NCBI GenBank assembly: GCA_022925895.1
Contig: JAKSYS010000307.1
Span: forward strand, 1 to 64,000
DNA: 64,000 bases
From: Fragilaria crotonensis
Lineage: Eukaryota; Bacillariophyta; Fragilariophyceae; Fragilariales; Fragilariaceae
Direction of reading: 5' to 3'
In this document: positions 1-64,000 of the stretch, in pieces
Position numbering within the stretch: the first letter of the stretch is position 1
Layout of the letters: the number at the start of each line of letters is the position of its first letter
The notes under the pieces: generated by a model
What the model saw: the letters and a program-made list of their open reading frames with translations, nothing else
The model's database searches: none
Told to the model about the DNA's origin: nothing
Program-made: the position numbers and the translations under genes

Positions 1-1090
1 AGTGGCCGTTCTCTAGAGTTTCGTGGCTGAGAACAGAGCGCATCAAGTCCTCGCCATCCTCCTTGGAACCTGGTGGACCATATGGGTCACTAATGGGCAC
101 AATCTTGACGCGATTCTTCATACCCGGCGCGAGTCTATCGAGAAAGTCTCTGACACCAGCCATGCGTTCCGCAAGTGGCGGGATTAGATTGGCGAACTTT
201 TTGTTCTTGAGCATATCATCCACTGTTACCCCTACCAGAAGCTTTCCCGTTTGAGGCAAGACCGATGACACTGCCAAGGTCAAGAGCTTGCGATGGCCGT
301 AGTGCATGCCGTCAAAGGTGCCTCCGACGCATACTGTCTGATACAAAGATTTGGATACGATACGAGCGCCTCCTAAAAATAGGGAGGATCCATCATCGTC
401 GGACTTGGGGCTAATCTTGGTGGTTGGGCCATCTTCCAAGTTCTCATCGTCCATAAAGACAACGTGGTTTTCGATTTGAAACTCTACAGACGCACCCTTG
501 GGCCACGGTTCTACATGTAAGGCTTGTACAGGTGACAGACCACGGCCCTCCCGATCCGCATTGAGCGCCGCAACATGATCGTCCAGTCCACCAACACCTC
601 GCCCTAGTGTCCCGGCAAAGTCAAAGCCACGGCCGGATGCCGACTCAGAAAACCATCCACACAGACTGTCGTGCGAGCAGACCATGTCCAAATCCTCTCG
701 GTGATGAATCCATTGTTCCGGAGCGGCGTTTGGTAAATTCTGGGCGTATACTACCACATTCGAGACACCATCATCCAATCCACCAGAGCCCATATTGCAG
801 TCCCACAACATGGAATACACTTCACCAACGTATTTTCGAAGCGACGAGAGGGAATGATTGTCATCACGAGATCGCAAGACGACACTGAGCGTTCGAGTGT
901 TTTGCATTGCTTTCTCGAGAATGGCTTCATTGGCGATGCGATCGATCGATGTCGATGGCATGCGGAGAATGGCGAGGCCATGCTTGAATTTCGCAGCAAG
1001 TGATGATTGTTGTCTCCTCCGATCGTTATTTATCGTTGTTGTGATAAATCCATCGGCAGTCAGGCACGAACTGGTCGCGATTAACCACAT
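1..1090 (-). CDS. Phosphopantetheine adenylyltransferase-like protein (CoA synthesis), C-terminus outside window
   Basis: This would transfer AMP from ATP to 4'-phosphopantetheine, the penultimate step of coenzyme A synthesis. The frame is open without a stop from 1090 to the window edge (at least 363 codons). The nucleotidyltransferase signature GTFDGMHYGHRKLL (about residues 257-270) is the GTFDxxHxGH motif, followed by typical family sequence (LLVGVTVDDMLKNKK, then VKIVPISDPYGPP). About 255 residues precede the catalytic domain, as in eukaryotic and fungal PPATs with a long N-terminal region; they include an Asp/Glu-rich linker. I chose the ATG at 1088-1090 because similarity-like sequence (HGLAILRMPS) lies upstream of the next Met at 961. 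The first 260 bp upstream remain before a copia LTR begins, so most of the original promoter may be displaced. Whether a dephospho-CoA kinase domain follows (as in animal COASY) cannot be seen. Confidence 0.85.
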   Translation of the reverse strand, partial: MWLIATSSCLTADGFITTTINNDRRRQQSSLAAKFKHGLAILRMPSTSIDRIANEAILEKAMQNTRTLSVVLRSRDDNHSLSSLRKYVGEVYSMLWDCNMGSGGLDDGVSNVVVYAQNLPNAAPEQWIHHREDLDMVCSHDSLCGWFSESASGRGFDFAGTLGRGVGGLDDHVAALNADREGRGLSPVQALHVEPWPKGASVEFQIENHVVFMDDENLEDGPTTKISPKSDDDGSSLFLGGARIVSKSLYQTVCVGGTFDGMHYGHRKLLTLAVSSVLPQTGKLLVGVTVDDMLKNKKFANLIPPLAERMAGVRDFLDRLAPGMKNRVKIVPISDPYGPPGSKEDGEDLMRSVLSHETLENGH

Positions 1091-1350
1091 CGCCAAAGTC
1101 AACGTGGACTGTAAGAAAGGCATCATCATTGTACTTGGATACTTCGAAAACGAGTGGATAGAACCGTAGATTAAAGGTCCCACGCCAAAGGAGAATGACA
1201 GGGTTGATATCAGAGTAGGAGAAAAGTGCTACCGAAGTACAATCGCAGTTGACAACAATATCGAAACCGTTTTTGGTATTGAATCCGGTTGTGTGTCGTG
1301 TGTCGTGTGTCATCGCGTCACGCATCGGAGCATCTCTCGTCGGATTCTTG

Positions 1351-1523
1351 CGTTCAAATATAGACGGTACGGTACGAAATAATGTACGGTATGAGGAGCG
1401 AATGTATGAGGACATGTACGGGTAAGCACATTAATTTATCGTTTATCGTTTTACTACTTTATCGTTTCCGAATCTTCCCAAGGTACAGTAAGAGTTCTCC
1501 TCCATTGCGTACGGATTTAAACG
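1351..1523 (+). repeat. 5' LTR of the copia element
   Basis: A 173-bp direct repeat of 7801-7968. It starts CGTTCAAATA and ends TTTAAACG, so the tips are inverted (CGTT...AACG) instead of the usual TG...CA. The only difference from the 3' copy is an extra 5 bp near position 1485. Confidence 0.92.
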
Positions 1524-4500
1524 GTTTATCAGACCCACCACAAGATTGTGGATGACCGAGATGGGATCGGAATGCGTATTATTGACGTAACGTTTTGCAA
1601 TTGACTGCAATCGATCCCCATGTACATTGTGAACTTGAAATACCACGATTCTACGCAATCGTCCGTATAATGACCTACATACTGTGGCACGTTACGATAT
1701 ATGATACTCGGAAATTCGTTGCACGTAAGAATCTTCTCTGGCCGCAATGGTGGGCGTCAACGACCGGTATCCAGTTGCTCACGTTAATGTAATTGACCAC
1801 TGGTCACCGTGACGCGTTTTCCGCTGAGGTCGGGACTGATCACCCCGTACCGCCCGGATTGTGACCCACCTCACAACCTGCTCGTAGTAGCATGGACCGG
1901 ATACGAGTATAGCCCAGTTACACTAACATGGCATGCATGTCGCCCTCCCAAGATGGACGAAGCTCTTGACCCCGCGCCTCCTGTCGCCGAACCCGCTGTG
2001 GCTGCTGCACCCGTTCTTGAACTCGTCGTAGAGAATCCCGTCCACCGTGTCCTTCAGGTTTGCGGTATTGCGAGCAATGCGGCTCGTTTGACTTTCATCA
2101 ACATTGAAGGCTTGTCTGATATCGAAGCGTTTGGCGCCATGAGTGGCGATACTGACGTCACGGAAATGGCCAAGCGTATGGCCTCTAGGTCAAGCGCCGC
2201 TACTGGTAGGGTAATCCTTGGTACCATGCAGATCAAAAGATTGCAAGCGTTGGTCTATTGGGTGAAAGACAGTGCTAATCGTGGACTTGATATTGACCCG
2301 GATATGTGGACCCCAGAGGAAATGGCCAATGCGATGGACCGAAAAGAATCGGAGTACAATTACGGTAAGATTGACATTGACTTGATTGAACCTGGAAAGT
2401 GCCAGACAGACTTCGCCTGGGATAATTGGCAGATTGCTTTTGTGAATAAGTTGAGCGCCACAATGGGGGCAGCCAAGTTCCCGATCGATTACGTTGTTCG
2501 ACCCGAGATTGATGATGATTACGAGCCCATGGATGACGACGAGGAGAGGCGATACCAAATCCCTCTTGCAGGTGAGAACTTTAAGCGCGATAACAAACTT
2601 GTGTATACATTGTTGAAATCAGCCTGCATCAAGACCGATGCCTGGACCTGGATCCAATCCCATGACAGGACCTCGAACGGGAGGCAGGCCTGGCTAGCCT
2701 TGGTTGCACATTACGACGGAACAGGTGAGCTGAATAAACGTGTTGAAAGGGCAAAGGAGGAAATTTCCCGTCTCCACTACAAAGATGAGAAGGTCTTCCC
2801 TTTCGAACGTTTCGTAACCAAGTTGAAGGAGAATTTCTACATCTTGAGCAAGGATAAAAGTGAGGCTTTAACTGGTAAGCAACAGGTGGATTGTTTGATG
2901 CGCGGCATTCGGTCCTCCGATACCAGTATCACCTCTGCCAAGATCAACATTTTCCAGAGCTATCGGTCGAATTTTGATGGAGCTGTAACATTCATGTCCG
3001 GCCTTGTCGCAAACCTCCACGCATCTGCGCAACTCGACTATGCAAACAGGAACTCTGCAACGAATAAGAGACGTTACGTAAGTACCACGAATTCCAGTGG
3101 GCAAAGCGGGGGCCGCGGCCGCGCCCGTACGGGCGGTCGTTATGGTCAACGAGGTGGTCGGAACAGCGGTCGCGGCCGTGATAATCGCGGACGTGGTCGC
3201 GGTGAGTATCGTAAGACGTACGCAAACAATGTTGATATCACAGATCCACATCGCAACTTCTCCGCGGAGGAATGGGAGCGCCTTGGGACAATGCGATCCT
3301 ACGTCTTACAGCTTCGCGAAGGCGGAGGACGCAGCGGCAGGAATGGTGGCCGCGGTGACAATCGCACCGGGGATAACTCGTCGACAAACCGGAATTCGAG
3401 CAGCGTAACCTCCGCGAACAACAACAACAATGAGTCAAATGACAACGCAACGGCAAGTGGAAACTCTGTCGTCTCGAGATAACGGACCGCGGTTCTCAGA
3501 ATGGTCGCAGTTTTGGCCGCGGGGCCTACAACAACAATTCTAACTCCAACTGACACGCGGAAGCCAGTACTCGACGCACCGCCATGCCCATTATTTCGAG
3601 TGCGCGACGTGCTGGCGCCCGCCAAGTGTCTTCACCATCAACTACCCCAGGAACGATTGGCCACAACGAAATTGACAATCACGCCGATACCATATGCGCC
3701 GGCCTAACTGGCGCCTGCTCGAACTAACTGGCGAGTATTGTACCGTTGCACCCTTTTCATCTGACTATGCCCCAAAACAGGATATCCCGATTGCCAAATG
3801 TGCCACAACTTACACGTGTCCAACAAGTGGTGCATCTCTTATCCTCGTTGCCGACCAGGTCCTCTGGTTCGGCAATGACCTTCATTGTTCATTAATTAAC
3901 CCTCACCAGTTACGAGCGCACGGCCACGGAGTCTGCGATGACCCCTGGGATCCGCATCGCGAACTCGGCATTGATCTCGATCACTTCTTTATTCCTCTCC
4001 ACTCTCTTGGACCAAATTTGGTATTTGAATCACGCGTGCCAACTGACTGGGAAATGGAACATCTTGACATCGTTGAACTCACCTCTAACACCTGGAACCC
4101 CGTTGATATGCATCTCCTCACCCCGGCGGCTACCCAAACACCCCGTCGCTCTGTGCATACGACCATCACCTCGCCCGCTTCGCACCGTACTCTGTCCGAA
4201 TCTGGTACCATGCTGTCGACAATCTCTTGTGCTCTCGATCCTCGTCGCATCTCGTCTCTCTATGTACAGGCGATTACAGTGTATGCCGCACCTACGGGGA
4301 CGGTAAGTGGGATAGGCGCGACATTTTCAAGTGAACGACACTCGAGCATCACTGCAGAGAACCTGAGTCGCAAATGGAACATCGGAATTGACACAGCTAA
4401 GAAAACCCTGCAAGTCACAACGCAACGTGGAATTCGTACAGCCGTGCACCCGTTGCACAGACGCTACCGTGTTGATCACCTACATTTAAACCGTCGACGC

Positions 4501-7500
4501 CTTAATGGAAACTGGTTCACCGACACATTATTTTCAAAGGTAGTGTCAATTCAGGGTAACGTATGCGCTCAGGTGTTTACGAATGGTCAATTTACAACGG
4601 TTCACCCAATGGATTCCAAGTCCAAAGTTGCTCACGCATTGACGGAGTTTGCTGACGACGTTGGTATTCCCGATTCCTTACTTTCTGACGGTGCACCAGA
4701 AATGGTTGGACCTAAAACGGAATTCATGAAAGAAGTCCATCGTTTGAAGATTCGCTTGAGGCGATCCGAGGTTGGGCGATCCAATCAGAATTACGCTGCG
4801 AACGAGAAATCGGTGAATTGAAAAAGCGCTGGCGAAATCGTATGCTCAAACGTAAAGTACCTCCACGGTTATGGGACTATGGCCTCGTCTACGAATCTAA
4901 CATTCTCAACAGGATCCCACGCGGCCCGCATCAGAGGACTGGCATTGAACTTGTAACAGGAGAAACCCCAGACATCTCCGAATGGCTGGACTTCGAGTTT
5001 TACGATAGAGTATGGTTCTACGATCACAAGAAGATCGAAATTGACGGTTCTGGACGACGACTTGCACGTTGGCTTGGCGTAGCCCACCGCGTTGGCAGCG
5101 ACTTATGTTATTGGCTCCTCCTCGACACTGGTAAGATAATTGCACGTACTACGGTACAACATGTTGTTCGCGAGGATTATGTCAACGACGAAACCAGATT
5201 GCAAATCGAACATTTTGATCGTGACATTGAAGAACGATTATCGGACCGTGATTTTGTAATACATGAGACAAACGATTTTTATATTCAAGATGAGCTGGCC
5301 GACGTTGTTGATGCTCCCCAACCTGACGTCGATTATGATGACATGACAACACCTGCGCCAATGGAGGCCGATGATATAAACGACGAGATTATGGATAAGT
5401 ATTTGAATGCCGAATTGATCTTTGACGTCGGAACGGGGACTGAACGCAAAGGACGTGTTGTCAAACGTGCGAAAGGAACATCTGGCGAGCCGATCGGTCG
5501 AGCTCACGCTAACCCTCTGTTTGATACCCGCGAATACGTTGTCGAGTTTACGGATGGTTCCACTGAAAATTATTTCGCGAACGTGATCGCGGAATGCATG
5601 TATGCACAGGTGGACTCGGAAGGAAGACAGTTCCAATTATTACAGGAGATTACAGATCACAGGTCAGACAATTCTGCCATTCCCGTGGCGGATGGCTTCG
5701 TAATGAGTAGAAATGGGAATCGAGTTCCGAAAGTTACTACTCGCGGTTGGTCCCTTTTGGTTTCGTGGAAAGATGGATCGTCCGATTGGATACCGCTGAA
5801 AGATATCAAAGATTCGTACCCTGTGCAGATAGCTGAGTATGCTGTGACTAATAATATTGCTCACGAACCCGCCTTCAACTGGTGGGTCCCCACTGTCCTC
5901 CGTAAGAGGCACCGAATTGTCGCAAAGGTTAAGAGATATTGGAGAACAACACATAAGTTTGGTATTCGGCTGCCTAAGACCGTGGAAGAAGCACTTGCAA
6001 TTGATGATGAGAGTGGTACTGACTTTTGGCGTAAGGCATTAAGCAAAGAAATGGGTAAGGTTAAAGTTGCGTGGAAGCCGATCGATAACGTTTCGCCGGC
6101 ACAAGCGCGATCTGGTCAAGTTCCGAGTTTGATTGGTTTTCAGGAGATACGGTGCCATATTATATTTGATATAAAGATGGACTTCACGCGCAAAGCGCGA
6201 TTCGTTGCAGGTGGACACACCACGGACACACCGGGTTCGCTCACATACTCGAGCGTTGTCTCGCGAGACAGCGTGCGTTTGGCGTTTTTGATTGCCGGTC
6301 TAAACGACCTCGATGTCTTGGCCGGCGACGTTACCAATGCTTATCTTAATGCGAAGTGTCGCGAAAAGATATGGTTCGAAGGGGGAATTGAGACCGGCGA
6401 AGACCAAGGTAAAGTATTGATTGTTACTCGAGCACTCTACGGCCTGAAATCATCAGGTGCCGCATGGCGAGCTGATTTAGCCGCGACGCTGCGTGACTTG
6501 AATTTCATTTCTACCAGGGCAGATCCCGACGTGTGGATTCGGAGCGCCGGCACTCAACACTATGATATGATCCTTGTATACGTTGATGACATCCTAATCT
6601 TTGCGAAAGACCCGAAGGTAACTATGAACGACCTGGGAAAACTTTATGAATTAAAACCGGAGAGCGTGAAAGAACCCGATATTTACCTCGGTGCCAACAT
6701 GGAAAAGGTACAGCTGCCAAACGGTAAGGTGGAGTGGTCTATGGGGAGTAAAACATACGTGAAGAATGCTATCAAAGTGGTTGAAGCCCTTCTCCTCGAA
6801 GATGATCCGACGGCAACATTGAAGTCCACAGCGCGAAACCCATTCCCAAGTGGTTATAAGCCGGAACTGGATGTGACACCTGAATTGAACGATGAATTAG
6901 CCTCGCGTTTCTTGCAACTCGTTGGAATATTGCGTTGGGCAATTGAGCTCGGACGTATTGATATATTTGTTGAATTGTCACAACTCACAACATCAGGCAT
7001 TACCACGCAAAGGACACCTTGAAGCGATCTACCATATTTTTGCATATCTGAAGAAACATGAGAATGGTGCGCGCATTGTGTTTGACCCCAAAACCCCGAC
7101 TATCGACGAACGAGTGTTTAATTCTGACGCTGACTGGAGTGACTTTTACGGGGACGTTTGCGAAGAGATGCCACCGAACATGCCTGAACCGAAAGGAAAG
7201 AGTGTAAGTATATCATGCTTTGTTGATGCCAATCATGCTGGCAATGCGATCACACGGAGGTCCCATACGGGGATTATTATTTACGTCCAAAACGCCCCGA
7301 TACTCTGGTTTTCCAAACGACAAAATACTGTGGAGTCTTCAAGTTTTGGTAGCGAGTTTGTCGCGTTGCGAACGGCGAAGGATATGATTGTGGCGTTACG
7401 CTATAAACTCCGTATGTTTGGTGTTCCTATCGACGGACCGGCGAACGTCTTTTGTGATAATGGCGTTGTGAAAAATACGACTATTCCAGAGTCCATGTTG

Positions 7501-7800
7501 GCGAAGAAACATAATGCGATTAACTACCATGTGATTCGAGAGGCCGTTGCGGCAAAGATTCTACGTGTCGGGAAGGAGGACGGTATGACAAATCTTGCGG
7601 ACTTGTTTACTAAGGTATTGACAGCCGATCGGCGACGTGCACTTTGTCGACATATCATGTATTGATATACCCTAGGTTATTGGTTTTCGCACGAGCGATG
7701 CCTTTTACCTCCTGGCGCGGCGTTGTCCGTGGGTACATCTTGACCAGGTTCGCGGAAGGTTAAATCATTTACGCTGAGTACATAAACGATTTACGGGGAC

Positions 7801-7968
7801 CGTTCAAATATAGACGGTACGGTACGAAATAATGTACGGTATGAGGAGCGAATGTATGAGGACATGTACGGGTAAGCACATTAATTTATCGTTTATCGTT
7901 TTACTACTTTATCGTTTCCGAATCTTCCCAAGGTAAGAGTTCTCCTCCATTGCGTACGGATTTAAACG
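7801..7968 (+). repeat. 3' LTR of the copia element
   Basis: A 168-bp copy of the 5' LTR, identical except for a 5-bp shorter stretch. It is followed directly by CTTG, matching the four bases before the 5' LTR. Confidence 0.92.
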
Positions 7969-7981
7969 CTTGCTTGATCAA

Positions 7982-8228
7982 TTGCAGATAAGACACTAAG
8001 CCAATGCAACAGTAGACGAGTAAGCTACTCCTTTCTATTGCAGTACCCAAGTGTCTATCTAACATTCGTCGTTACGTAAATGACATACTGACGGCCCTAG
8101 GACATTCGACCGCAGCGCGGTCGAGGGCAAACAACTTGTTCCCTGATGGAAATCACTCACTTGTTTTGCAAATGAGCGATTTGAATACATCGGTGATGCG
8201 ATATCAGCCGATGTACTTTTTTTGCTAA
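7982..8228 (+). repeat. A1 terminal repeat of the YR retroelement
   Basis: A 247-bp sequence identical to A2 at 16749-16995. It contains an 8-bp-stem inverted repeat (TCGACCGC AGC GCGGTCGA) and a second one (ACATCGG...CCGATGT), which could be recombinase or structural sites. It begins only 9 bp past the target duplication of the neighbouring copia element. Confidence 0.9.
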
Positions 8229-9535
8229 TTTGATCACGACAATGAAGCGACACTACGCGTGTTGCTTACTATCTCTGATCTGCTTATGTTTGGAGCTCAA
8301 ATGAGCCCAACATTTATTTTGCAAACCATTGTGTCTATCAAAACCTGACCAATGGCGCGCTCCAGTTGTAAACAACAGTCGATGACTACTGCGACGCAGT
8401 AATCATCTGACTAATGATGCTTCGTTATCTTTCGATACGGCATTATAACAAAGTTATACCTGCATGGTACCCTTTTAATCACGGGCCCATCAGTTTTTCA
8501 GCAAACCATTGCGCTCATCAACATTTAGCCAATGACGCGCACATGACCGGTCAATGATCCCTGCCGAGCGGCAACTCATTTGACACTTAATGTACGAGAT
8601 CCTACGATCCAAACATTATCACTCTAAGAAACAAAAGACACAAAGGCCAAGTGACAACAGGTAACTCACGACACTTGCCAATCCCCAAAACCATATTCAC
8701 AATCATGACAACAAAGTAAAAAAAAAAAACCAAAATACTAATTCGACAAGCATGAATTCAAACCCCTAATCATCTCGCGTGCAAGGAGCGTCATTTAAAT
8801 AAAATTATCATCCCTTCATTCGTAACAATAATGCTTGTACAGTCACGAAGCGAGCAGCACAACATATTCATGTTACCCATCGTGAAACGTAACTCTGCAA
8901 TTCGAGAATTTTGTAATTTACTCAGCAAGACTAAAAACTCGACTACTCTCTGTACTCTTTCCGGACTTACAGCCCCAAAAAAGCTCAAATCAAAATTTAT
9001 CAAGCAGTCGGTCATAACACCCGAACGATGAAAAAATTGGTCTGTAACTGGCATAAATTTCACCGTATGACCGGTCTTTAGACCAGCCAGGCATTCATAG
9101 CCCGGTTTTTACCAACTACTCAAACTTCGTTCACACTTTTGCCTCGAATCACATTTCTAATTTACATGGCGTCAGGTGGCAAAAATTTATTTACCCTCTG
9201 GTTATTCTTTAAGTACCCTTCCACTAGCGTCCGGAAAATACAACCATACCCACTTGTCAAGACCACCTACATTTGGTTTAATTAGACAACCCCAATCAAA
9301 TAGTATCCGATCACCATGACTTTTTAGAAAATCTTACGGGCAGTCTTTTATCGACCATGCCAACAAACAAGTGTTACTCAAAGTGATATGAAGGGGGCAT
9401 GAACCAATATGTCATGGTACAAACGTACCAATCTACCAACTTCCAAGTGTTACTCACCTTCAAAAAGCAAATCCCAAAAGCTCACAATCCGTCGAATTTG
9501 TCGATAAGCTTTCAGTCAAACCAAACACCAGAACC
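8229..9535 (+). other. Untranslated leader of the YR retroelement, with a diverged internal repeat
   Basis: I see no convincing coding frame in this 1.3 kb. It holds two diverged copies of a block starting GCAAACCATTG (8321 and 8501, 180 bp apart), each followed by a CCAATG(G/A)CGCGC motif. There is also an A-rich run near 8720. It lies between A1 and the Gag-like region and is best read as the element's leader and promoter region. Confidence 0.5.
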
Positions 9536-12500
9536 ATGAACTTCGCTCCCGCCACTCGTGAACTCTCGTTCCGCGACCGTGCACTCCATGCCGCAGCTAT
9601 TGCTAAGCTATCCAGCTTCGCAGATGCGTATGAACCCAATCCCACCCACGTCAACCAAGTCAACGCCACATTCGCAAAAACGTGCTCTCCGCTAACTCGT
9701 TTCGCTACCTTGTGCGATACCAACGTTGTGAAGCAACTCGCATTCGTCATGCCAAACTTCTACATGCAAGTCATGTCATGCCCTTTCCAGCTCAAGGTCG
9801 AACAATGAGGAAGTATTCGCCGGCAGCCTAGGGATTCGATGGAAGTCTTTTGCCCTGTCACCATCAGGATGAAAGATGTGCGAGGCGACCTCTTCAGCAT
9901 TTGCGAAACTCGCGCAGAAGCAAATTCGCTCAACCTCCCAACATCGGAATCAAACCCACTTGAAGAGGAAGCCCCGCCTAACGAAGACGAATTTGTCGAA
10001 GTCGAAGTTGCGGGACCCGATCGTATTGGAATCGACCTCAACGTTGCGACAAAGGAACCATGCTTTGTAGCAATCCCAAAGGTCATCCCCGTTGCGGGGG
10101 GGGAGAAGGATTACTCCGAATTCAAAGAGTCCCTCATCATCACCCAAGCAATGCCATCCGTCCTCCCGGGAAGTATGCAAGCAGTCTGGTACGAAGCCAT
10201 GCGATATGGTATCCGCAAGCTTGACAATTTATCCTTGCAAGCAAAGGATGTCCTTTTCCGTTACGAAAACCTTGGGAAAGTCGAGTTTGAAACTACGAAT
10301 CGCGCCCCAGTATCACGATTCACTACCATCGTAACGTACTTAACACCAGAGGACCCGCTGTACCATGAAGTCATCAAACGAGTCCTTGGAGAAAAAGAGA
10401 AAGCAATGCTAACTTTTGGCGCAAAGATATTGGAGTCAACACCACTCGAGCCAGCACCTGCTACAACCAACGCGGGTACAACAAGTACAGCTGGGATGAC
10501 GGCATCGATACCATCCCCAGCAGACTCGGGCATTTCAGCGTTACTCGATGGGTTGGCAAAAGCCATATCTGACACATCATCCAAAACACTAACCGGGACC
10601 GAACGAGACAAAGCATCTGAAGCGGAAGATGCAAAACGATTCTACAGCATACTTTTTGGCTCGGTTCACCAAACTATCCAAGAAGACGGAACGTATATAC
10701 CAACGTTCGCTCAGGCAACCATCCACCCTCTGTTCATGCCAGTGTTGACAGCAAACAAAAATTCGAAAGCGACAAGAGCAATGCAGGAAGCTGTCGAGTC
10801 CATGGCAGCCGAACTGAGCCTCCAAGACGGATGCTTCGCTTCATCGAGCAATCTCGTTCCAAAGATGTTCGACCAACCCCTCACTGCAGCAATCCGTACA
10901 GGCCAATGGGAGAACCAACACACAGTACTAAACCCATGGTATAAAACCAACTTCGGCTTGCACCATCTGGCTCCACCCCGAACCAACAGTGCCACCTATA
11001 TCACTCGCCAGCAAGGTGAGCTGCAGCTAACCCAACAAGAACAAGTTGAAGAAGACCAGAGTCGGTACAACGCAAAAGCAACCGATCTCTATCATTTCGG
11101 ATACATGGGAACCATTTTCGAGATCCAGGAAATGGTTGGTAATTTGTTTGGATTGATGTGTACTATCATCGAATTCGAGGAAGCGAATCCACCCCTCATT
11201 TGGACAGAGGTCGCAAAATTCATGAAGATCTTGCGAACCAACGACGGCCGTCGATTCGCAGCTCGTCATCGTAACATCCCCGAGGTGATGTTTAACGTCG
11301 GTCAGGAAATCCAATCAATCATTGTGGGATACGTCTCCGAAGCAAGGAAAACTAATTACAAAGCGGCCATCAAAGCAGGTAACGACATTTCCCCGCTCAT
11401 CTTTGATATTGCACAACAGCAAGCAGCGGAACTGCGCAGCCGTTTCACCCTTGCAGTCTTGGCTGCGAATGCGGGCCACTACAAAGACGTATCAGCAATC
11501 TTCAAACTCTTTCAGCCAGAGCCGTCCAAGGAAGAACTGAATAGGAGAAAGAGAGAAGCAACGAACGAAGCGAACGGGAACGCCACAGCTCGAAACCGCC
11601 CATTCTCATCCAGCGGCAACCGCCCGACGGGATCCCCGAACCAACACGCAAGCACGGTCACGCCTAACGGCAGCCCAGCATCGGGACCAATCCCCAATCT
11701 GCCAGGAAAAACAGTGTTTGTGCACGCAAGCCCCGCGCCACAGAAGTTACCCCACCCGGGTGCGATCTTTCCTCACCCGACTCGAGAAAACAAGTTTACC
11801 ATCCTCTGTTGCCGAAGCGCTTATGATGGTCGTAGTTGCACGATACCAACTTGCGCCTTTTACCATTTTCCAAAACAATTGAATCAAGTCCCCCGCGACT
11901 TGAAAACCAAACTGAAAGAATGGGTAACCAACCACAACTTGGTTACATGGCATGCGGATGTAGCCAATTGGGCGAACCCACCAGGTAACGTTTCGTCTAC
12001 GAGATCGACTTCATCCGCGTCGAACCAGTAAAATCTAACCGATGTCATACACATTAGTCCCAGTGTTTTACCCAAATTTACAGCTCCAAATCCCTAAGAA
12101 GGCATTCCATTATTCATTGCCTGCAATCCGCGCCGTAGAGATAATATCGGAAAGGCAAGAACGATCCATGTCGCCAAGCATCCAGAATCTTATCAACCAA
12201 GCAAAAGGAATCGAATTATGTGTACAATCCAAGGCAACTTCGGAAAACAACACCAGCACCATGATCAGCGACATGACCGGGAGTACGGAATTAGAGGAAG
12301 CAATACCGTTGACATCGGAATACTTAAGCCGCATGACAAACCCAACCGCGACCCAGGACATTTCCATCGTAACCTCGCCCACATTATCAGACGACAATTG
12401 GAAAAAAGGAAAACTCACGTCAAAGCGGTTGGACAAGTTTGCTCAGATCGTCCTACCATCCAAGGTTCAAATTCAACTGGCGCAACCCTTTGGTAAGGAC

Positions 12501-15500
12501 TCGTTAAGCCAGGCCTTTTATGCTCAAAAATGTTTTCGCCACGTATTGTTACCTGTTTTGAAAAGCGGTTTCTTGTCTTGTCGTTCGAGGAAAAACCTCG
12601 AGAAAGCATCGCGTCGTACTCGCCAACTCCAAATGCTGCGAAAACATTACGCGCATGTCGATTTCTTACCACTGCAGGGGTTCCAACCTGATTGGGGCGA
12701 AACGACAACCATCCGAAACGACTGGAAAGAAATGACGTCGGCGTGCCTTCTCCATTTTGATGGAGACGTCGCAACAATGGTTCGATGGATCGGAGGACCG
12801 CACGTCAATGCCCACCTCAACGTTCCGTCGATCTTGGAAAAGCTTAAAAAGATTGTCGACCCAGACATTCACTCTGACCTCAGCCGTATCCTCCTGTTGG
12901 GAGCACCATCCGAATGCAAGGCATCAGCCACGGAAGAAAACTTCCAAGCATTTCTGAATTACGGTAATCACGATTCGGTCACCAACAACCAAGAAGTCTA
13001 TGCATCGACAATCGTCAAGCAAAGCAAACGAGGCTTAACCCTCATCATGGACCCAAGACTGGTCCACTTTGCACTGAACGCGCATCTATCACCTCAAGGG
13101 TTGGTAGACGTCATCCACCACCGCCGGAAACCTCGACCATTGTCAGACAGCAGTTTTCGACCATGGCCGGGAGCAATGGCCATTAACGATTGGACCAACA
13201 AAAAAGAACGAGCCAAAGCTTTATTTCGCAAGCTCATTCATGAATTTCTGTAAATGGCAATGGAACTTAGCCATTACTTACCCGCATCACGATCGTCACA
13301 CAGGCGACGATGATGTTCAATGTGCATTTCCGCGACTCAAATACAACCCCCAGTTGGTGGCAATGCACAGTTCGATATCCAACAATACCCTGAGTATGAA
13401 CACGGGCCTCACCTTTGGGGACAATACAAGCCCCTCAAACTGGGAACCAATTGCAAGAGCACGGCAACAATTAGCGCAACATTATTGGCTCAACCAACCA
13501 GAAATGGTATTGGAAAAAGCGAAGTTGTTTCTCCCGCCGTTCCAATTTGCTCCGTCGGCGACCGAAGAAGAAAAAAGCCGCATTCGCCGTTGCAATCCCC
13601 GATTCGTTGAATACTGGCGTCGTTGACGCCAATGGGATTCGACGGCCGCCGACGTACGATCATCATGTCGACGACAATATGTATGGCGATATAACCGAAT
13701 TAATGCCACTCGCGGCATCGGCGAGTGTCATCGCCTTGTATGAGATATTGGGATACCCTGACGGTAGAATACCTGACCCCATCTCATGGGACAAGTTTGA
13801 ATCCGTCCATGGCCACATACGACGCGTGGTGGGATGGGATTTTAACACTCGAGCCTTAACGTTCGCCCTCCCAGACGACAAGCGTTACGCGCTACTGATC
13901 ACGCTCCGAGAATGGTGCACCAAAACATCGTGTACCCTCATCGAAGCCGCTGAACTTCATGGAACGCTTGCAGACATCTCACGCGCCAATAGAAAAGGGA
14001 GAGCCATGTTCTTTGGTTTCCAAAATGCCATGAGACGAACCATTAAGCAACGATATCACCAAGTGAATGGGTTTTACTCGCGACAAAACAAACGCCAGTA
14101 TCTATCAGCACAGTTACCGAAGCACTTGCACCACCGAATGGATTCTTTGATCGCTCGCGACATTGCCGCCCTTATTTGGAAAACAAAAACAATTATCAAC
14201 CTGCCAGAACCCGTCCTGTTTGAAATCCGAAATATCACAGAACTGCTAGCAGAAAAGGAGCGACCATGGTCGATAAGTATTGGCCATGTCATCCCACGTG
14301 ACGCTCAATTCACCAGCCTGGGGGATGCCTGCGGAATCGGGGGAGGAGCGTTCTGCCACGAACTCCAATATTGGTTCGATGTTGTGTGGTCCGACCATAC
14401 CCGCCAACAATTTGACAGCGGCAAAATCCACATCAACATCCTGGAATTCGTTGTCGTCTTGCTGCAATTAGCAGCCGCCATTACTCGTGACGAAAATGCT
14501 TATCAAGTCGAGGGAAATGGTATCCGGCCACTCCAAAAACTCCTTATCCGATCCGACAACTCGCCCTCTTGTAATTGGGCGCATAAAGTATCGGCAAAAT
14601 CGGAACGGGGACAGTTATTTGTCAGCATTTATGCTGACCTCATCGAACGAACCGAACTCTCAGTCGATTGCAATCATGTTGCCGGAGTAGACAACGACCT
14701 CGCCGATTTTTTATCGCGTCCCCCCCAAGAACATATTACTCACCACATGCGTTGCAAACAGATATTTCAAAAGGAGCCGAGGTTGCGGTCCTACAGCTTT
14801 TTCCGCCCCAGTCCAGAACTCTTATCATGCCTGGTGTCCAGGCTGTCCACCGTACATTGGCAAGCAAGCCCGCCTCTCCCAAAGTCGCTCGGACAATTCG
14901 AAACCGTCGACTCCACTACTTCGTATTCTGTTTCGATATGAAACTCGACGACGATTGGCTCCTCGAAAACCAGTCGCAAGAGCGAGCTAATTTCCAATTG
15001 GCAATGTACGCAACGCATTTGGCAACAGGATCATCTCTCCACTGTCGAGCAATCAAGGCTAGCACAATCGCGAGTTACTTACATGACATCGCAACCTTTC
15101 TGGGGCGGTTTCGGCCGATTGATCCGCGATTTATATCCGCAGCAGACGCAGCGCTCGCGCCCGTGATCGCCAAGGTTATTGCCGAACAACGACGCTGGGA
15201 AATGGTCCCAAATCGACGTGAACCATTTACAGTCGAAATGCATCTCGCTATCGCCAACCTTTCAAGTTCCCAAAAGGATGATTGTTGTCTGACTGCCGCC
15301 ATGGCAAACTGGACGTTATGCAATCTCTATGCAGGATGTCGTGGTATCGAGTGGGCACAAACCCAGCTCATCCACCGACCCCTCAACGCATTTCACAAAA
15401 ACCGATTCAAAAATGCATATGCATTCACTTTGAACGATGTCTTGTGTTTCACCATAACTTCCTCTCCTCTAACCTTCGCGCAAGCTCTCGCAACCCCATC

Positions 15501-16506
15501 ACGGGTCGAAAAAATCAAGTTGCGATTCGAAGAGCAAAAAAATGGTGAGAATGGCGAGTGGAAATTGTTCACGCGTAACAACAGCAACACGAACCTATGT
15601 TTCGTATCGAATTTTTTACAAATTCTTGCACGCCACAAGAGACTGGCGAATTCCTCCCCCACTCAGCCTCTGAGCGTGTACCGCGGAGAGGATGGCGTCG
15701 CATACAATATCACAACTGTCGATATTGATGCAACTCTCCGCGCCGCCGCCGCTAAAGTATACCAACTCGACCCTATTGCGCACCGCGCAACCCTCCAATT
15801 GTGGTCTTCCCATTCGCTACGCGTCGGCGCGTGTACCCTATTATATTCAAAAGGGTTTAGTGAGATGGAGATCAAGTATCTGTTGCGATGGAAAAGTAAC
15901 GCTTTTATGACTTACCTGCGCAATTTGGCCGTCACCTCCCGCCGACAAAACGACGCGGTGAACGACACAAGCGAAATACCTAATTTTGTGTAATGCGATT
16001 TACCCTTTCGATCAGCGTTCGCATGTGTATTAGCATTCCCGAGCAAGCAGAGCCACATCGGTGCCCACACCATGTGTTGTAATTAGCCCGAGCACATTCC
16101 TCTCGCCTGCATGCCTCGAGGTCCAGCGTTAGTATACGCTAAATTATCAAATTGCGCTGCGAACATAACGCATATGAAAACGTATGCCAATAAGATATAA
16201 CGCATGCCCGGTACGCATCAAGCAACGCAGACGAGCAGGCAAACATCCTGCTCGAGTATGCCAGTACCGTCGCACGAGATCGTTTCATATGTCTGTCTTG
16301 TTGTCTTACCCAAACGAGTTTTAGCAACCCAACTGTTTCTACCATTTCCGCCGCTTGTTACGTTGTCGTGCTAAACGCAATTATAACAACCCGACTGAAA
16401 CACAGAATTATTTCTTTTTTTCCTTTTTTTCCGGCTGTCTGCCGCCGCACGATATGGCCCCCAACCCTGTTACACTACGTATAACAGCGTCCGCAGACGA
16501 CACGGG

Positions 16507-16748
16507 CAGGCCAGTGCTTTAGTGAACCATCCGGGAATCCGTTGGACTCCTCGGATACTCTAAAATCGTCATAGTCACTACGTTTTTTGCCCACTATGCT
16601 ACTGTCACTACGTCATACTCGTAGAAGTACACATACGACAGTACCATGAATGCTCCATACGTAGTTGCTATGTGGTTACACTATTGCACAGCCATACCGT
16701 TCGACAGTGCAGTACAGCTGAGGCGACTTCTGGGAATCCATAGGATTC
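16507..16748 (+). repeat. B1 repeat of the YR retroelement
   Basis: A 242-bp sequence repeated as B2 at 17020-17262 with two substitutions and one single-base length difference. It ends in a perfect short inverted repeat, GAATCC ATA GGATTC (16734-16748), exactly at the B1/A2 junction, a plausible recombinase core site. Confidence 0.9.
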
Positions 16749-16995
16749 TTGCAGATAAGACACTAAGCCAATGCAACAGTAGACGAGTAAGCTACTCCTT
16801 TCTATTGCAGTACCCAAGTGTCTATCTAACATTCGTCGTTACGTAAATGACATACTGACGGCCCTAGGACATTCGACCGCAGCGCGGTCGAGGGCAAACA
16901 ACTTGTTCCCTGATGGAAATCACTCACTTGTTTTGCAAATGAGCGATTTGAATACATCGGTGATGCGATATCAGCCGATGTACTTTTTTTGCTAA
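16749..16995 (+). repeat. A2 repeat of the YR retroelement
   Basis: Identical to A1 over 247 bp. It abuts B1 with no gap and is separated from B2 by 24 bp of unique sequence. Confidence 0.9.
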
Positions 16996-17019
16996 CCCAC
17001 CCGCCGTCCCCAACAGCCT

Positions 17020-17262
17020 CAGGCCAGTGCTTTAGTGAACCATCCGGGAATCCGTTGGACTCCTCGGATACTCTAAAATCGTCATAGTCACTACGTTTTT
17101 TGCCCACTATGCTACTGTCGCTACGTCATACTCGTAGAAGTACACATACGACAGTACCATGAATGCTCCATACGTAGTTACTATGTGGTTACACTATTGC
17201 ACAAGCCATACCGTTCGACAGTGCAGTACAGCTGAGGCGACTTCTGGGAATCCATAGGATTC
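17020..17262 (+). repeat. B2 terminal repeat of the YR retroelement
   Basis: A 243-bp copy of B1, ending in the same GAATCC ATA GGATTC inverted repeat. The right boundary is set where identity with B1 stops (B1 continues into A2, B2 into CTGTCATGCG). Confidence 0.9.
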
Positions 17263-17465
17263 CTGTCATGCGTCTTGCTCTCCGTCAGAGTTAAAGAGGA
17301 GAGAACCAAGGAGGTAATTCTCCGAAAGGGTTTGAGATATGTAAAAGATTCCGGTATGAAAAGAAGATTTTGCGGTTGGCCGTGGGACCAAAGGTGCCTG
17401 TCGTTCTCCCTTGGCACTAAAACTTTTGTCAGCGCCATCACCTGTCACTTTTCCTCGCCCTCACG

Positions 17466-18476
17466 ATGAGATCTACCCATGTTGTGCGCAACATCAGCCG
17501 AATGCTGGACCTTGGTGGCATGCCACCGGCCAGCACGTCAAGAAGTTCGTTGATGGATGCCTCTAAAAATTGTAAGGTTCGCTGTCTGGCCTTTGATTTT
17601 GATCTTTTGACCCGGACGGTAGCCGAGAGTCAGCAAGCAGCTCAGCAATCAGCGAGCATACGAGTCGTCGAGCCATCAGCAGCACCAACGCCCAAGGCAC
17701 CGGTATTACCGGATGTAACTATGCTGCAACAAATGGCAAATCTGCTAAATGTTAAATTGGGAGAAAGTGTGACGGCAAAACGACTTGATGACGACTTGTC
17801 TGCGTTAGGGGAAGGCAAGAAATCGACAACCGTAAAGAAAGCTGTATCCAATCCTGTCGCCGGCGACACCGACATACGCAACAAGTATGCAGCGAAATTA
17901 CAGAACCGCGGTGGAATCGCCGGCATTGAACTTGCTAAATACCAGGCCGAAGATTCACATTCAAAAGGAGATGCTGCAGGTCATTTGGTTGCTCGCGCCA
18001 TGGCCGTCAAGGCCGGAAGCTCGTCAGAAACGTCCCAAAGATGGATGGCGCACACCGGAACGGGTGCGCTTCTCCAGTATGTGACAATTCGAAGCATGAA
18101 AATCGCTCTTCTGCCTGTGCCTGGTAATGGCAAGGCCGAACAAGAAGGGAATCGGATGGAGGAGTTTACCAAACAAATACCCCAAGTCAGTTTTGATGTG
18201 GTTTTGAAAGAGGGAGAAACTGTTGCTGAAATTCTTCAAAACCTGCTTAGTCAACTTTCTATGGAACCTCTGACTTGCTTGGTCGTATCGGATCGAGACG
18301 ATTACCTACGAACTGCCAAGGAAGCGGGCATGACAACCTGTAGAGTAAGGGCTAATGCCAACGCGCCACGAGGCAATACCACTGCGCACTACACTGTCAC
18401 AAGTATGGCCGAAGTTCAGGATGTGGTGAATGATATCAATGGCATTTCCTTTAAAGCCGCTGCATCGGCGCGGTAG
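17466..18476 (+). CDS. HAD-like hypothetical protein
   Basis: A 336-residue protein of unknown role. Residues 43-50 (FDFDLLTR) resemble motif I of the haloacid dehalogenase fold (DxDGT) but without the Gly. Near the C-terminus, VVSDRDDYLRTAKEAGM (273-289) resembles the HAD motif III/IV block that binds the metal and precedes the 'aakaAGM' helix. The middle (about 55-190) is low-complexity and Lys/Ala-rich, with no family I recognise. The first 25 residues are basic and hydroxyl-rich and could be a transit peptide. It starts 203 bp after the YR element and would originally have been divergent from the PPAT-like gene at 1090. HAD assignment is an inference from two motifs only; enzymatic activity is doubtful because the canonical DxDGT is altered. 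Confidence 0.6.
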   Translation: MRSTHVVRNISRMLDLGGMPPASTSRSSLMDASKNCKVRCLAFDFDLLTRTVAESQQAAQQSASIRVVEPSAAPTPKAPVLPDVTMLQQMANLLNVKLGESVTAKRLDDDLSALGEGKKSTTVKKAVSNPVAGDTDIRNKYAAKLQNRGGIAGIELAKYQAEDSHSKGDAAGHLVARAMAVKAGSSSETSQRWMAHTGTGALLQYVTIRSMKIALLPVPGNGKAEQEGNRMEEFTKQIPQVSFDVVLKEGETVAEILQNLLSQLSMEPLTCLVVSDRDDYLRTAKEAGMTTCRVRANANAPRGNTTAHYTVTSMAEVQDVVNDINGISFKAAASAR

Positions 18477-20277
18477 TTACATGAATTCCTGTCGTGTATG
18501 TTACGCCATTTTCGCAGAAATGTACCGGTGCCAAACTTGTAATGTACCCAAACAAGCCTGATGGTAGAACAAAGTCCTTGCTGATTGAAAAACTTTACAA
18601 ATCTGGTTGATGTCTCAGTTCGCACTTTGATGAGAGGTGCAAAGGAAGTTTTGCGCAGTGGCAGAAAGGCTCTCGCATGCGCGCATTTGCCGAAAGTGAC
18701 TACAAGGATGGGCACGTCCCACTGTTAAAATAATCGATGATTACCATAGATACAATAGATACATACGCAGTAAATCCTAGCATTGCGATTGAGTAAACAA
18801 ATATTCACAGCAGAGGGTCAGACAAACAAGCGTTGCCAGCATAAGCACGAAGTCGTAACTCTGTCAAAGAGTACGTGCATTCCAATTGCAAGTATTGATG
18901 CAGGATCTCCTGCAATCAATCTCGCCGAGTCCTCCAGCACCCTCATCCACCACAGAAGACGATGAAACAATCACATGGCACCCCCATTGGTGTTGATACC
19001 GTGACCCGCAACTCCAAGTTGGAAGGCAAAATGCTTCAAATTGCTCGAACTAACATCGACTCGTGATTCAAGAACTTGGATTTCTTAGTCAGTGGGACTC
19101 GTCTTGTGGACATCCAAGTTAACGAGGTTTCTTTAGCCAATCGATGACTTCCAAATTTCATAGCCTGTTTGATGCTGACCATAGGTTTCCTGCATGCTGA
19201 TGCAAAGAACAAATGTTCTTAGTTTCCTTGAGGAGGAACAAGCAAATAAGAATTGCACAAAAGATTCTTCATTATTTGCATGAACCAATCAGAGCGCTGA
19301 GTTATTCTGCACCTTTATAATGATATCTACATCAGCATGAGCTTCTATGAAGATTTTCCTTAACAGCCACTTGATGACAGTGCTGTGATGGAGGATGTAG
19401 AAGCCCCACCTATTTCTGAAGATGTGGAGTTGTGTCCATATCAGAAACTTTATGAGGAAGCAGGCAACCAGAAGGTACTATTGTACCTGATGTGTATTGC
19501 TTTCTTGCGTGATCACGACGGCAATGTTCCTCTGTTCTGTTTGGAAATGGAGCCATGGTTACAACTTCCCAATACGGCATCACTGCATCGTCCTATAAAC
19601 ACTGATTTCTGTGTGGAAGTTGCATGACAAGAAGCAATGCTCTTCAATGTATTCCCAGTTTCACATCCTCCTCCAACAATACCCAATTTGCAACAAAGCA
19701 GATGTTGAATTTCTTACTAAGGAGGTGGCAAGGATTCAAGACATTTTTATAAGTGCCCAGCAACAACAGCAGGAGACAAGTGAGTTGATGCCAAGCACTG
19801 TCAGCACTGGTTGAGGGCAACAATGGCATGATCAAATGCAATCAGCCATTACCTTTTTCATTGCTTTTGGATTGCGTTCCACCAGAAGTCGGTGCTCATT
19901 TCCTTTTCAACTTTTCAAAACCTCCTCCCGCACTGAATTCGGGGGTTTGACACCAGATTTGTGATGTGCAGTGTCTCCAATACCCACCATTTGAACACAG
20001 GTTGGGTTGGAGGCTTTCTTGACATGTTTGAGATCCTCCCAATCTGGCTGATGAACGTGTTTTCCGACCTTTCAATGTGTTCTTCGGCGGGACTCGCCGT
20101 CCCCATTGCGTTGTCACAGATCGGTTATCTGCACACAAGAAAGCCCTGCCATCATGCATAGGAACGACAATCAGCGTTGTCGTACTGTGCAAAAATTTTC
20201 TTCTCTATTACGTTCGCATGATATCGCATGATTGTTCTGTTGTTGTCTAATTCGCACTTGTATTCAAGTGTATCAAG
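18477..20277. other. Gene-poor stretch with weak protein-like fragments
   Basis: No gene I can name. Around 19385-19800 two adjacent plus-strand frames read like one protein: an acidic start at 19385, ELCPYQKLYEEAGNQ, then KADVEFLTKEVARIQDIF and a short Gln run. I do not recognise a family, and flanking frames are full of stops. It may be a decayed gene or part of an old element. The rest of the stretch shows nothing. Confidence 0.3.
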
Positions 20278-20990
20278 CTATGGATTTATGTCTCGCTTAC
20301 CGATTAGATTACCACTGTTATCTTTTGCTGTTTTGATTACTTTTGTTGTCATCATCTCATCATTATGATGCACAAGAAACTCTATGCTCAAATATTGATC
20401 AAACAAATTGAATTCAATGTCATCGGCATTGAGATTGTCCGGTTGAATCATGTCCAAGTATTCTGCATCCGCCGGAATATTCGCAAAGGCAGGGGTATCC
20501 ACGTGGATGTCGTCTGAAGGCAGACAAGGGGTTTGTAGGATGTTCAACGTGGAAGTTATTGTCAATTAGAAGTATGAGGAGTGTCGCATTCCGTTGGGAC
20601 AGCACACAGTTGCGAATTGCTTCAAGCTCCATATCGGAAATAGTGAGGTGTTGGCAGTCAACCTTGCAATCACACTATTGGGATTCTGTTCTTAGCTAGC
20701 GCAATGGAAAGCTAATTGAGATCACATGAAGCATTCTTTCAAAGCCTCTTGTTAATCCAAAACTTCAAGACTTCCATGATGAGCATTTTCGTTCAAGCTA
20801 AACCCATTTGAAGCAACTCTGGTTGCCACAGTGGTATGCTGCTTGCAACAATTTCAGTCATAATATCCAACTCGGCATCCGTGTAATAAGCTAATTCCTT
20901 GATACTCTCCAATCCTTTGTACTCAATAAGCCAAGAATGGGTGGGTATATCCCTCAACCCACACACTCTCCTGCAACACATAAGCAATGC
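20278..20990 (-). mobile_element. Old, heavily decayed Ty1/copia remnant
   Basis: Two pieces on the minus strand match the copia element at 1351-7968 at protein level. Near 20.8-21.0 kb, a piece starting VCGLRDIP resembles the Gag N-terminus (WLIEYKGLESIKELAYYTDAEL pattern). Near 20.28-20.57 kb, a piece with DDIEFNLFDQYL and VIKTAKDNSGNLIGK resembles the segment of Pol between integrase and reverse transcriptase. The order fits one element that has lost most of its interior. No LTRs are recognisable and divergence is high, so it is much older than the other elements here. Confidence 0.6.
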
Positions 20991-21973
20991 ATTACTAGCT
21001 GATGTTCCAAATTAGTAGGTAGGAAACATACTATCATCAAGGTTAACAACAACTGGTGCAGGATCCATAACATCTCTACAATTGCGGTGAGGGTGACTTT
21101 GACCACTCAGTGGGAAATGACTCCTTGGACAATCAGCCAACTAGTGGTGACCGTTGTGACCAGCTTGATGGGCATCACCACCGTCGTACTAGTACCACTG
21201 TTGCGTAGTGATCATCCTCCCGCTCTCTCACATGTGCAATAACGGAAGCCAGACCGATGCTCTCCCTGTGTCAGTGAGACAATCTCCTGATGATGGCCAA
21301 CCTTAATCGCTCATGAGTGCCAGACCAGAGCACCACCGCCTCCAAGTGACAGAGGGGGCAGCAGCAATGCTTGGGACCGTCATCTTTTGACTAAACTAGT
21401 ACTCGCTAGAGTATATCCTTAAACACATTGCTGGGTCTGATAGACTGTTTAAGTTATACCATCATTGCCAACGAACTACTGACAAAAGGAAAAGGGAAGA
21501 AAACATGACGATAAAACAAGAATTCAGTCAAGGTATACCTAACTCTTGTAGATTGAGGTGGAGATCGGATACGCTCTCCGGGTTTTATGAACTTGCTGTT
21601 TTCATCAGCACATTTTAGTACATACCCGTAGGAAGTACGGACAGAAATAAACAATGGACAATGGAAACTACCGTATGCATACATCGACAAAGCAGAAATC
21701 GATCCCGAATTTGATTGGTTTTGCGGTTATGCGTTATCGGCACCCTTGGAAACTTGATGTGCCAAAAACCGAATGTCCCATTCTACTAGGTCTACTAGAT
21801 AGTGCAAGCTCCGCCGAGTACAACACACTTGTTTTAACAATTTGTACATCAGTCAACAATACTTCTGCCACCTTTGTAGTAAGAGAGCATCGAGGGTAGA
21901 AATAGAGCAACGCCATTTCGAGGATCTAATCAGTTTAAGTCTCTTTCTCTACATTCATACACTTCGTACGTGA
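20991..21973. other. Intergenic, nothing recognised
   Basis: Nearly 1 kb without a supported gene. The last 100 bp before 21974 should contain the promoter and 5' leader of the next gene; I see no distinctive element. Confidence 0.5.
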
Positions 21974-22735
21974 ATGGTTGCGGTTGCTAATCTCGGACAC
22001 AGCAGTGACCATCAAGCACGTCTGCTTTTTACAACATCAGAGCGTGAGAAGTCTTCAGGGACTGAGATGCAAGAACACGCAAGCAGTGTCGATAGTGACG
22101 ACAAGGCACGAATTCCCAAGTCAAGGACTGTTTCTTTCTTTCCCGGGGTTTCTGTTCGGGAGTGCCTCCATATTAATAACTATACCGACGCGGAAGTACA
22201 GAACACATGGTACAAGAAACACGATTTTTCACGAATAAAAACATCATTCATTTACATCGTCCAAAAGCTTTCTGATGGCTCATGGGAAGCAGACACAGAA
22301 CACGAAACTGCGCGAGGTTTGGAGTACCGGACTCGCGAGGGGTCCACAAAACGAAAGGTTAATAAATTAAATGGCCTAATGGTTGTGCTTGATGAACAAG
22401 AGAGTCAATGGCTCCAAGGCACTCACGATGATGAAGCGATTGCAGCTGCCTACATTGCTGTCAGCTCCAAGTCACTGGAGGCTGTTCATTTGTTAGCGAT
22501 CCGCGATCAGAAAGAGGTCATGGAGATGTGGGCCGACGACGTCGATTTCGTGGCCAAGAAACTAAGCGCCGTCGACGTAGGTTCTTCAGGAAAGCGCATC
22601 TACAACTCCCCGGAGCAGAAAGAACGAAAGAAAAAGGTGCGACTCAAGCAATTTATGAGAAAGATAAACGAGGGACAACATTCGACAAATATCCACCCAC
22701 CGTCATCATTGAAAGTCTTCGATTCTACTGGATGA
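21974..22735 (+). CDS. Diatom/stramenopile-specific family protein, function unknown
   Basis: A 253-residue protein. The core (about residues 50-175) has the pattern of an expanded family that I recall from diatom genomes: VSFFPGVSVRECLHINNYTDAE, a WY pair, then ETARGLEYRT and a Gln-containing helix (VLDEQESQWLQG) followed by a DDEAIAAAYIAVSSKS segment. The C-terminus is basic and Lys-rich (KERKKKVRLKQFMRK), which may be a nuclear localisation signal. There is no signal peptide and no membrane segment. No biochemical role is known to me. It is followed tail-to-tail by the minus-strand FTO/ASCH locus. The start is the first ATG in the frame; the conserved core begins about 50 residues later, so a shorter start is possible. 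Confidence 0.65.
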   Translation: MVAVANLGHSSDHQARLLFTTSEREKSSGTEMQEHASSVDSDDKARIPKSRTVSFFPGVSVRECLHINNYTDAEVQNTWYKKHDFSRIKTSFIYIVQKLSDGSWEADTEHETARGLEYRTREGSTKRKVNKLNGLMVVLDEQESQWLQGTHDDEAIAAAYIAVSSKSLEAVHLLAIRDQKEVMEMWADDVDFVAKKLSAVDVGSSGKRIYNSPEQKERKKKVRLKQFMRKINEGQHSTNIHPPSSLKVFDSTG

Positions 22736-23139
22736 CAATTGCCCAGTGCCAGCGAACAAGTATCGTATGATAACCAGGCCTAAGCTCCTTTATCCATCGA
22801 AAACTCGAATAGTTCCTGCCGTTTCTTCCATGCCATTTTTGGATTTCCAATTCTTCACGCAACAACACGAGGCCGCATCCTGCCGGCAGTATTACCTCGC
22901 ACAAACGCCGGTTTTCAACAGGCTGGTCTTCTGTACACATCGTCAGTTTGTCGATTATCGATCGCTGTAGTAGAAGGGTTTCGGTGTCCTGCATGCTCAC
23001 TCTCTTCGGCGTGTAATTAGCAGCTCTATTGATTCCATTCTCTCTCTCTCTGCCTATCTGGGATGCTCTGTATGGGCATACCTGAAAACCTTGGAGTACA
23101 AGCACGATGCACCACAAACTTTCGTTCCATTATTCTTCC
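22736..23139. other. Convergent intergenic gap
   Basis: Lies between two convergent genes. It holds only a TC-dinucleotide run (about 23038-23050) and weak frames on the minus strand that I do not trust. Confidence 0.4.
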
Positions 23140-25412
23140 TTATGTTGAGCTCCTCTTTCGGCGCTTAGTTCGACTGCGTTGTCTCTTCGGTTCTACAATC
23201 TTTCGCTTGGATTCGTCAACTCTGCCCAGCAATTCGAAGAGGGATCGATGTCGGCGAATCGCTTTGTCGTTGAACTCGCGGTGTTCTGCTTTGAATTGTC
23301 CATGCTCGCCCACAACCCAGCCATAAACCACCTCAGTCAATCCAGGTTGCCATCCATACCCACTACCACGCTTGACCATGTGTTGCTCACTGTCTGCTTC
23401 AAACGCCGCTTGATCTCGATACTCAACTACGCTGTCGAATTTGCACCACCCCACTTGATCTACCACGTCGGCACTGAGATCAACTTTATCGCCCAAGGCA
23501 CTGACTCCCGCAACTCCGCGGCAAGACTGCAGAATGATAATTTTCCTTCCCATTAATGCAGCTGGTAGGCTGTAGGCTCGAGTCTCGATCCTTTTCGTCC
23601 CATTTAGTAGATGCATTGCCCAAGGATCTTGCATTTCAAGCCCAAAATTACGAGATTCCCATCCATCCCAGTCCAAAGGCTTGCAATTTTCGTCCATCAC
23701 CTTTGGAACCATTGATAGCTTGCTACTAGCCGGCAAAATCACTGCGGCTGCCAGATTCGTACGCTTTTCCCCAACACAAAAGTCTTGCAGCCATGTCTTG
23801 CAGTTCTTGAGAAGATCCCGGCATCGGTGATTGCCCCCTTTCTATTGAATTTTTCGATCCACCGACCAGAAAATCAACTGGAAGTGGTATTGGGCGATTG
23901 TCCCGGCTAACATCGTGAAAGACTCCATCGTGTTCGCGAGCCAGCCACAGCTCTCTCATCACTGCCCGTTCTTGCAGTAACAACGCTATTGGTTCATAGA
24001 GGTACTTCTTCGGCTCTCCACTATTTACTTCGCCTCTTCCCAGAAGCTCTTCAATTCCCTCGCGCGCTTTTCTTCTTTTCTCGCGCAACTTTCGCTCCGC
24101 TCGAGGCGGAGCTGGACCGTCAGCTGTGCTGGATGAATCGTCCATTCCACACCGACCCTCGGCACCAAATTGCAACCATTCAATGGTCTGTTTAGTTCGT
24201 TCTTCAAGGCGCGACCAATACTTGAGCAACTCTTCCATAGGTTCTTGCCAGTTGTTCTTCCACAGGAGATCATGATGTGCCTGTCCTTGAATGAAGAATT
24301 GACGAAGCCACTCAGATTCCATCTCGGTCAAGAGCAGCTGCTCTGACCGCCACACCTTGGGTCCTTTCTTGTGAAAATTTGCGCATGCCGACTTGCAGCG
24401 AGCGATGATGTGGGCGACATTGTGCGAATCCCTGAGTAACCGATGCGTCGACGAGAATCGCCGTCCAGGTACCTTCCCCTCAGCTATAACAGTGTGCTGA
24501 TGGTGATGATTGAAGTCATCCAACATGCAATACGTTGCGCCAGAGGGCAATGAGACGGCAAGTGGTGGCGTTTCGGTTTCGACATATATATCCGTCCCTC
24601 GACGTGAGGCCTGCGGACCTTCAGAATTGTGGGCCACTCGCAACCCCACCGACCACTTGCCTTCGGTATCTGCTTCTTTATTGATCAGATGATAAACGGC
24701 AATACAAGAAAAGTTCTCCAGACTGGAATCGGCATGCCATGAGACGGAGCATTTTCCTTGTCCCAGATAGGGCTCGTCCTTGAGGCCCACGGTTGACTCC
24801 ATACGATTGATAAGAGCCACATCAAAGCCTAGTCGTCCTTTCGTTGGTTCGGCACCTCGTGCAATCCGCTTCTGATCGAGATCAGATAAGTGTTTCTTTG
24901 TCCGCTGCGTCAGCATTGCATTAAGGTCGCCGATGGTTTGAAGCGCCTCGCTGAATCATCGACACCGACGAGGACGATAACGATGGACGCGTTCTCCATG
25001 AATGAGAAAACATTCGAAGGCCCAGGTACTTGTAGGTCGTCCCTGGCTCTCCAACCAAGCATCTCGTCACATAGGTCTTAGCGCACTTGGTTCCCAATCC
25101 AAACGGTTGCGTGACATCAACTCGAAAGAAACCAGCGCCCTCCATAGCGAGCAACGCCGCTTCCACACGCTGATGGAAGTCCTTCATCACCATCGGGTCG
25201 TCGACGCAAAATCCTTCGTATGATGTTTCTAGCGCTTGTTGAAAGGATTCTTCATAAGGAGGTTCATCTCGAAGAAACTCATTCTTAGGATACTTCAACG
25301 CAGCTGGAAAAGGTAGAGGAAAGGTCGGTGAATGTTTTGAATGGAGAGACTTGACATGGCTTCGCGTCGCCACATCGTCCTGCTGTCCTCTCTTGGTCTT
25401 ATTCTTTCCCAT
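23140..25412 (-). CDS. FTO: FTO-like Fe(II)/2-oxoglutarate nucleic-acid demethylase, apparently continuing into an ASCH domain
   Basis: FTO oxidatively demethylates N6-methyladenine/N6,2'-O-dimethyladenosine and related bases in RNA. The N-terminal part (25412 to about 24950) has the FTO-type LVGEPGTTYKYLGLRMF. The catalytic part has SWHADSS (iron His and Asp), MLDDFNHHHQHTV (second iron His) and GRRFSSTHR (2-oxoglutarate Arg), matching human H231/D233/H307/R316/R322 in order. The helical C-terminal domain (EWLRQFFIQGQ ... IPLPVDF) is also present. After it, at about 23140-23640, comes an ASCH domain with DPWAMHLLNGTKRIETR (the GxKxxE signature). The frame changes twice: near 24950 and between FTO and ASCH, where a G5 run (C5 at 23834-23838 on the plus strand) gives one continuous frame if one base shorter. 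Alternatives are short introns or two genes. The ASCH part ends in a basic Arg/Lys-rich tail. Confidence 0.85.
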
Positions 25413-25657
25413 TCTTCAAAGTCGTCAAGTCAGAAACCGAAGGTTGAATTGTGGCCTGGTCAACTCTGCCTTCACTGGTGTTGTAAATCGGCACTCCAGG
25501 ACAATGCTAAAGTAATTACCGGTAGTTACATTCCAAATCCGAAAATAGCTCTATTTTAGGGAGTTTTGGAAACTTATTTTCGGGTAAATTCTTGAATACC
25601 GAGTACTAATACCGGCTACCTAGCACAGTACGATACCTGGATTCCTGGTGCAGATTC

Positions 25658-26278
25658 ATGAGCTCTGCAAATGAAGGCAACGATAATGATTCGCCACGAA
25701 CCATGATTGATCCAATTTTTCAAGACTCGTCGTTGCCATGGGCAATCGATATGGATGGCACGCTGATTCGTGAGGATGTGACCCAATTGGCCGCCAACCG
25801 TTGTCTCTACAATCCCTTTATGTGGCACACCCTCGTCTACGCTCTCTTCCTTCGATACCTTGTATCCAAAGCCCATGCCCAGCGCTACCTCGAGATTCGT
25901 TTCCCACCGAATCCCAAACAATTAACGTACAACCAAGAATTGATTCAACGAATTGAAACTCATCGCCGACGGGGTGGTCGTGTAATTATGGCTACGGCAG
26001 CACACCACCGCGCGGGAACCTCTGTCGCCAAGCACGTGGGGCTTTTTGATGATGTCATTGGGAGTGACCCGCCCACCATTATGGATGCTGCTGCCGCAGT
26101 CAAGGCACAACTACTATCGAGTAGATTCCCAGAGGGTTTCGTGTACGCAGGGAATTCTGAAGATGATATACATGTATGGGAAAGTGATGGATGCAAGGCA
26201 GCGATGCTGGTCAATTGCAAACCAGAGGTTCTGGGGGTGGCTCAGAAAATTAAAAAACCCTACATTGTCATCCCCTAA
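25658..26278 (+). CDS. HAD phosphatase related to the N-terminal domain of bacterial UbiA-fused proteins
   Basis: A 206-residue soluble HAD-superfamily hydrolase. Motif I is DMDGTLIRED (D31 nucleophile, D33 acid/base), motif II lies in VIMATAAHH, and motif III/IV is YAGNSEDDIHVW, so all catalytic elements are present. The cap region (LYNPFMWHTLVYALFLRYLVSKAHAQRYLE) and LTYNQELIQRIETHRRRGGRVIMATA closely follow the HAD domain that bacteria fuse to a UbiA prenyltransferase (the PRK08238 type). Here the prenyltransferase part is absent. The substrate is unknown; the bacterial context suggests prenyl or polyprenyl phosphate chemistry, which is inference. Its stop codon overlaps that of the convergent gene (CTAA at 26275-26278). 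The start at 25658 gives a short acidic N-terminus with no targeting signal. Confidence 0.8.
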   Translation: MSSANEGNDNDSPRTMIDPIFQDSSLPWAIDMDGTLIREDVTQLAANRCLYNPFMWHTLVYALFLRYLVSKAHAQRYLEIRFPPNPKQLTYNQELIQRIETHRRRGGRVIMATAAHHRAGTSVAKHVGLFDDVIGSDPPTIMDAAAAVKAQLLSSRFPEGFVYAGNSEDDIHVWESDGCKAAMLVNCKPEVLGVAQKIKKPYIVIP

Positions 26279-27722
26279 GCTTTAGCAACTAACGGTTCAA
26301 ACACGTAATCCTCTTGCGATTGATTGGGCTCCAAGGTACCGTTCCTCATGAGACCGTCCTTCAGACCCTTTTGATCCATTCTTCTCCATTCATCAACTTG
26401 CGCAGCGACAAGCGCGAAGATGCGCATGGCAATGGCGGCATGTACATCGTTCGTGTTATCGCCGAATTGAGGATCCGTCAGGTCCGTGTTGTCCAACAGT
26501 TTCACCTGAGGAGGAAAGCGCTTACTACGATCAAACAATTCAAACAAGGCATCATTGCAGGGGTGGTTGTGCGTATGCCGGGACGGCGAATGGCACATTT
26601 TCGATGGACCAATCATCGGCGCATTGTTCACGGTAAACATCCAAATTGGGAAGGTGTCGTCGTGTAGGCATTTCACGACCTGTTGGATGAAGTGTTCCAC
26701 TTGCTTCTTGTATTCAGATTGGGATACGTCGTCCGCTAGTTCATCGACTGATATTAGTACATTCTTGCATTTTCGGAAGGTGCCTCTTCGATCCTCCCAG
26801 TCTTTGTCGGCGTGATTAAAATCATTGAGTGGATAGTAGTGAAATTTTAAGTGTCGTTGCTCTGCATCAATTTGATCTCGAAGTGACAAGAAAGCCTCAC
26901 GAATGAGCGACGCCGAGGAACTTCCCACCCAGCAGACCAACTCATAGTTGGTAAGATCCCGAAAGCCATTCGTGGATATTTCATACGCTTCAATGGCCAC
27001 AGAAGAGATCCCCAGTTTATTTTCGGAGAGGAGATGAGGAGTTGCGCTAGGAATCGTTCCCTTCTTGGACTCTGAAAACCATACGTACGGAGACTGTATT
27101 GACACGGCGTTTTTGAATTTTCTTTTAGAAGCCCAAAAACCCACTGGGAAAATTTCTGGATTCGATGAGCGTGTGGTCAATGAGTATGCTTTTGAACTGC
27201 CACCTTGACTGTGAACGAGACAGGTTCTGGCAAAGTGGTGAATGGGGTAACTTCTTCGCCGCACCCATACCAACGAACTTCCAGGTGATACTCTCCCTTT
27301 ATAGGAAAGGTGAATGCTGCACTCCATCTATTCTTATCATCATTTTCGGGTTCCATAGGGATGGACACTAAGGCAGTTCCGACCAAACGCATCCAGAGTC
27401 TAGGGTTAGGACATCCCTTTTTCGCAATGGCGACGCGTGCCTTATGCGGTCCCAATGTGACAGAAAACTCGTTCTCTCTATCCATTTCGAGAGAAAGGAT
27501 GACGCCTTCTTCTAGACTCTGCCTAATACCTTCGATTTGTGTCCGTTTTGTGGCAGCCTGGTGTTCCTGTGTCAGGGCAAAGGCCATAGCCAGTGCGCCA
27601 CACAGCAAGAACAAAACGAGGCCGACGTCCACTCCTTTTCGTTCTCTATTGCCATAGCTCCCTTCATCGTGGAGGATATCAGTAGATGAGGAAGACTTCT
27701 TTGGTCGTCGAATCAATGCCAT
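26275..27722 (-). CDS. Type II membrane protein with Ig-like and SGNH/PC-esterase-like parts
   Basis: About 480 residues. A short basic cytosolic tail (MALIRRPKKSSSS) is followed by a membrane segment (VGLVLFLLCGALAMAFAL), typical of Golgi type II proteins. The lumenal part starts with a beta-rich region ending in FPIKGEYHLEVRWYGCGEE (an Ig/filamin-like fold is likely). It is followed by a domain with CWVGSSSASLIREAF and a late DNTDLTDPQFGDNTNDVHAA block, which resembles the first and last blocks of NXPE/PC-esterase SGNH hydrolases. The frame changes near 27190-27193, at an A4 run on the coding strand that would need one more A; the two sides then read continuously. The start is the first ATG (27722). 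The enzymatic role is inferred only from these blocks. Confidence 0.6.
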
Positions 27723-28281
27723 GGTACTGTCCTTGATACTTGTGGTAGTTCGCAAAAGAAAATTAATCCTTCATTTTCAGGAGAGAAAGTTCAATAGCAG
27801 CATTCAAGCATTCTCACATGCGACGCTTCCATCAAAAGCGATATGATCCGAATGTGCTGTGACAGTATGGCAAGAGGCGCTGGTGAAACAAAGTGCTACT
27901 ACTGGATTACCGTACTCTACTTCTGTAAGATACTACCGGTAGCCGGTAGGTGGTACCCACCGTACTACTGGCATTCAACAACTGTTGTATAGCACAACAG
28001 TACGTTGTCACTGGTACATCTTGTCTGCAAAATGTTCCGAGAGTATGACATACTGCCGAAAGTCCGGCAAAGTCATGATTTTTGTCGTGGATAAAGATAC
28101 AAAGCAGAATGCAGTGCTGGCCACGAAAGTGTGGAATTCGTCTGGAAGGTCCGGCCGCACCGTCGGAATCGAGGAAAAAACGAGAACACGTGACACCTCA
28201 TAGTCAGGGTCTCGCTTCCACGTTATGTCATTTTCAACTGATAAAAAGCAAGGCCGGCGCGTTTATCATGTGGATCCTAGT
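27723..28281. promoter_or_regulatory. Left part of a divergent intergenic region
   Basis: Shared upstream region of the minus gene (start 27722) and menB (start 28926). It has diatom-typical TAC/GTA-rich stretches (for example around 27910-27990). No gene is supported. Confidence 0.4.
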
Positions 28282-28428
28282 AAGTGAAATTCCACTTCAC
28301 CTAAGTGAAATTCCACTTCCCCTAAGTGAAATTCCACTTCTCCAAAGTGAAATTCCACTTACCCGAAGTGGAATTCCACTTCACCGAAGTGGATTTTCAC
28401 TTAACCGAAGTGGAATTCCACTTCCTCA
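28282..28428 (+). repeat. Seven tandem 21-bp units of an EcoRI-centred palindrome
   Basis: Units start at 28282, 28303, 28324, 28345, 28366, 28387 and 28408. The consensus is AAGTGGAATTCCACTT plus a 5-base spacer rich in C. The 16-base core is a perfect palindrome in several units; the first four carry AAGTGAAATTCCACTT. The period is exactly 21 bp, close to two helical turns. Confidence 0.95.
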
Positions 28429-28483
28429 CAATGCGATGGACACACGTGACGCCTACACAATTCAGTATGAATTCATTTTGGGA

Positions 28484-28588
28484 ACATTGCATTTCACTTC
28501 GGGTAAGTGGAATTCCACTTACCTGAAGTGGAATTCCACTTACCTGAAGTGGAATTCCACTTCACCGAAGTGGATTTCCACTTCGCAT
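28484..28588 (+). repeat. Second block of the 21-bp palindromic repeat
   Basis: Four good units at 28505, 28526, 28547 and 28568 plus a degenerate one just before. Consensus is the same as the first block. The two blocks are separated by about 55-75 bp of unrelated sequence and are not in 21-bp register with each other. Confidence 0.93.
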
Positions 28589-28925
28589 CAGAAAACCTTG
28601 CCGGCTCGTTTGCATTGACTGCAAGAGCTACAAATATCGCAGCACATTTATTTTGAAGTCGGCGTGCGCGGAAATGACTTCGTTGCCGGAACTTAACGGC
28701 TAGAACGTGCTTTGGCCGGACCTTCCTGTATCAGCCATCTCGTAGTACCGGTATGCATACGTGTTATCAACGAAGTAAAAGTACTGGGTACCGCCAGTAT
28801 TGAATTTCATATTGTCCTTCTGTCCATCACAGGTTGAACGAACGAAGATCGCGGACAACTGCCGCTAAATTGATCGATGTGCGCAAACTGGAAACTTGAA
28901 CTAACGACTCTCACCTCCAAACACC

Positions 28926-29873
28926 ATGTCGTCCACTAACAACGATGTCGCTTCCATGAGCGCTGCTCGTAACCCGTCGAAAACAGCACCACCCACTAAG
29001 GATCGAGATGGTTTTTCGTTAATTTCGTGCGAGCCAATTGAGTACGATGTGGAACCTGAACCAAAGCGATTCCACGATATTACCTACCATATATCGAGTA
29101 ACGAAGGGTGTGCTCGAATTGCATTTGATCGCCCGGAAGTGTTGCATGCGTTTCGACCCCAGACGATTCGAGAAATCCAAGAAGCACTTGAGTTGGCAGT
29201 CAATGATCCGCGGATTGGTGTGATTGTGTTGGGGAGCAACATCTCGGAGGACTACACCGCTGCGTTTTGTGCTGGAGGCGACCAACGAGTTCGGGCAAAC
29301 GATGGCGGCTATCAAGATGGCAGTGAGGTTCAATCCAAATTGAGAGTGTTGGACTTGCAGATTCAAATGCGACGATGCCCAAAACCAATTATAGCGGTAG
29401 TCCGTGGCTACGCAATCGGTGGGGGGCACATTTTGCACATGGTAGCAGACTTGACGCTCGCCGGAGAGGACAGCGTATTTGGTCAGTCCGGGCCTCGCAT
29501 GGGATCCTTTGATGCTGGCTACGGATCGACGCACATGGCTCGATTAGTCGGTCAAAAACGCGCCAGAGAAATGTGGTTCCTCTGTCGTTACTACAACGCA
29601 AAGGAAGCGCTCGAGATGGGACTCGTTAACGCCGTCTACAAGAACGAAGAATTAGACGGCCGCGTAGGTCAGTGGGTAAGGAGAATTATGATGAATTCTC
29701 CAACAGCAATAGCATGCTGTAAAGCAGCATTGAATGCCGACCAAGATGGAGCGGCTGGCATCGCCCAGATGGGCGGCGAGCTGACACGGCTCTTTTACAT
29801 GAATGCTGAAAGCCAGGAAGGACGTGATGCGTTCCTGGAGAAGCGAGCCCCAATGTTTCGATCAAAACTATAG
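28926..29873 (+). CDS. menB: 1,4-dihydroxy-2-naphthoyl-CoA synthase with a peroxisomal SKL tail
   Basis: Cyclises o-succinylbenzoyl-CoA to 1,4-dihydroxy-2-naphthoyl-CoA in phylloquinone/menaquinone synthesis. It is a 315-residue crotonase-fold enzyme. FCAGGDQRVRANDGGY (114-129) and GYAIGGGHILHMVADLTLAG (161-180) form the CoA and oxyanion site. GQSGPRMGSFDAGYGS (186-201) carries the Asp/Tyr residues that distinguish MenB from other crotonases, and MWFLCRYYNAKEALEMGLVN is also MenB-specific. The protein ends in RSKL, a canonical type 1 peroxisomal targeting signal. Plant MenB is also peroxisomal but is known to use an N-terminal PTS2, so the route would differ here (inference). The N-terminal 45 residues are Ser/Thr-rich with no obvious plastid ASAFAP motif. 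A palindromic repeat array lies 340-640 bp upstream. Confidence 0.93.
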   Translation: MSSTNNDVASMSAARNPSKTAPPTKDRDGFSLISCEPIEYDVEPEPKRFHDITYHISSNEGCARIAFDRPEVLHAFRPQTIREIQEALELAVNDPRIGVIVLGSNISEDYTAAFCAGGDQRVRANDGGYQDGSEVQSKLRVLDLQIQMRRCPKPIIAVVRGYAIGGGHILHMVADLTLAGEDSVFGQSGPRMGSFDAGYGSTHMARLVGQKRAREMWFLCRYYNAKEALEMGLVNAVYKNEELDGRVGQWVRRIMMNSPTAIACCKAALNADQDGAAGIAQMGGELTRLFYMNAESQEGRDAFLEKRAPMFRSKL

Positions 29874-30335
29874 CTCAGTAAACTTTCTTTTATTTCGTTT
29901 TGTCTTCTTCTTAGCTGTTGATGTACGAGCTCTTTTAAAAAACACCTTTCTAGCTCGAAAAAAAACCACTGGTGCCCACGGAGAAGTGGTTCTTTAATTA
30001 AAAACAAAAAAAACACTCAGCAAAAGAACACCCCCATGTCAACCCTGTGTCGTATGTAGGTACTGTACACACCTGGGAGGTGGGAGGTCCGGTAAAATCA
30101 CGTTTCTTCTCGTAGCTTCTACATGCAATTAATACCAAGAGAGGTGCGTGGCCGGACCTTCACTTTCGATTCGTTCCCCAGCGCATGGCTACAACATGAA
30201 CGTGTGCGCTGTCGAGTGCTGGACCTATGTATAATCGGAACATCGTGCGGCCGAGGATTGTACTGTACGACGCATACCTGGTACTCGAGTACTCGTACTT
30301 GCACCTGATAGACGTAACTGGGGATAGTGGCTCAC
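29874..30335 (+). other. Intergenic
   Basis: Spacer between menB and the LarA-like gene, both plus strand. It includes A-rich sequence after the menB stop (29990-30015), probably part of its 3' end, and a TAC/GTAC-rich stretch near 30260-30310. No gene is seen. Confidence 0.4.
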
Positions 30336-31984
30336 ATGCGTTCACGGATTTGTCGGTTGGCTTCAATTCTCGTCTCCTTCTTTGTTACATCCGCCATACG
30401 TTGTCAAAGGATAGGAACGCGAGCTCACTGTCTAGCACCAGGGAGCAAGCGCAGAAGTAAGCTGGGTCGCATCATTGCAATGTCAACGATGAACGAACAA
30501 TCGAATCCAATCAAGTCTCTGTTCAGTGCTATTGGATCTAACGACATGTCATTGAGTGATTCACAAATCAACCAACGAGTCACAGAGTTTCTCGATGCCA
30601 TCGGCCCCAAAGATCATATCATGATACTCCCTCCAGACTTTACTCGCTACCACTCCCAGGCAGGGAAGATTACTCAAATGGTGACGGAGTACTACAACTT
30701 CCCCTCGCCGAATGTCGCCTCGAGCGAGGACGCGGCCGCAGGCAATGGTCCAACCATTGAAATTATGCCCGCACTCGGAACGCACGCGCCCATGACAGAA
30801 TCGCAGATTCGTACCATGTTTGGAGACAAACTTGCGGATGCCAAGGATTCGCCGATTCTAGTACACGATTGGCGAAACGATGTGGAAACGATTGGACACG
30901 TACCGGCCAGTTTCGTGGAGAAGGCTACCTACGGGAAGATTAAAGATCAACCTTGGCCGGCTCAGCTGAACAAGAGGGTGTGGAACTTGCGTCATAACAA
31001 ATCGAAATCTGTGGTTCTCTCGATTGGTCAAGTCGTCCCTCATGAAGTCATGGGAATGGCCAATTTCAACAAGAATATCTTTGTTGGTGTAGGTGGGGTT
31101 GCCTCCATCAATCTATCGCACTTCATTGGTGCTATTCACGGGATGGAACGGATGATGGGCAGGGCGCACAACCCACTTCGTGATATATTGAATTATGCGT
31201 CTGAAGCGTTCCTTATGGAACACCTTGATGTGTGGTACATTTTGACCGTCATGGGTCGGAACGAGACAAATGGTAATTTGGAAATGAAGGGACTTTTCAT
31301 CGGGAATGACATCCAGTGCTACGATTTAGCGTGTGAACTTAGTATGCAGGTCAACTTCACCTTATTGGAGAAACCGCTGAAGACAGTGGTTGCTTACATG
31401 GACCCGAAAGAATTTCAAACCACGTGGGTGGGAAACAAGGCCATTTACCGCACAAGGATGGCCATGGCTGATGGTGGCAAATTAATTGTACTGGCTCCTG
31501 GTGTCGCCAGGTTCGGTGAAGATGATAAGGTTGACGCGTTGATGCGGAAATATGGATACTATGGGACGCCTCGGCTGTTGCAGGCGTTGGAGGAGGACGA
31601 GGAGTTGCGAACCAATTTGTCTTGTGTTGCTCACTTGATTCATGGGTCAACTGAGGACGGTTCCGCGTCGTTTACTGCCCTGCTCTATCACAAGCTGAAG
31701 TGGAAGGAGCTGGTTTTGAATACGGTGATTTGACGGAGATGATGCAGCGGTACAATATTGAGTCGCTCAAGGATGGATGGAACATTGATGCAACAAATGG
31801 CGAAGAATTTTATTTTATATCAAGTCCTGCGCTTGGATTGTGGGCTGTCCCAGAACGCTTTGAGGAGCCACCCGCTGAGACGGACGGTCAAGACGTCACG
31901 TCAATCAGCAAGTTGCAGGATCAGACGGGTGTCGATGGGAGTGGTGGAGTTGGAGGATGGGCCAGGTCTCCAACTGAGCTTTAA
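30336..31984 (+). CDS. Lactate racemase (LarA)-like protein
   Basis: LarA-family enzymes isomerise 2-hydroxyacids with a nickel-pincer cofactor bound to a Lys. Conserved blocks: ILPPDFTRYHSQAG (about 97-110, the SDxTR-type block), IEIMPALGTHAPMTESQI (the GTHxP block with a catalytic His) and GVGGVASINLSHFIGAIHG. The C-terminal block reads EGAGFEYGDLTEMMQRYN...LKDGW and SSPALGLWAVPERF. The frame changes near 31655: adding one G gives a continuous HGSTEGRFRVVYC, as in homologues. The first ATG (30336) gives a hydrophobic start (CRLASILVSFFVTSAI), a likely signal or transit peptide; an ATG at 30480 would remove it. The tail after about 31860 is acidic and unlike the family. Substrate specificity within the family cannot be told from sequence, and D/L-lactate is only the founding example. 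Confidence 0.85.
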
Positions 31985-32328
31985 TCTAGAGAAACATTTT
32001 GATCTTCACAAGAGCACGGCTAAATCACGCAACGAATCAATGCCTATGAATCGCCTTTTATCCGAGCCCGCACTGGAACTCCAATGTCATGGCAGGGATA
32101 CAACGACTTCGACCACTTTTGGTATCGAATCATCCTTCACAGAACTATGAAGTGTGATGAAATTCTTCGTCGCGGTTCATGCACTTGTATCATGCATTTA
32201 ACGAACTGAAAAACACAATCGCAATGAATTGTATGATTGCAATGGAATGAGAATTTACTGGCCCACCACCATGTTGGTCTATATCGCAGTGCTCTGTTCT
32301 GGATATCCTGGAAGGTAGCTTGGCAACC
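31985..32328. other. Convergent intergenic gap
   Basis: Between the LarA-like gene and the convergent TMEM19-like gene. Nothing is recognised; it should hold both 3' ends. Confidence 0.4.
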
Positions 32329-33252
32329 TTAAGTGCTCTGAAATATCCAAGGACCAAATACCCATCCTCCGAGTACCGTGTTGATGCAGATACTGAAGAG
32401 ATTTACCTGCACATTTGTCAGTAGATTCATTCCACAAATATGCTTGTAGTTTGGACCACTCGCGTGGTGATGGATTGCTCGATCCTCTGGATTCTGGTAG
32501 GTGGCTTGCAGAGTTGCACCCAGGATTGAGTCAATCCAAGAACCAACCAACCCACAAAGACTCCCTAGCATGAAGAGTTTGGTCGTGGGAACTGGAGTAA
32601 TCCCACTGCACCAATCCATCCAGGCAGTACCAAGCCCCATGAGAGCACCTCCAATGACGCTCATGACGGTGCCAAGCACTGTTACCCCACCGTTTGTCCC
32701 GGGAGGTACGATCCGCCACGGCTGGGTGATCAGCACGGGAGGTGATTGGTTCAAAATTCCAAGCTCTGACGCTAGAGTATCGGCGAGGCAGGTGGCATGA
32801 TGGGCCAGTATGGCACATGTGAAGGATGCAGCGAGGTAGTCTTTTTTGAAAGTCGATTGCCTTTTCGTCACCCACTAGCAGCACATGGACTATCGTCAAT
32901 GTGACAGCCACTACGCTGCAGGCCAACACTTGAGCCGGTCCTCGTACCGATCCTAAAGCCGCCGTCGCATCTTGGCGTTCCTTCCATTCTTTCTTGTATT
33001 TGGTTGCCGATGAAGCAATTTGATAGAACAGGAGGAGGACAAAGCCGCGTAGACCTGACCCAACCATGATAAATCCAACGACCCAGGCAGCGACAGCTCC
33101 AGATTTTGATAGAGTCTTCTTCTTGAGACTCCTCACCACCGCGAACGTAGGGACAAAGGTTGCCCAAGCACACAGCGACAAGGCCAAACGGCTTCATGTT
33201 GAGGTAGATGTTCAGACTTCACAATTGAATGTTGTCGGTTCTCAGGTTCCAT
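32329..33252 (-). CDS. TMEM19/DUF92 integral membrane protein (VTE6-like phytyl-phosphate kinase family)
   Basis: A polytopic membrane protein of the DUF92 family. This includes animal TMEM19 and plant VTE6, which makes phytyl diphosphate from phytyl phosphate for tocopherol and phylloquinone. The signature [16 protein letters not shown]...[12 protein letters not shown] is the most conserved block of the family. It is preceded by [20 protein letters not shown] and followed by several hydrophobic helices ([32 protein letters not shown]). Two frame changes are needed: at an A6 run (T6 at 32842-32847 on the plus strand) where one base fewer fuses both halves, and near 33186-33188 where one T more would connect to the ATG at 33252. 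The start is therefore tentative. Which substrate it acts on is not decided by sequence; phytyl phosphate is possible given an alga. Confidence 0.8.
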
Positions 33253-34627
33253 CAGACTTGAAAATCGAATGATCGTAACACAGTAGACAGTATCATAGAC
33301 AGTAGGTGCTCCGGCGTATACTCCACTACGGTAGATGGTGCAGTTCTACTATGCCTATCTACCGTACATGTAGTTTCTCCGGAGAAGGGAATCTGAGGCT
33401 CGTTCCTAACAGAACGAACGCTTCGCAAGTTTCGCAAGCTTCACAAGGATTTGAGCCGGAAAAAATATTCTCCTTTTTCATGACACGTCACTGACAACGC
33501 ATACCACAAGTCTCCATTCCTATCAACCATTTTTGTTTCGCAAGGTTTGCAATTTCGCAAATCTCCCAAATTAATTCCGCGTGGAAGTTCCATACGACGA
33601 GTATCTTGTTGAAAAGAATTGTGTAACGATTGTTGTTCTGTGGATGCCACCTTTTTCTTCCACCTGCTGCTGTGTCTGTGCTTCCATTGTTACAATTAAT
33701 ACCTTGACAGCACAGGCCGGTTACAATTGAGAAGAACTTATTTCTGGCGCCGCTGGAGTATGGACTGCATAGGAAAATCTACGTATTGCGTTACTTTCGT
33801 GCGAATGATAGTGGGGAGTACGTAGGAAAATCTACGTATGCGCTTCGATTATCTTGCGCTTCACAAAATGGTGCTCATAACCGGCACAATCGACAAACCT
33901 CGGTTGGTGAAGGTTATGAGCACCATTTTGTGAAGCGCAACTATGAATTTTGGAGGAAAGTGCTTCACAAGGTTTTTGGTTTTTTTTGTGACGTCAAAAC
34001 ACGGATTTGCGAAACGCTTGCTCTTCGCAAGGATTTTCGCATGATAGGAACGACCCTGACTGGAGACTACCTACGAATGACGGTTTGCACAGTCTTGAAC
34101 AAAGATAGCTAAATTTCTTTCGCTTGATCGTCCTACCTGTTGTATTGCCCATTGTGCAACCTTGTTTAATTACGAATTTTAAGGTGTTCTACTAGAGAGA
34201 GGATTCGGGACGAGAATCGGAGCCAATCAGTGAGCCGGACGGGAATTTCATTCTGTGCCAAAGCTCGAAGCCCAACACGTGGTCGACGAGATTCTACGAT
34301 AATCGTGTTGCACTCCGACATTCCTCACCCCCGGAGAAGTCTCGACAAATGCCCAATGTCTCGAATGGGTCATTTTCGCCCATTGGACACGTTCCTTCTA
34401 ATCGTAGAGTTCGACGGCATGGCCATAGAAGCATAGACGACATCGATGACCTGAGACTTAAGATACGTACTATGTCTCGGGACTTGCGACTTGTTCTTAT
34501 GTCTCTGATGATACGCTGCTTTGATACCTGCTACTGTTACTCCCTGTCGTAGGCGCAGAAGAATTGATTATACATCCACTGACGAAGCCTTAACCATTGA
34601 GTGGCCCATTGAAAAGGGCAGGACACG
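33253..34627. other. 1.4-kb intergenic region with foldback sequences
   Basis: No supported gene. It contains many TTCGCAA/CTTCGCAAG motifs (33420-34040), a 17-bp direct repeat TAGGAAAATCTACGTAT at 33770 and 33823, and a strong hairpin at 33854-33940. It likely includes the promoters of the two flanking divergent genes. Confidence 0.5.
33854..33940. repeat. Perfect 29-bp inverted repeat (hairpin)
   Basis: The left arm 33854-33882 (TTGCGCTTCACAAAATGGTG...) is the exact reverse complement of the right arm 33912-33940, with a 29-nt loop. There is no target duplication or transposase, so it could be a foldback element or a hairpin RNA precursor. Confidence 0.9.
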
Positions 34628-37490
34628 ATGGATCGTTTGTACAGATCACCGTATAGCATGAGCATGGGGGTAGATGACTTCGCGGGCTATGGAACCGGGC
34701 GAGACGAGGAAGATGAATCGCCTTATGCGACGTCTGTTGCTCAGATGAGTAACGTTCTTTCGTCAATGCGAACAACAGCGCGCTACGCCTCTGCTTCCAC
34801 AGCAGTTGTCAGAGATGTGGATCTTGACGAAAATGACGATGATATTGCTGGTGCAAAGGGGGCGCTCACTCCCATCGATTCGTATCTAACTGACGAAGAC
34901 GGCGATGGGTCTCCGAATCTAATTGACGCAGCTACTGCTCTAATGATGACGCCAATCAGAAAGGTATTTGCAGGAGACGACGGGGAAGTCAACTGGAAGT
35001 TGTTGGGTCAGGCCGCTTTGGTGCTTTTGGCTGCCCTCGTTTGTTTCTTTGTCTATCAACAAGCCTCAACAAACGTTGACATTCGTCGTCCTGATTTCGT
35101 GAATCAGCACCCTTATGTTTCCAGTTCGTACTATGCTTCAACGCAATCACTCAAAACCTTGTTGGACACGGAGCGCCTGCAAGTGAAACGTTTGGGAGGG
35201 AAGTCATCTCTGAATGACCACAAATTCAATGCTCGAGTCGCCGTGGTGCGTCCCTTTTGTGAATTTGATGCCGAAGCCTTGCCCAGTACATTCGCTGTGT
35301 GGAATCAGCTGCCACCCTGCCGCGCATCAGCGACTGATTTGGATCTTGACACAGTGGTAGAGCGCAACGTAACCGATGACGAAGATAGGTACTTTGATTC
35401 CGTCGGAACTGAAATCATGCAAGACATGGTGGCCGATGTGTTTTTATTTTACAGTCAAACCTTTTCGGAGAATGAGGTTGCTATTAAGGCCGTCGATACA
35501 ATTATTGATCAATTCAACGAACCTGGTGGTTGGTCGCAGTGTTTCGCCAATATTTACGCAATCGAAGCGAACATTCCTCAAGAACTGGATCTTTACATTC
35601 CGTCCGCGCAGGAAGAGCTGTATAATTGGGTGAACGGACCAAATCGACAGTTTGAGGCAGCATTTCGTATTATCCAAAGTGGAGAATGGGGAGACTACGA
35701 TGGTTTCTACCTGATGGAGGGTGATTCGATTCCGATCAAGAATAATTGGCTGGATGTTGTCTTGTCCGAGATTGAATCGAACAGACCCTTTGCGATTTTG
35801 GGAGCGTAAGTGGTGAACCGACTTGTCTTCGAATCGTGACTGTCATGATGAATCTAATGCTGACACTTCCTTTTCTTCAGCAAATACAACGGAGACAAAT
35901 GGGACAATTTCTACGAGCAAATTCCTCTTTCTTTGATTCACCACATTAACGGAAATGCGATCTACAACACTTCTCACCCTTTACTGGAACGTTTAGTCGG
36001 TCAGTTGGAGGTGGAAGCTCCTTGTCCGTACAACTCCATTCCATACGACTACAGAATGTCTCAGATGGTTGTCGAAGGTGCAATGGGTATTGTTCCAGAA
36101 TTGGCGCCGAAGATCATGCTTAACGAAGAGGGAGAGAACATTACTCTCTCGAACAACACTGAGATGTTCACGAAATGGTGGGACATGCATAGTGCCGATA
36201 CTCCCTTCAAGGAAACCCCGGTCATTCACAATTACGCCGCAACGAACTTAATCCCGCGCCATCTTGGACCAGAATACATTATTCACGGCGCAAAGCTGTA
36301 CGCACCATGGAACCCTACGAAGACCAGTATTACCTTGGTGATTGCCGAATGGTTTCACGATCGTTCAACATATCTCTTGAGCCATCTCGATGAAAAGGAT
36401 CACCCCTTCTCAGAGGTTGTGGTTATGCTCCCGCCAAGCATTGAAGCACACGAGGACTACTATAACATGACTGTGGTTCCAACACGCTCACAGCACAGAG
36501 CAGCGCCGGATTACATGGATCTATGTGAGGTAGAAGTCCATACTGAATGGTTCATGTTGACAAACTCGTATCACAAGGTATCGTCTCACGTGGACTTAAT
36601 GTTTGTGCCGGGAACTTTCAAGCCGGTCGTGCCGTTCACTCCTGCCACGTATGCTTTCTGCTTCAAGTTCCCATACTGTAAAGAGTCTGTCAATCTCGCA
36701 CAGCGATTCAGTCCTGGGCACGAGAAGGTCGTGCTAGATTTCGATATCTTGTATCATTCCAAGACACGAAATGAATTCTGTAAAGAATGGAAGGAACGAT
36801 TCGGTCCAGAGGGAGAGAACTTGTACAAGGGCAGAAGAAAGATGAAGGCATTGGAAGGAAAAATCATCGGTCCCTCCGGTCCAACAGGGACTTCTTACGC
36901 CGCTTATCTGGCTCGCGAAGGAAAGGATTCCTTGTACAAATTCACGGATCGTTCCCTTTACGGAGCCCCGAGATCCTTTCGTGAAAGTATTTGCTCGAGA
37001 AGAACGTCTGGACGGAATGTCCGAAGAATTAAATGCGATGCGTGAATTGCAAAGAAACCTCACTGCATCGGACTGTAACTGCAAAGCCTTCGAGACTGAA
37101 GACGAATGTGAGAACTCAGGTCTTGGTTGCATTTGGCGACCTCTGTTTGATTCGTGTCGCCCACCCGAACTCATCGACGGAGGCACGCCAATTTGTGCTG
37201 CTTCTCAGGTGCCAACCATGGCACCGACCGCTCACGATCCTCTCGATGAGACGGATGCTCCAACCGAATCGCCGACGCAGGCACCATTCACCGACCCATG
37301 GTACGCGTCACTATTCAAGTCAAAAGAACGCGCAAAGGACATGGAACGCAAAACGCGTAAGAATTCCGATAGCCTTTTGGGAGCGGAGGACTCAGAGGAA
37401 GATATCGAGAAGTACATGAACGCCGACAGTATTGGAGATCTAACTCTCGAGGGAGAGAATGATCTTTCCGCCTTTGCAACTAAAAGTTGA
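34628..37490 (+). CDS. Large type II membrane glycosyltransferase-like protein
   Basis: About 928 residues from two exons (34628-35805 and 35881-37490; a 75-bp GTAAGT...TTCTTCAG intron). The N-terminal cytosolic region is acidic, and one membrane helix (about 126-145, LLGQAALVLLAALVCFFVYQQ-like) is followed by a long lumenal part. There, GDYDGFYLMEGDSIPIKNNWLD and ILGAKYNGDKW...HINGNAIYN look like a GT-A-type donor/metal (xGDS) and acceptor region. This is a pattern inference and I cannot assign a GT family. The C-terminal end has a small Cys-rich module (DCNCKAFETEDECENSGLGC) and a Pro/Thr-rich linker (PTMAPTA, ESPTQAP) common in diatom secretory proteins. The frame changes at the C4 run 36966-36969; one C fewer keeps the exon open (YGARDPFVKVFAREE) into the Cys-rich end. 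Confidence 0.65.
35806..35880 (+). other. Intron in the glycosyltransferase-like gene
   Basis: 75 bp, starting GTAAGT and ending TTTTCTTCAG. Removing it restores ILGAKYNGDKW across the junction. Confidence 0.9.
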
Positions 37491-37624
37491 GAATCTACGG
37501 TACATGCAATAGTTGTCTAGTTAGATACGCCATGATGGGACCCTGAATGCTTTACTTTCCACCTAAAGTAATTGCAGTTGTTTATGTCAGGATTCTGCGG
37601 TATGTACACCCATTCGTTCACGTG

Positions 37625-38674
37625 TCACGAAGGGGCCGGTCCGCCAGGGGGTGGAAGAAACTTGGATTCTCGTCCGCAACCGCAATTATCATAGATTTCT
37701 TGCTCTTCAGCAGTAAGTCTCTGTATTGCAGCCCTAGCAGCAAGCTCTCTGGCTGACTCGTTCTTGTTGCTTGCATTCCCTCCAAGTCGGTACGACCCAG
37801 TCACATAGGCTTGCTCAGTCTCCAGAGCCGAAGTTCCGGATCCCTGAGTCCAATCCATCTCGTTGCATTCGCGCTCAACCTGGCGCATCAGTTGGAAAAA
37901 TTCTTGATTGTGATCGGAATGTACGTTGTGAGCCAACTCATGAAATAGAACTTTGCGTATGCTGAGTATCTTGCGAAAGCCACGCAAATCGTCGGTTCGA
38001 ATTCTTAAAAGAATCTTTTGACCTTTATTTTGGTTAAGCCCCATGACGCAGACGGCACTCTGTCCAACCTTCCCTTCTGGATACAGCTCGGCCAGACATC
38101 CAACGTTCCATTGGTGTTTGGCCATTACAGCGAGCACTCCCGGATCATTTGCCAATGTTGTGAGGATATCTCTTGCTTTGGATGCATCCGGCAAGTTGGG
38201 CAGTGTCTCGATTGCACCAAAACCGTACTTTTTGAGACCCCCAGCACCATTGCTCTTGGCGGCAGCTCTTTGGAGCACCGCTTTCCCCAAGTTCCGACGA
38301 TGGATCATATCTTGCCGACCTTGATTAGTAAGGTCATCGCGAATTCGAGGAGCGTTTTTGATACCTTGTTCAAATTGTTGTTGTATCTCAGCCTGCTCGG
38401 AAACTGATAAACCTGTTGCCAAAAGCCGATACGCTTTGGCGGGCTTGTCGCCGAGCGTATCGATTATCCGATCTTCGTCGTCGGTGAGTACTTTTCCCTT
38501 AAAAATTAGCTTAACATTGGTTGGTGACAACGAGGAACTGCCGTCAGCTGCAGATGCAACTGTCGATTTCACTTGCCCAACCGTAAGATATGGAGAAGCT
38601 GATAGTTCTATCTTCTGACCGCGGAACGAGACAATTAACTTGCCCGTGTCGTCGGTGTCTTCATTTGCCGTCAT
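37625..38674 (-). CDS. Ubiquitin-like plus WLM metalloprotease (WSS1/SPRTN-like)
   Basis: A 349-residue protein. Residues about 12-85 form a ubiquitin-like domain (GKLIVSFRGQKIELSASP ... LIFKGKVLTDD). A WLM domain follows, with the zinc-protease motif HELAHNVHSDH (245-255, HExxHxxxxxH), where Glu246 would be catalytic. The UBL-WLM arrangement matches plant and algal proteins related to yeast Wss1, which cleaves DNA-protein crosslinks and acts with SUMO and Cdc48. The C-terminus has AARAAIQRLTAEEQEIYDNCG, then a Pro/Gly tail. I placed the start at the first in-frame ATG (38674); open frame continues upstream without a Met. It is convergent with the glycosyltransferase-like gene (stops 135 bp apart). 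Confidence 0.9.
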   Translation of the reverse strand: MTANEDTDDTGKLIVSFRGQKIELSASPYLTVGQVKSTVASAADGSSSLSPTNVKLIFKGKVLTDDEDRIIDTLGDKPAKAYRLLATGLSVSEQAEIQQQFEQGIKNAPRIRDDLTNQGRQDMIHRRNLGKAVLQRAAAKSNGAGGLKKYGFGAIETLPNLPDASKARDILTTLANDPGVLAVMAKHQWNVGCLAELYPEGKVGQSAVCVMGLNQNKGQKILLRIRTDDLRGFRKILSIRKVLFHELAHNVHSDHNQEFFQLMRQVERECNEMDWTQGSGTSALETEQAYVTGSYRLGGNASNKNESARELAARAAIQRLTAEEQEIYDNCGCGRESKFLPPPGGPAPS

Positions 38675-39524
38675 CGCGTTGTTGTTTATCTCACGAATGG
38701 ACGTTACTCGAGTATGTATGCTTTGGAGTGACGTCCTTAGTATTTCAGTATTCAATGTGTGATGCGTACTCGTACCAGAGGCGAAATGTGAGCTCGGTGC
38801 ATGCGGAAACACTCTCTCAACAGTGGGAAGTGGGAATTCGAAGGCAACGAAGAACGTCCTCGAACATCGAGCTTGTGAGCTCTCTACTCTCTACCATACC
38901 TTGTACTAAGTATGTAGTACGGGTATGCATAGCACAGATGTACAGCAAGTCATGGCAGAGTGAGCTGTTCTTCTCGCACATCGTACCCTGGTACCTGGTA
39001 CTGTAAATTGCGTCTTGCGTGCTACAGTACTTGGTACCTGGTATGACTACTGGCAAAGCGGCATGACGGCATGACCCAAAATGCATCATTATCATCATAC
39101 ATCATAAATCATACGCCATGAGCCGTAAGTGAAAGTAGTACAGTGTACTAGTAGAGAATAGGGAATGCGACGTACGTATGACAGACAACACTGTCATTCT
39201 TCTGATGACGTCAATATGACACAAGCAGTTGCATTTCGGTGTTCGCTAAACACAGTAGATGCTTGTAACGCAAGTGTCCCAAGTGCCGGTGAACGCTCCT
39301 TGTGACGTGAACTTGTCGATTCCGTGTTGGAAGTACTTGCATGGCAATTGATGGGCGCATGAGACCGCGCAATGCACTAGTTCCAACTCTTGGAAGGAAA
39401 TTTGACTTCAACTCGACTTGGCCGTCCGTATCAGCCACCAATCACCAAGTACGGAAGATACCTCTACATTCAGGATCCTAACATCTAGAGAGTGCACATT
39501 AAAAGTCATTGAGAAACATCCAAG
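38675..39524. promoter_or_regulatory. Divergent intergenic region (UBL-WLM / GSIII)
   Basis: 0.85 kb shared upstream region. It is rich in GTAC/GGTACC-like words (around 38890-39050, for example CCTGGTACCTGGTACTG) and has no supported gene. Confidence 0.4.
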
Positions 39525-41952
39525 ATGATTGCCTCCTCAGCCGCAGCCCGTTTCTTGGCGCGTCGTACATTCGCACCTGCTGTCATGGGTGTGCGTGGTA
39601 TGGCCTCGTTGGAGGCCTACGATGAATTCGGAAAGAACTTGTTCACTGGAAAAGTTGCCGATGAATACCTCAAGAAGCATGGAGCGAGTGGAGCAATCTT
39701 GAAGGATCCTTCATGGGTGAAGACTCACGCTGATGTTGTCGCGAATGCTGTGTTTGATTGGTGAGTGCCAATGATGCTCTGGTCCGCGCTGAGTCTAGTT
39801 GTTCATCTCGGCAAGCTTGTGTTTGGCGTAAAGTCGCCGTATCTTGGATCTGTCGGCTGTACTCCTAGTCTTCGCGTAGGATTTCACACAGCGGAATTGG
39901 TACTTATCCGAACCCACATCCGAAACTTCGCGAAAAATGTTGCGTTTTCCGTTCTTTTTCGAACGTTCTCATGTCTCTTTCTCACCCTCCTTCGCTTTCA
40001 ACTTTTGATGATCATCAACCGACCGATCGTCCAACAGGGCTATCGACAATGGCGCCAACGTCTACTGCCATTGGTTCCAGCCCATGGCTTCCTCAGGTGT
40101 CCGTCACGGACAAACTGGTCAAGTCCAAAACATCATGTTGGAGTTTAACTCGGACAATGAGGTCGTCCAGGACTTCAAAGGGAAGACACTCATCAAAGGT
40201 GAGACAGACGGTTCTTCCTACCCTAACGGTGGACTTCGTGGAACCCACCGTGCTGGAGGATACCTTGCCATCGATACATCTTCCCCAATCTTCCTTCGCG
40301 GAGACACCATCTTCATCCCTTCCGTTTTTGTTTCCTACTACGGAGCTGCCCTCGACGAGAAGACACCCCTTCTGCGTGCCAACAACGCCTTGAACAGAGA
40401 AGGAAGCCGTCTCTTGTCCAAGCTCGGTCTTGATGTTTCCAGCGGTATCCGCACCAACATCGGTCTCGAGCAGGAAATTTTCCTCATTCCTCGTGAGGCC
40501 TACTACAAGCGTCCTGATCTTCAGTTCACTGGTCGTACTATCATTGGAAAGGACGCTCCTCGTGGACAAGAAATGTGCGATCATTACATGGCTCCTCTCT
40601 CTACCTCTACCCCAGCGTTGGCTTGCATGCAAGAAATCCAGGACGAATGCTGGCGAATGGGAATCCCACTCAAGACTCGTCACCGTGAGGTCGCACCCAA
40701 CCAGTTCGAGTTTGCTCCCCTTTTCGGAAGCAACACCACCCAGATCGACCAGAATCTTTGGGTCATGCAAATCATCGAGGAAGTCGCCGCAAGGCACGGA
40801 CTTGCTGCTCTCCTGCAGGAGAAGCCATTCAACAACGTTAACGGCTCCGGCAAACACAACAACTGGTCCATCGCTACCAACAGCGGCGTCAACCTTCTCA
40901 ACCCTACCCAACTCGAGAAGGCATCCGGAAACCCATTGGCTTTTCCAGTTGTTATGGCTGCGGTCGTTGCTGCTGTTGACGAGCACGGCGATTTGATGCG
41001 CATGGCTATCGCTTCCCCCGGAAACGACTTCCGTCTTGGTGCATGCGAGGCCCCTCCCGCTATCGTCTCGACTTACTTGGGTGAAGATATGACCACCTAC
41101 CTTGACGCGTTCCGCAAGGGAGACAATGCCAAATACAGTCCTTCTGTGAAGACTATCGACCTTGGATGTGCTGAAATCCTCCCCTTTGAAGTCCCTGCGG
41201 AGGACCGCAACCGCACTTCTCCTTTCCCATACGGAGGTGGACGTTTCGAGTTCCGTGCCGTCGGATCTTCCCAGAACGTGTCCATGGTCAACACTGTTCT
41301 CAACACAATTGCTGCTGAGAAGTTTGCCCAGTTTTCTGATCGCATTGAGGCTGGCGAGGATCCTTCTGAGGTTGCCCGCGAGGCCCTCAACAAGCATTGG
41401 AAGGTCGTCTTCAACGGAGACAATTACTGCGAGGAAAACCAGGCTATGCTTACCGCCAGTGGTGTTTGGCGTATTGACTCAGGTGTGGAAGCGACCGCTG
41501 CCATCACCAAGGAAAAGAACGTTGCTCTGTTCGAGAAGATGGGTGTCCTCAGCAAGGAAGAGTGCTTTGCTCGCCAAGATATCCTCCACGGCCACTACAC
41601 TGGAACTGTTGAGATGGAGGCTCTCTGCTTGATTGACATGATCAACCAACACGTCATCCCCTCCGTTAAGGCAGCTGGTATCGGACCACTTGCCGACTTG
41701 GAGGCCGCTGTTGGCTCAATCAAGTCCGCCCTCCAGGCTATCCACCACGCAAGTGATGCTCACGAGAAGGCCTCGCTCGCTCGTGTCCTTCGACTTGAGA
41801 CTATGATTGACATTCGCGCTGTTTGTGATGCTGCCGAGGAAATTGTTCCAGCTGATTTGTGGACACTTGCAACCTACAAAGAACTTCTTTTCCTTGATTC
41901 GCACACGGCTTCGGAGGGTGAAGCGTCGGCACCTGATTACTATGGCGAGTAA
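39525..41952 (+). CDS. GSIII: Glutamine synthetase type III, mitochondrial-type
   Basis: ATP-dependent ligation of ammonium to glutamate. There are two exons (39525-39760 and 40038-41952; a 277-bp GTGAGT...CCAACAG intron), giving about 716 residues, normal for GSIII and twice the size of GSII. GSIII hallmarks include GGLRGTHRAGGY, the GLEQEIFLI glutamate site, KTRHREVAPNQFEFAP, NGSGKHNNWS and FRLGACEAPPAIVS. The N-terminus (SSAAARFLARRTFAPAVMGVRGMA) is a basic, Ser/Ala/Arg-rich presequence; diatom GSIII is known to be mitochondrial, whereas GSII is plastidic. Codon use is strongly biased (C-ending codons), suggesting high expression. The long antisense open frame over this gene is a by-product of that bias. 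The C-terminal 24 codons are tandemly duplicated just downstream. Confidence 0.97.
39761..40037 (+). other. Intron in GSIII
   Basis: 277 bp, GTGAGT at the donor and CCAACAG at the acceptor. It splits a Trp codon (TG^G) and restores FDWAIDNGANVYCHW. Confidence 0.9.
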
Positions 41953-41961
41953 ATAAAAACG

Positions 41962-42036
41962 AAAGAACTGATTTTCCTTGATTCACGCACGGCCTCGGAG
42001 GGTGAATCGTCGGCGTCTGATTACTATGGCGAGTAA
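41962..42036 (+). repeat. Tandem duplicate of the GSIII C-terminal coding end
   Basis: 75 nt repeating 41878-41952 with an 84-bp offset. It keeps frame and stop, and would read KELIFLDSRTASEGESSASD then YYGE. Eight base changes separate the copies, about half of them synonymous. It lies immediately after the GSIII stop codon. Confidence 0.9.
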
Positions 42037-42772
42037 ATACAACGGGGAAGCATTTTGATCCCCCACTCCTTCCTGGATGATACTGAGTGTTACATTAATT
42101 AGATCTAGGGTTTAAATGTCGTCCTCACCTTTGCAGGCATACTTCGTTTTCCCTCAGTATTCGTTTAGTTGCGATGCACGTCATCGGTTAGCATGGTGGT
42201 CAGGTGAGTGCCTGGTTATTCTTAGTCTGGTCCGTGAGTTCGTAATGCCTTTTGAGGACATGTACCAGGAACTTCCAACCATGTTTCGCAACAATCACAT
42301 CTTTCCAGCTCGATGGCAAGGAAGACTGTTTTTGCAACGTTCAAAACTTGGAGCCAGAAATTCTTCAAATTGATGCGATTAGAAATCTATTTCTCATGTC
42401 TCCACTGGCAATCCATCAATGTGAGTGTCACAAAGGAGTGCTCAAAACAACCATCACATCTAACAGGTATCACTTGCTCGCCTTTCACGGGAAGCTTTCC
42501 TTTCGTCTCATAAACTGTCTCAATTCATTTGATAAATGAAGGTAATCAAGTCATTATCAATGGAGAAATGAGAGAATTACGTTGTTTAGCACCAACTTAT
42601 TGGTTCTGGCGATTCTAACTGTCGTACGCTAAAGAATTTGAAGTTGTATCTGGTGTGAGTGTGTGTCATGCCAAGGAAGACCGTGGTGGCTGATGGACGT
42701 GTGGATACTGAAGCATTGACGTTGTGGTCCGTTCTTCGCGTCAAGACTACAAATACTAGGATTGGCGACACG
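42037..42772. pseudogene. Duplicated fragment of the small secreted-protein locus
   Basis: About 42050-42480 is a diverged copy of 44830-45560. Shared blocks include AACGGGGAAG, AGCATGGTGGTC and a long stretch around 42355-42460 that mirrors the part of the secreted-protein gene at 45445-45555. On the minus strand the fragment has stops, so it is a relic. Nothing else is seen up to the sulfotransferase stop. Confidence 0.55.
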
Positions 42773-43903
42773 TCAAATCGTTGAGTTTTCTTCGCATTTG
42801 ACCAATGACCGCTCCTTCGCCCATTTGTACAGTTCAATATCCTTTGTGTTTCGTCGTACCAAGTAGTCATAAAGCGTATCGTTGTTGACGCGTTCCCTCG
42901 CAGAAGGGTGATGCTTCCCAGGTTTAGCAGTATCATTGAGTCCCAATATGGACGAGAGCACCTTCAATGACTCATCAAAACAGTCCATGTCAATGATGAA
43001 TGTAAATCGCTCCAGGTAAGACTTCGCAGTTTCGAGGAACGAGTCCGGCGTGTTTTCGCCATCGCAACAACCTTCATGACTCGTGATAGCCTTCAGGGCA
43101 TAGTTATTGGTGTCGAAATGACGTGCATAATCCCACCACTCCTCGGACGTCCCATTTTTTACATAATGGGTCCCAACATCGGTTAGGAGTCGATCCATGG
43201 GATGACGCATGACAATGATCGATACCAGCCTCGGATGTTCCCAGTTTGTATCATTGAGTGATCGCCTCAAACGAAATCGGCCATGCTCCCAAGATATGTA
43301 GTGAAAGACAGGGCGAATCCTCTGGATCCAATAGTCCGTTTCATTGAAGTACCAAGGAGTAGTCAATGATGACATGGAGTTTCCGAGATCGGGAGGTGTG
43401 ACGTTGCCTCCCATGCATGCGAATGGAGCGACGGGGCCATTGCTGCGAGCCCAGGAACACAACGTTGTACCCGCATGATGAGTGATATGAAAATTGACAA
43501 TGATGGAGTTTCCTGTCTTGTAGTTCTGAATCTGAATCAGTTTGTGAGTCGGAAAGTCGGGAGTAAAGTAAGACGTAGCTAGCGACATGAAATCAAACGA
43601 CTCAGGTTCCGCTGTAACTGTTGTGCCGATGGTAGTATTAGATCGATCAACGACATCAGCATACAGTAACTGATCCCTTGGGGTGTGAATGAAGTGAAAG
43701 TACACCATGGTGGCAAGCACTGCGCCAAAACAAAGCAGCCATCGTCGCTGTCTTGACAAGCTTGAAGAGACGGTGCTTTTTGATGTCATTGTTAATGCAG
43801 TCGGGTTTCGCGAACCCAGAAATGATTCAGTTTCACACTCCATGACGCCGGAATCCGCATCCTCAATGTCATATTCAATCCTCTTTAACGATTCAGGCTT
43901 CAT
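42773..43903 (-). CDS. Type II membrane sulfotransferase-like protein
   Basis: 376 residues. An N-terminal cytosolic tail, then a membrane anchor at about 55-72 (WLLCFGAVLATMVYFHFI), then a lumenal domain. FHITHHAGTTLCSWARSNG occupies the position of the PAPS 5'-phosphosulfate loop, and IIVMRHPMDRLLTD is the 3'-phosphate block (RxP...S/T). Several N-glycosylation sequons (NTT, NET, NGT, NDT) are present. Such proteins transfer sulfate to glycans or proteins in the Golgi. The loop lacks the usual Lys (K-x-G-S/T becomes HHAGTT), so the acceptor and even activity are uncertain. It sits between the two copies of a segmental duplication (41.96-42.5 and 44.8-45.6 kb). Confidence 0.72.
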   Translation of the reverse strand: MKPESLKRIEYDIEDADSGVMECETESFLGSRNPTALTMTSKSTVSSSLSRQRRWLLCFGAVLATMVYFHFIHTPRDQLLYADVVDRSNTTIGTTVTAEPESFDFMSLATSYFTPDFPTHKLIQIQNYKTGNSIIVNFHITHHAGTTLCSWARSNGPVAPFACMGGNVTPPDLGNSMSSLTTPWYFNETDYWIQRIRPVFHYISWEHGRFRLRRSLNDTNWEHPRLVSIIVMRHPMDRLLTDVGTHYVKNGTSEEWWDYARHFDTNNYALKAITSHEGCCDGENTPDSFLETAKSYLERFTFIIDMDCFDESLKVLSSILGLNDTAKPGKHHPSARERVNNDTLYDYLVRRNTKDIELYKWAKERSLVKCEENSTI

Positions 43904-45145
43904 TTCAGTTCCTAGCTATCAATGAGATGGGCGGGGACCGGAGACCGTGGAATTGGTTCTTAAGCGGCGACGCAAACGCGACACACAGGCATCAAAAGAT
44001 CAAAAGGACAAGAAAGTCTCATATGGGCAAAGTGACTATCGACGTTCGTGCCGCCGTGCGCCTCTTACTACTAGAGCCAAAAGTGCGCCATATTTTTTGA
44101 ATTCGAAACATCTGAAAACCAGGAATCCGAACCGTGTTGAACTGAATTACAACTGTATCATACGTACAGTACAAAGATTCTGCGCATTACGTACGGTACC
44201 TAATACCAGAGGTAACCTCAAAATCGACGCTTACTTTTTAGAAGGGGGAGTGTATTGTGTATTGGATGCTTTCCTGTTTTTGCAACATTTGATGCACTAC
44301 CGGTTACCGGTACCAGCTAGCTAGCGTCGCATGTGTCAACTGTCAACATCATTAATTTGGAGGGTGCTGATCACAATGCTCCTATTCTGTCCACTACGCT
44401 ACAGATAGTTGCTCTACTCTGCAGTCGGCACCACCAGTCAATATTGCCAGGAACAACGTGGAGGCTGACAACAATTATAATGTTAAGAGCCATCATACGA
44501 ACATTGTAGGTCCAACACTTTGGGTCCTGTGCTTGATCTCTCTGCTCTGCAAGCAGAAAACAACTAGATGGATGGTGAATGGGCTGCTTACCTAAGATCC
44601 GAGTGGTACAGGAGCATCATCTTTGTGAAGATGATTGAGAAACCACTTGCTTCCAACCGAGCCAGTATTCCTTTTGATTCCTGAACACTGTAGAGTTGGG
44701 GTGACAATCTCCAATGTTGTACTAGCATAGATCTATAAGTCCCACGGAATTTTTGGATTACTTCATTCCAGAAATCTGGCGGTCATCTGATTTCCCTGGG
44801 TGAACACTCGTCCACAAGGCGCGACTGGGCAGCTGATTCTTATGGCGAGTAAATGGAACGGGGAAGAATTTGCGCTAAACAGTTGTCCTTGCACTTCTAT
44901 GTTTACTGTGTTCAATGGACATTGTCGCGGGAGTGTTCTGCACATCATCGCTCAGCATGTTCCCAAATGCCCCTGGATCAGCATGGTGGTCGGATTGAGA
45001 TTTCTCAAGCAGGCGAGGAAGAGCTGTGCCTTGATTGACTGGAATGAGGGAATCGGGACGTAACAATGACTTCTTGACAACCACAACCAGCCTTACGTTC
45101 GAGGACAATAGCGCAAAAAGAAGCTTTCAACCATGTTGTCAACAA
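43904..45145. other. Intergenic, includes a degenerate third copy of the GSIII 3' end
   Basis: At 44832-44870 the sequence GCTGATTCTTATGGCGAGTA followed by ACGGGGAAG repeats the GSIII tail region (41930-42050). The remaining 1.2 kb shows only TAC/CCGGTA-rich intergenic words (for example 44295-44320) and no supported gene. Confidence 0.5.
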
Positions 45146-45706
45146 TCATATCTTTCTATCATTCATTCTCAATCGCATTGAAGACTTTTTGCCTCGTTCG
45201 AAATCAGCATATTTGCATTTTCCAGTCAACCACCGACTTTTGTCCTCTCTGTTCGCTCGAAAATCCTCCTCCTGAAACGTCCAAAAGCAATCCTTGATAC
45301 TTCCGCAGCTATTGGACCAATGATCACTGGATCGAATTACGTATTCATCATCCACGTCCCAGTACCAACTCCGCTTGGACTTGAAGTCGGGAGCTCGATT
45401 TTTTGGTGGTCGGTCGCACGGTACGAAGTGTGCCCGAGTTTGACGCCAGAAATTCTTGAAATTGATGTGATACAAAATCTGTTTTTCTTGTTCTACTAAC
45501 ACCACTTGTGATCCATCCATGTTCGTGTTACAAGGAGTACTCTCAACAACATCTTGAACTGACACTAATGACGATTGGATCGCATGGAGACACTGTTGAC
45601 AAATCCGATGACGTCGGTGGGACAAATTGCCAAGGAGCCCATGTGCGACATTTGATATCACTATCAAAGCTAGCACGAGGATTTGCCAGCGACCCATGGT
45701 GGTCAT
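45146..45706 (-). CDS. Small secreted protein, unknown function
   Basis: 186 residues. The N-terminus (MTTMGRWQILVLALIVISNVAHG) is a clear signal peptide. The mature part has eight or so Cys residues, aromatic-rich blocks (NFKNFWRQTRAHFVPC, KSRWLTGKCKYADFERG) and no family I recognise. The pattern YWDVDDEYVIRSSDHW...IKDCFWTFQEEDFRA suggests a compact disulfide-bonded domain. A decayed second copy of part of this locus lies at 42.3-42.5 kb, so the gene belongs to a duplicated segment. The assignment as a real gene rests on the signal peptide and an intact frame compared with the broken copy. Confidence 0.55.
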   Translation of the reverse strand: MTTMGRWQILVLALIVISNVAHGLLGNLSHRRHRICQQCLHAIQSSLVSVQDVVESTPCNTNMDGSQVVLVEQEKQILYHINFKNFWRQTRAHFVPCDRPPKNRAPDFKSKRSWYWDVDDEYVIRSSDHWSNSCGSIKDCFWTFQEEDFRANREDKSRWLTGKCKYADFERGKKSSMRLRMNDRKI

Positions 45707-46139
45707 GGTACAATCGTTTAAGGAGAGTGAAATCGCTTCGTTGATTCCTCCGGAGAGCTGTGATGAATGAAACGATCACCTAATTCACGTTGTCGAGGTA
45801 ACGTTTGAAGATTCGACAGTAAGGCTGGTGGTAGTGTACGTCTCCAGTACGGAGTACATGGTACAAGTATAAAAGAATCCAGCCGGTGGGCATGTCGACG
45901 TTTTGTAGCCATTATATATATTTGGTCAATGACTGTAACCAGATGCACCGAGAACATACCGACCGAATAGGCTTGGGTTCTCAGTTCTCAGACCACACCA
46001 TCACGGTCTCTATACTCACATTTTCATAGGGCTAGCATTGGTAGAGGCTTCAGAGTAACTACATAGTGGAAAACCGCAAGGAGTGTTGAGGCTAGACTGA
46101 TCGCCATCACTAATATCGCACGCTAACAATACTCAAGGC
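45707..46139. other. Intergenic
   Basis: Between the secreted-protein start and the end of CUL3. It includes GTACGGAGTACATGGTACAAG-type words near 45850. No gene is seen. Confidence 0.4.
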
Positions 46140-48554
46140 CTACGCTACATACTGATAGACACGTCGGTCGTCATCCTTGCGTTCCAAGTATTCCCTCTCG
46201 ATGAGGCTCTCGATCCGTTTCTTGATGAACTGAGGCGTTGGACTGAATCGAGTACTCAGCTGCTTGCTTACCTCCGCGATGAGATCATTGTGATGCAAGC
46301 TCTTGCGAGCCTTCATGATTCTCACAATCGCAGCTTCCACCAAATGCCGACGATCTTCTTCAACAGGAGCAGGAACGACACCGCTTGCCTCGATTGGTTC
46401 AGCGTCTGCATTCTCGCGTCCGATGGATGACTCCTTCACCAAAGGGATGCGAACTTTCTTTAGTTTGCTCGTGTATTCTGCATTGAATGTAAAGACATCA
46501 CTATCCGACATGATACCTCGTCCTCTGCTTCCTTTACGAAGGATTCGGTGTTTCGGTGTACACAACGATATCAGGTGACGGCGCAACTCCATGTCAGGAA
46601 TTTGGGTTTGTGTTCTAATCTGACCGAGTGTCAATGTATCAGCGTCGTTGAATAGTAACAGGATGCACATTTGATACGTCGATACTTGAAGATCATGACG
46701 TCGATAATTGGGTTCGGAACCAAAGGTAGCTCTGACATCGGCCGATCCTGCTGATGTCTGCCACGAAAGCTTTCTTCCAGTGTGCTTCTGAAGATAGAAC
46801 TTAGAGAACAGTTCGATAGAATCTTGAACCGGGAGCGGCAGTGTGCATGGTTTGACGTTCTGCGACGGCCAATATCCGTTTGTGAGGACATCAACTTCAA
46901 TGTCTACTATCCTGCTCTGCGTTGATTGCGCGTCGGTTGTTCGCTTGTGTGCGTTATAGGCATCCCGCATGTCCTTTGAAATGCGCATATCGTTGAACAT
47001 ACCCTCTAATTTGCTTGTGAACTGATACCCGCATTCTGCTTTCAGGTGACTAACCATGGCACGCTCTGCTTCGTCACTAACTGACCGACCACCTAGTAAT
47101 CTCTTGGCGAGATGCTGCTTGTGAAAGGCTTCAAAGACGTCCTTATCCGACAGGTACCGAAACACGATTATAACCTTCTGCAACTGTTCATTCGTTTCGC
47201 TTTCATTGGCTCCACGAAGCCCAACTCGCAGTAGCTCGTCGACATATATGGCTAAACACGAAGCAGCACGAGCGTCTTGGTTCAAAAAGTCCTCAAATGA
47301 CTCTTTCATTCTCTTCTGCGCTCGCTTCTCTCCGCGAAAGGAGACGGTCACAATTTTGTGGTATCGGTCTCGCATCGACAAAACTCCCCGAACCAACGCA
47401 GACGAATCTGCCGCGCCCTTCTCTTGATCGCTGATCAAAGCTTTCCCATCCGCTTTGATACGATCAGCCAGAGCGTCACGCAGATTGTCAACTGAAGACG
47501 GAACACGAGCAAAGAGATCATACATGTCTCTCATTTCATCCAACTTGGTGTCATCCTTAAGCAAAGCAGCGAAACCTGAATTCTCCATGTCCACCAAAGT
47601 CCGAGCGTGTCGTTCGATCAATTCCTTTTGAACCATGGCATGTAGCTGCGTTTCTGTCGTTGAAGGAAGCGCCAGAGCACTGGCTCGATCCCGTTCTTCG
47701 TCCATTCTCGCCGTGGCTTTTGTGACATAATCAACAGCTGTGTTCTCACTCAAGTACGCCAATGACTCTTGTGCATAAAACTCTTGCGTCGTTCCCAAGA
47801 ATTGCGTCTCGAAATCTCGCTCGTATACATTTGAATAATCGGCTTGGCCCAATTCCAAGAGCATGCCCAAATTAGCCTTGAGCAATGATCGATCATCCGT
47901 CAATAGCCCAGCCCGTTCTGACGCTATGGCGTTCAACAACAAATCCGTTACTCGCGCCTGAACCCGTGGATGCTCCCACACAGTAATTCGAAAGAGATGA
48001 AGTCCCAGATCGTAGACCGGCCGACGCCTTTGGGTAGGAACATAGGTGCGATCCATGTACATGAGAATGTCGCGAACCATGATCATTGTGATCTGATGTT
48101 CATTCCAAGTGGCAGCAATTTCTTCCAGCAACGAGGAGTCAGGAGTAGCCTGAAGGCGATCAACGGTACCGAGTAGATGTGAACTGATCTTGTCCGACAC
48201 ACCGTCGTAAAGGAGCGTTCCGTGTTTGTGAAGGACTAGATTGTAAGCATTGCGATAAAGCTCTTCGAAGGAAAGTTGCGATGCATTTCTGTTATAGATT
48301 TCGTCAATTGCATTTGCTAACGCCTCCCAGGTTTGACCTGCCGCACTGATGTCCATAGGGACATGCTGTCGAAAGGGCTGAACGATGCAGGGATAAGTGA
48401 GTGTATGTTGAGCGAACAAACGTGGAACCGAGTTCAATGAAGTCGCTGTAGAGAATCCATACATTCTTACGTAGAATATCACACTCCAGTACTATTGTAG
48501 CTATTCCATAACAGACCTTACCTTGATGGTGAATTTCTTCTTGGAATCCGCCAT
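46140..48554 (-). CDS. CUL3: Cullin-3 ubiquitin ligase scaffold
   Basis: Scaffold of BTB-dependent CRL3 E3 ligases. It has two exons: a tiny first exon (48554-48522, encoding MADSKKKFTIK) and the main exon (48377-46140), joined by a 144-bp GTAAGG...TTCAG intron. The product is about 756 residues, close to human CUL3 (768). The N-terminal block SQLSFEELYRNAYNLVLHKHG is the CUL3-type cullin repeat that binds BTB adaptors. The cullin-homology domain includes FRYLSDKDVFEAFHKQHLAKRLL. The C-terminal winged helix contains the neddylation site in AIVRIMKARKSLHHNDLIAEV (Lys), and the protein ends REYLERKDDDRRVYQYVA as cullins do. The tiny exon explains why the protein start does not lie in the main open frame, which has upstream in-frame intron sequence. 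Confidence 0.95.
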
Positions 48555-49280
48555 GGCTTCCCCTTCGTCGCTGCAATCAGGAAGTCGCTATGATTTGCGA
48601 TACGATAGAGGCCAAGGGTCTTTAATACTCGATTCGATGCAATCCAGACTGAATACAGACGGCTTCCAGACGAAAAAGGGCGGCCCCGATTGCGCCAGCG
48701 GACGTGTCAGGAGTCAGGAGTCAGGACGATGGGGACGCCATAATCCATAATTGCCAGGCGGCAGGCGGTCCAATGGCCCAGTTGCGAACTGGCTTCGCAA
48801 AGGATTTGAATTCTCCAGTACTCGGGTAGTACGGTAGTACTTGTACAACTACGCCGTACGTCATACGGTTCCATGTAATCGAGTACAACATTACTATCTG
48901 ATACTCCCGTACCGTAAGGATGGAGGCGTACATCTTACATGTATGCCTGGTACTGAAAAACTCGAAAACAAGCTCCTACAGTACCATGACAAGGAAATTT
49001 GAAATTTGGTTGACTCTGTACAGTAGTACAGTACCTGGTGGACTTCGCCCGTGACTTCGGCCAAGTACAGTAGCACAATACTGTATTAGTACCTGGAACT
49101 CCGAGTATCACAGTAGAGTACTGGTACCGGCAAGTGCGTGTTGCTGATTTTTACTTTTTACGAAAGCACTGCTAACGCGTCGATACGCCCACGCCGATTT
49201 ATATATAATAGGAGTCTCTTGTCTACGGCTCTGCGCCACAGAAAGATCTCAGTTCCTCCCACTTCGTAGTCTACTGCAAC
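48555..49280. promoter_or_regulatory. Divergent intergenic region (CUL3 / GH16 gene)
   Basis: 0.73 kb. It has many GTAC/AGTACTGG words (48830-49130). A TATATATA-like stretch at 49200-49207 lies about 75 bp before the GH16 start codon and may be a TATA element. No gene is seen. Confidence 0.5.
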
Positions 49281-51595
49281 ATGGGGAATGAGCATCATGG
49301 GTTCGCTCGCCTCTGGGCTCTATCGTTATTAGTAGGTCATGGTCGTGTATCAGCTGGGTTCATCGATATGGACACGCCATTGGAGGCCAGAGCGACGACG
49401 TCCTTGATTGATGGAACTGTTTATGATTTGGTAAGTACTGGAGGACTCGATATTCCTTTCCTTGGCAAGTGATGGGTGATGGCGTAGGCGGTGTTGCGAC
49501 TTTCGCCCTTCTTTTCAAATCTTACCCAATGTTTGCCTCAAGGTCATGTCGGACGAATTTAACGTCCCCAATCGCAGTTTCACGGACGGTCATGATCCAG
49601 TTTGGACGGCTTTGGATAAGTCTGATGACGACGCCAGTGAGGCGGGTGGCGGATCCCTACACTTTTACAACTCCTCCTTCGTAACAACGACGGAGGACGG
49701 GAAACTCAAGATTCAAGCTGTAGCTGAACGCACAGAGTGGGATCGTTATGATCATGTCAAACAAATGTGGAAGCACGAAACAACCTATTTCAAATCGGGT
49801 ATGGTGCAAAGTTGGGAGAAGTTTTGTTTCACTGGAGGTATTGTGGAAGTTGATATCGTGTTTCCAGGTGACCCCTTCATTGGAGGCTTGTGGCCTGCTG
49901 TGTGGATGTTGGGCAATCTCGGTCGCGCGACATACGAGGCGTCCACCAACAACATTTGGCCATGGAGTTTTAACCAGTGCGATCGCAAGTTGCAGCCGGC
50001 TCAGACAATATCTGCTTGTAATGAACAGAACCATTATGGAATGCATCCTTTTCAAGGACGTGGAGCGACGGAAATCGATATCGTTGAAGTCATGACTGGC
50101 GATTCCAATGGCCCACTTCCCGGGACGGATCCTCCCGTGTCCATTCCTTACGCTGATTTTACGCTACAGGTACGTGCTTATGAAAGAGGAAATCATTCCT
50201 TTTTGCTGAATGTTCTGGAGGGCAAGTGCACCTTTTCTTGTTCATCATACTCACCAACGTTCGTTAAAGGTTGCACCTGGGGTTCCAAACAACCGTCCAC
50301 AATCAGGAGCTGCTCCCCAGCGAAAAAATAAGGTCGTTAACGGCCACACTGTATCCACAGCTCAGACATGGTATGATGACCTAATTGTGCGCGGAAATAC
50401 ATCGATCAATCCTTTTTTCTACGGAACTTACTTGGCAGAGACCAAGCCCAACGAACCAGTGACTCGCTCCAAGAAACAGGCCTTTCAAGCGGATGCTGTG
50501 GGTTCTATTCATCAGTTGACCGCTGCCCATTTCAACACCACACACACATTTCGCTTGGAATGGCAGCCTGGTCCAGGCGGTAGGCTTGATTGGTTTACAA
50601 AAAGCTACAAAGTAGATGGTCCGAACGGAACATTCGCCATGGAAGGTGATGGGTTAGGACACGAATGGGTTCACGCCTTCACATTACGCGACGAGTCATT
50701 GAGCACCTTGATGGGGTCTCAAATTCCCAACGAGCCAACATCCTTGATTATTAATCTTGCAATTTCGTCAACCTGGGGTTTCCCGTACGATACTCCAGCC
50801 TGGTGCACAAAATGTTTTGATTGCGATGATCCTAAATGCGCATGCGCCTTCCATCCTGGATTTTGCAAACAACTCAAATCGGGTGATGTTGCCATGTATA
50901 TAGACTCAATGCGAGTGTATCAGAGCAATGATCCAACAGCGCACGACGGAAATAACCATACTCTTGGATGTGATCCGCCTGAGTATCCGACGAAGGAATG
51001 GATTCAGGGTCACTCGTACAGGTACATGAGAAATCCGCCATTCTCTTACATGGACAGGGCACCTTTGCGACGAGTCCAGAAAGGTGGGGGGCATTGCCTG
51101 CAAGATTCCGATTGTGGAGGTCACATTATGAAAAAGAATCTTACTAAAACTTTTGCGCAAATGAAATCTGTTGTAAGAGGATTGAAACAAGAGGCGGCTG
51201 AGGTGGAGCCGTTTGGACGAGGCGTCTGCATTTCTCGTCAAGATTTCGGCGGCATGTTTTCCTCGGAAGCTGCAGCCATGGTTTGCAAGTGCAATGAAGG
51301 ATACACTGGACCTCAGTGCCTAGCGCAAGATTTCTTCGATGGCACTATCTCCGCAGCTGAGATAAGAAGAGGGAAATCACCATTCTCCGCAATATCACGC
51401 CTGCTCCTGACGCCTTTCATGATGGCCATTTTTTTCGGTATGCTAAGTCTGCTTATATCTGTTCTTAGTATGCAAGTCATGAGCAGAAAAGAGACGAGAA
51501 AAATGGCGTCCGCAGATTTTGCGCCCTTACTCGAGAGACCTCGCTTCAAAGCTACTGGCAATCCGCACCTAATCATTACAGGGCGCTCTGTTTAA
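49281..51595 (+). CDS. TGS: GH16 KRE6/SKN1-type transglycosylase (chrysolaminarin branching candidate)
   Basis: Three exons (49281-49430, 49543-50169, 50270-51595) give about 700 residues. An N-terminal hydrophobic signal (LWALSLLVGHGRVSAG) leads into a GH16 domain with GLWPAVWMLGNLG and the catalytic EIDIVE (nucleophile and acid/base Glu) near 50070-50090. This is followed by FRLEWQPG...LDWF and SLIINLAISSTWG, as in yeast Kre6/Skn1 beta-1,6-glucan proteins. Near the C-terminus are a Cys-rich EGF-like piece (CKCNEGYTGPQC) and one membrane helix (TPFMMAIFFGMLSLLISVLSM). P. tricornutum has KRE6-like transglycosylases (TGS) linked to beta-1,6 branching of vacuolar chrysolaminarin; this protein fits that type. 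Which TGS paralogue it is cannot be told here. Confidence 0.9.
49431..49542 (+). other. Intron 1 of the GH16 gene
   Basis: 112 bp, GTAAGT...CCTCAAG; it joins VYDL to VMSDEFNV. Confidence 0.88.
50170..50269 (+). other. Intron 2 of the GH16 gene
   Basis: 100 bp, GTACGT...GTTAAAG; it joins DFTLQ to VAPGVPNN. Confidence 0.88.
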
Positions 51596-51753
51596 ACGTT
51601 CCGTGGATTCTGCCTATGCCGCTTAAAATCAAACTCTAAATACTTGTTGCACGCGAGCTCCTGATTTCGTGTCCTCATGTCCGTACCGGATGGCTTGGTT
51701 GCAAATCCTTTCAGATGTGAATGCCGTCGTTTGTACTTTGAAAGGAACGCGTT

Positions 51754-52729
51754 CTACGGTCTCTTTCCGTACAGGTGTAGGAGTGGGAGATCAATGCGAT
51801 TGGCCCACGCACGCTCATTGTGACGGCCACCTGGTGTCTTGTGGTACATGAATCGAATCCCTGCTAGGTTTAATGCTGTGGTCATGGCCTCCACACCTGG
51901 CTGCAGCTGAGAATCCAACCAAAAGTAGCCCGGATTCCACCAGTGCTGGGGTGTCAAGTGGTCTAAGATATCAAAGACGGGAACTTTTTCGTCTCCCATA
52001 TCACCTCCAATATCTATGTAGAGGTGCTTCGATTTGAGGATCTCCGAGTTTGCCGCCACAGACGCAATCGTCCCGGGTTCAAAGTATGGTGACATGCACG
52101 CTACTCCTCGAAATTCTGTCGGATGTCGCAACAATAACTGCATCGATGCTTGACCTCCAAGACTCGAACCGATGGCATGCCATTCAGTGGATGTGCTGAA
52201 ACGATTCTCGACCAGCGGCTTGATGGTATGCACCACAAAGTCAGCGTGTGCTTCGGCAAAGAGACCATCGGCAGCGTACTCTAAATGGCGTCGTCTAAGA
52301 CCAGGGATGAAATCTCCTTCGGCCGATGGTAGCAAAACAACAATTGGAGTTGGAGTACGCAAAAGCTTCCGATCGGCCAACCTGGTGAGAGCCCCGATCA
52401 TTCGCCATGATGCACCCCGTCCAACTGGATGCGTCCGACATGGCATTTTGTCCATCGTGACTCAAGAGAACCGGGTGTTGTTGCTGAGGAGAATAATCGG
52501 GTGGCAACCATACATCGATTTGTCTTGGAGGAAGTAGGAGCTGATTCCCATTAAGCTTCGAATCAATCCCATACGTATCCTCAGGAGGGAGAGAGATGAT
52601 CGTGCCCCCGCATGGTCCATCGGGGAATGGAGGTTCAACGCGGCGTACTCGAGAGGTTGAGCTCTTTTGCGACAAGGAGGTAACTTGCGAGATCAGTAAG
52701 AACGAAATGATGATCCGAAAGTGTTGCAT
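51754..52729 (-). CDS. Secreted esterase of the Esterase-D/Fes type (alpha/beta hydrolase)
   Basis: About 325 residues. The start at 52729 gives a signal peptide (MQHFRIIISFLLISQVTSLS). The PF00756-type pattern follows: RQIDVWLPPDYSPQQQHPVLLSHDGQNAM, a TPIVVLLPSAEG strand, the nucleophile elbow WHAIGSSLGGQASM (GxSxxG), SPYFEP, and the late His in GGRHNERAWANR. These enzymes hydrolyse carboxylic esters (siderophore, S-formylglutathione or acyl esters). The frame changes at the C4 run 52415-52418; with one base fewer it reads SSWTGASWRMIGALTRL continuously, as expected for the family. It is convergent with the GH16 gene (stops about 160 bp apart). Confidence 0.8.
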
Positions 52730-53487
52730 GTTGTTTGTCACAAAAGGAGTTGTGAGCATTCTGCTTACTGGTGTTGGCTGTTCATCGACACTCGGCGACT
52801 TTGAAGAGTTCAGCCTTGTGGATACTTCGATGCACAATTGCTCAAAAAATTGTGAAGGCAGCTGGAGACAGTGACACTCAGGACTGAAGAACGCAGGGCA
52901 ATCACGTCGTAGAATTGCCCTACAACTACCGGTAGTTGTAAGACGATGTAGCAGGTGTACAGTACCGGGTACTAGAGTAGCAGTAGCTACTAGTAGAAGT
53001 TGGAGTCCACCACACACACCACACTCACCATGTAATCGCAGTTCACACAAGATTCTTCATGCCTCCAACGCAGGTGTAAATACCGTAATCCCTGATTATT
53101 TGGTGTGACTCACGTCGTGTAAAACTTTGAGCCACAGTTAAAATAGTACATACTCCAGCACGATTCACAGGAGTACAAGTAGTACATCGTACAAGTATTG
53201 CGTCTATGCTCGCCTATGGTTATCTCGTTGTAGGTTTGCTCTACACATATAGTCGAATATGTACATGCATAGAAGGGGGCGTGTGCACCGACTCGAGTGC
53301 AAGAGTGTCTCGATTGCCACTAACTACAACGCAAGCTGGGTAAAGAACAACGCAGTCCTCGACCATTCATGCACATCTAAGATCGCGTTCCAATATCTAA
53401 ACGTTGCTGGCCTTGGCAGACCTTGCCTACAACTCACCATGCAAAGGAGCTTACTAAGCTTCAACTTGTCATTGGGCTCGAATGGCT
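52730..53487. other. Intergenic
   Basis: No supported gene. It includes CTACCGGTAGTTGTA and AGTAGCAGTAGCTACTAGTA type words (52920-53000) and AGTACAAGTAGTACA repeats (53170-53200), typical of the intergenic DNA here. Confidence 0.45.
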
Positions 53488-55584
53488 TCAGAGGTTCGAC
53501 ATATTTCTCAAGGAGTCGTTGAGGTTTTGCAAATTCACCATGTACGCCTTCTGGGCTGCAATTTGCTTCTTAAGCTTCTCGTTTTCAGCCTTGAGTTCTC
53601 TTGACGCTGCTAATTCCCATTCAAGCGCTTCGCACTTGCGTCGTAATGCCGCAACATTTAAATAAGAGGGGTCGTCTTGGGAGTTGGGACCTGCCGACGA
53701 CAACGCCTTGCTACCCTGCTTTAAGTTTTGTATTTTCTTTTCCTTTGCCGCTAACTTGCGCTCATAGTCAATCTTCTGAAGTCTCAGCTCGTTCTCCAAT
53801 CGAATAACAGGGTTTCCATCCTCAAGATCTCCGGTCACAGATAGGCCCTCAAATTCGGATTCAGAGTCATCCGGGATCTCAACCTTCTTCCTGCGTTTGC
53901 GAACGTGCTTTTCCTCATCGGTAGCACGCTGTTTCGCGCTTGCCGACTTGCTGGTCGATGCGCGTTTCTTCCCCTCACCACGAGGTGCTGCCTTGCGAAA
54001 CGTGATGCGAGTGCCCTCTCCGGGGATCCAACGACACTTGTACTTGTTAGAGCACCTAATCTTGCCCTTGACTGTCATTCTGGAGAACGAAAGGTCATGA
54101 AAGGTTGAGAAATCGCCGGATTGCAGCGTATGATGTACCTCACCACTTTGGAGGGCCTGAATGGTATGAAAATGACTTGCAACTTCTGCCCCGAGCGCCT
54201 TCTTGGACTTGGCATATTTTTCAAGAAAGTGTTGATAGTAAAAGTGAGTGAACCCACCGACCCAAGCGAACAGATTTGATTCGTGGACTTTTCCAGTTGG
54301 CTCGTTTCCGAAGGCCAGGTCTTGTTTCGTTGGAGTCAAAGGAAGTCGCGCTAAGTTGTCGTCCAGGATGATTGTCAGTCCTTGACCGAAATCGGTACCC
54401 CCACTGATGAGCCCAAGAACTCCACGAGCATCTTCTACCTCTTTCACCAATCGTCCACTCTTTCGACTGTAGATAAGAAGTGAAGCCTTGTTTTTGGTAT
54501 CCATTTTGGCTCGAACGGGATCAAAGCCAAGATAAAGGTTTAACATATTACCCGAATTCGGCAAATGCCAATCAGCGGCACAACCAAAATCATGGGACGG
54601 ATCAATGACAATAGGAAAGTGGTGGAGTTCCACAAGCCTCCTTTCCCAGAATTGAAAGACCAATCGCTTGCCCCCGACAGTAATGTGGAACTCTGGAGGA
54701 ACGTGAAGGTAGTTACGCGGGATAATAGTGGCCATATTCTGCAACATGCCCTCGATACCGCCATCGGTGCCTCGATGAATGATTCGGTGCAGGATAACTA
54801 AGAAAACGTATTCGTCTTCGCACTCCTTGAGATCCATAATATGGGAAAAAATTCTTTCCCTACCCTGTTGGACATTTCCAGCACCGTACTCACGGACCGA
54901 CATCGTGAATTCTTCACTCCCAGCAAATGCTGAATCAAAGTCACGGTCGAGCGATCCAAAATGGAATTCAAAGCTGGGAATGCAACATCCCTCCTCCATC
55001 TGAAGAGCTTTGTTCAAGAACCCAATCGAGAGTTTCTCCTTGTTCTTGCTGAGTACGATCGACAGATCTGAAAGGGCTGCGCAAGCTTGCTTAGTCCCAA
55101 CACCATTTTCTCCAATCTGACTCGTATCCTTACTGGAACCAAAGACTTCCAAAACACGGGCTAAGTCAGGGATTCGCCGAGCACAGTTGTTTCGCATGCA
55201 TATCCCCTGAGAGTCGTCGACCTCGTGGATAGCAACGTCTTGATAGATGTCGATCTTGCCTATAAAATTGTCGTGAAGCGTTGCATCTACAGCATTATCA
55301 AAGAGATCCAGCAGAGCGAGCTCAGGAGTCTTAAAGTTTCGCTGCCACGAGCTCCACAATCCCGTGCCGTTGACTCTCGAGTGAATTCCCTCGACGCTTC
55401 CAAAGGTAGCGGAGAAAACTTCAGCTGGTCGTGCCATTTCGCCCTCGACGGGGTCGGGCATCGCTGGTTCGTTGGGGCGTTGTGTCTCGTCGTTCTCGAT
55501 GACCTCTTCGATATTGCGATCGTCCACGGCGTCTGGGCGTACTCTGAAGGATGTAGATACCATCCTACCATCCAATTCGTTCAT
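53488..55584 (-). CDS. MORC-like GHKL ATPase with C-terminal coiled coil
   Basis: 698 residues. The GHKL (Hsp90/MutL-type) ATPase has LALLDLFDNAVDA (about 89-101; the Asn binds Mg), DDSQGICM, and GENGVGTKQACAALSD (glycine-rich lid). The S5-fold follows with LLIYSRKSGRLVKEVED and LARLPLTPTKQDLAFG, a MORC-type transducer with the catalytic Lys. A basic Lys/Arg-rich stretch (RKAAPRGEGKKRAS; HVRKRRKKVEIP) looks like a nuclear signal, and the end (about 610-698) is a coiled coil for dimerisation. MORC proteins compact chromatin and silence transposons in plants and animals; this role is not shown for diatoms. No CW zinc finger is seen. It is one intact exon. Confidence 0.88.
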   Translation of the reverse strand: MNELDGRMVSTSFRVRPDAVDDRNIEEVIENDETQRPNEPAMPDPVEGEMARPAEVFSATFGSVEGIHSRVNGTGLWSSWQRNFKTPELALLDLFDNAVDATLHDNFIGKIDIYQDVAIHEVDDSQGICMRNNCARRIPDLARVLEVFGSSKDTSQIGENGVGTKQACAALSDLSIVLSKNKEKLSIGFLNKALQMEEGCCIPSFEFHFGSLDRDFDSAFAGSEEFTMSVREYGAGNVQQGRERIFSHIMDLKECEDEYVFLVILHRIIHRGTDGGIEGMLQNMATIIPRNYLHVPPEFHITVGGKRLVFQFWERRLVELHHFPIVIDPSHDFGCAADWHLPNSGNMLNLYLGFDPVRAKMDTKNKASLLIYSRKSGRLVKEVEDARGVLGLISGGTDFGQGLTIILDDNLARLPLTPTKQDLAFGNEPTGKVHESNLFAWVGGFTHFYYQHFLEKYAKSKKALGAEVASHFHTIQALQSGEVHHTLQSGDFSTFHDLSFSRMTVKGKIRCSNKYKCRWIPGEGTRITFRKAAPRGEGKKRASTSKSASAKQRATDEEKHVRKRRKKVEIPDDSESEFEGLSVTGDLEDGNPVIRLENELRLQKIDYERKLAAKEKKIQNLKQGSKALSSAGPNSQDDPSYLNVAALRRKCEALEWELAASRELKAENEKLKKQIAAQKAYMVNLQNLNDSLRNMSNL

Positions 55585-56180
55585 TGCGTAAAGGAATGGG
55601 GATTACCGGGGAAGAAAAGGCCCGCGAAGGAGAGCAGCGCCGAGGCGAAGATCGTTCTACGGTACAAGTACAAGTAGATTGTACCAGTGTACTCTGCTAA
55701 TGCTCAGATGTCTCAGATACACTCTGGGCTCTGGGCTATGGGCTATACTTCCGGGTATCAGATAGTATGCCAGGTACTGTATCATATGTTGGAAAAGACT
55801 TGTACTCATACAGTAGCTCGGAGGTAGTACAGTATTCCAAGTTTCCAGACGCACTTGGGACTTGGGACTCATTTTTCGCAAACACGGAGATCTGCCGCTG
55901 CCCGCCTTCGAACAACTATTTTGGAAGCGTAGACTTCGAATCACTTCAGCATGATGAGGTTATTCCGGATCATCTCGTTGACTGCTGAGGGAAAGGAATC
56001 ATTATTTAGGTCACAAGCTTAGGAAAGGTCGAAGAGACTACCGACACTGCCCATCATAATGATAATTGCGCTGCTCTACATCGTTCCTTCCCATTTTAAA
56101 GATGCGCCAAGACCCCTAACTGATATGCTTAAATATGATTTCAAGTGACCCAGTAAGGTTTGACTCTATCGTAAGCGAAC
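55585..56180. other. Intergenic
   Basis: Between the MORC start and the end of the next minus-strand gene. No gene is seen; GGTACTGTATCATATG-type words occur near 55770. Confidence 0.45.
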
Positions 56181-57740
56181 CTAACGCTGCGTCTTCAAAG
56201 CTGGATGCCCCCCAAATTCCTTTGTGACTTGATCGATGTACTCCACGAGCACCGGGGCAAGGTCCCGGTCATCACGATAACGCTCCAAAAGTTGCGTCAG
56301 CACCGCTACAACTTCCTTCCGTTGGTATTCAGCATATGGTCGACAGTTGTCGTCAACTTGTGCGTCAGCCTCCTTCGATTCCAGAGCGTCTTGTTCTAGT
56401 GGCACGTTCGCCTCATCGTTCAACAGACCTACTTGGTTTTCGTTGGCACCAGACGCCTGCTCGATAGCGGAAGGGGGCTCATTTTCAAGAATTGACTGAC
56501 CTTGATCTACCTGTCCAGCAGTCGTGTCGTTTTGATCCCCATCCTCTTCCTGAAAACGGGGCGTCTCCATTGGGGTGGGAAATTCGTTGTCTTCGAGACC
56601 CCCCGTTTGTTCTAGTTGTTGGCCTTCGTCATTCATTCGAGAGCTCTCGGGTATTTGATTTGTACTTGTTTCATCTGGCAACGCCAATCCATTTTTCTTA
56701 GAAGGTAAGCGCCTTGACAAGCCCGTCTGGAGCGAGGTGCCCGAAGGCTGTTGTCGCATCCCTTCTACGAAGCCTTCACCCGTTTGCTGAATTAGAAATT
56801 GTTGTTGCTGCTGCTCCTGCGGAGCCGGTATTCTCGCTTCCTGTCGTTCTGTTGGACGTATTTGGGTGAATTGTTGTTGTTGGTGTGGCTGCATGCTCAT
56901 TTCCTGCAGCTCTTGTAGTCTTCTCCGTAGCTTCTGTTTCTTGTCATTGTCGTCACTCTGCACTTTCTTCAAAATCTTTTGCCAAATGCAAGGCAGATTT
57001 GCAGAATCAGCAGTAGTTATGCCATTGTTTCCCCGTTGCAAAAATTCAGCCATTTCGACGACCAAACCAGGTCCATACTTGCGACTCGTTAGTTTTTCGT
57101 AGGGAAGGACAAGTCGATTTTGCGTTCCATACCGATCCATCCAGTATGTGAAGTGTTTCCTCCAAGTCTCCAATTCCCTCGCAAATGACAAATCTCTCCA
57201 CTTAATCCATTGATCTAGAGGTGCTCGACGTGGTGGATCGACCGTCAAATTATTTTCTGCTGCATAAATGATATCGTAGTAAGCAGCGAGCGTCTCCATT
57301 GGATGGCGAATGAAAACCATGGCCTTGAGGATTTCTTCAGCTCCAGGAAACTCGCGACCAGAAGGACATGGGAAATGCGTTTTGACAGCGACGACGTTCT
57401 GCTGTCCATTCGAAAAGGTATCGTCCGTTGTCACAATTCCTGTGATTGCCTCAACGAGCTCCAATTGTAGTCTAGATCCAGATCCAGGGAATGATGCCAG
57501 GAACGACGCCACTATCCTTTCTTGAGGAACATGCAATTCTGGAACCTCGCAGTGATCTGTGATCTTCTGAAAGACTTCTTTGTGCTTTGTGCTGGTCTTT
57601 CGAGTGACAACACTCTTTCGTGTGAATATTAGATTCTTTGGGGATGTGGCAAGGAAGAGTAAACCGAACACGGCTAGAAAGACGCTGGCTGAGCCTATGT
57701 TGCGGTGCAGTTTGGGTCGACCCATGTTGATTCTGTCCAT
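56181..57740 (-). CDS. WSCD-type sulfotransferase with Gln-rich extension, type II membrane protein
   Basis: 519 residues. A membrane anchor at about 16-34 (GSASVFLAVFGLLFLATS), then a sulfotransferase domain. ASFPGSGSRLQLELVEAITG (82-101) is the PAPS-binding loop as in WSCD1/2-type enzymes, VKTHFPCPSG is the following strand, and MVFIRHPMETLAAYYDI is the 3'-phosphate block. The enzyme core ends around residue 260. A low-complexity part follows (about 265-430) with Gln runs (QQQQQF), Pro and acidic residues, and then a helical tail (VVAVLTQLLERYRDD...). The Gln-rich insert separates the core from the tail. It probably sulfates glycans in the Golgi (inference from family). Confidence 0.82.
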   Translation of the reverse strand: MDRINMGRPKLHRNIGSASVFLAVFGLLFLATSPKNLIFTRKSVVTRKTSTKHKEVFQKITDHCEVPELHVPQERIVASFLASFPGSGSRLQLELVEAITGIVTTDDTFSNGQQNVVAVKTHFPCPSGREFPGAEEILKAMVFIRHPMETLAAYYDIIYAAENNLTVDPPRRAPLDQWIKWRDLSFARELETWRKHFTYWMDRYGTQNRLVLPYEKLTSRKYGPGLVVEMAEFLQRGNNGITTADSANLPCIWQKILKKVQSDDNDKKQKLRRRLQELQEMSMQPHQQQQFTQIRPTERQEARIPAPQEQQQQQFLIQQTGEGFVEGMRQQPSGTSLQTGLSRRLPSKKNGLALPDETSTNQIPESSRMNDEGQQLEQTGGLEDNEFPTPMETPRFQEEDGDQNDTTAGQVDQGQSILENEPPSAIEQASGANENQVGLLNDEANVPLEQDALESKEADAQVDDNCRPYAEYQRKEVVAVLTQLLERYRDDRDLAPVLVEYIDQVTKEFGGHPALKTQR

Positions 57741-58603
57741 CGGTACGGGATGTGAACAGGCTTCCCTCCTTCGCTTTCACTCAACGAGCTTCACACTCTC
57801 CTGGCTGTATTATCAACGTGGCTTGACTTCTGTCTCTTGGTGGCCGAGCCAACCGTGGATGCAAAGCTCCACCTGTGTCAATGCATGCCATGACCGGTCA
57901 TAATGCCCTGGAGTCACGATGCACGGGCATGAAGTGCAATCGCGGACATTACTTTGGGACTAAAATGTCAAATGATCTCGTACAGAAACTGGTAAGCGGG
58001 GTACTAGTACCGGTACTTGTAGTCCATAGGTCCATATACAGTACAGGTACTGACACTACCCTTCGATGACTCGTTTGTGGACTTCGGAATGACGTGACCT
58101 ATACTCGTACTTGAGGTATGAATACCTACCACTGAAGCGCTACTTGTATGCGATACTGTAGTCTTCGATAATAACTGATTGACCAGAGCTACTGTAGCTA
58201 GCAGATAGTACCGGTACCAGAGACCCAAGGGAGAACTGGCACTCAAATTTCGTCATTTTATACAAAACATTCTATGATACATGATGTCGGATCCTCGAGC
58301 TCTATGTACTATGCGTACGCCACTTCAGCTTCGCCAGTCGCCAGCTGTACTGAACGTACCAGTACTGTAACGACTATGCAAATTGCAAATAGTCTCGGAC
58401 CTTGGAACTTCATTTCCTTCTTCCTCGTTGAACTATACCCCGTCGACCAGAAAGGATATTGGAGCTCACAACCCTTGACTTCCAAGTACAATCTCAAAAT
58501 TACTACTTCGTCTCGCCGCTCCTGCATTCGACCACAGCCATCGTGGTTGTCTCCACTTCTTCTCATTTATACCGTTGTTGCTTTTGGAATCGGTGTTTTC
58601 AGC
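57741..58603. promoter_or_regulatory. Divergent intergenic region
   Basis: Shared upstream region of the sulfotransferase and DTD genes. A plus-strand frame from an ATG at 58274 runs into DTD without a stop and would add 110 residues, including a hydrophobic segment (LSPLLLIYTVVAFGIGVF) just before the canonical start. The region is otherwise GTACCGGTAC-rich (58000-58220). Confidence 0.45.
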
Positions 58604-59113
58604 ATGAGGATCGTGGTCCAACGAGTCAAATCTGCATCGGTGACGGTCGACGGTGAAATCATTTCCCAAATAGGGCCCGGCATTCTAGCCCTAGTCGGGA
58701 TTCATGAGCACGATGCGACTGAAGATGTCCAATACTGCGCCCGGCGACTTTTGGGTGCCAAACTGTGGGAAAATGAAGAGTCGGGTGGTGCGTGGCGGCA
58801 CGGAGTCAAGACCAAGGGATATCAAATATTGTGCGTCAGCCAGTTCACGCTTTATGGGACACTGACAAACAAAAAGTGGCAACCAGACTACAAACTGGCC
58901 ATGAAATCTGTACCTGCGCAAGCATTGTATCACGAGTTTTTGGAAAAGTTAAGGCAAGACTACGAAATGGAAGGCAAAATTTACGACGGAAAGTTTGGTG
59001 CCATGATGGATGTGGCGTTGGTCAACGATGGCCCTGTGACAATAGTAATTGAAAGTGATCCAAAGCCTCCAATAGAAGTTATCGATCCGAAAAACAATAG
59101 CGAGGCGTCGTGA
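58604..59113 (+). CDS. DTD1: D-aminoacyl-tRNA deacylase
   Basis: Removes D-amino acids (and Gly from tRNA-Ala) mischarged on tRNA. 169 residues from the canonical start MRIVVQRVKSASVTVDG. It has the two active-site motifs SQFTLYG and NDGPVT (the family's SQFTL and NxGPxT), so the enzyme core is complete. The tail after about 150 is acidic and specific to this protein. An in-frame ATG at 58274 would give a long N-terminal extension with a hydrophobic segment, possibly a targeting presequence; I kept the family start because homologues begin there. Confidence 0.93.
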   Translation: MRIVVQRVKSASVTVDGEIISQIGPGILALVGIHEHDATEDVQYCARRLLGAKLWENEESGGAWRHGVKTKGYQILCVSQFTLYGTLTNKKWQPDYKLAMKSVPAQALYHEFLEKLRQDYEMEGKIYDGKFGAMMDVALVNDGPVTIVIESDPKPPIEVIDPKNNSEAS

Positions 59114-59602
59114 TGTTCAAGGTCCCACGGTGTTCAAGACGACAGTTAAACTGCAACAGGTTAGTGGAGCATGATGTCGCCCAACGATGTTCGACGGCAT
59201 GCACCACCGTTTCATCCCTCTCGGTGTAGCCTCTACTAGAGAATACCAGGTGCTCCTCCAGTAATGCACAGTGCTCTGTGTCGTTATGCATATATGGAGC
59301 CATGTTGAGGAATGAAAGTACAGTACTGCAGTACCACCGTAGGAGTACTTTATGCTCTCTTTATGTGTAGCAATACTGGAGCACTTCACTGCACCTGTTA
59401 CTCGGTACTGTTGCATGGAGTATTAGTACTCAGTGTACATGTACAATGTACACGTATACTCGACTATTCCAAACCACTCACCTTCACACTTCACACTTAC
59501 ATAATTGCACCCACAGGACAGCCATCGTTTGCATGCTCTGTTTCCCCATTGTACTCGAGGACGAAACTAGCGCAAGACAAAAGCAAGAAAGGAACGACAA
59601 TA
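59114..59602. other. Intergenic
   Basis: Spacer between DTD and eIF3j (both plus). It contains GTACATGTACAATGTACA words (59430-59455). No gene is seen. Confidence 0.45.
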
Positions 59603-60483
59603 ATGGCTGACGCATGGGACGATAGTGACGACGACTGGGACAAGGACGATGACGACGAGCTTGATTCTCGCCTCCAAAAGGTGGGAATTGGTGGTGCGAC
59701 GGCCGTACCGGTATTTGACGAAGAGGAAGACTTGGCCTTGAAGGAAAAAGGAAATTCAGGAAAAACAGATGAATCAAGAGTTGAAGAAGAAGGGAAATGC
59801 TCTCATGGAGAAGAAATTGGCAGAACAGGAGCGTCAGATCGAAGAAGAAGTCGCTCGCAAGGCCGTGGAATTGGAGGCTGAATTGGAAGCGACCATGACA
59901 CCTGACGAACTGAAGAAAATGAGGCAGCAACAAATCGAAGATGCAGACCACGCTCTGACGGACGATCTGTTCGGCAGTATTGATAATAAACCGAAGGGTG
60001 CTAAAGCAGGTGCGGGTTCAGGTTCGGATGTATTGGTGTTGAAGGATTTGAAGGACCACTTGAAGCATGCTAAGAAGATTGGGGCAGCGATCAAGGTAAG
60101 AGCCTTTGGGTCCCGAAACTGCTCTTGTTTGTGATGACGATCACCAACGTCCGCCAGCTAACGTACGATCTCGCGGTAATCTCTTAGGAACACGGCAAAA
60201 TCCATTTGACCTCTGCGTTCCTAAAGGAAGTCATTACAGAATGCAAGGACGTTCTTGACGATGCTGCTATTTCCGATATCATCAAGACATGCAGCGTTAT
60301 TAAGAACGATATGGTTCAGGCTGCCAAAAGAAAGGTCAAGTACCAGGCTCAAAAGGCTAAGAAAGTTGACAAGGTGGCCGAGGCTAAGGCTCGTAAAATC
60401 CACAAGAAGAGATGTTTGGAGACAACGATCGCTACGACCATTATGATCAAGTTGGAGCCGATTACGAAGATTCGTTCTTTTAA
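59603..60483 (+). CDS. EIF3J: Translation initiation factor eIF3 subunit J
   Basis: eIF3j (yeast Hcr1) binds the 40S decoding site and aids initiation and recycling. Two exons (59603-60095 and 60188-60483; a 92-bp GTAAGA...CTCTTAG intron), about 262 residues. The acidic start MADAWDDSDDDWDKDDDDEL is diagnostic. It is followed by a charged helical region (NQELKKKGNALMEKKLAEQE, TPDELKKMRQQQIEDADHAL) and a Lys-rich end. Two small frame changes are seen: at the A5 run 59745-59749 (one base fewer gives KEKEIQEKQMNQEL) and near 60408-60412 (one base more gives MFGDNDRYDHYDQVGADYED, the acidic DYED end typical of eIF3j). Its 3' end is 50 bp from that of the convergent gene. Confidence 0.9.
60096..60187 (+). 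other. Intron in eIF3j
   Basis: 92 bp, GTAAGA...TCTTAG; it joins GAAIK to EHGKIHLTSAF. Confidence 0.88.
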
Positions 60484-60532
60484 TCAACATAGTTCATTGC
60501 TTCATTCTAGTGCCGTGTCTAACAAAAATGTA

Positions 60533-61915
60533 TCATGAATGGACTTCTTTCATACACTCGGGCAAAGATGCGACCTCTGAATCTTGAGGCCAAATCAGCC
60601 CCCAGTCAGCAATGAAGTCCTTGTTCCAGAATCGGGCTACATGACGCTGTCCTGCATCGCAAATCACCGTCACCACCGTCGATCCTGGGGGTAGCGCAAG
60701 AGCCGCCCGTACAGCGCCCACGACATTCATGGCTGAACTTAATCCAACCCACAATCCTTCCGTCTGCAGCAGATAGTAAGCCATGTCAACAGCTTCTTGA
60801 TCGGAAACTCGGACGGACTCATCCATGAATTCAATGCCATGATTAAAATTAGTCGTCAATCGATCCAATCCAATCCCTTCGGCGATAGTGTCGTAGCGGT
60901 GTCGCTTCAAGGCTCGTTCTTGTTGCTGCGGTGCATATGCTATCCCATGTTGCACGGCATGATACAAGGCTGATCCCGGTGGATCGACCAACACTATTCG
61001 CACCGATGGTTTTCGTTCCTTCAAATACTTGGCCACGCCAGCGATAGTTCCGCCGGTTCCTGATGACATACAGAATGCATCCAACTGAGGACATGAATTG
61101 TAAATTTCGGGCCCAGTATGTTCGTAGTGGACCTTAAAATTGGCCAAATTTTCAAATTGATCGATAAAGACGGCTGCGATTCCTTGTTCTCGGGCGACGG
61201 AGGCCAACTTTTTCGCGACATTTACATAATGATTTGGATTGGAGATGGACGCCGTCGGAACAATCCGCACTGTCGCACCTAGTACTTCCAAAATGCGCTT
61301 CTTTTCTGGTGCTTGGTCGTCGGGAAGGACAACCAGACAGGCGTGGCCGCGAGCCGCACACAGAGTTGCCAGGGAGATTCCAGTGGAACCGCTTGTGCCT
61401 TCAATGACAAGACCGCCACTTTGAGAACGTTTCATGGCAAATTGTATGGCCTGTTGCAGTGACGACAACGATCCGAGGATATCCTCATTCTCGGATGTAG
61501 TATCTGTGTCATCATTGCCTTCATTTAGGCACTGGAAACGAGATTGATTCCGGTTCCGACCCAACATTGGGGTCGGCAATTGGCACTGGCTTCCGCGTGT
61601 TGAATCATACATAGGGCTGCGATCCTTCCTGTTCCACCTGGATTCATGTTCTCCATCTTTAGATAGATAGATCGTCAATACGATGAGAGAGAAAGTCAGC
61701 TTGACCATGGGCGTTGCGCCAATTAGCTTCTCATACGCCGAACAAATCTGAGGCTGTTTTAGTTGACGACGGCGTGTTCGTCTCAGAGATAAACTGCTGC
61801 CAAACTGATACTGGCAATCAAGGCCATTGATGCGCTGCTGCTGGCCTCTGGAGCGTCGGGACGGGCTTGTTGAGGCAGCAACTGCCACATCCTTTCCATT
61901 GGGAATTGGCAACAA
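60533..61915 (-). CDS. Cysteine-synthase-like PLP enzyme (fold type II, yeast Mcy1-like); 5' end unsettled
   Basis: A member of the cysteine synthase/cystathionine beta-synthase family. The PLP phosphate loop EGTSGSTGISLA, the SGTGGTIAGVAKYLKE block and GLSSAMNVVGAV near the C-terminus are all present. LIGATPMVKL is the usual N-terminal block. The catalytic-lysine region (normally NPGGxxKDR) is split between frames near 61620-61645: NPGGTG in one, KDR in another, then ALCMIQHAEA in the first. At least two small indels or an intron must lie there. A long Asn/Asp/Ser-rich insert precedes the EGTSGSTG loop, as in the fungal Mcy1-type group. No Met opens this frame before the domain, so the true start is in another frame or exon. 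Activity in cysteine synthesis is not assured for this branch. Confidence 0.8.
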   Translation of the reverse strand: MLPIPNGKDVAVAASTSPSRRSRGQQQRINGLDCQYQFGSSLSLRRTRRRQLKQPQICSAYEKLIGATPMVKLTFSLIVLTIYLSKDGEHESRWNRKDRSPMYDSTRGSQCQLPTPMLGRNRNQSRFQCLNEGNDDTDTTSENEDILGSLSSLQQAIQFAMKRSQSGGLVIEGTSGSTGISLATLCAARGHACLVVLPDDQAPEKKRILEVLGATVRIVPTASISNPNHYVNVAKKLASVAREQGIAAVFIDQFENLANFKVHYEHTGPEIYNSCPQLDAFCMSSGTGGTIAGVAKYLKERKPSVRIVLVDPPGSALYHAVQHGIAYAPQQQERALKRHRYDTIAEGIGLDRLTTNFNHGIEFMDESVRVSDQEAVDMAYYLLQTEGLWVGLSSAMNVVGAVRAALALPPGSTVVTVICDAGQRHVARFWNKDFIADWGLIWPQDSEVASLPECMKEVHS

Positions 61916-62300
61916 GTTCTATTCGAGCAATGGCCCAGAAACGCGCAGTGAAACATTTTCTAACGTTTGCTACTAGTAATCGAGTACTTCACGTAGAATT
62001 GAAACCTACGCTGCACTGGACTGCGATGCCATCGTTGTACTGTGCTACTGTGAGGTCATCCATCGAAATGTGAAACATGATACGCTGTACTGTCCGGTCT
62101 CTAATTAATTTCGTACGAACTACCCGAAATGTCAAATGCCATTTGACACGTTCGACGAGTTTGTCGTTCATACGATCGAGTGCCGAATTTTACTGTACAT
62201 GTAGCTTATAATTTCTCAGAACGTACTTTGTGTGAAACCTTCCTACAGTAATTTTCCTACGGTACTACGTACTATTTTCTACGATTAGAGTATCATCTCC
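61916..62300. other. Intergenic upstream of the last element
   Basis: No gene is seen. AT-rich spacer leading into the copia element whose left end lies somewhere in 62.25-62.55 kb. Confidence 0.4.
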
Positions 62301-64000
62301 GGTGATAGTCTCAAGTGGTTATTTTGCCCAATCTATAGGCTAACCCCCTCACGCTTCCTACCAGGCAAGCCAATTCCTCTCCTAAGGAATTCGTTGTGTC
62401 CTTTCCAAGGACACTCAGGTTGATCCTTTCCAAGGATCTATTCCCCGATTGCTCCGCAATCGTCTACGCTGCAGCTCTAAGTCAACGCCGTTGACTACTC
62501 TACGGTTTCCAACCTACAAGCAAGTCTCTCCGAGCGCCTAAGTTACCAACTAGGCTACTTATTTTACATTTAAAAGCACGCCGTGCTATTCCTACTCAAG
62601 ACCTTTCCAAGTTCTTCTTCCTGATCTCTCCGAGATGGCGTCTCCGACACCAACTTCTGACCCCGTCACCGCGTCCCCGACGCCACCTGTCTCCGACCCT
62701 ATCGTCGCCTCTGATAGGCCCGATAAGCCCATTATGGGCAACATTGTCTCCCTTTCCAGGGATGATTGGTCCGCTTGGACTGGCGGTAAGCCAGCTCCTG
62801 GTTGGGTCGGCCTCGATCCGAGCGCCGCCGACGACATCACGTCACCAAACCAACTCCGCCCTGTCCATGCCTCCGCCTCACAAAAGGGGTACAACTTTCG
62901 TCGTACCGGCATGACGACCCTCTTTACCCAAGCGAGCAGTCTCGTCGACTTCCAGAACGCCGTTTGGGACCATCTCGTCGATTGTGGGATGGATACCATC
63001 GCCTATCTCCCCGATCCCGAAAGCTCCTCCGTGATGACGAACGTCGTCAGGAGCCACTCTCGCTACACCGTCGCGACAGCAAAGACTCTCAGCTCCCAGC
63101 AGATTCTTCGTTACGACAAGTACGACAAGTCGAACGACCTCGCCGCCACCAAGTTCCTTCTTTCTTCTCTCGATCCCGCTCTCATGAGCAAGATCAAAGA
63201 GAAAATGGACGACGACGACTCGTTTCACGTCGTCTGGCTCCAGCTCATCAAGACGATCCAGTCGACGTCGATCGAGCGCTTCGAAGACCTGAAGGCCGCG
63301 ATCAAGGCTCGCCACCCGTCCCAGTACGCCGGCGAAAACCTTGAAGCCCTCGCCGCCGATTATCGCAAGGACGCACGTGAGCTCACGACGGCAGGTCAGT
63401 ACGACCACAACCTCACGCTCACGATGCTCAAGACTTTCCTTTTGGCCGGAGGAGCCGGAAACGAAGACTTCCGCTTTCCTCTCCGTTCGACGAAACAGAA
63501 GCTTGACCAGGCGCTCCTCGACATCGGATACAAGGAAAAGTCAGGCGCCCATGCTCACATGGTCGCCGAGAAATTGACGTTCCAAGATATTTGTCGCCAA
63601 GCTGAAGATGCGTACCGTACGCAATTTGACAGAAAGGAATGGCCTCCAGCGAGTCATGCACCTGATGTCCGAGCTCCGTCTGCGACGTTTGGCAATGTCG
63701 CAACTGCCCCCGCAGGTATCTCCCGAGCCGAGGTACTTACGTTGATTCAGTCCCAGGCATCCGGGACCGAAACTCCAACGAAGAAGGGCAATTGCCACAA
63801 GTGTGGAAAGCCCGGTCATTGGGCGAACAAGTGTCCGGAGCTCAATCGTAAGTCCGGATCGTCCTCCTCCTCTGGGTCCCGCCAGGATCGCACAAACAAA
63901 CATAAATCCTGGCGCACAATTCCACCACTTCCCGGAACTAGCAATTCCAAGAAAGTGAAGGATAAAACCTTCAACTGGTGCGAGAAGTGTCGTCGTTGGA
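62300..64000 (+). mobile_element. Ty1/copia retrotransposon (CoDi-like), 5' part only
   Basis: A Gag-like frame starts at the ATG at 62635 and stays open to the window edge. It has a Thr/Pro-rich start, a helical UBN2/copia-type capsid region (for example DLAATKFLLSSLDPALMSKI), and a zinc knuckle CHKCGKPGHWANKCPE (about 63793-63840). Basic Ser-rich sequence follows, and at the edge WCEKC begins what should be the next part of the polyprotein. The left end is a C-rich, CCAAGGA-repeated stretch from about 62.3 kb that is probably the LTR, but the 3' LTR is outside the window, so its borders cannot be fixed. The visible part looks whole. Confidence 0.82.

Follow-up and report, generated by a model that had tools for sequence, protein, structure and literature searches.

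A probable Ngaro-like tyrosine-recombinase retrotransposon with split direct repeats and a predicted gag-pol intron in the diatom Fragilaria crotonensis

To our knowledge, the ways in which retrotransposons with a tyrosine recombinase (YR; order DIRS) regenerate their termini, insert into the genome and produce the recombinase are largely model-based. In the available portions of the published accounts, several arrangements are described. The Ngaro elements of Cafeteria burkhardae are about 6 kb long, with the layout A1-[ORFs]-B1A2B2, three ORFs (Gag, RT-RH and YR) and solo A-B units (PMC8547959), and the VIPER/TATE elements of kinetoplastids have split direct repeats in the order A1...B1 A2 B2 (PMC6681497); neither Ngaro nor VIPER carries a methyltransferase (PMC4157794). 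PAT-like and DIRS1-like elements have RT-RH-YR, with split repeats in the PAT-like elements only, while DIRS1-like elements have a 3-bp junction and, in some cases, overlapping ORFs (PMC3266345, PMC4157794). In the brown alga Ectocarpus there are 15 DIRS/Ngaro families and five PAT-like ones (PMC12477816), and 14 DIRS copies (18,118 bp) are given for the diatom Phaeodactylum (PMC5859163).

The window examined here comprises 64,000 nt of Fragilaria crotonensis contig JAKSYS010000307.1, and we estimate at about 0.85 the probability that it holds a copy-and-paste YR retrotransposon of the order DIRS, Ngaro-like in anatomy. The complete element lies on the plus strand, as do all of its features, at 7982..17262 (9,281 bp, from TTGCAGATAAG to GGATTC). 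Its ends were set from other copies and from the empty sites of related insertions, and they coincide exactly with the outer coordinates of the first-pass annotation. The A1 repeat forms the left end (7982..8228; begins TTG CAGATAAG) and is followed by a leader without a recognised gene (8229..9535), in which the motif GCAAACCATTG...CAATGnCGCG occurs twice. Downstream of the genes are B1 (16507..16748), A2 (16749..16995), a 24 nt C-rich spacer that is similar in diverged copies (16996..17019), and B2 (17020..17262), which forms the right end. The last bases of B2 are a dyad, GAATCC-nnn-GGATTC (17248..17262), found by a pattern search with a fixed stem, among the matches of which the loop reads ATA, ACA, TGT or AGT.

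A1 and A2 of the window copy are identical (247/247 nt), and gapped alignment of B1 with B2 gives 98.8% identity, with two mismatches and one indel; ungapped detection returned the B pair as two blocks (184 nt at 99% and 62 nt at 98%). The proposed A1-coding-B1-A2-B2 layout was thus borne out, as were the identical 247-bp A copies, but A does not occupy both ends as had been claimed, the right end being B2, 24 nt past A2. This layout is not a chance one, because both pairs recur, in the same order, in 14 of 20 other fetched regions. Between elements the A and B repeats differ by up to about 30%, whereas within 12 elements the A1/A2 and B1/B2 identities are 97.3–100%, except for the A pair of L038 (92%, gaps only); those of L022 were measured at its third A copy. 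Less alike pairs occur in L028 (A 92%, B 96%) and L029 (B 78% over 140 nt). Unrelated tandem repeats found alone, the outcome that had been named beforehand as fatal to the proposal, were ruled out, since isolated A and B sequences proved to be precise A-B solo units (L041, L043 = L044, and L045).

Between the repeats are three genes. ORF1 (9536..11984) is interrupted by an in-frame stop at 9806-9808, with a long open part at 9839-12031, while in relatives the frame stays open over about 850 aa. It is called Gag-like from its position and from a CCCH-like finger, judged by eye, close to the C-terminus. ORF2, or Pol (12058..14941), specifies the reverse transcriptase (RT; motif C, HHVDD) and RNase H, and is broken into frames at 12042-13253, 13240-13626 and 13547-14941. 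ORF3 (14761..15993) specifies the YR, with conserved R, K, HxxR, W and Y, and lies in an open frame at 14668-15993 that is conserved from the D codon at 14761. Both motifs reported by the first-pass annotation are present, HHVDDNMYGD in frame 13547-14941 and HSLRVGAC...LLRW...Y in frame 14668-15993. The motif A aspartates, the VDD and the RNase H acidic residues are invariant in all five Pol sequences, and the catalytic YR residues R, K, HxxR, W and Y in seven of seven recombinases.

Recognition by profiles was uneven. A PHROG integrase profile matched all seven YR proteins (best E 8.2e-5), and the Pfam Phage_integrase match was below the cut-off. Pfam RVT_1 and RNase H gave no match to ORF2 at E up to 10 (HMMER filters on) or to the ORF2 pieces of the window at E up to 1, and a search of PDB with the Pol profile was without any match. 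By hhalign, the RT/RNase H region aligned with two further RT-RH lineages linked to a YR in this genome, at E values of 1.3e-9 (probability 96%) and 6e-5 (65%). Alignment with C542 leaves the two DD motifs unsuperposed, and Pol gave no significant alignment with the C114 palm piece (E 0.56). In viral contigs, the YR and Pol profiles led to 19 and 46 pattern-matching stretches, respectively, none of which was confirmed as a relative, and the same was true of 69 such stretches in prokaryote genome contigs.

The presence of RT, RNase H and YR in one element places it among the YR retrotransposons, and Pfam found no integrase-core match in its proteins. Cryptons (YR alone, without RT) are DNA transposons that are known from a diatom, according to the accessible part of PMC3212892, but a Crypton beside, or nested in, an unrelated retroelement is extremely improbable here, as full copies enclose RT, RNase H and YR within one set of long, split terminal repeats, and 208-235 nt are shared by ORF2 and ORF3 in four intact copies. 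A Crypton proper is ruled out by the linkage of RT/RNase H and YR within the same repeats. A DIRS1-like element was likewise rejected: there is no inverted pair of at least 30 nt (seed 14) in 7000-18500, hence neither inverted terminal repeats nor an internal complementary region of that kind, and the 3-bp junction is not the target triplet, as 0/20 right flanks begin with the triplet of their element.

With Ngaro the element shares the split direct repeats, the three ORFs, the solo units and the lack of a methyltransferase domain. It differs, on the published description, in being 9.0-9.8 kb long (12 copies) rather than about 6 kb, in an RT/RNase H unrecognised by Pfam, and in its ORF2/ORF3 overlap and predicted gag-pol intron. 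It had been reported to lack both methyltransferase and hydrolase, and neither was detected in its proteins; Dam methyltransferase gave no match in seven proteins of L032, L033 and L034 (only one of them an ORF1) at E up to 10 with filters on. Within the L034 recombinase, N6_Mtase gave a weak match that was below the cut-off and, with other sub-threshold Pfam matches (MCM_N, UVB_sens_C, TALPID3), was taken as chance. The earlier designation as a Ngaro/PAT-like YR element holds for a YR retrotransposon with split repeats and may hold for the subgroup; the available text of PMC6681497 gives VIPER the same layout, and with VIPER/TATE, whose kinetoplastid hosts are different, the element has the split repeats in common and, for VIPER, the lack of a methyltransferase. 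A PAT-like element without methyltransferase, or a separate fifth subgroup, instead of a Ngaro relative, is a possible though less probable assignment that would leave the working of the element the same. Split repeats are common to PAT, Ngaro and VIPER, loss of the methyltransferase has been suggested for a Pat1 lineage (PMC4157794, in part), and RVT_1 misses this RT although the Cafeteria Ngaro RTs are assigned to PF00078 in the portion of PMC8547959 available; nothing decisive stands against it. The element resembles PAT-like and DIRS1-like elements in its RT-RH-YR arrangement, and the latter in its 3-bp junction and overlapping ORFs, and is unlike them in having neither methyltransferase nor inverted repeats and in three bases that mismatch the target.

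A spliceosomal intron of 73 nt is predicted at 11985..12057 (CAG|GTAACGT ... CTAAC ... TTAG|T), and its removal would bring Gag and Pol into a single frame in 20 of 21 copies. A first pass gave an intron in 17 of the 21, one of which (L021) had been put out of phase by its anchor; no donor was found in L028 and L039, and no acceptor in L038 and L040. Introns of L021, L028, L038 and L040 were then set with hand-made patterns, and L039 was left out. Plant Ogre elements likewise have an intron between gag and pol; they differ in being Ty3/gypsy LTR elements with a DDE integrase. For the recombinase, we propose a CAG 3' splice acceptor at 14759..14761, with CTCAC 23 nt upstream. The copies appear to join their genes by splicing. 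A single transcript would run from A1 to B2, yielding Gag when unspliced, Gag-RT-RNase H after removal of the short intron and, probably, Gag-YR when the same donor is joined to the acceptor before the recombinase. No spliced retrocopy was found, the full junction query being covered by 0/30 gag-pol and 0/63 gag-YR sequences among the matches listed.

The recombinase might instead be made without splicing, with translation beginning at an AUG or near-cognate codon that precedes the conserved start by 9 nt, or through a -1 ribosomal frameshift late in ORF2, a reading we hold to be somewhat short of an even chance. Relative to ORF2, ORF3 is in the -1 frame, and the heptamer CCCAAAG or CCCAAAA stands in the right register in three of the four intact copies, but frameshifting there would skip about 39 ORF3-conserved residues past the D codon. 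The frame has no conserved start codon: an ATG at -9 is found in seven of 20 copies and is missing from the other 13, including the intact L032, L033 and L037. Against either route, stops are common upstream and ORF3-frame identity climbs from 0.31 to 0.72 at the CAG acceptor, which is in frame with the gag-pol intron donor. In the window the ORF2 frame has an ATG at 12042, inside the intron and just before the conserved start, and therefore ordinary re-initiation would be possible in copies of this type.

The internal junction GGATTC|TTG (B1|A2, 16743..16751) reads as the element ends would if joined. Left ends are TTG in 20 cases and TTA in three (n=23), right ends stop at GGATTC (n=20), and in 14/14 copies showing both, the left end and the internal junction carry the same triplet. 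The element's own triplet is present at 23/23 left ends and 0/20 right ends. Empty sites were recovered for four of 18 related insertions (L021, L022, L027 and L036), the window copy not among them, and show neither target duplication nor loss, as in the order DIRS. For the window's own insertion, no empty site was present among the 40 of 489 candidates scored. The left arm of the target matches GGATTC at 56/138 positions, compared with a background of 34.7 (sd 4.5, maximum 44). RT would copy the RNA with the B1-A2 junction as a template restoring both ends, these would be joined as GGATTC|TTG, and the recombinase would join this junction to a target whose left arm weakly resembles GGATTC, so that TTG stays on the left and the right side keeps the bases of the target.

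An ordinary double-stranded circle with a 3-bp overlap, both heteroduplexes being resolved always alike by mismatch repair, comes close to an even chance. Circle models are those published for DIRS1-like elements (PMC3266345, in part), but they recombine 3 bp with an identical target triplet, which here differs from that of the element, and random resolution would mix the sides. A more far-reaching combined reading is unlikely to hold as a whole: alternative splicing from one donor for all proteins (unspliced Gag; a 73-152-nt intron for Gag-RT/RNase H; one of about 2.8 kb for Gag-recombinase), a recombinase that attaches just one strand of a single-stranded cDNA to the target, which would account for the constant left position of the triplet, and a separate, deeply diverged diatom YR branch.

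The count of further copies suggested by the first-pass annotation came to dozens, with at least 76 gag-like matches on at least 39 contigs (grouped by hand) and 102 YR matches in the genome. All three frames are open in four of 21 copies, and pN is 0.10-0.27 against a pS of 0.66-0.81 in 12/12 ORF comparisons. The window copy, its gag and pol frames interrupted in the assembly, is an insertion of fairly recent date, judged from the identity of A1 and A2. That this lineage might be undescribed in diatoms was too strong for the order, as the available part of PMC5859163 gives DIRS copies in Phaeodactylum (comparable by order alone), but no complete split-repeat element from a diatom was found among the papers listed. 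The Ectocarpus elements share the order and a stramenopile host, by description (PMC12477816, in part), in a brown alga, not a diatom. Beyond the first-pass annotation, the interrupted gag and pol frames, the predicted gag-pol intron, the proposed YR acceptor and the left-only terminal triplet are new. The element adds to the diatoms, where the DIRS order is barely described in the papers searched, and one culturable alga, for which PMC9476933 mentions transcriptome data, offers numerous copies, young as well as diverged, whose ends are exact, together with empty sites and a conserved predicted intron, so that the questions of circle or single strand and of Gag, Pol and YR expression become testable in an element family. 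The host genome also has silicic-acid-transporter genes, fitting a diatom.

The split repeats of the window element (7982–17262, + strand) pair as follows: A1 (7982–8228) and A2 (16749–16995) are identical over 247 nt, B1 (16507–16748) and B2 (17020–17262) show two base differences and one indel, and a 24 nt spacer (16996–17019) lies between A2 and B2. A search of the 62.1-Mb assembly (881 contigs, the window lying on C234) gave at least 76 Gag-like matches on at least 39 contigs, grouped by hand, and 102 matches to the tyrosine recombinase (YR), the weakest of which are 25–31% identical and come, at least in part, from other lineages. Twenty regions with copies (L021–L040) were taken from the genome and each compared with itself. 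An A pair and a B pair were both found in 14 of them (L022–L033, L037 and L038; L028 and L037 run to the locus end), L040 has a B pair without an A pair, and neither pair was detected in L021, L034, L035, L036 and L039; L021, L035 and L036 each carry a single A and a single B. Within 12 elements (the window copy and 11 loci), the pairs diverge by only 0–0.028 (K2P), the differences in the L038 A pair being gaps only. Pairs are less alike in L028 (A 92%, B 96%), as is the L029 B pair (78% over the 140 nt present). Repeats of different elements diverge by up to about 30%; near-identical pairs inside elements are predicted if both pairs are copied from a single template during replication. The A2-B2 spacer is C-rich, 24–26 nt long and alike across families with about 30% repeat divergence; it might conceivably act as a priming signal.

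The element ends are sharply defined. Left ends begin with TTG in 20 of 23 cases and with TTA in three (L038, L046 and L047), while all 20 right ends stop at GGATTC, followed by varied sequence; these counts omit L044, which has the same flanks as L043, and the left ends also omit L028 and L039. The terminal dyad GAATCC-nnn-GGATTC was seen with four loop sequences. Three independent solo A-B units (L041, L043 = L044, and L045) have the same ends as full elements and resemble solo LTRs; such units are described for Cafeteria Ngaro (PMC8547959). L046 and L047 are short forms with an A-like start (TTACAGATAAG), matching only as far as an internal B-like motif, and are possible non-autonomous derivatives. 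For 18 independent insertions, or 19 counting the duplicate, the flanks were joined and compared with the genome; empty sites were recovered for at least 4 of the 18, with 40 of 489 candidates scored. All 11 empty-site examples have the two flanks joined where predicted, and nothing is duplicated or lost at that position. In the three L021 examples a base is missing 5 nt to the left of the joining point, similarity at the site L060 is only 85%, and L057 covers just 29 nt of the right flank, with a mismatch at the second base. These empty sites are paralogous rather than allelic, as they belong to repeats at other places in the genome.

The sequence at the internal B1|A2 junction is GGATTC|TTG (TTA in L038 and L040), as expected of joined ends, and the junction triplet equals that of the left end in all 14 copies showing both. 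The element's triplet is present at 23 of 23 left ends, and its own triplet at none of 20 right ends. Integration of DIRS1-like elements has been modelled as recombination between the 3-bp junction and a target triplet identical to it (PMC3266345), whereas the target triplet of the diatom element differs. A double-stranded crossover with a 3-bp overlap lacking identity should give a mixture of outcomes; we infer that the left-only triplet would result if a single strand were joined. Single-stranded DIRS cDNA was reportedly found by Malicki et al. 2020. The target left of the cut weakly resembles GGATTC (56/138 matches; across 72 offsets the background is 34.7, sd 4.5, and reaches 44 at most); taken by themselves, the final three letters have no likeness (20/69 vs 18.0), nor does the target right of the cut resemble the left element end. 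Right flanks have T in 11 of 20 at +6 and in 11 of 20 at +7, possibly a right arm of the target site. The 3' end of L022 (L022:8627-9902) is arranged B-A-B-A-B, with an extra A-B unit and a repeated GGATTC|TTG junction; a solo unit or a circle may have recombined with this copy.

Comparative evidence for a gag-pol intron, predicted at 11985–12057 in the window, is strong. L032 and L037 have no in-frame ATG upstream of the conserved ORF2 start (FFPN), and the ATG at 12042 in the ORF2 frame of the window copy lies inside the predicted intron. A script requiring CAG|GTA near the ORF1 stop, CTRAY within and AG before ORF2 found these signals in 17 of 21 copies, 16 in phase and L021 out of phase; hand-set patterns placed L021, L028, L038 and L040 in phase. 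L021 has a stop upstream in gag, the cases of L038 (GTACAGT...AAG) and L040 (GTAACTC...TAG|A) are weaker, and L039 is without the intron region. An in-phase intron is predicted in 20 of 21 copies, many of them closely related to each other. Despite lengths of 73, 76, 83, 84, 85, 86, 88, 109 and 152 nt, which include all three residues modulo 3, the joined frame always passes from WANPP, WATPS, WATP or WATPA into Pol, and all 16 in-phase script copies have a gag-frame stop inside the intron. Among eight representatives the interior is hardly conserved, and CAGGTAA and TAG|T are invariant.

Splicing from the same ORF1 donor to a candidate CAG acceptor (14759–14761) is the favoured, unproven route to the YR. 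Across ten representatives, identity in the YR frame rises from 0.31 in the ten codons before the acceptor to 0.72 in the ten after, and stops number 18 over the 30 codons preceding it and zero over the 40 that follow; identity of the overlapping ORF2 frame also increases there (0.52 to 0.71). Of 20 copies, 19 have CTNAY 21–25 nt upstream of the acceptor and L040 has it at 35; the join is in frame in 16 of 17 copies (e.g., WANPP-D-ISKGAE), the sole exception being the mis-phased L021. Frameshifting or other start codons remain as rivals to such splicing.

All three frames are open (gag at least 780 aa, pol at least 900, YR at least 400 aa) in 4 of 21 copies, L032, L033, L034 and L037; in the window copy only the YR is. 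Because the published assembly was built from Nanopore reads and polished with Illumina data (PMC9476933), some frame breaks may be errors. The 3' repeats of L034 are interrupted, and a DDE_Tnp_4 (Harbinger-like) transposase frame lies in that region (L034:8839-9900). In 12 of 12 ORF comparisons pN is far under pS, with pS close to saturation. YR residues R225, K291, H382-x-x-R385, W408 and Y416, the catalytic residues of the family, are invariant in 7/7; all seven match a PHROG integrase, the Pfam Phage_integrase score is under the cut-off, and the nearest PDB sequences, of Cre, are not significant (E 0.07). Pfam recognised no RT in Pol. GDDDVQCAF, TFGDNTSP and HHVDD, RT motifs A, B-like and C, are conserved in 5/5, as are RNase H residues GDAC, LEF, DNS and AG..N.LADF. 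In the leader (8320–8540), GCAAACCATTG...CAATGnCGCG occurs twice, about 180 bp apart; L025 carries a similar pair, and the same pattern search did not find the motif in six other copies.

Split repeats without a methyltransferase indicate Ngaro or VIPER by published criteria (PMC4157794 and PMC6681497). Introns in Ngaro or DIRS elements are not mentioned in the portions available of PMC3783388, PMC6681497, PMC8547959, PMC3266345, PMC12477816 and PMC5718144, nor among the literature matches listed; the intron is not claimed as new in print. Among diatoms, DIRS is listed for Phaeodactylum (PMC5859163) and a Gypsy/DIRS1 class for Chaetoceros (PMC8613185); no diatom Ngaro appears in titles or abstracts pairing the two terms, or in the Ngaro passages available.

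By profile comparison, Pol matches the RT on contig C542 (E 1.3e-9, the DD motifs not superposed in the alignment), and its thumb-RNase H part matches contig C114 (E 6e-5, probability 65%), with no match to the C114 palm piece (E 0.56); the C114 RT itself matches RVT_1 weakly (E 0.014, under the cut-off). Both elements also carry YRs related to the window type (E 9.6e-10 and 2.4e-8). By these similarities the genome contains at least three YR-retroelement lineages; RT matches of the two others number 113 and 129, partly overlapping. The C542 element (L049, L062) has no direct repeat in the 602 nt checked. An exact 186-nt direct repeat, 431 nt apart, directly follows the C114 YR (L048, L061), and this element may also be of the split-repeat type.

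Silicic-acid-transporter genes, which mark a diatom, gave 19 matches in the genome, 18 above the cut-off; one of 14 control genomes matches, and none above it. The GC content of the window is about 0.48. Directly upstream of the element is a Copia-type pol (4818–7665; RVT_2 in 4818–7022) that continues in a second frame, and ordinary host genes code for an FTO-like protein (Pfam FTO_NTD; 23726–24916, − strand), glutamine synthetase III (40084–41949) and a cullin (46140–48482).
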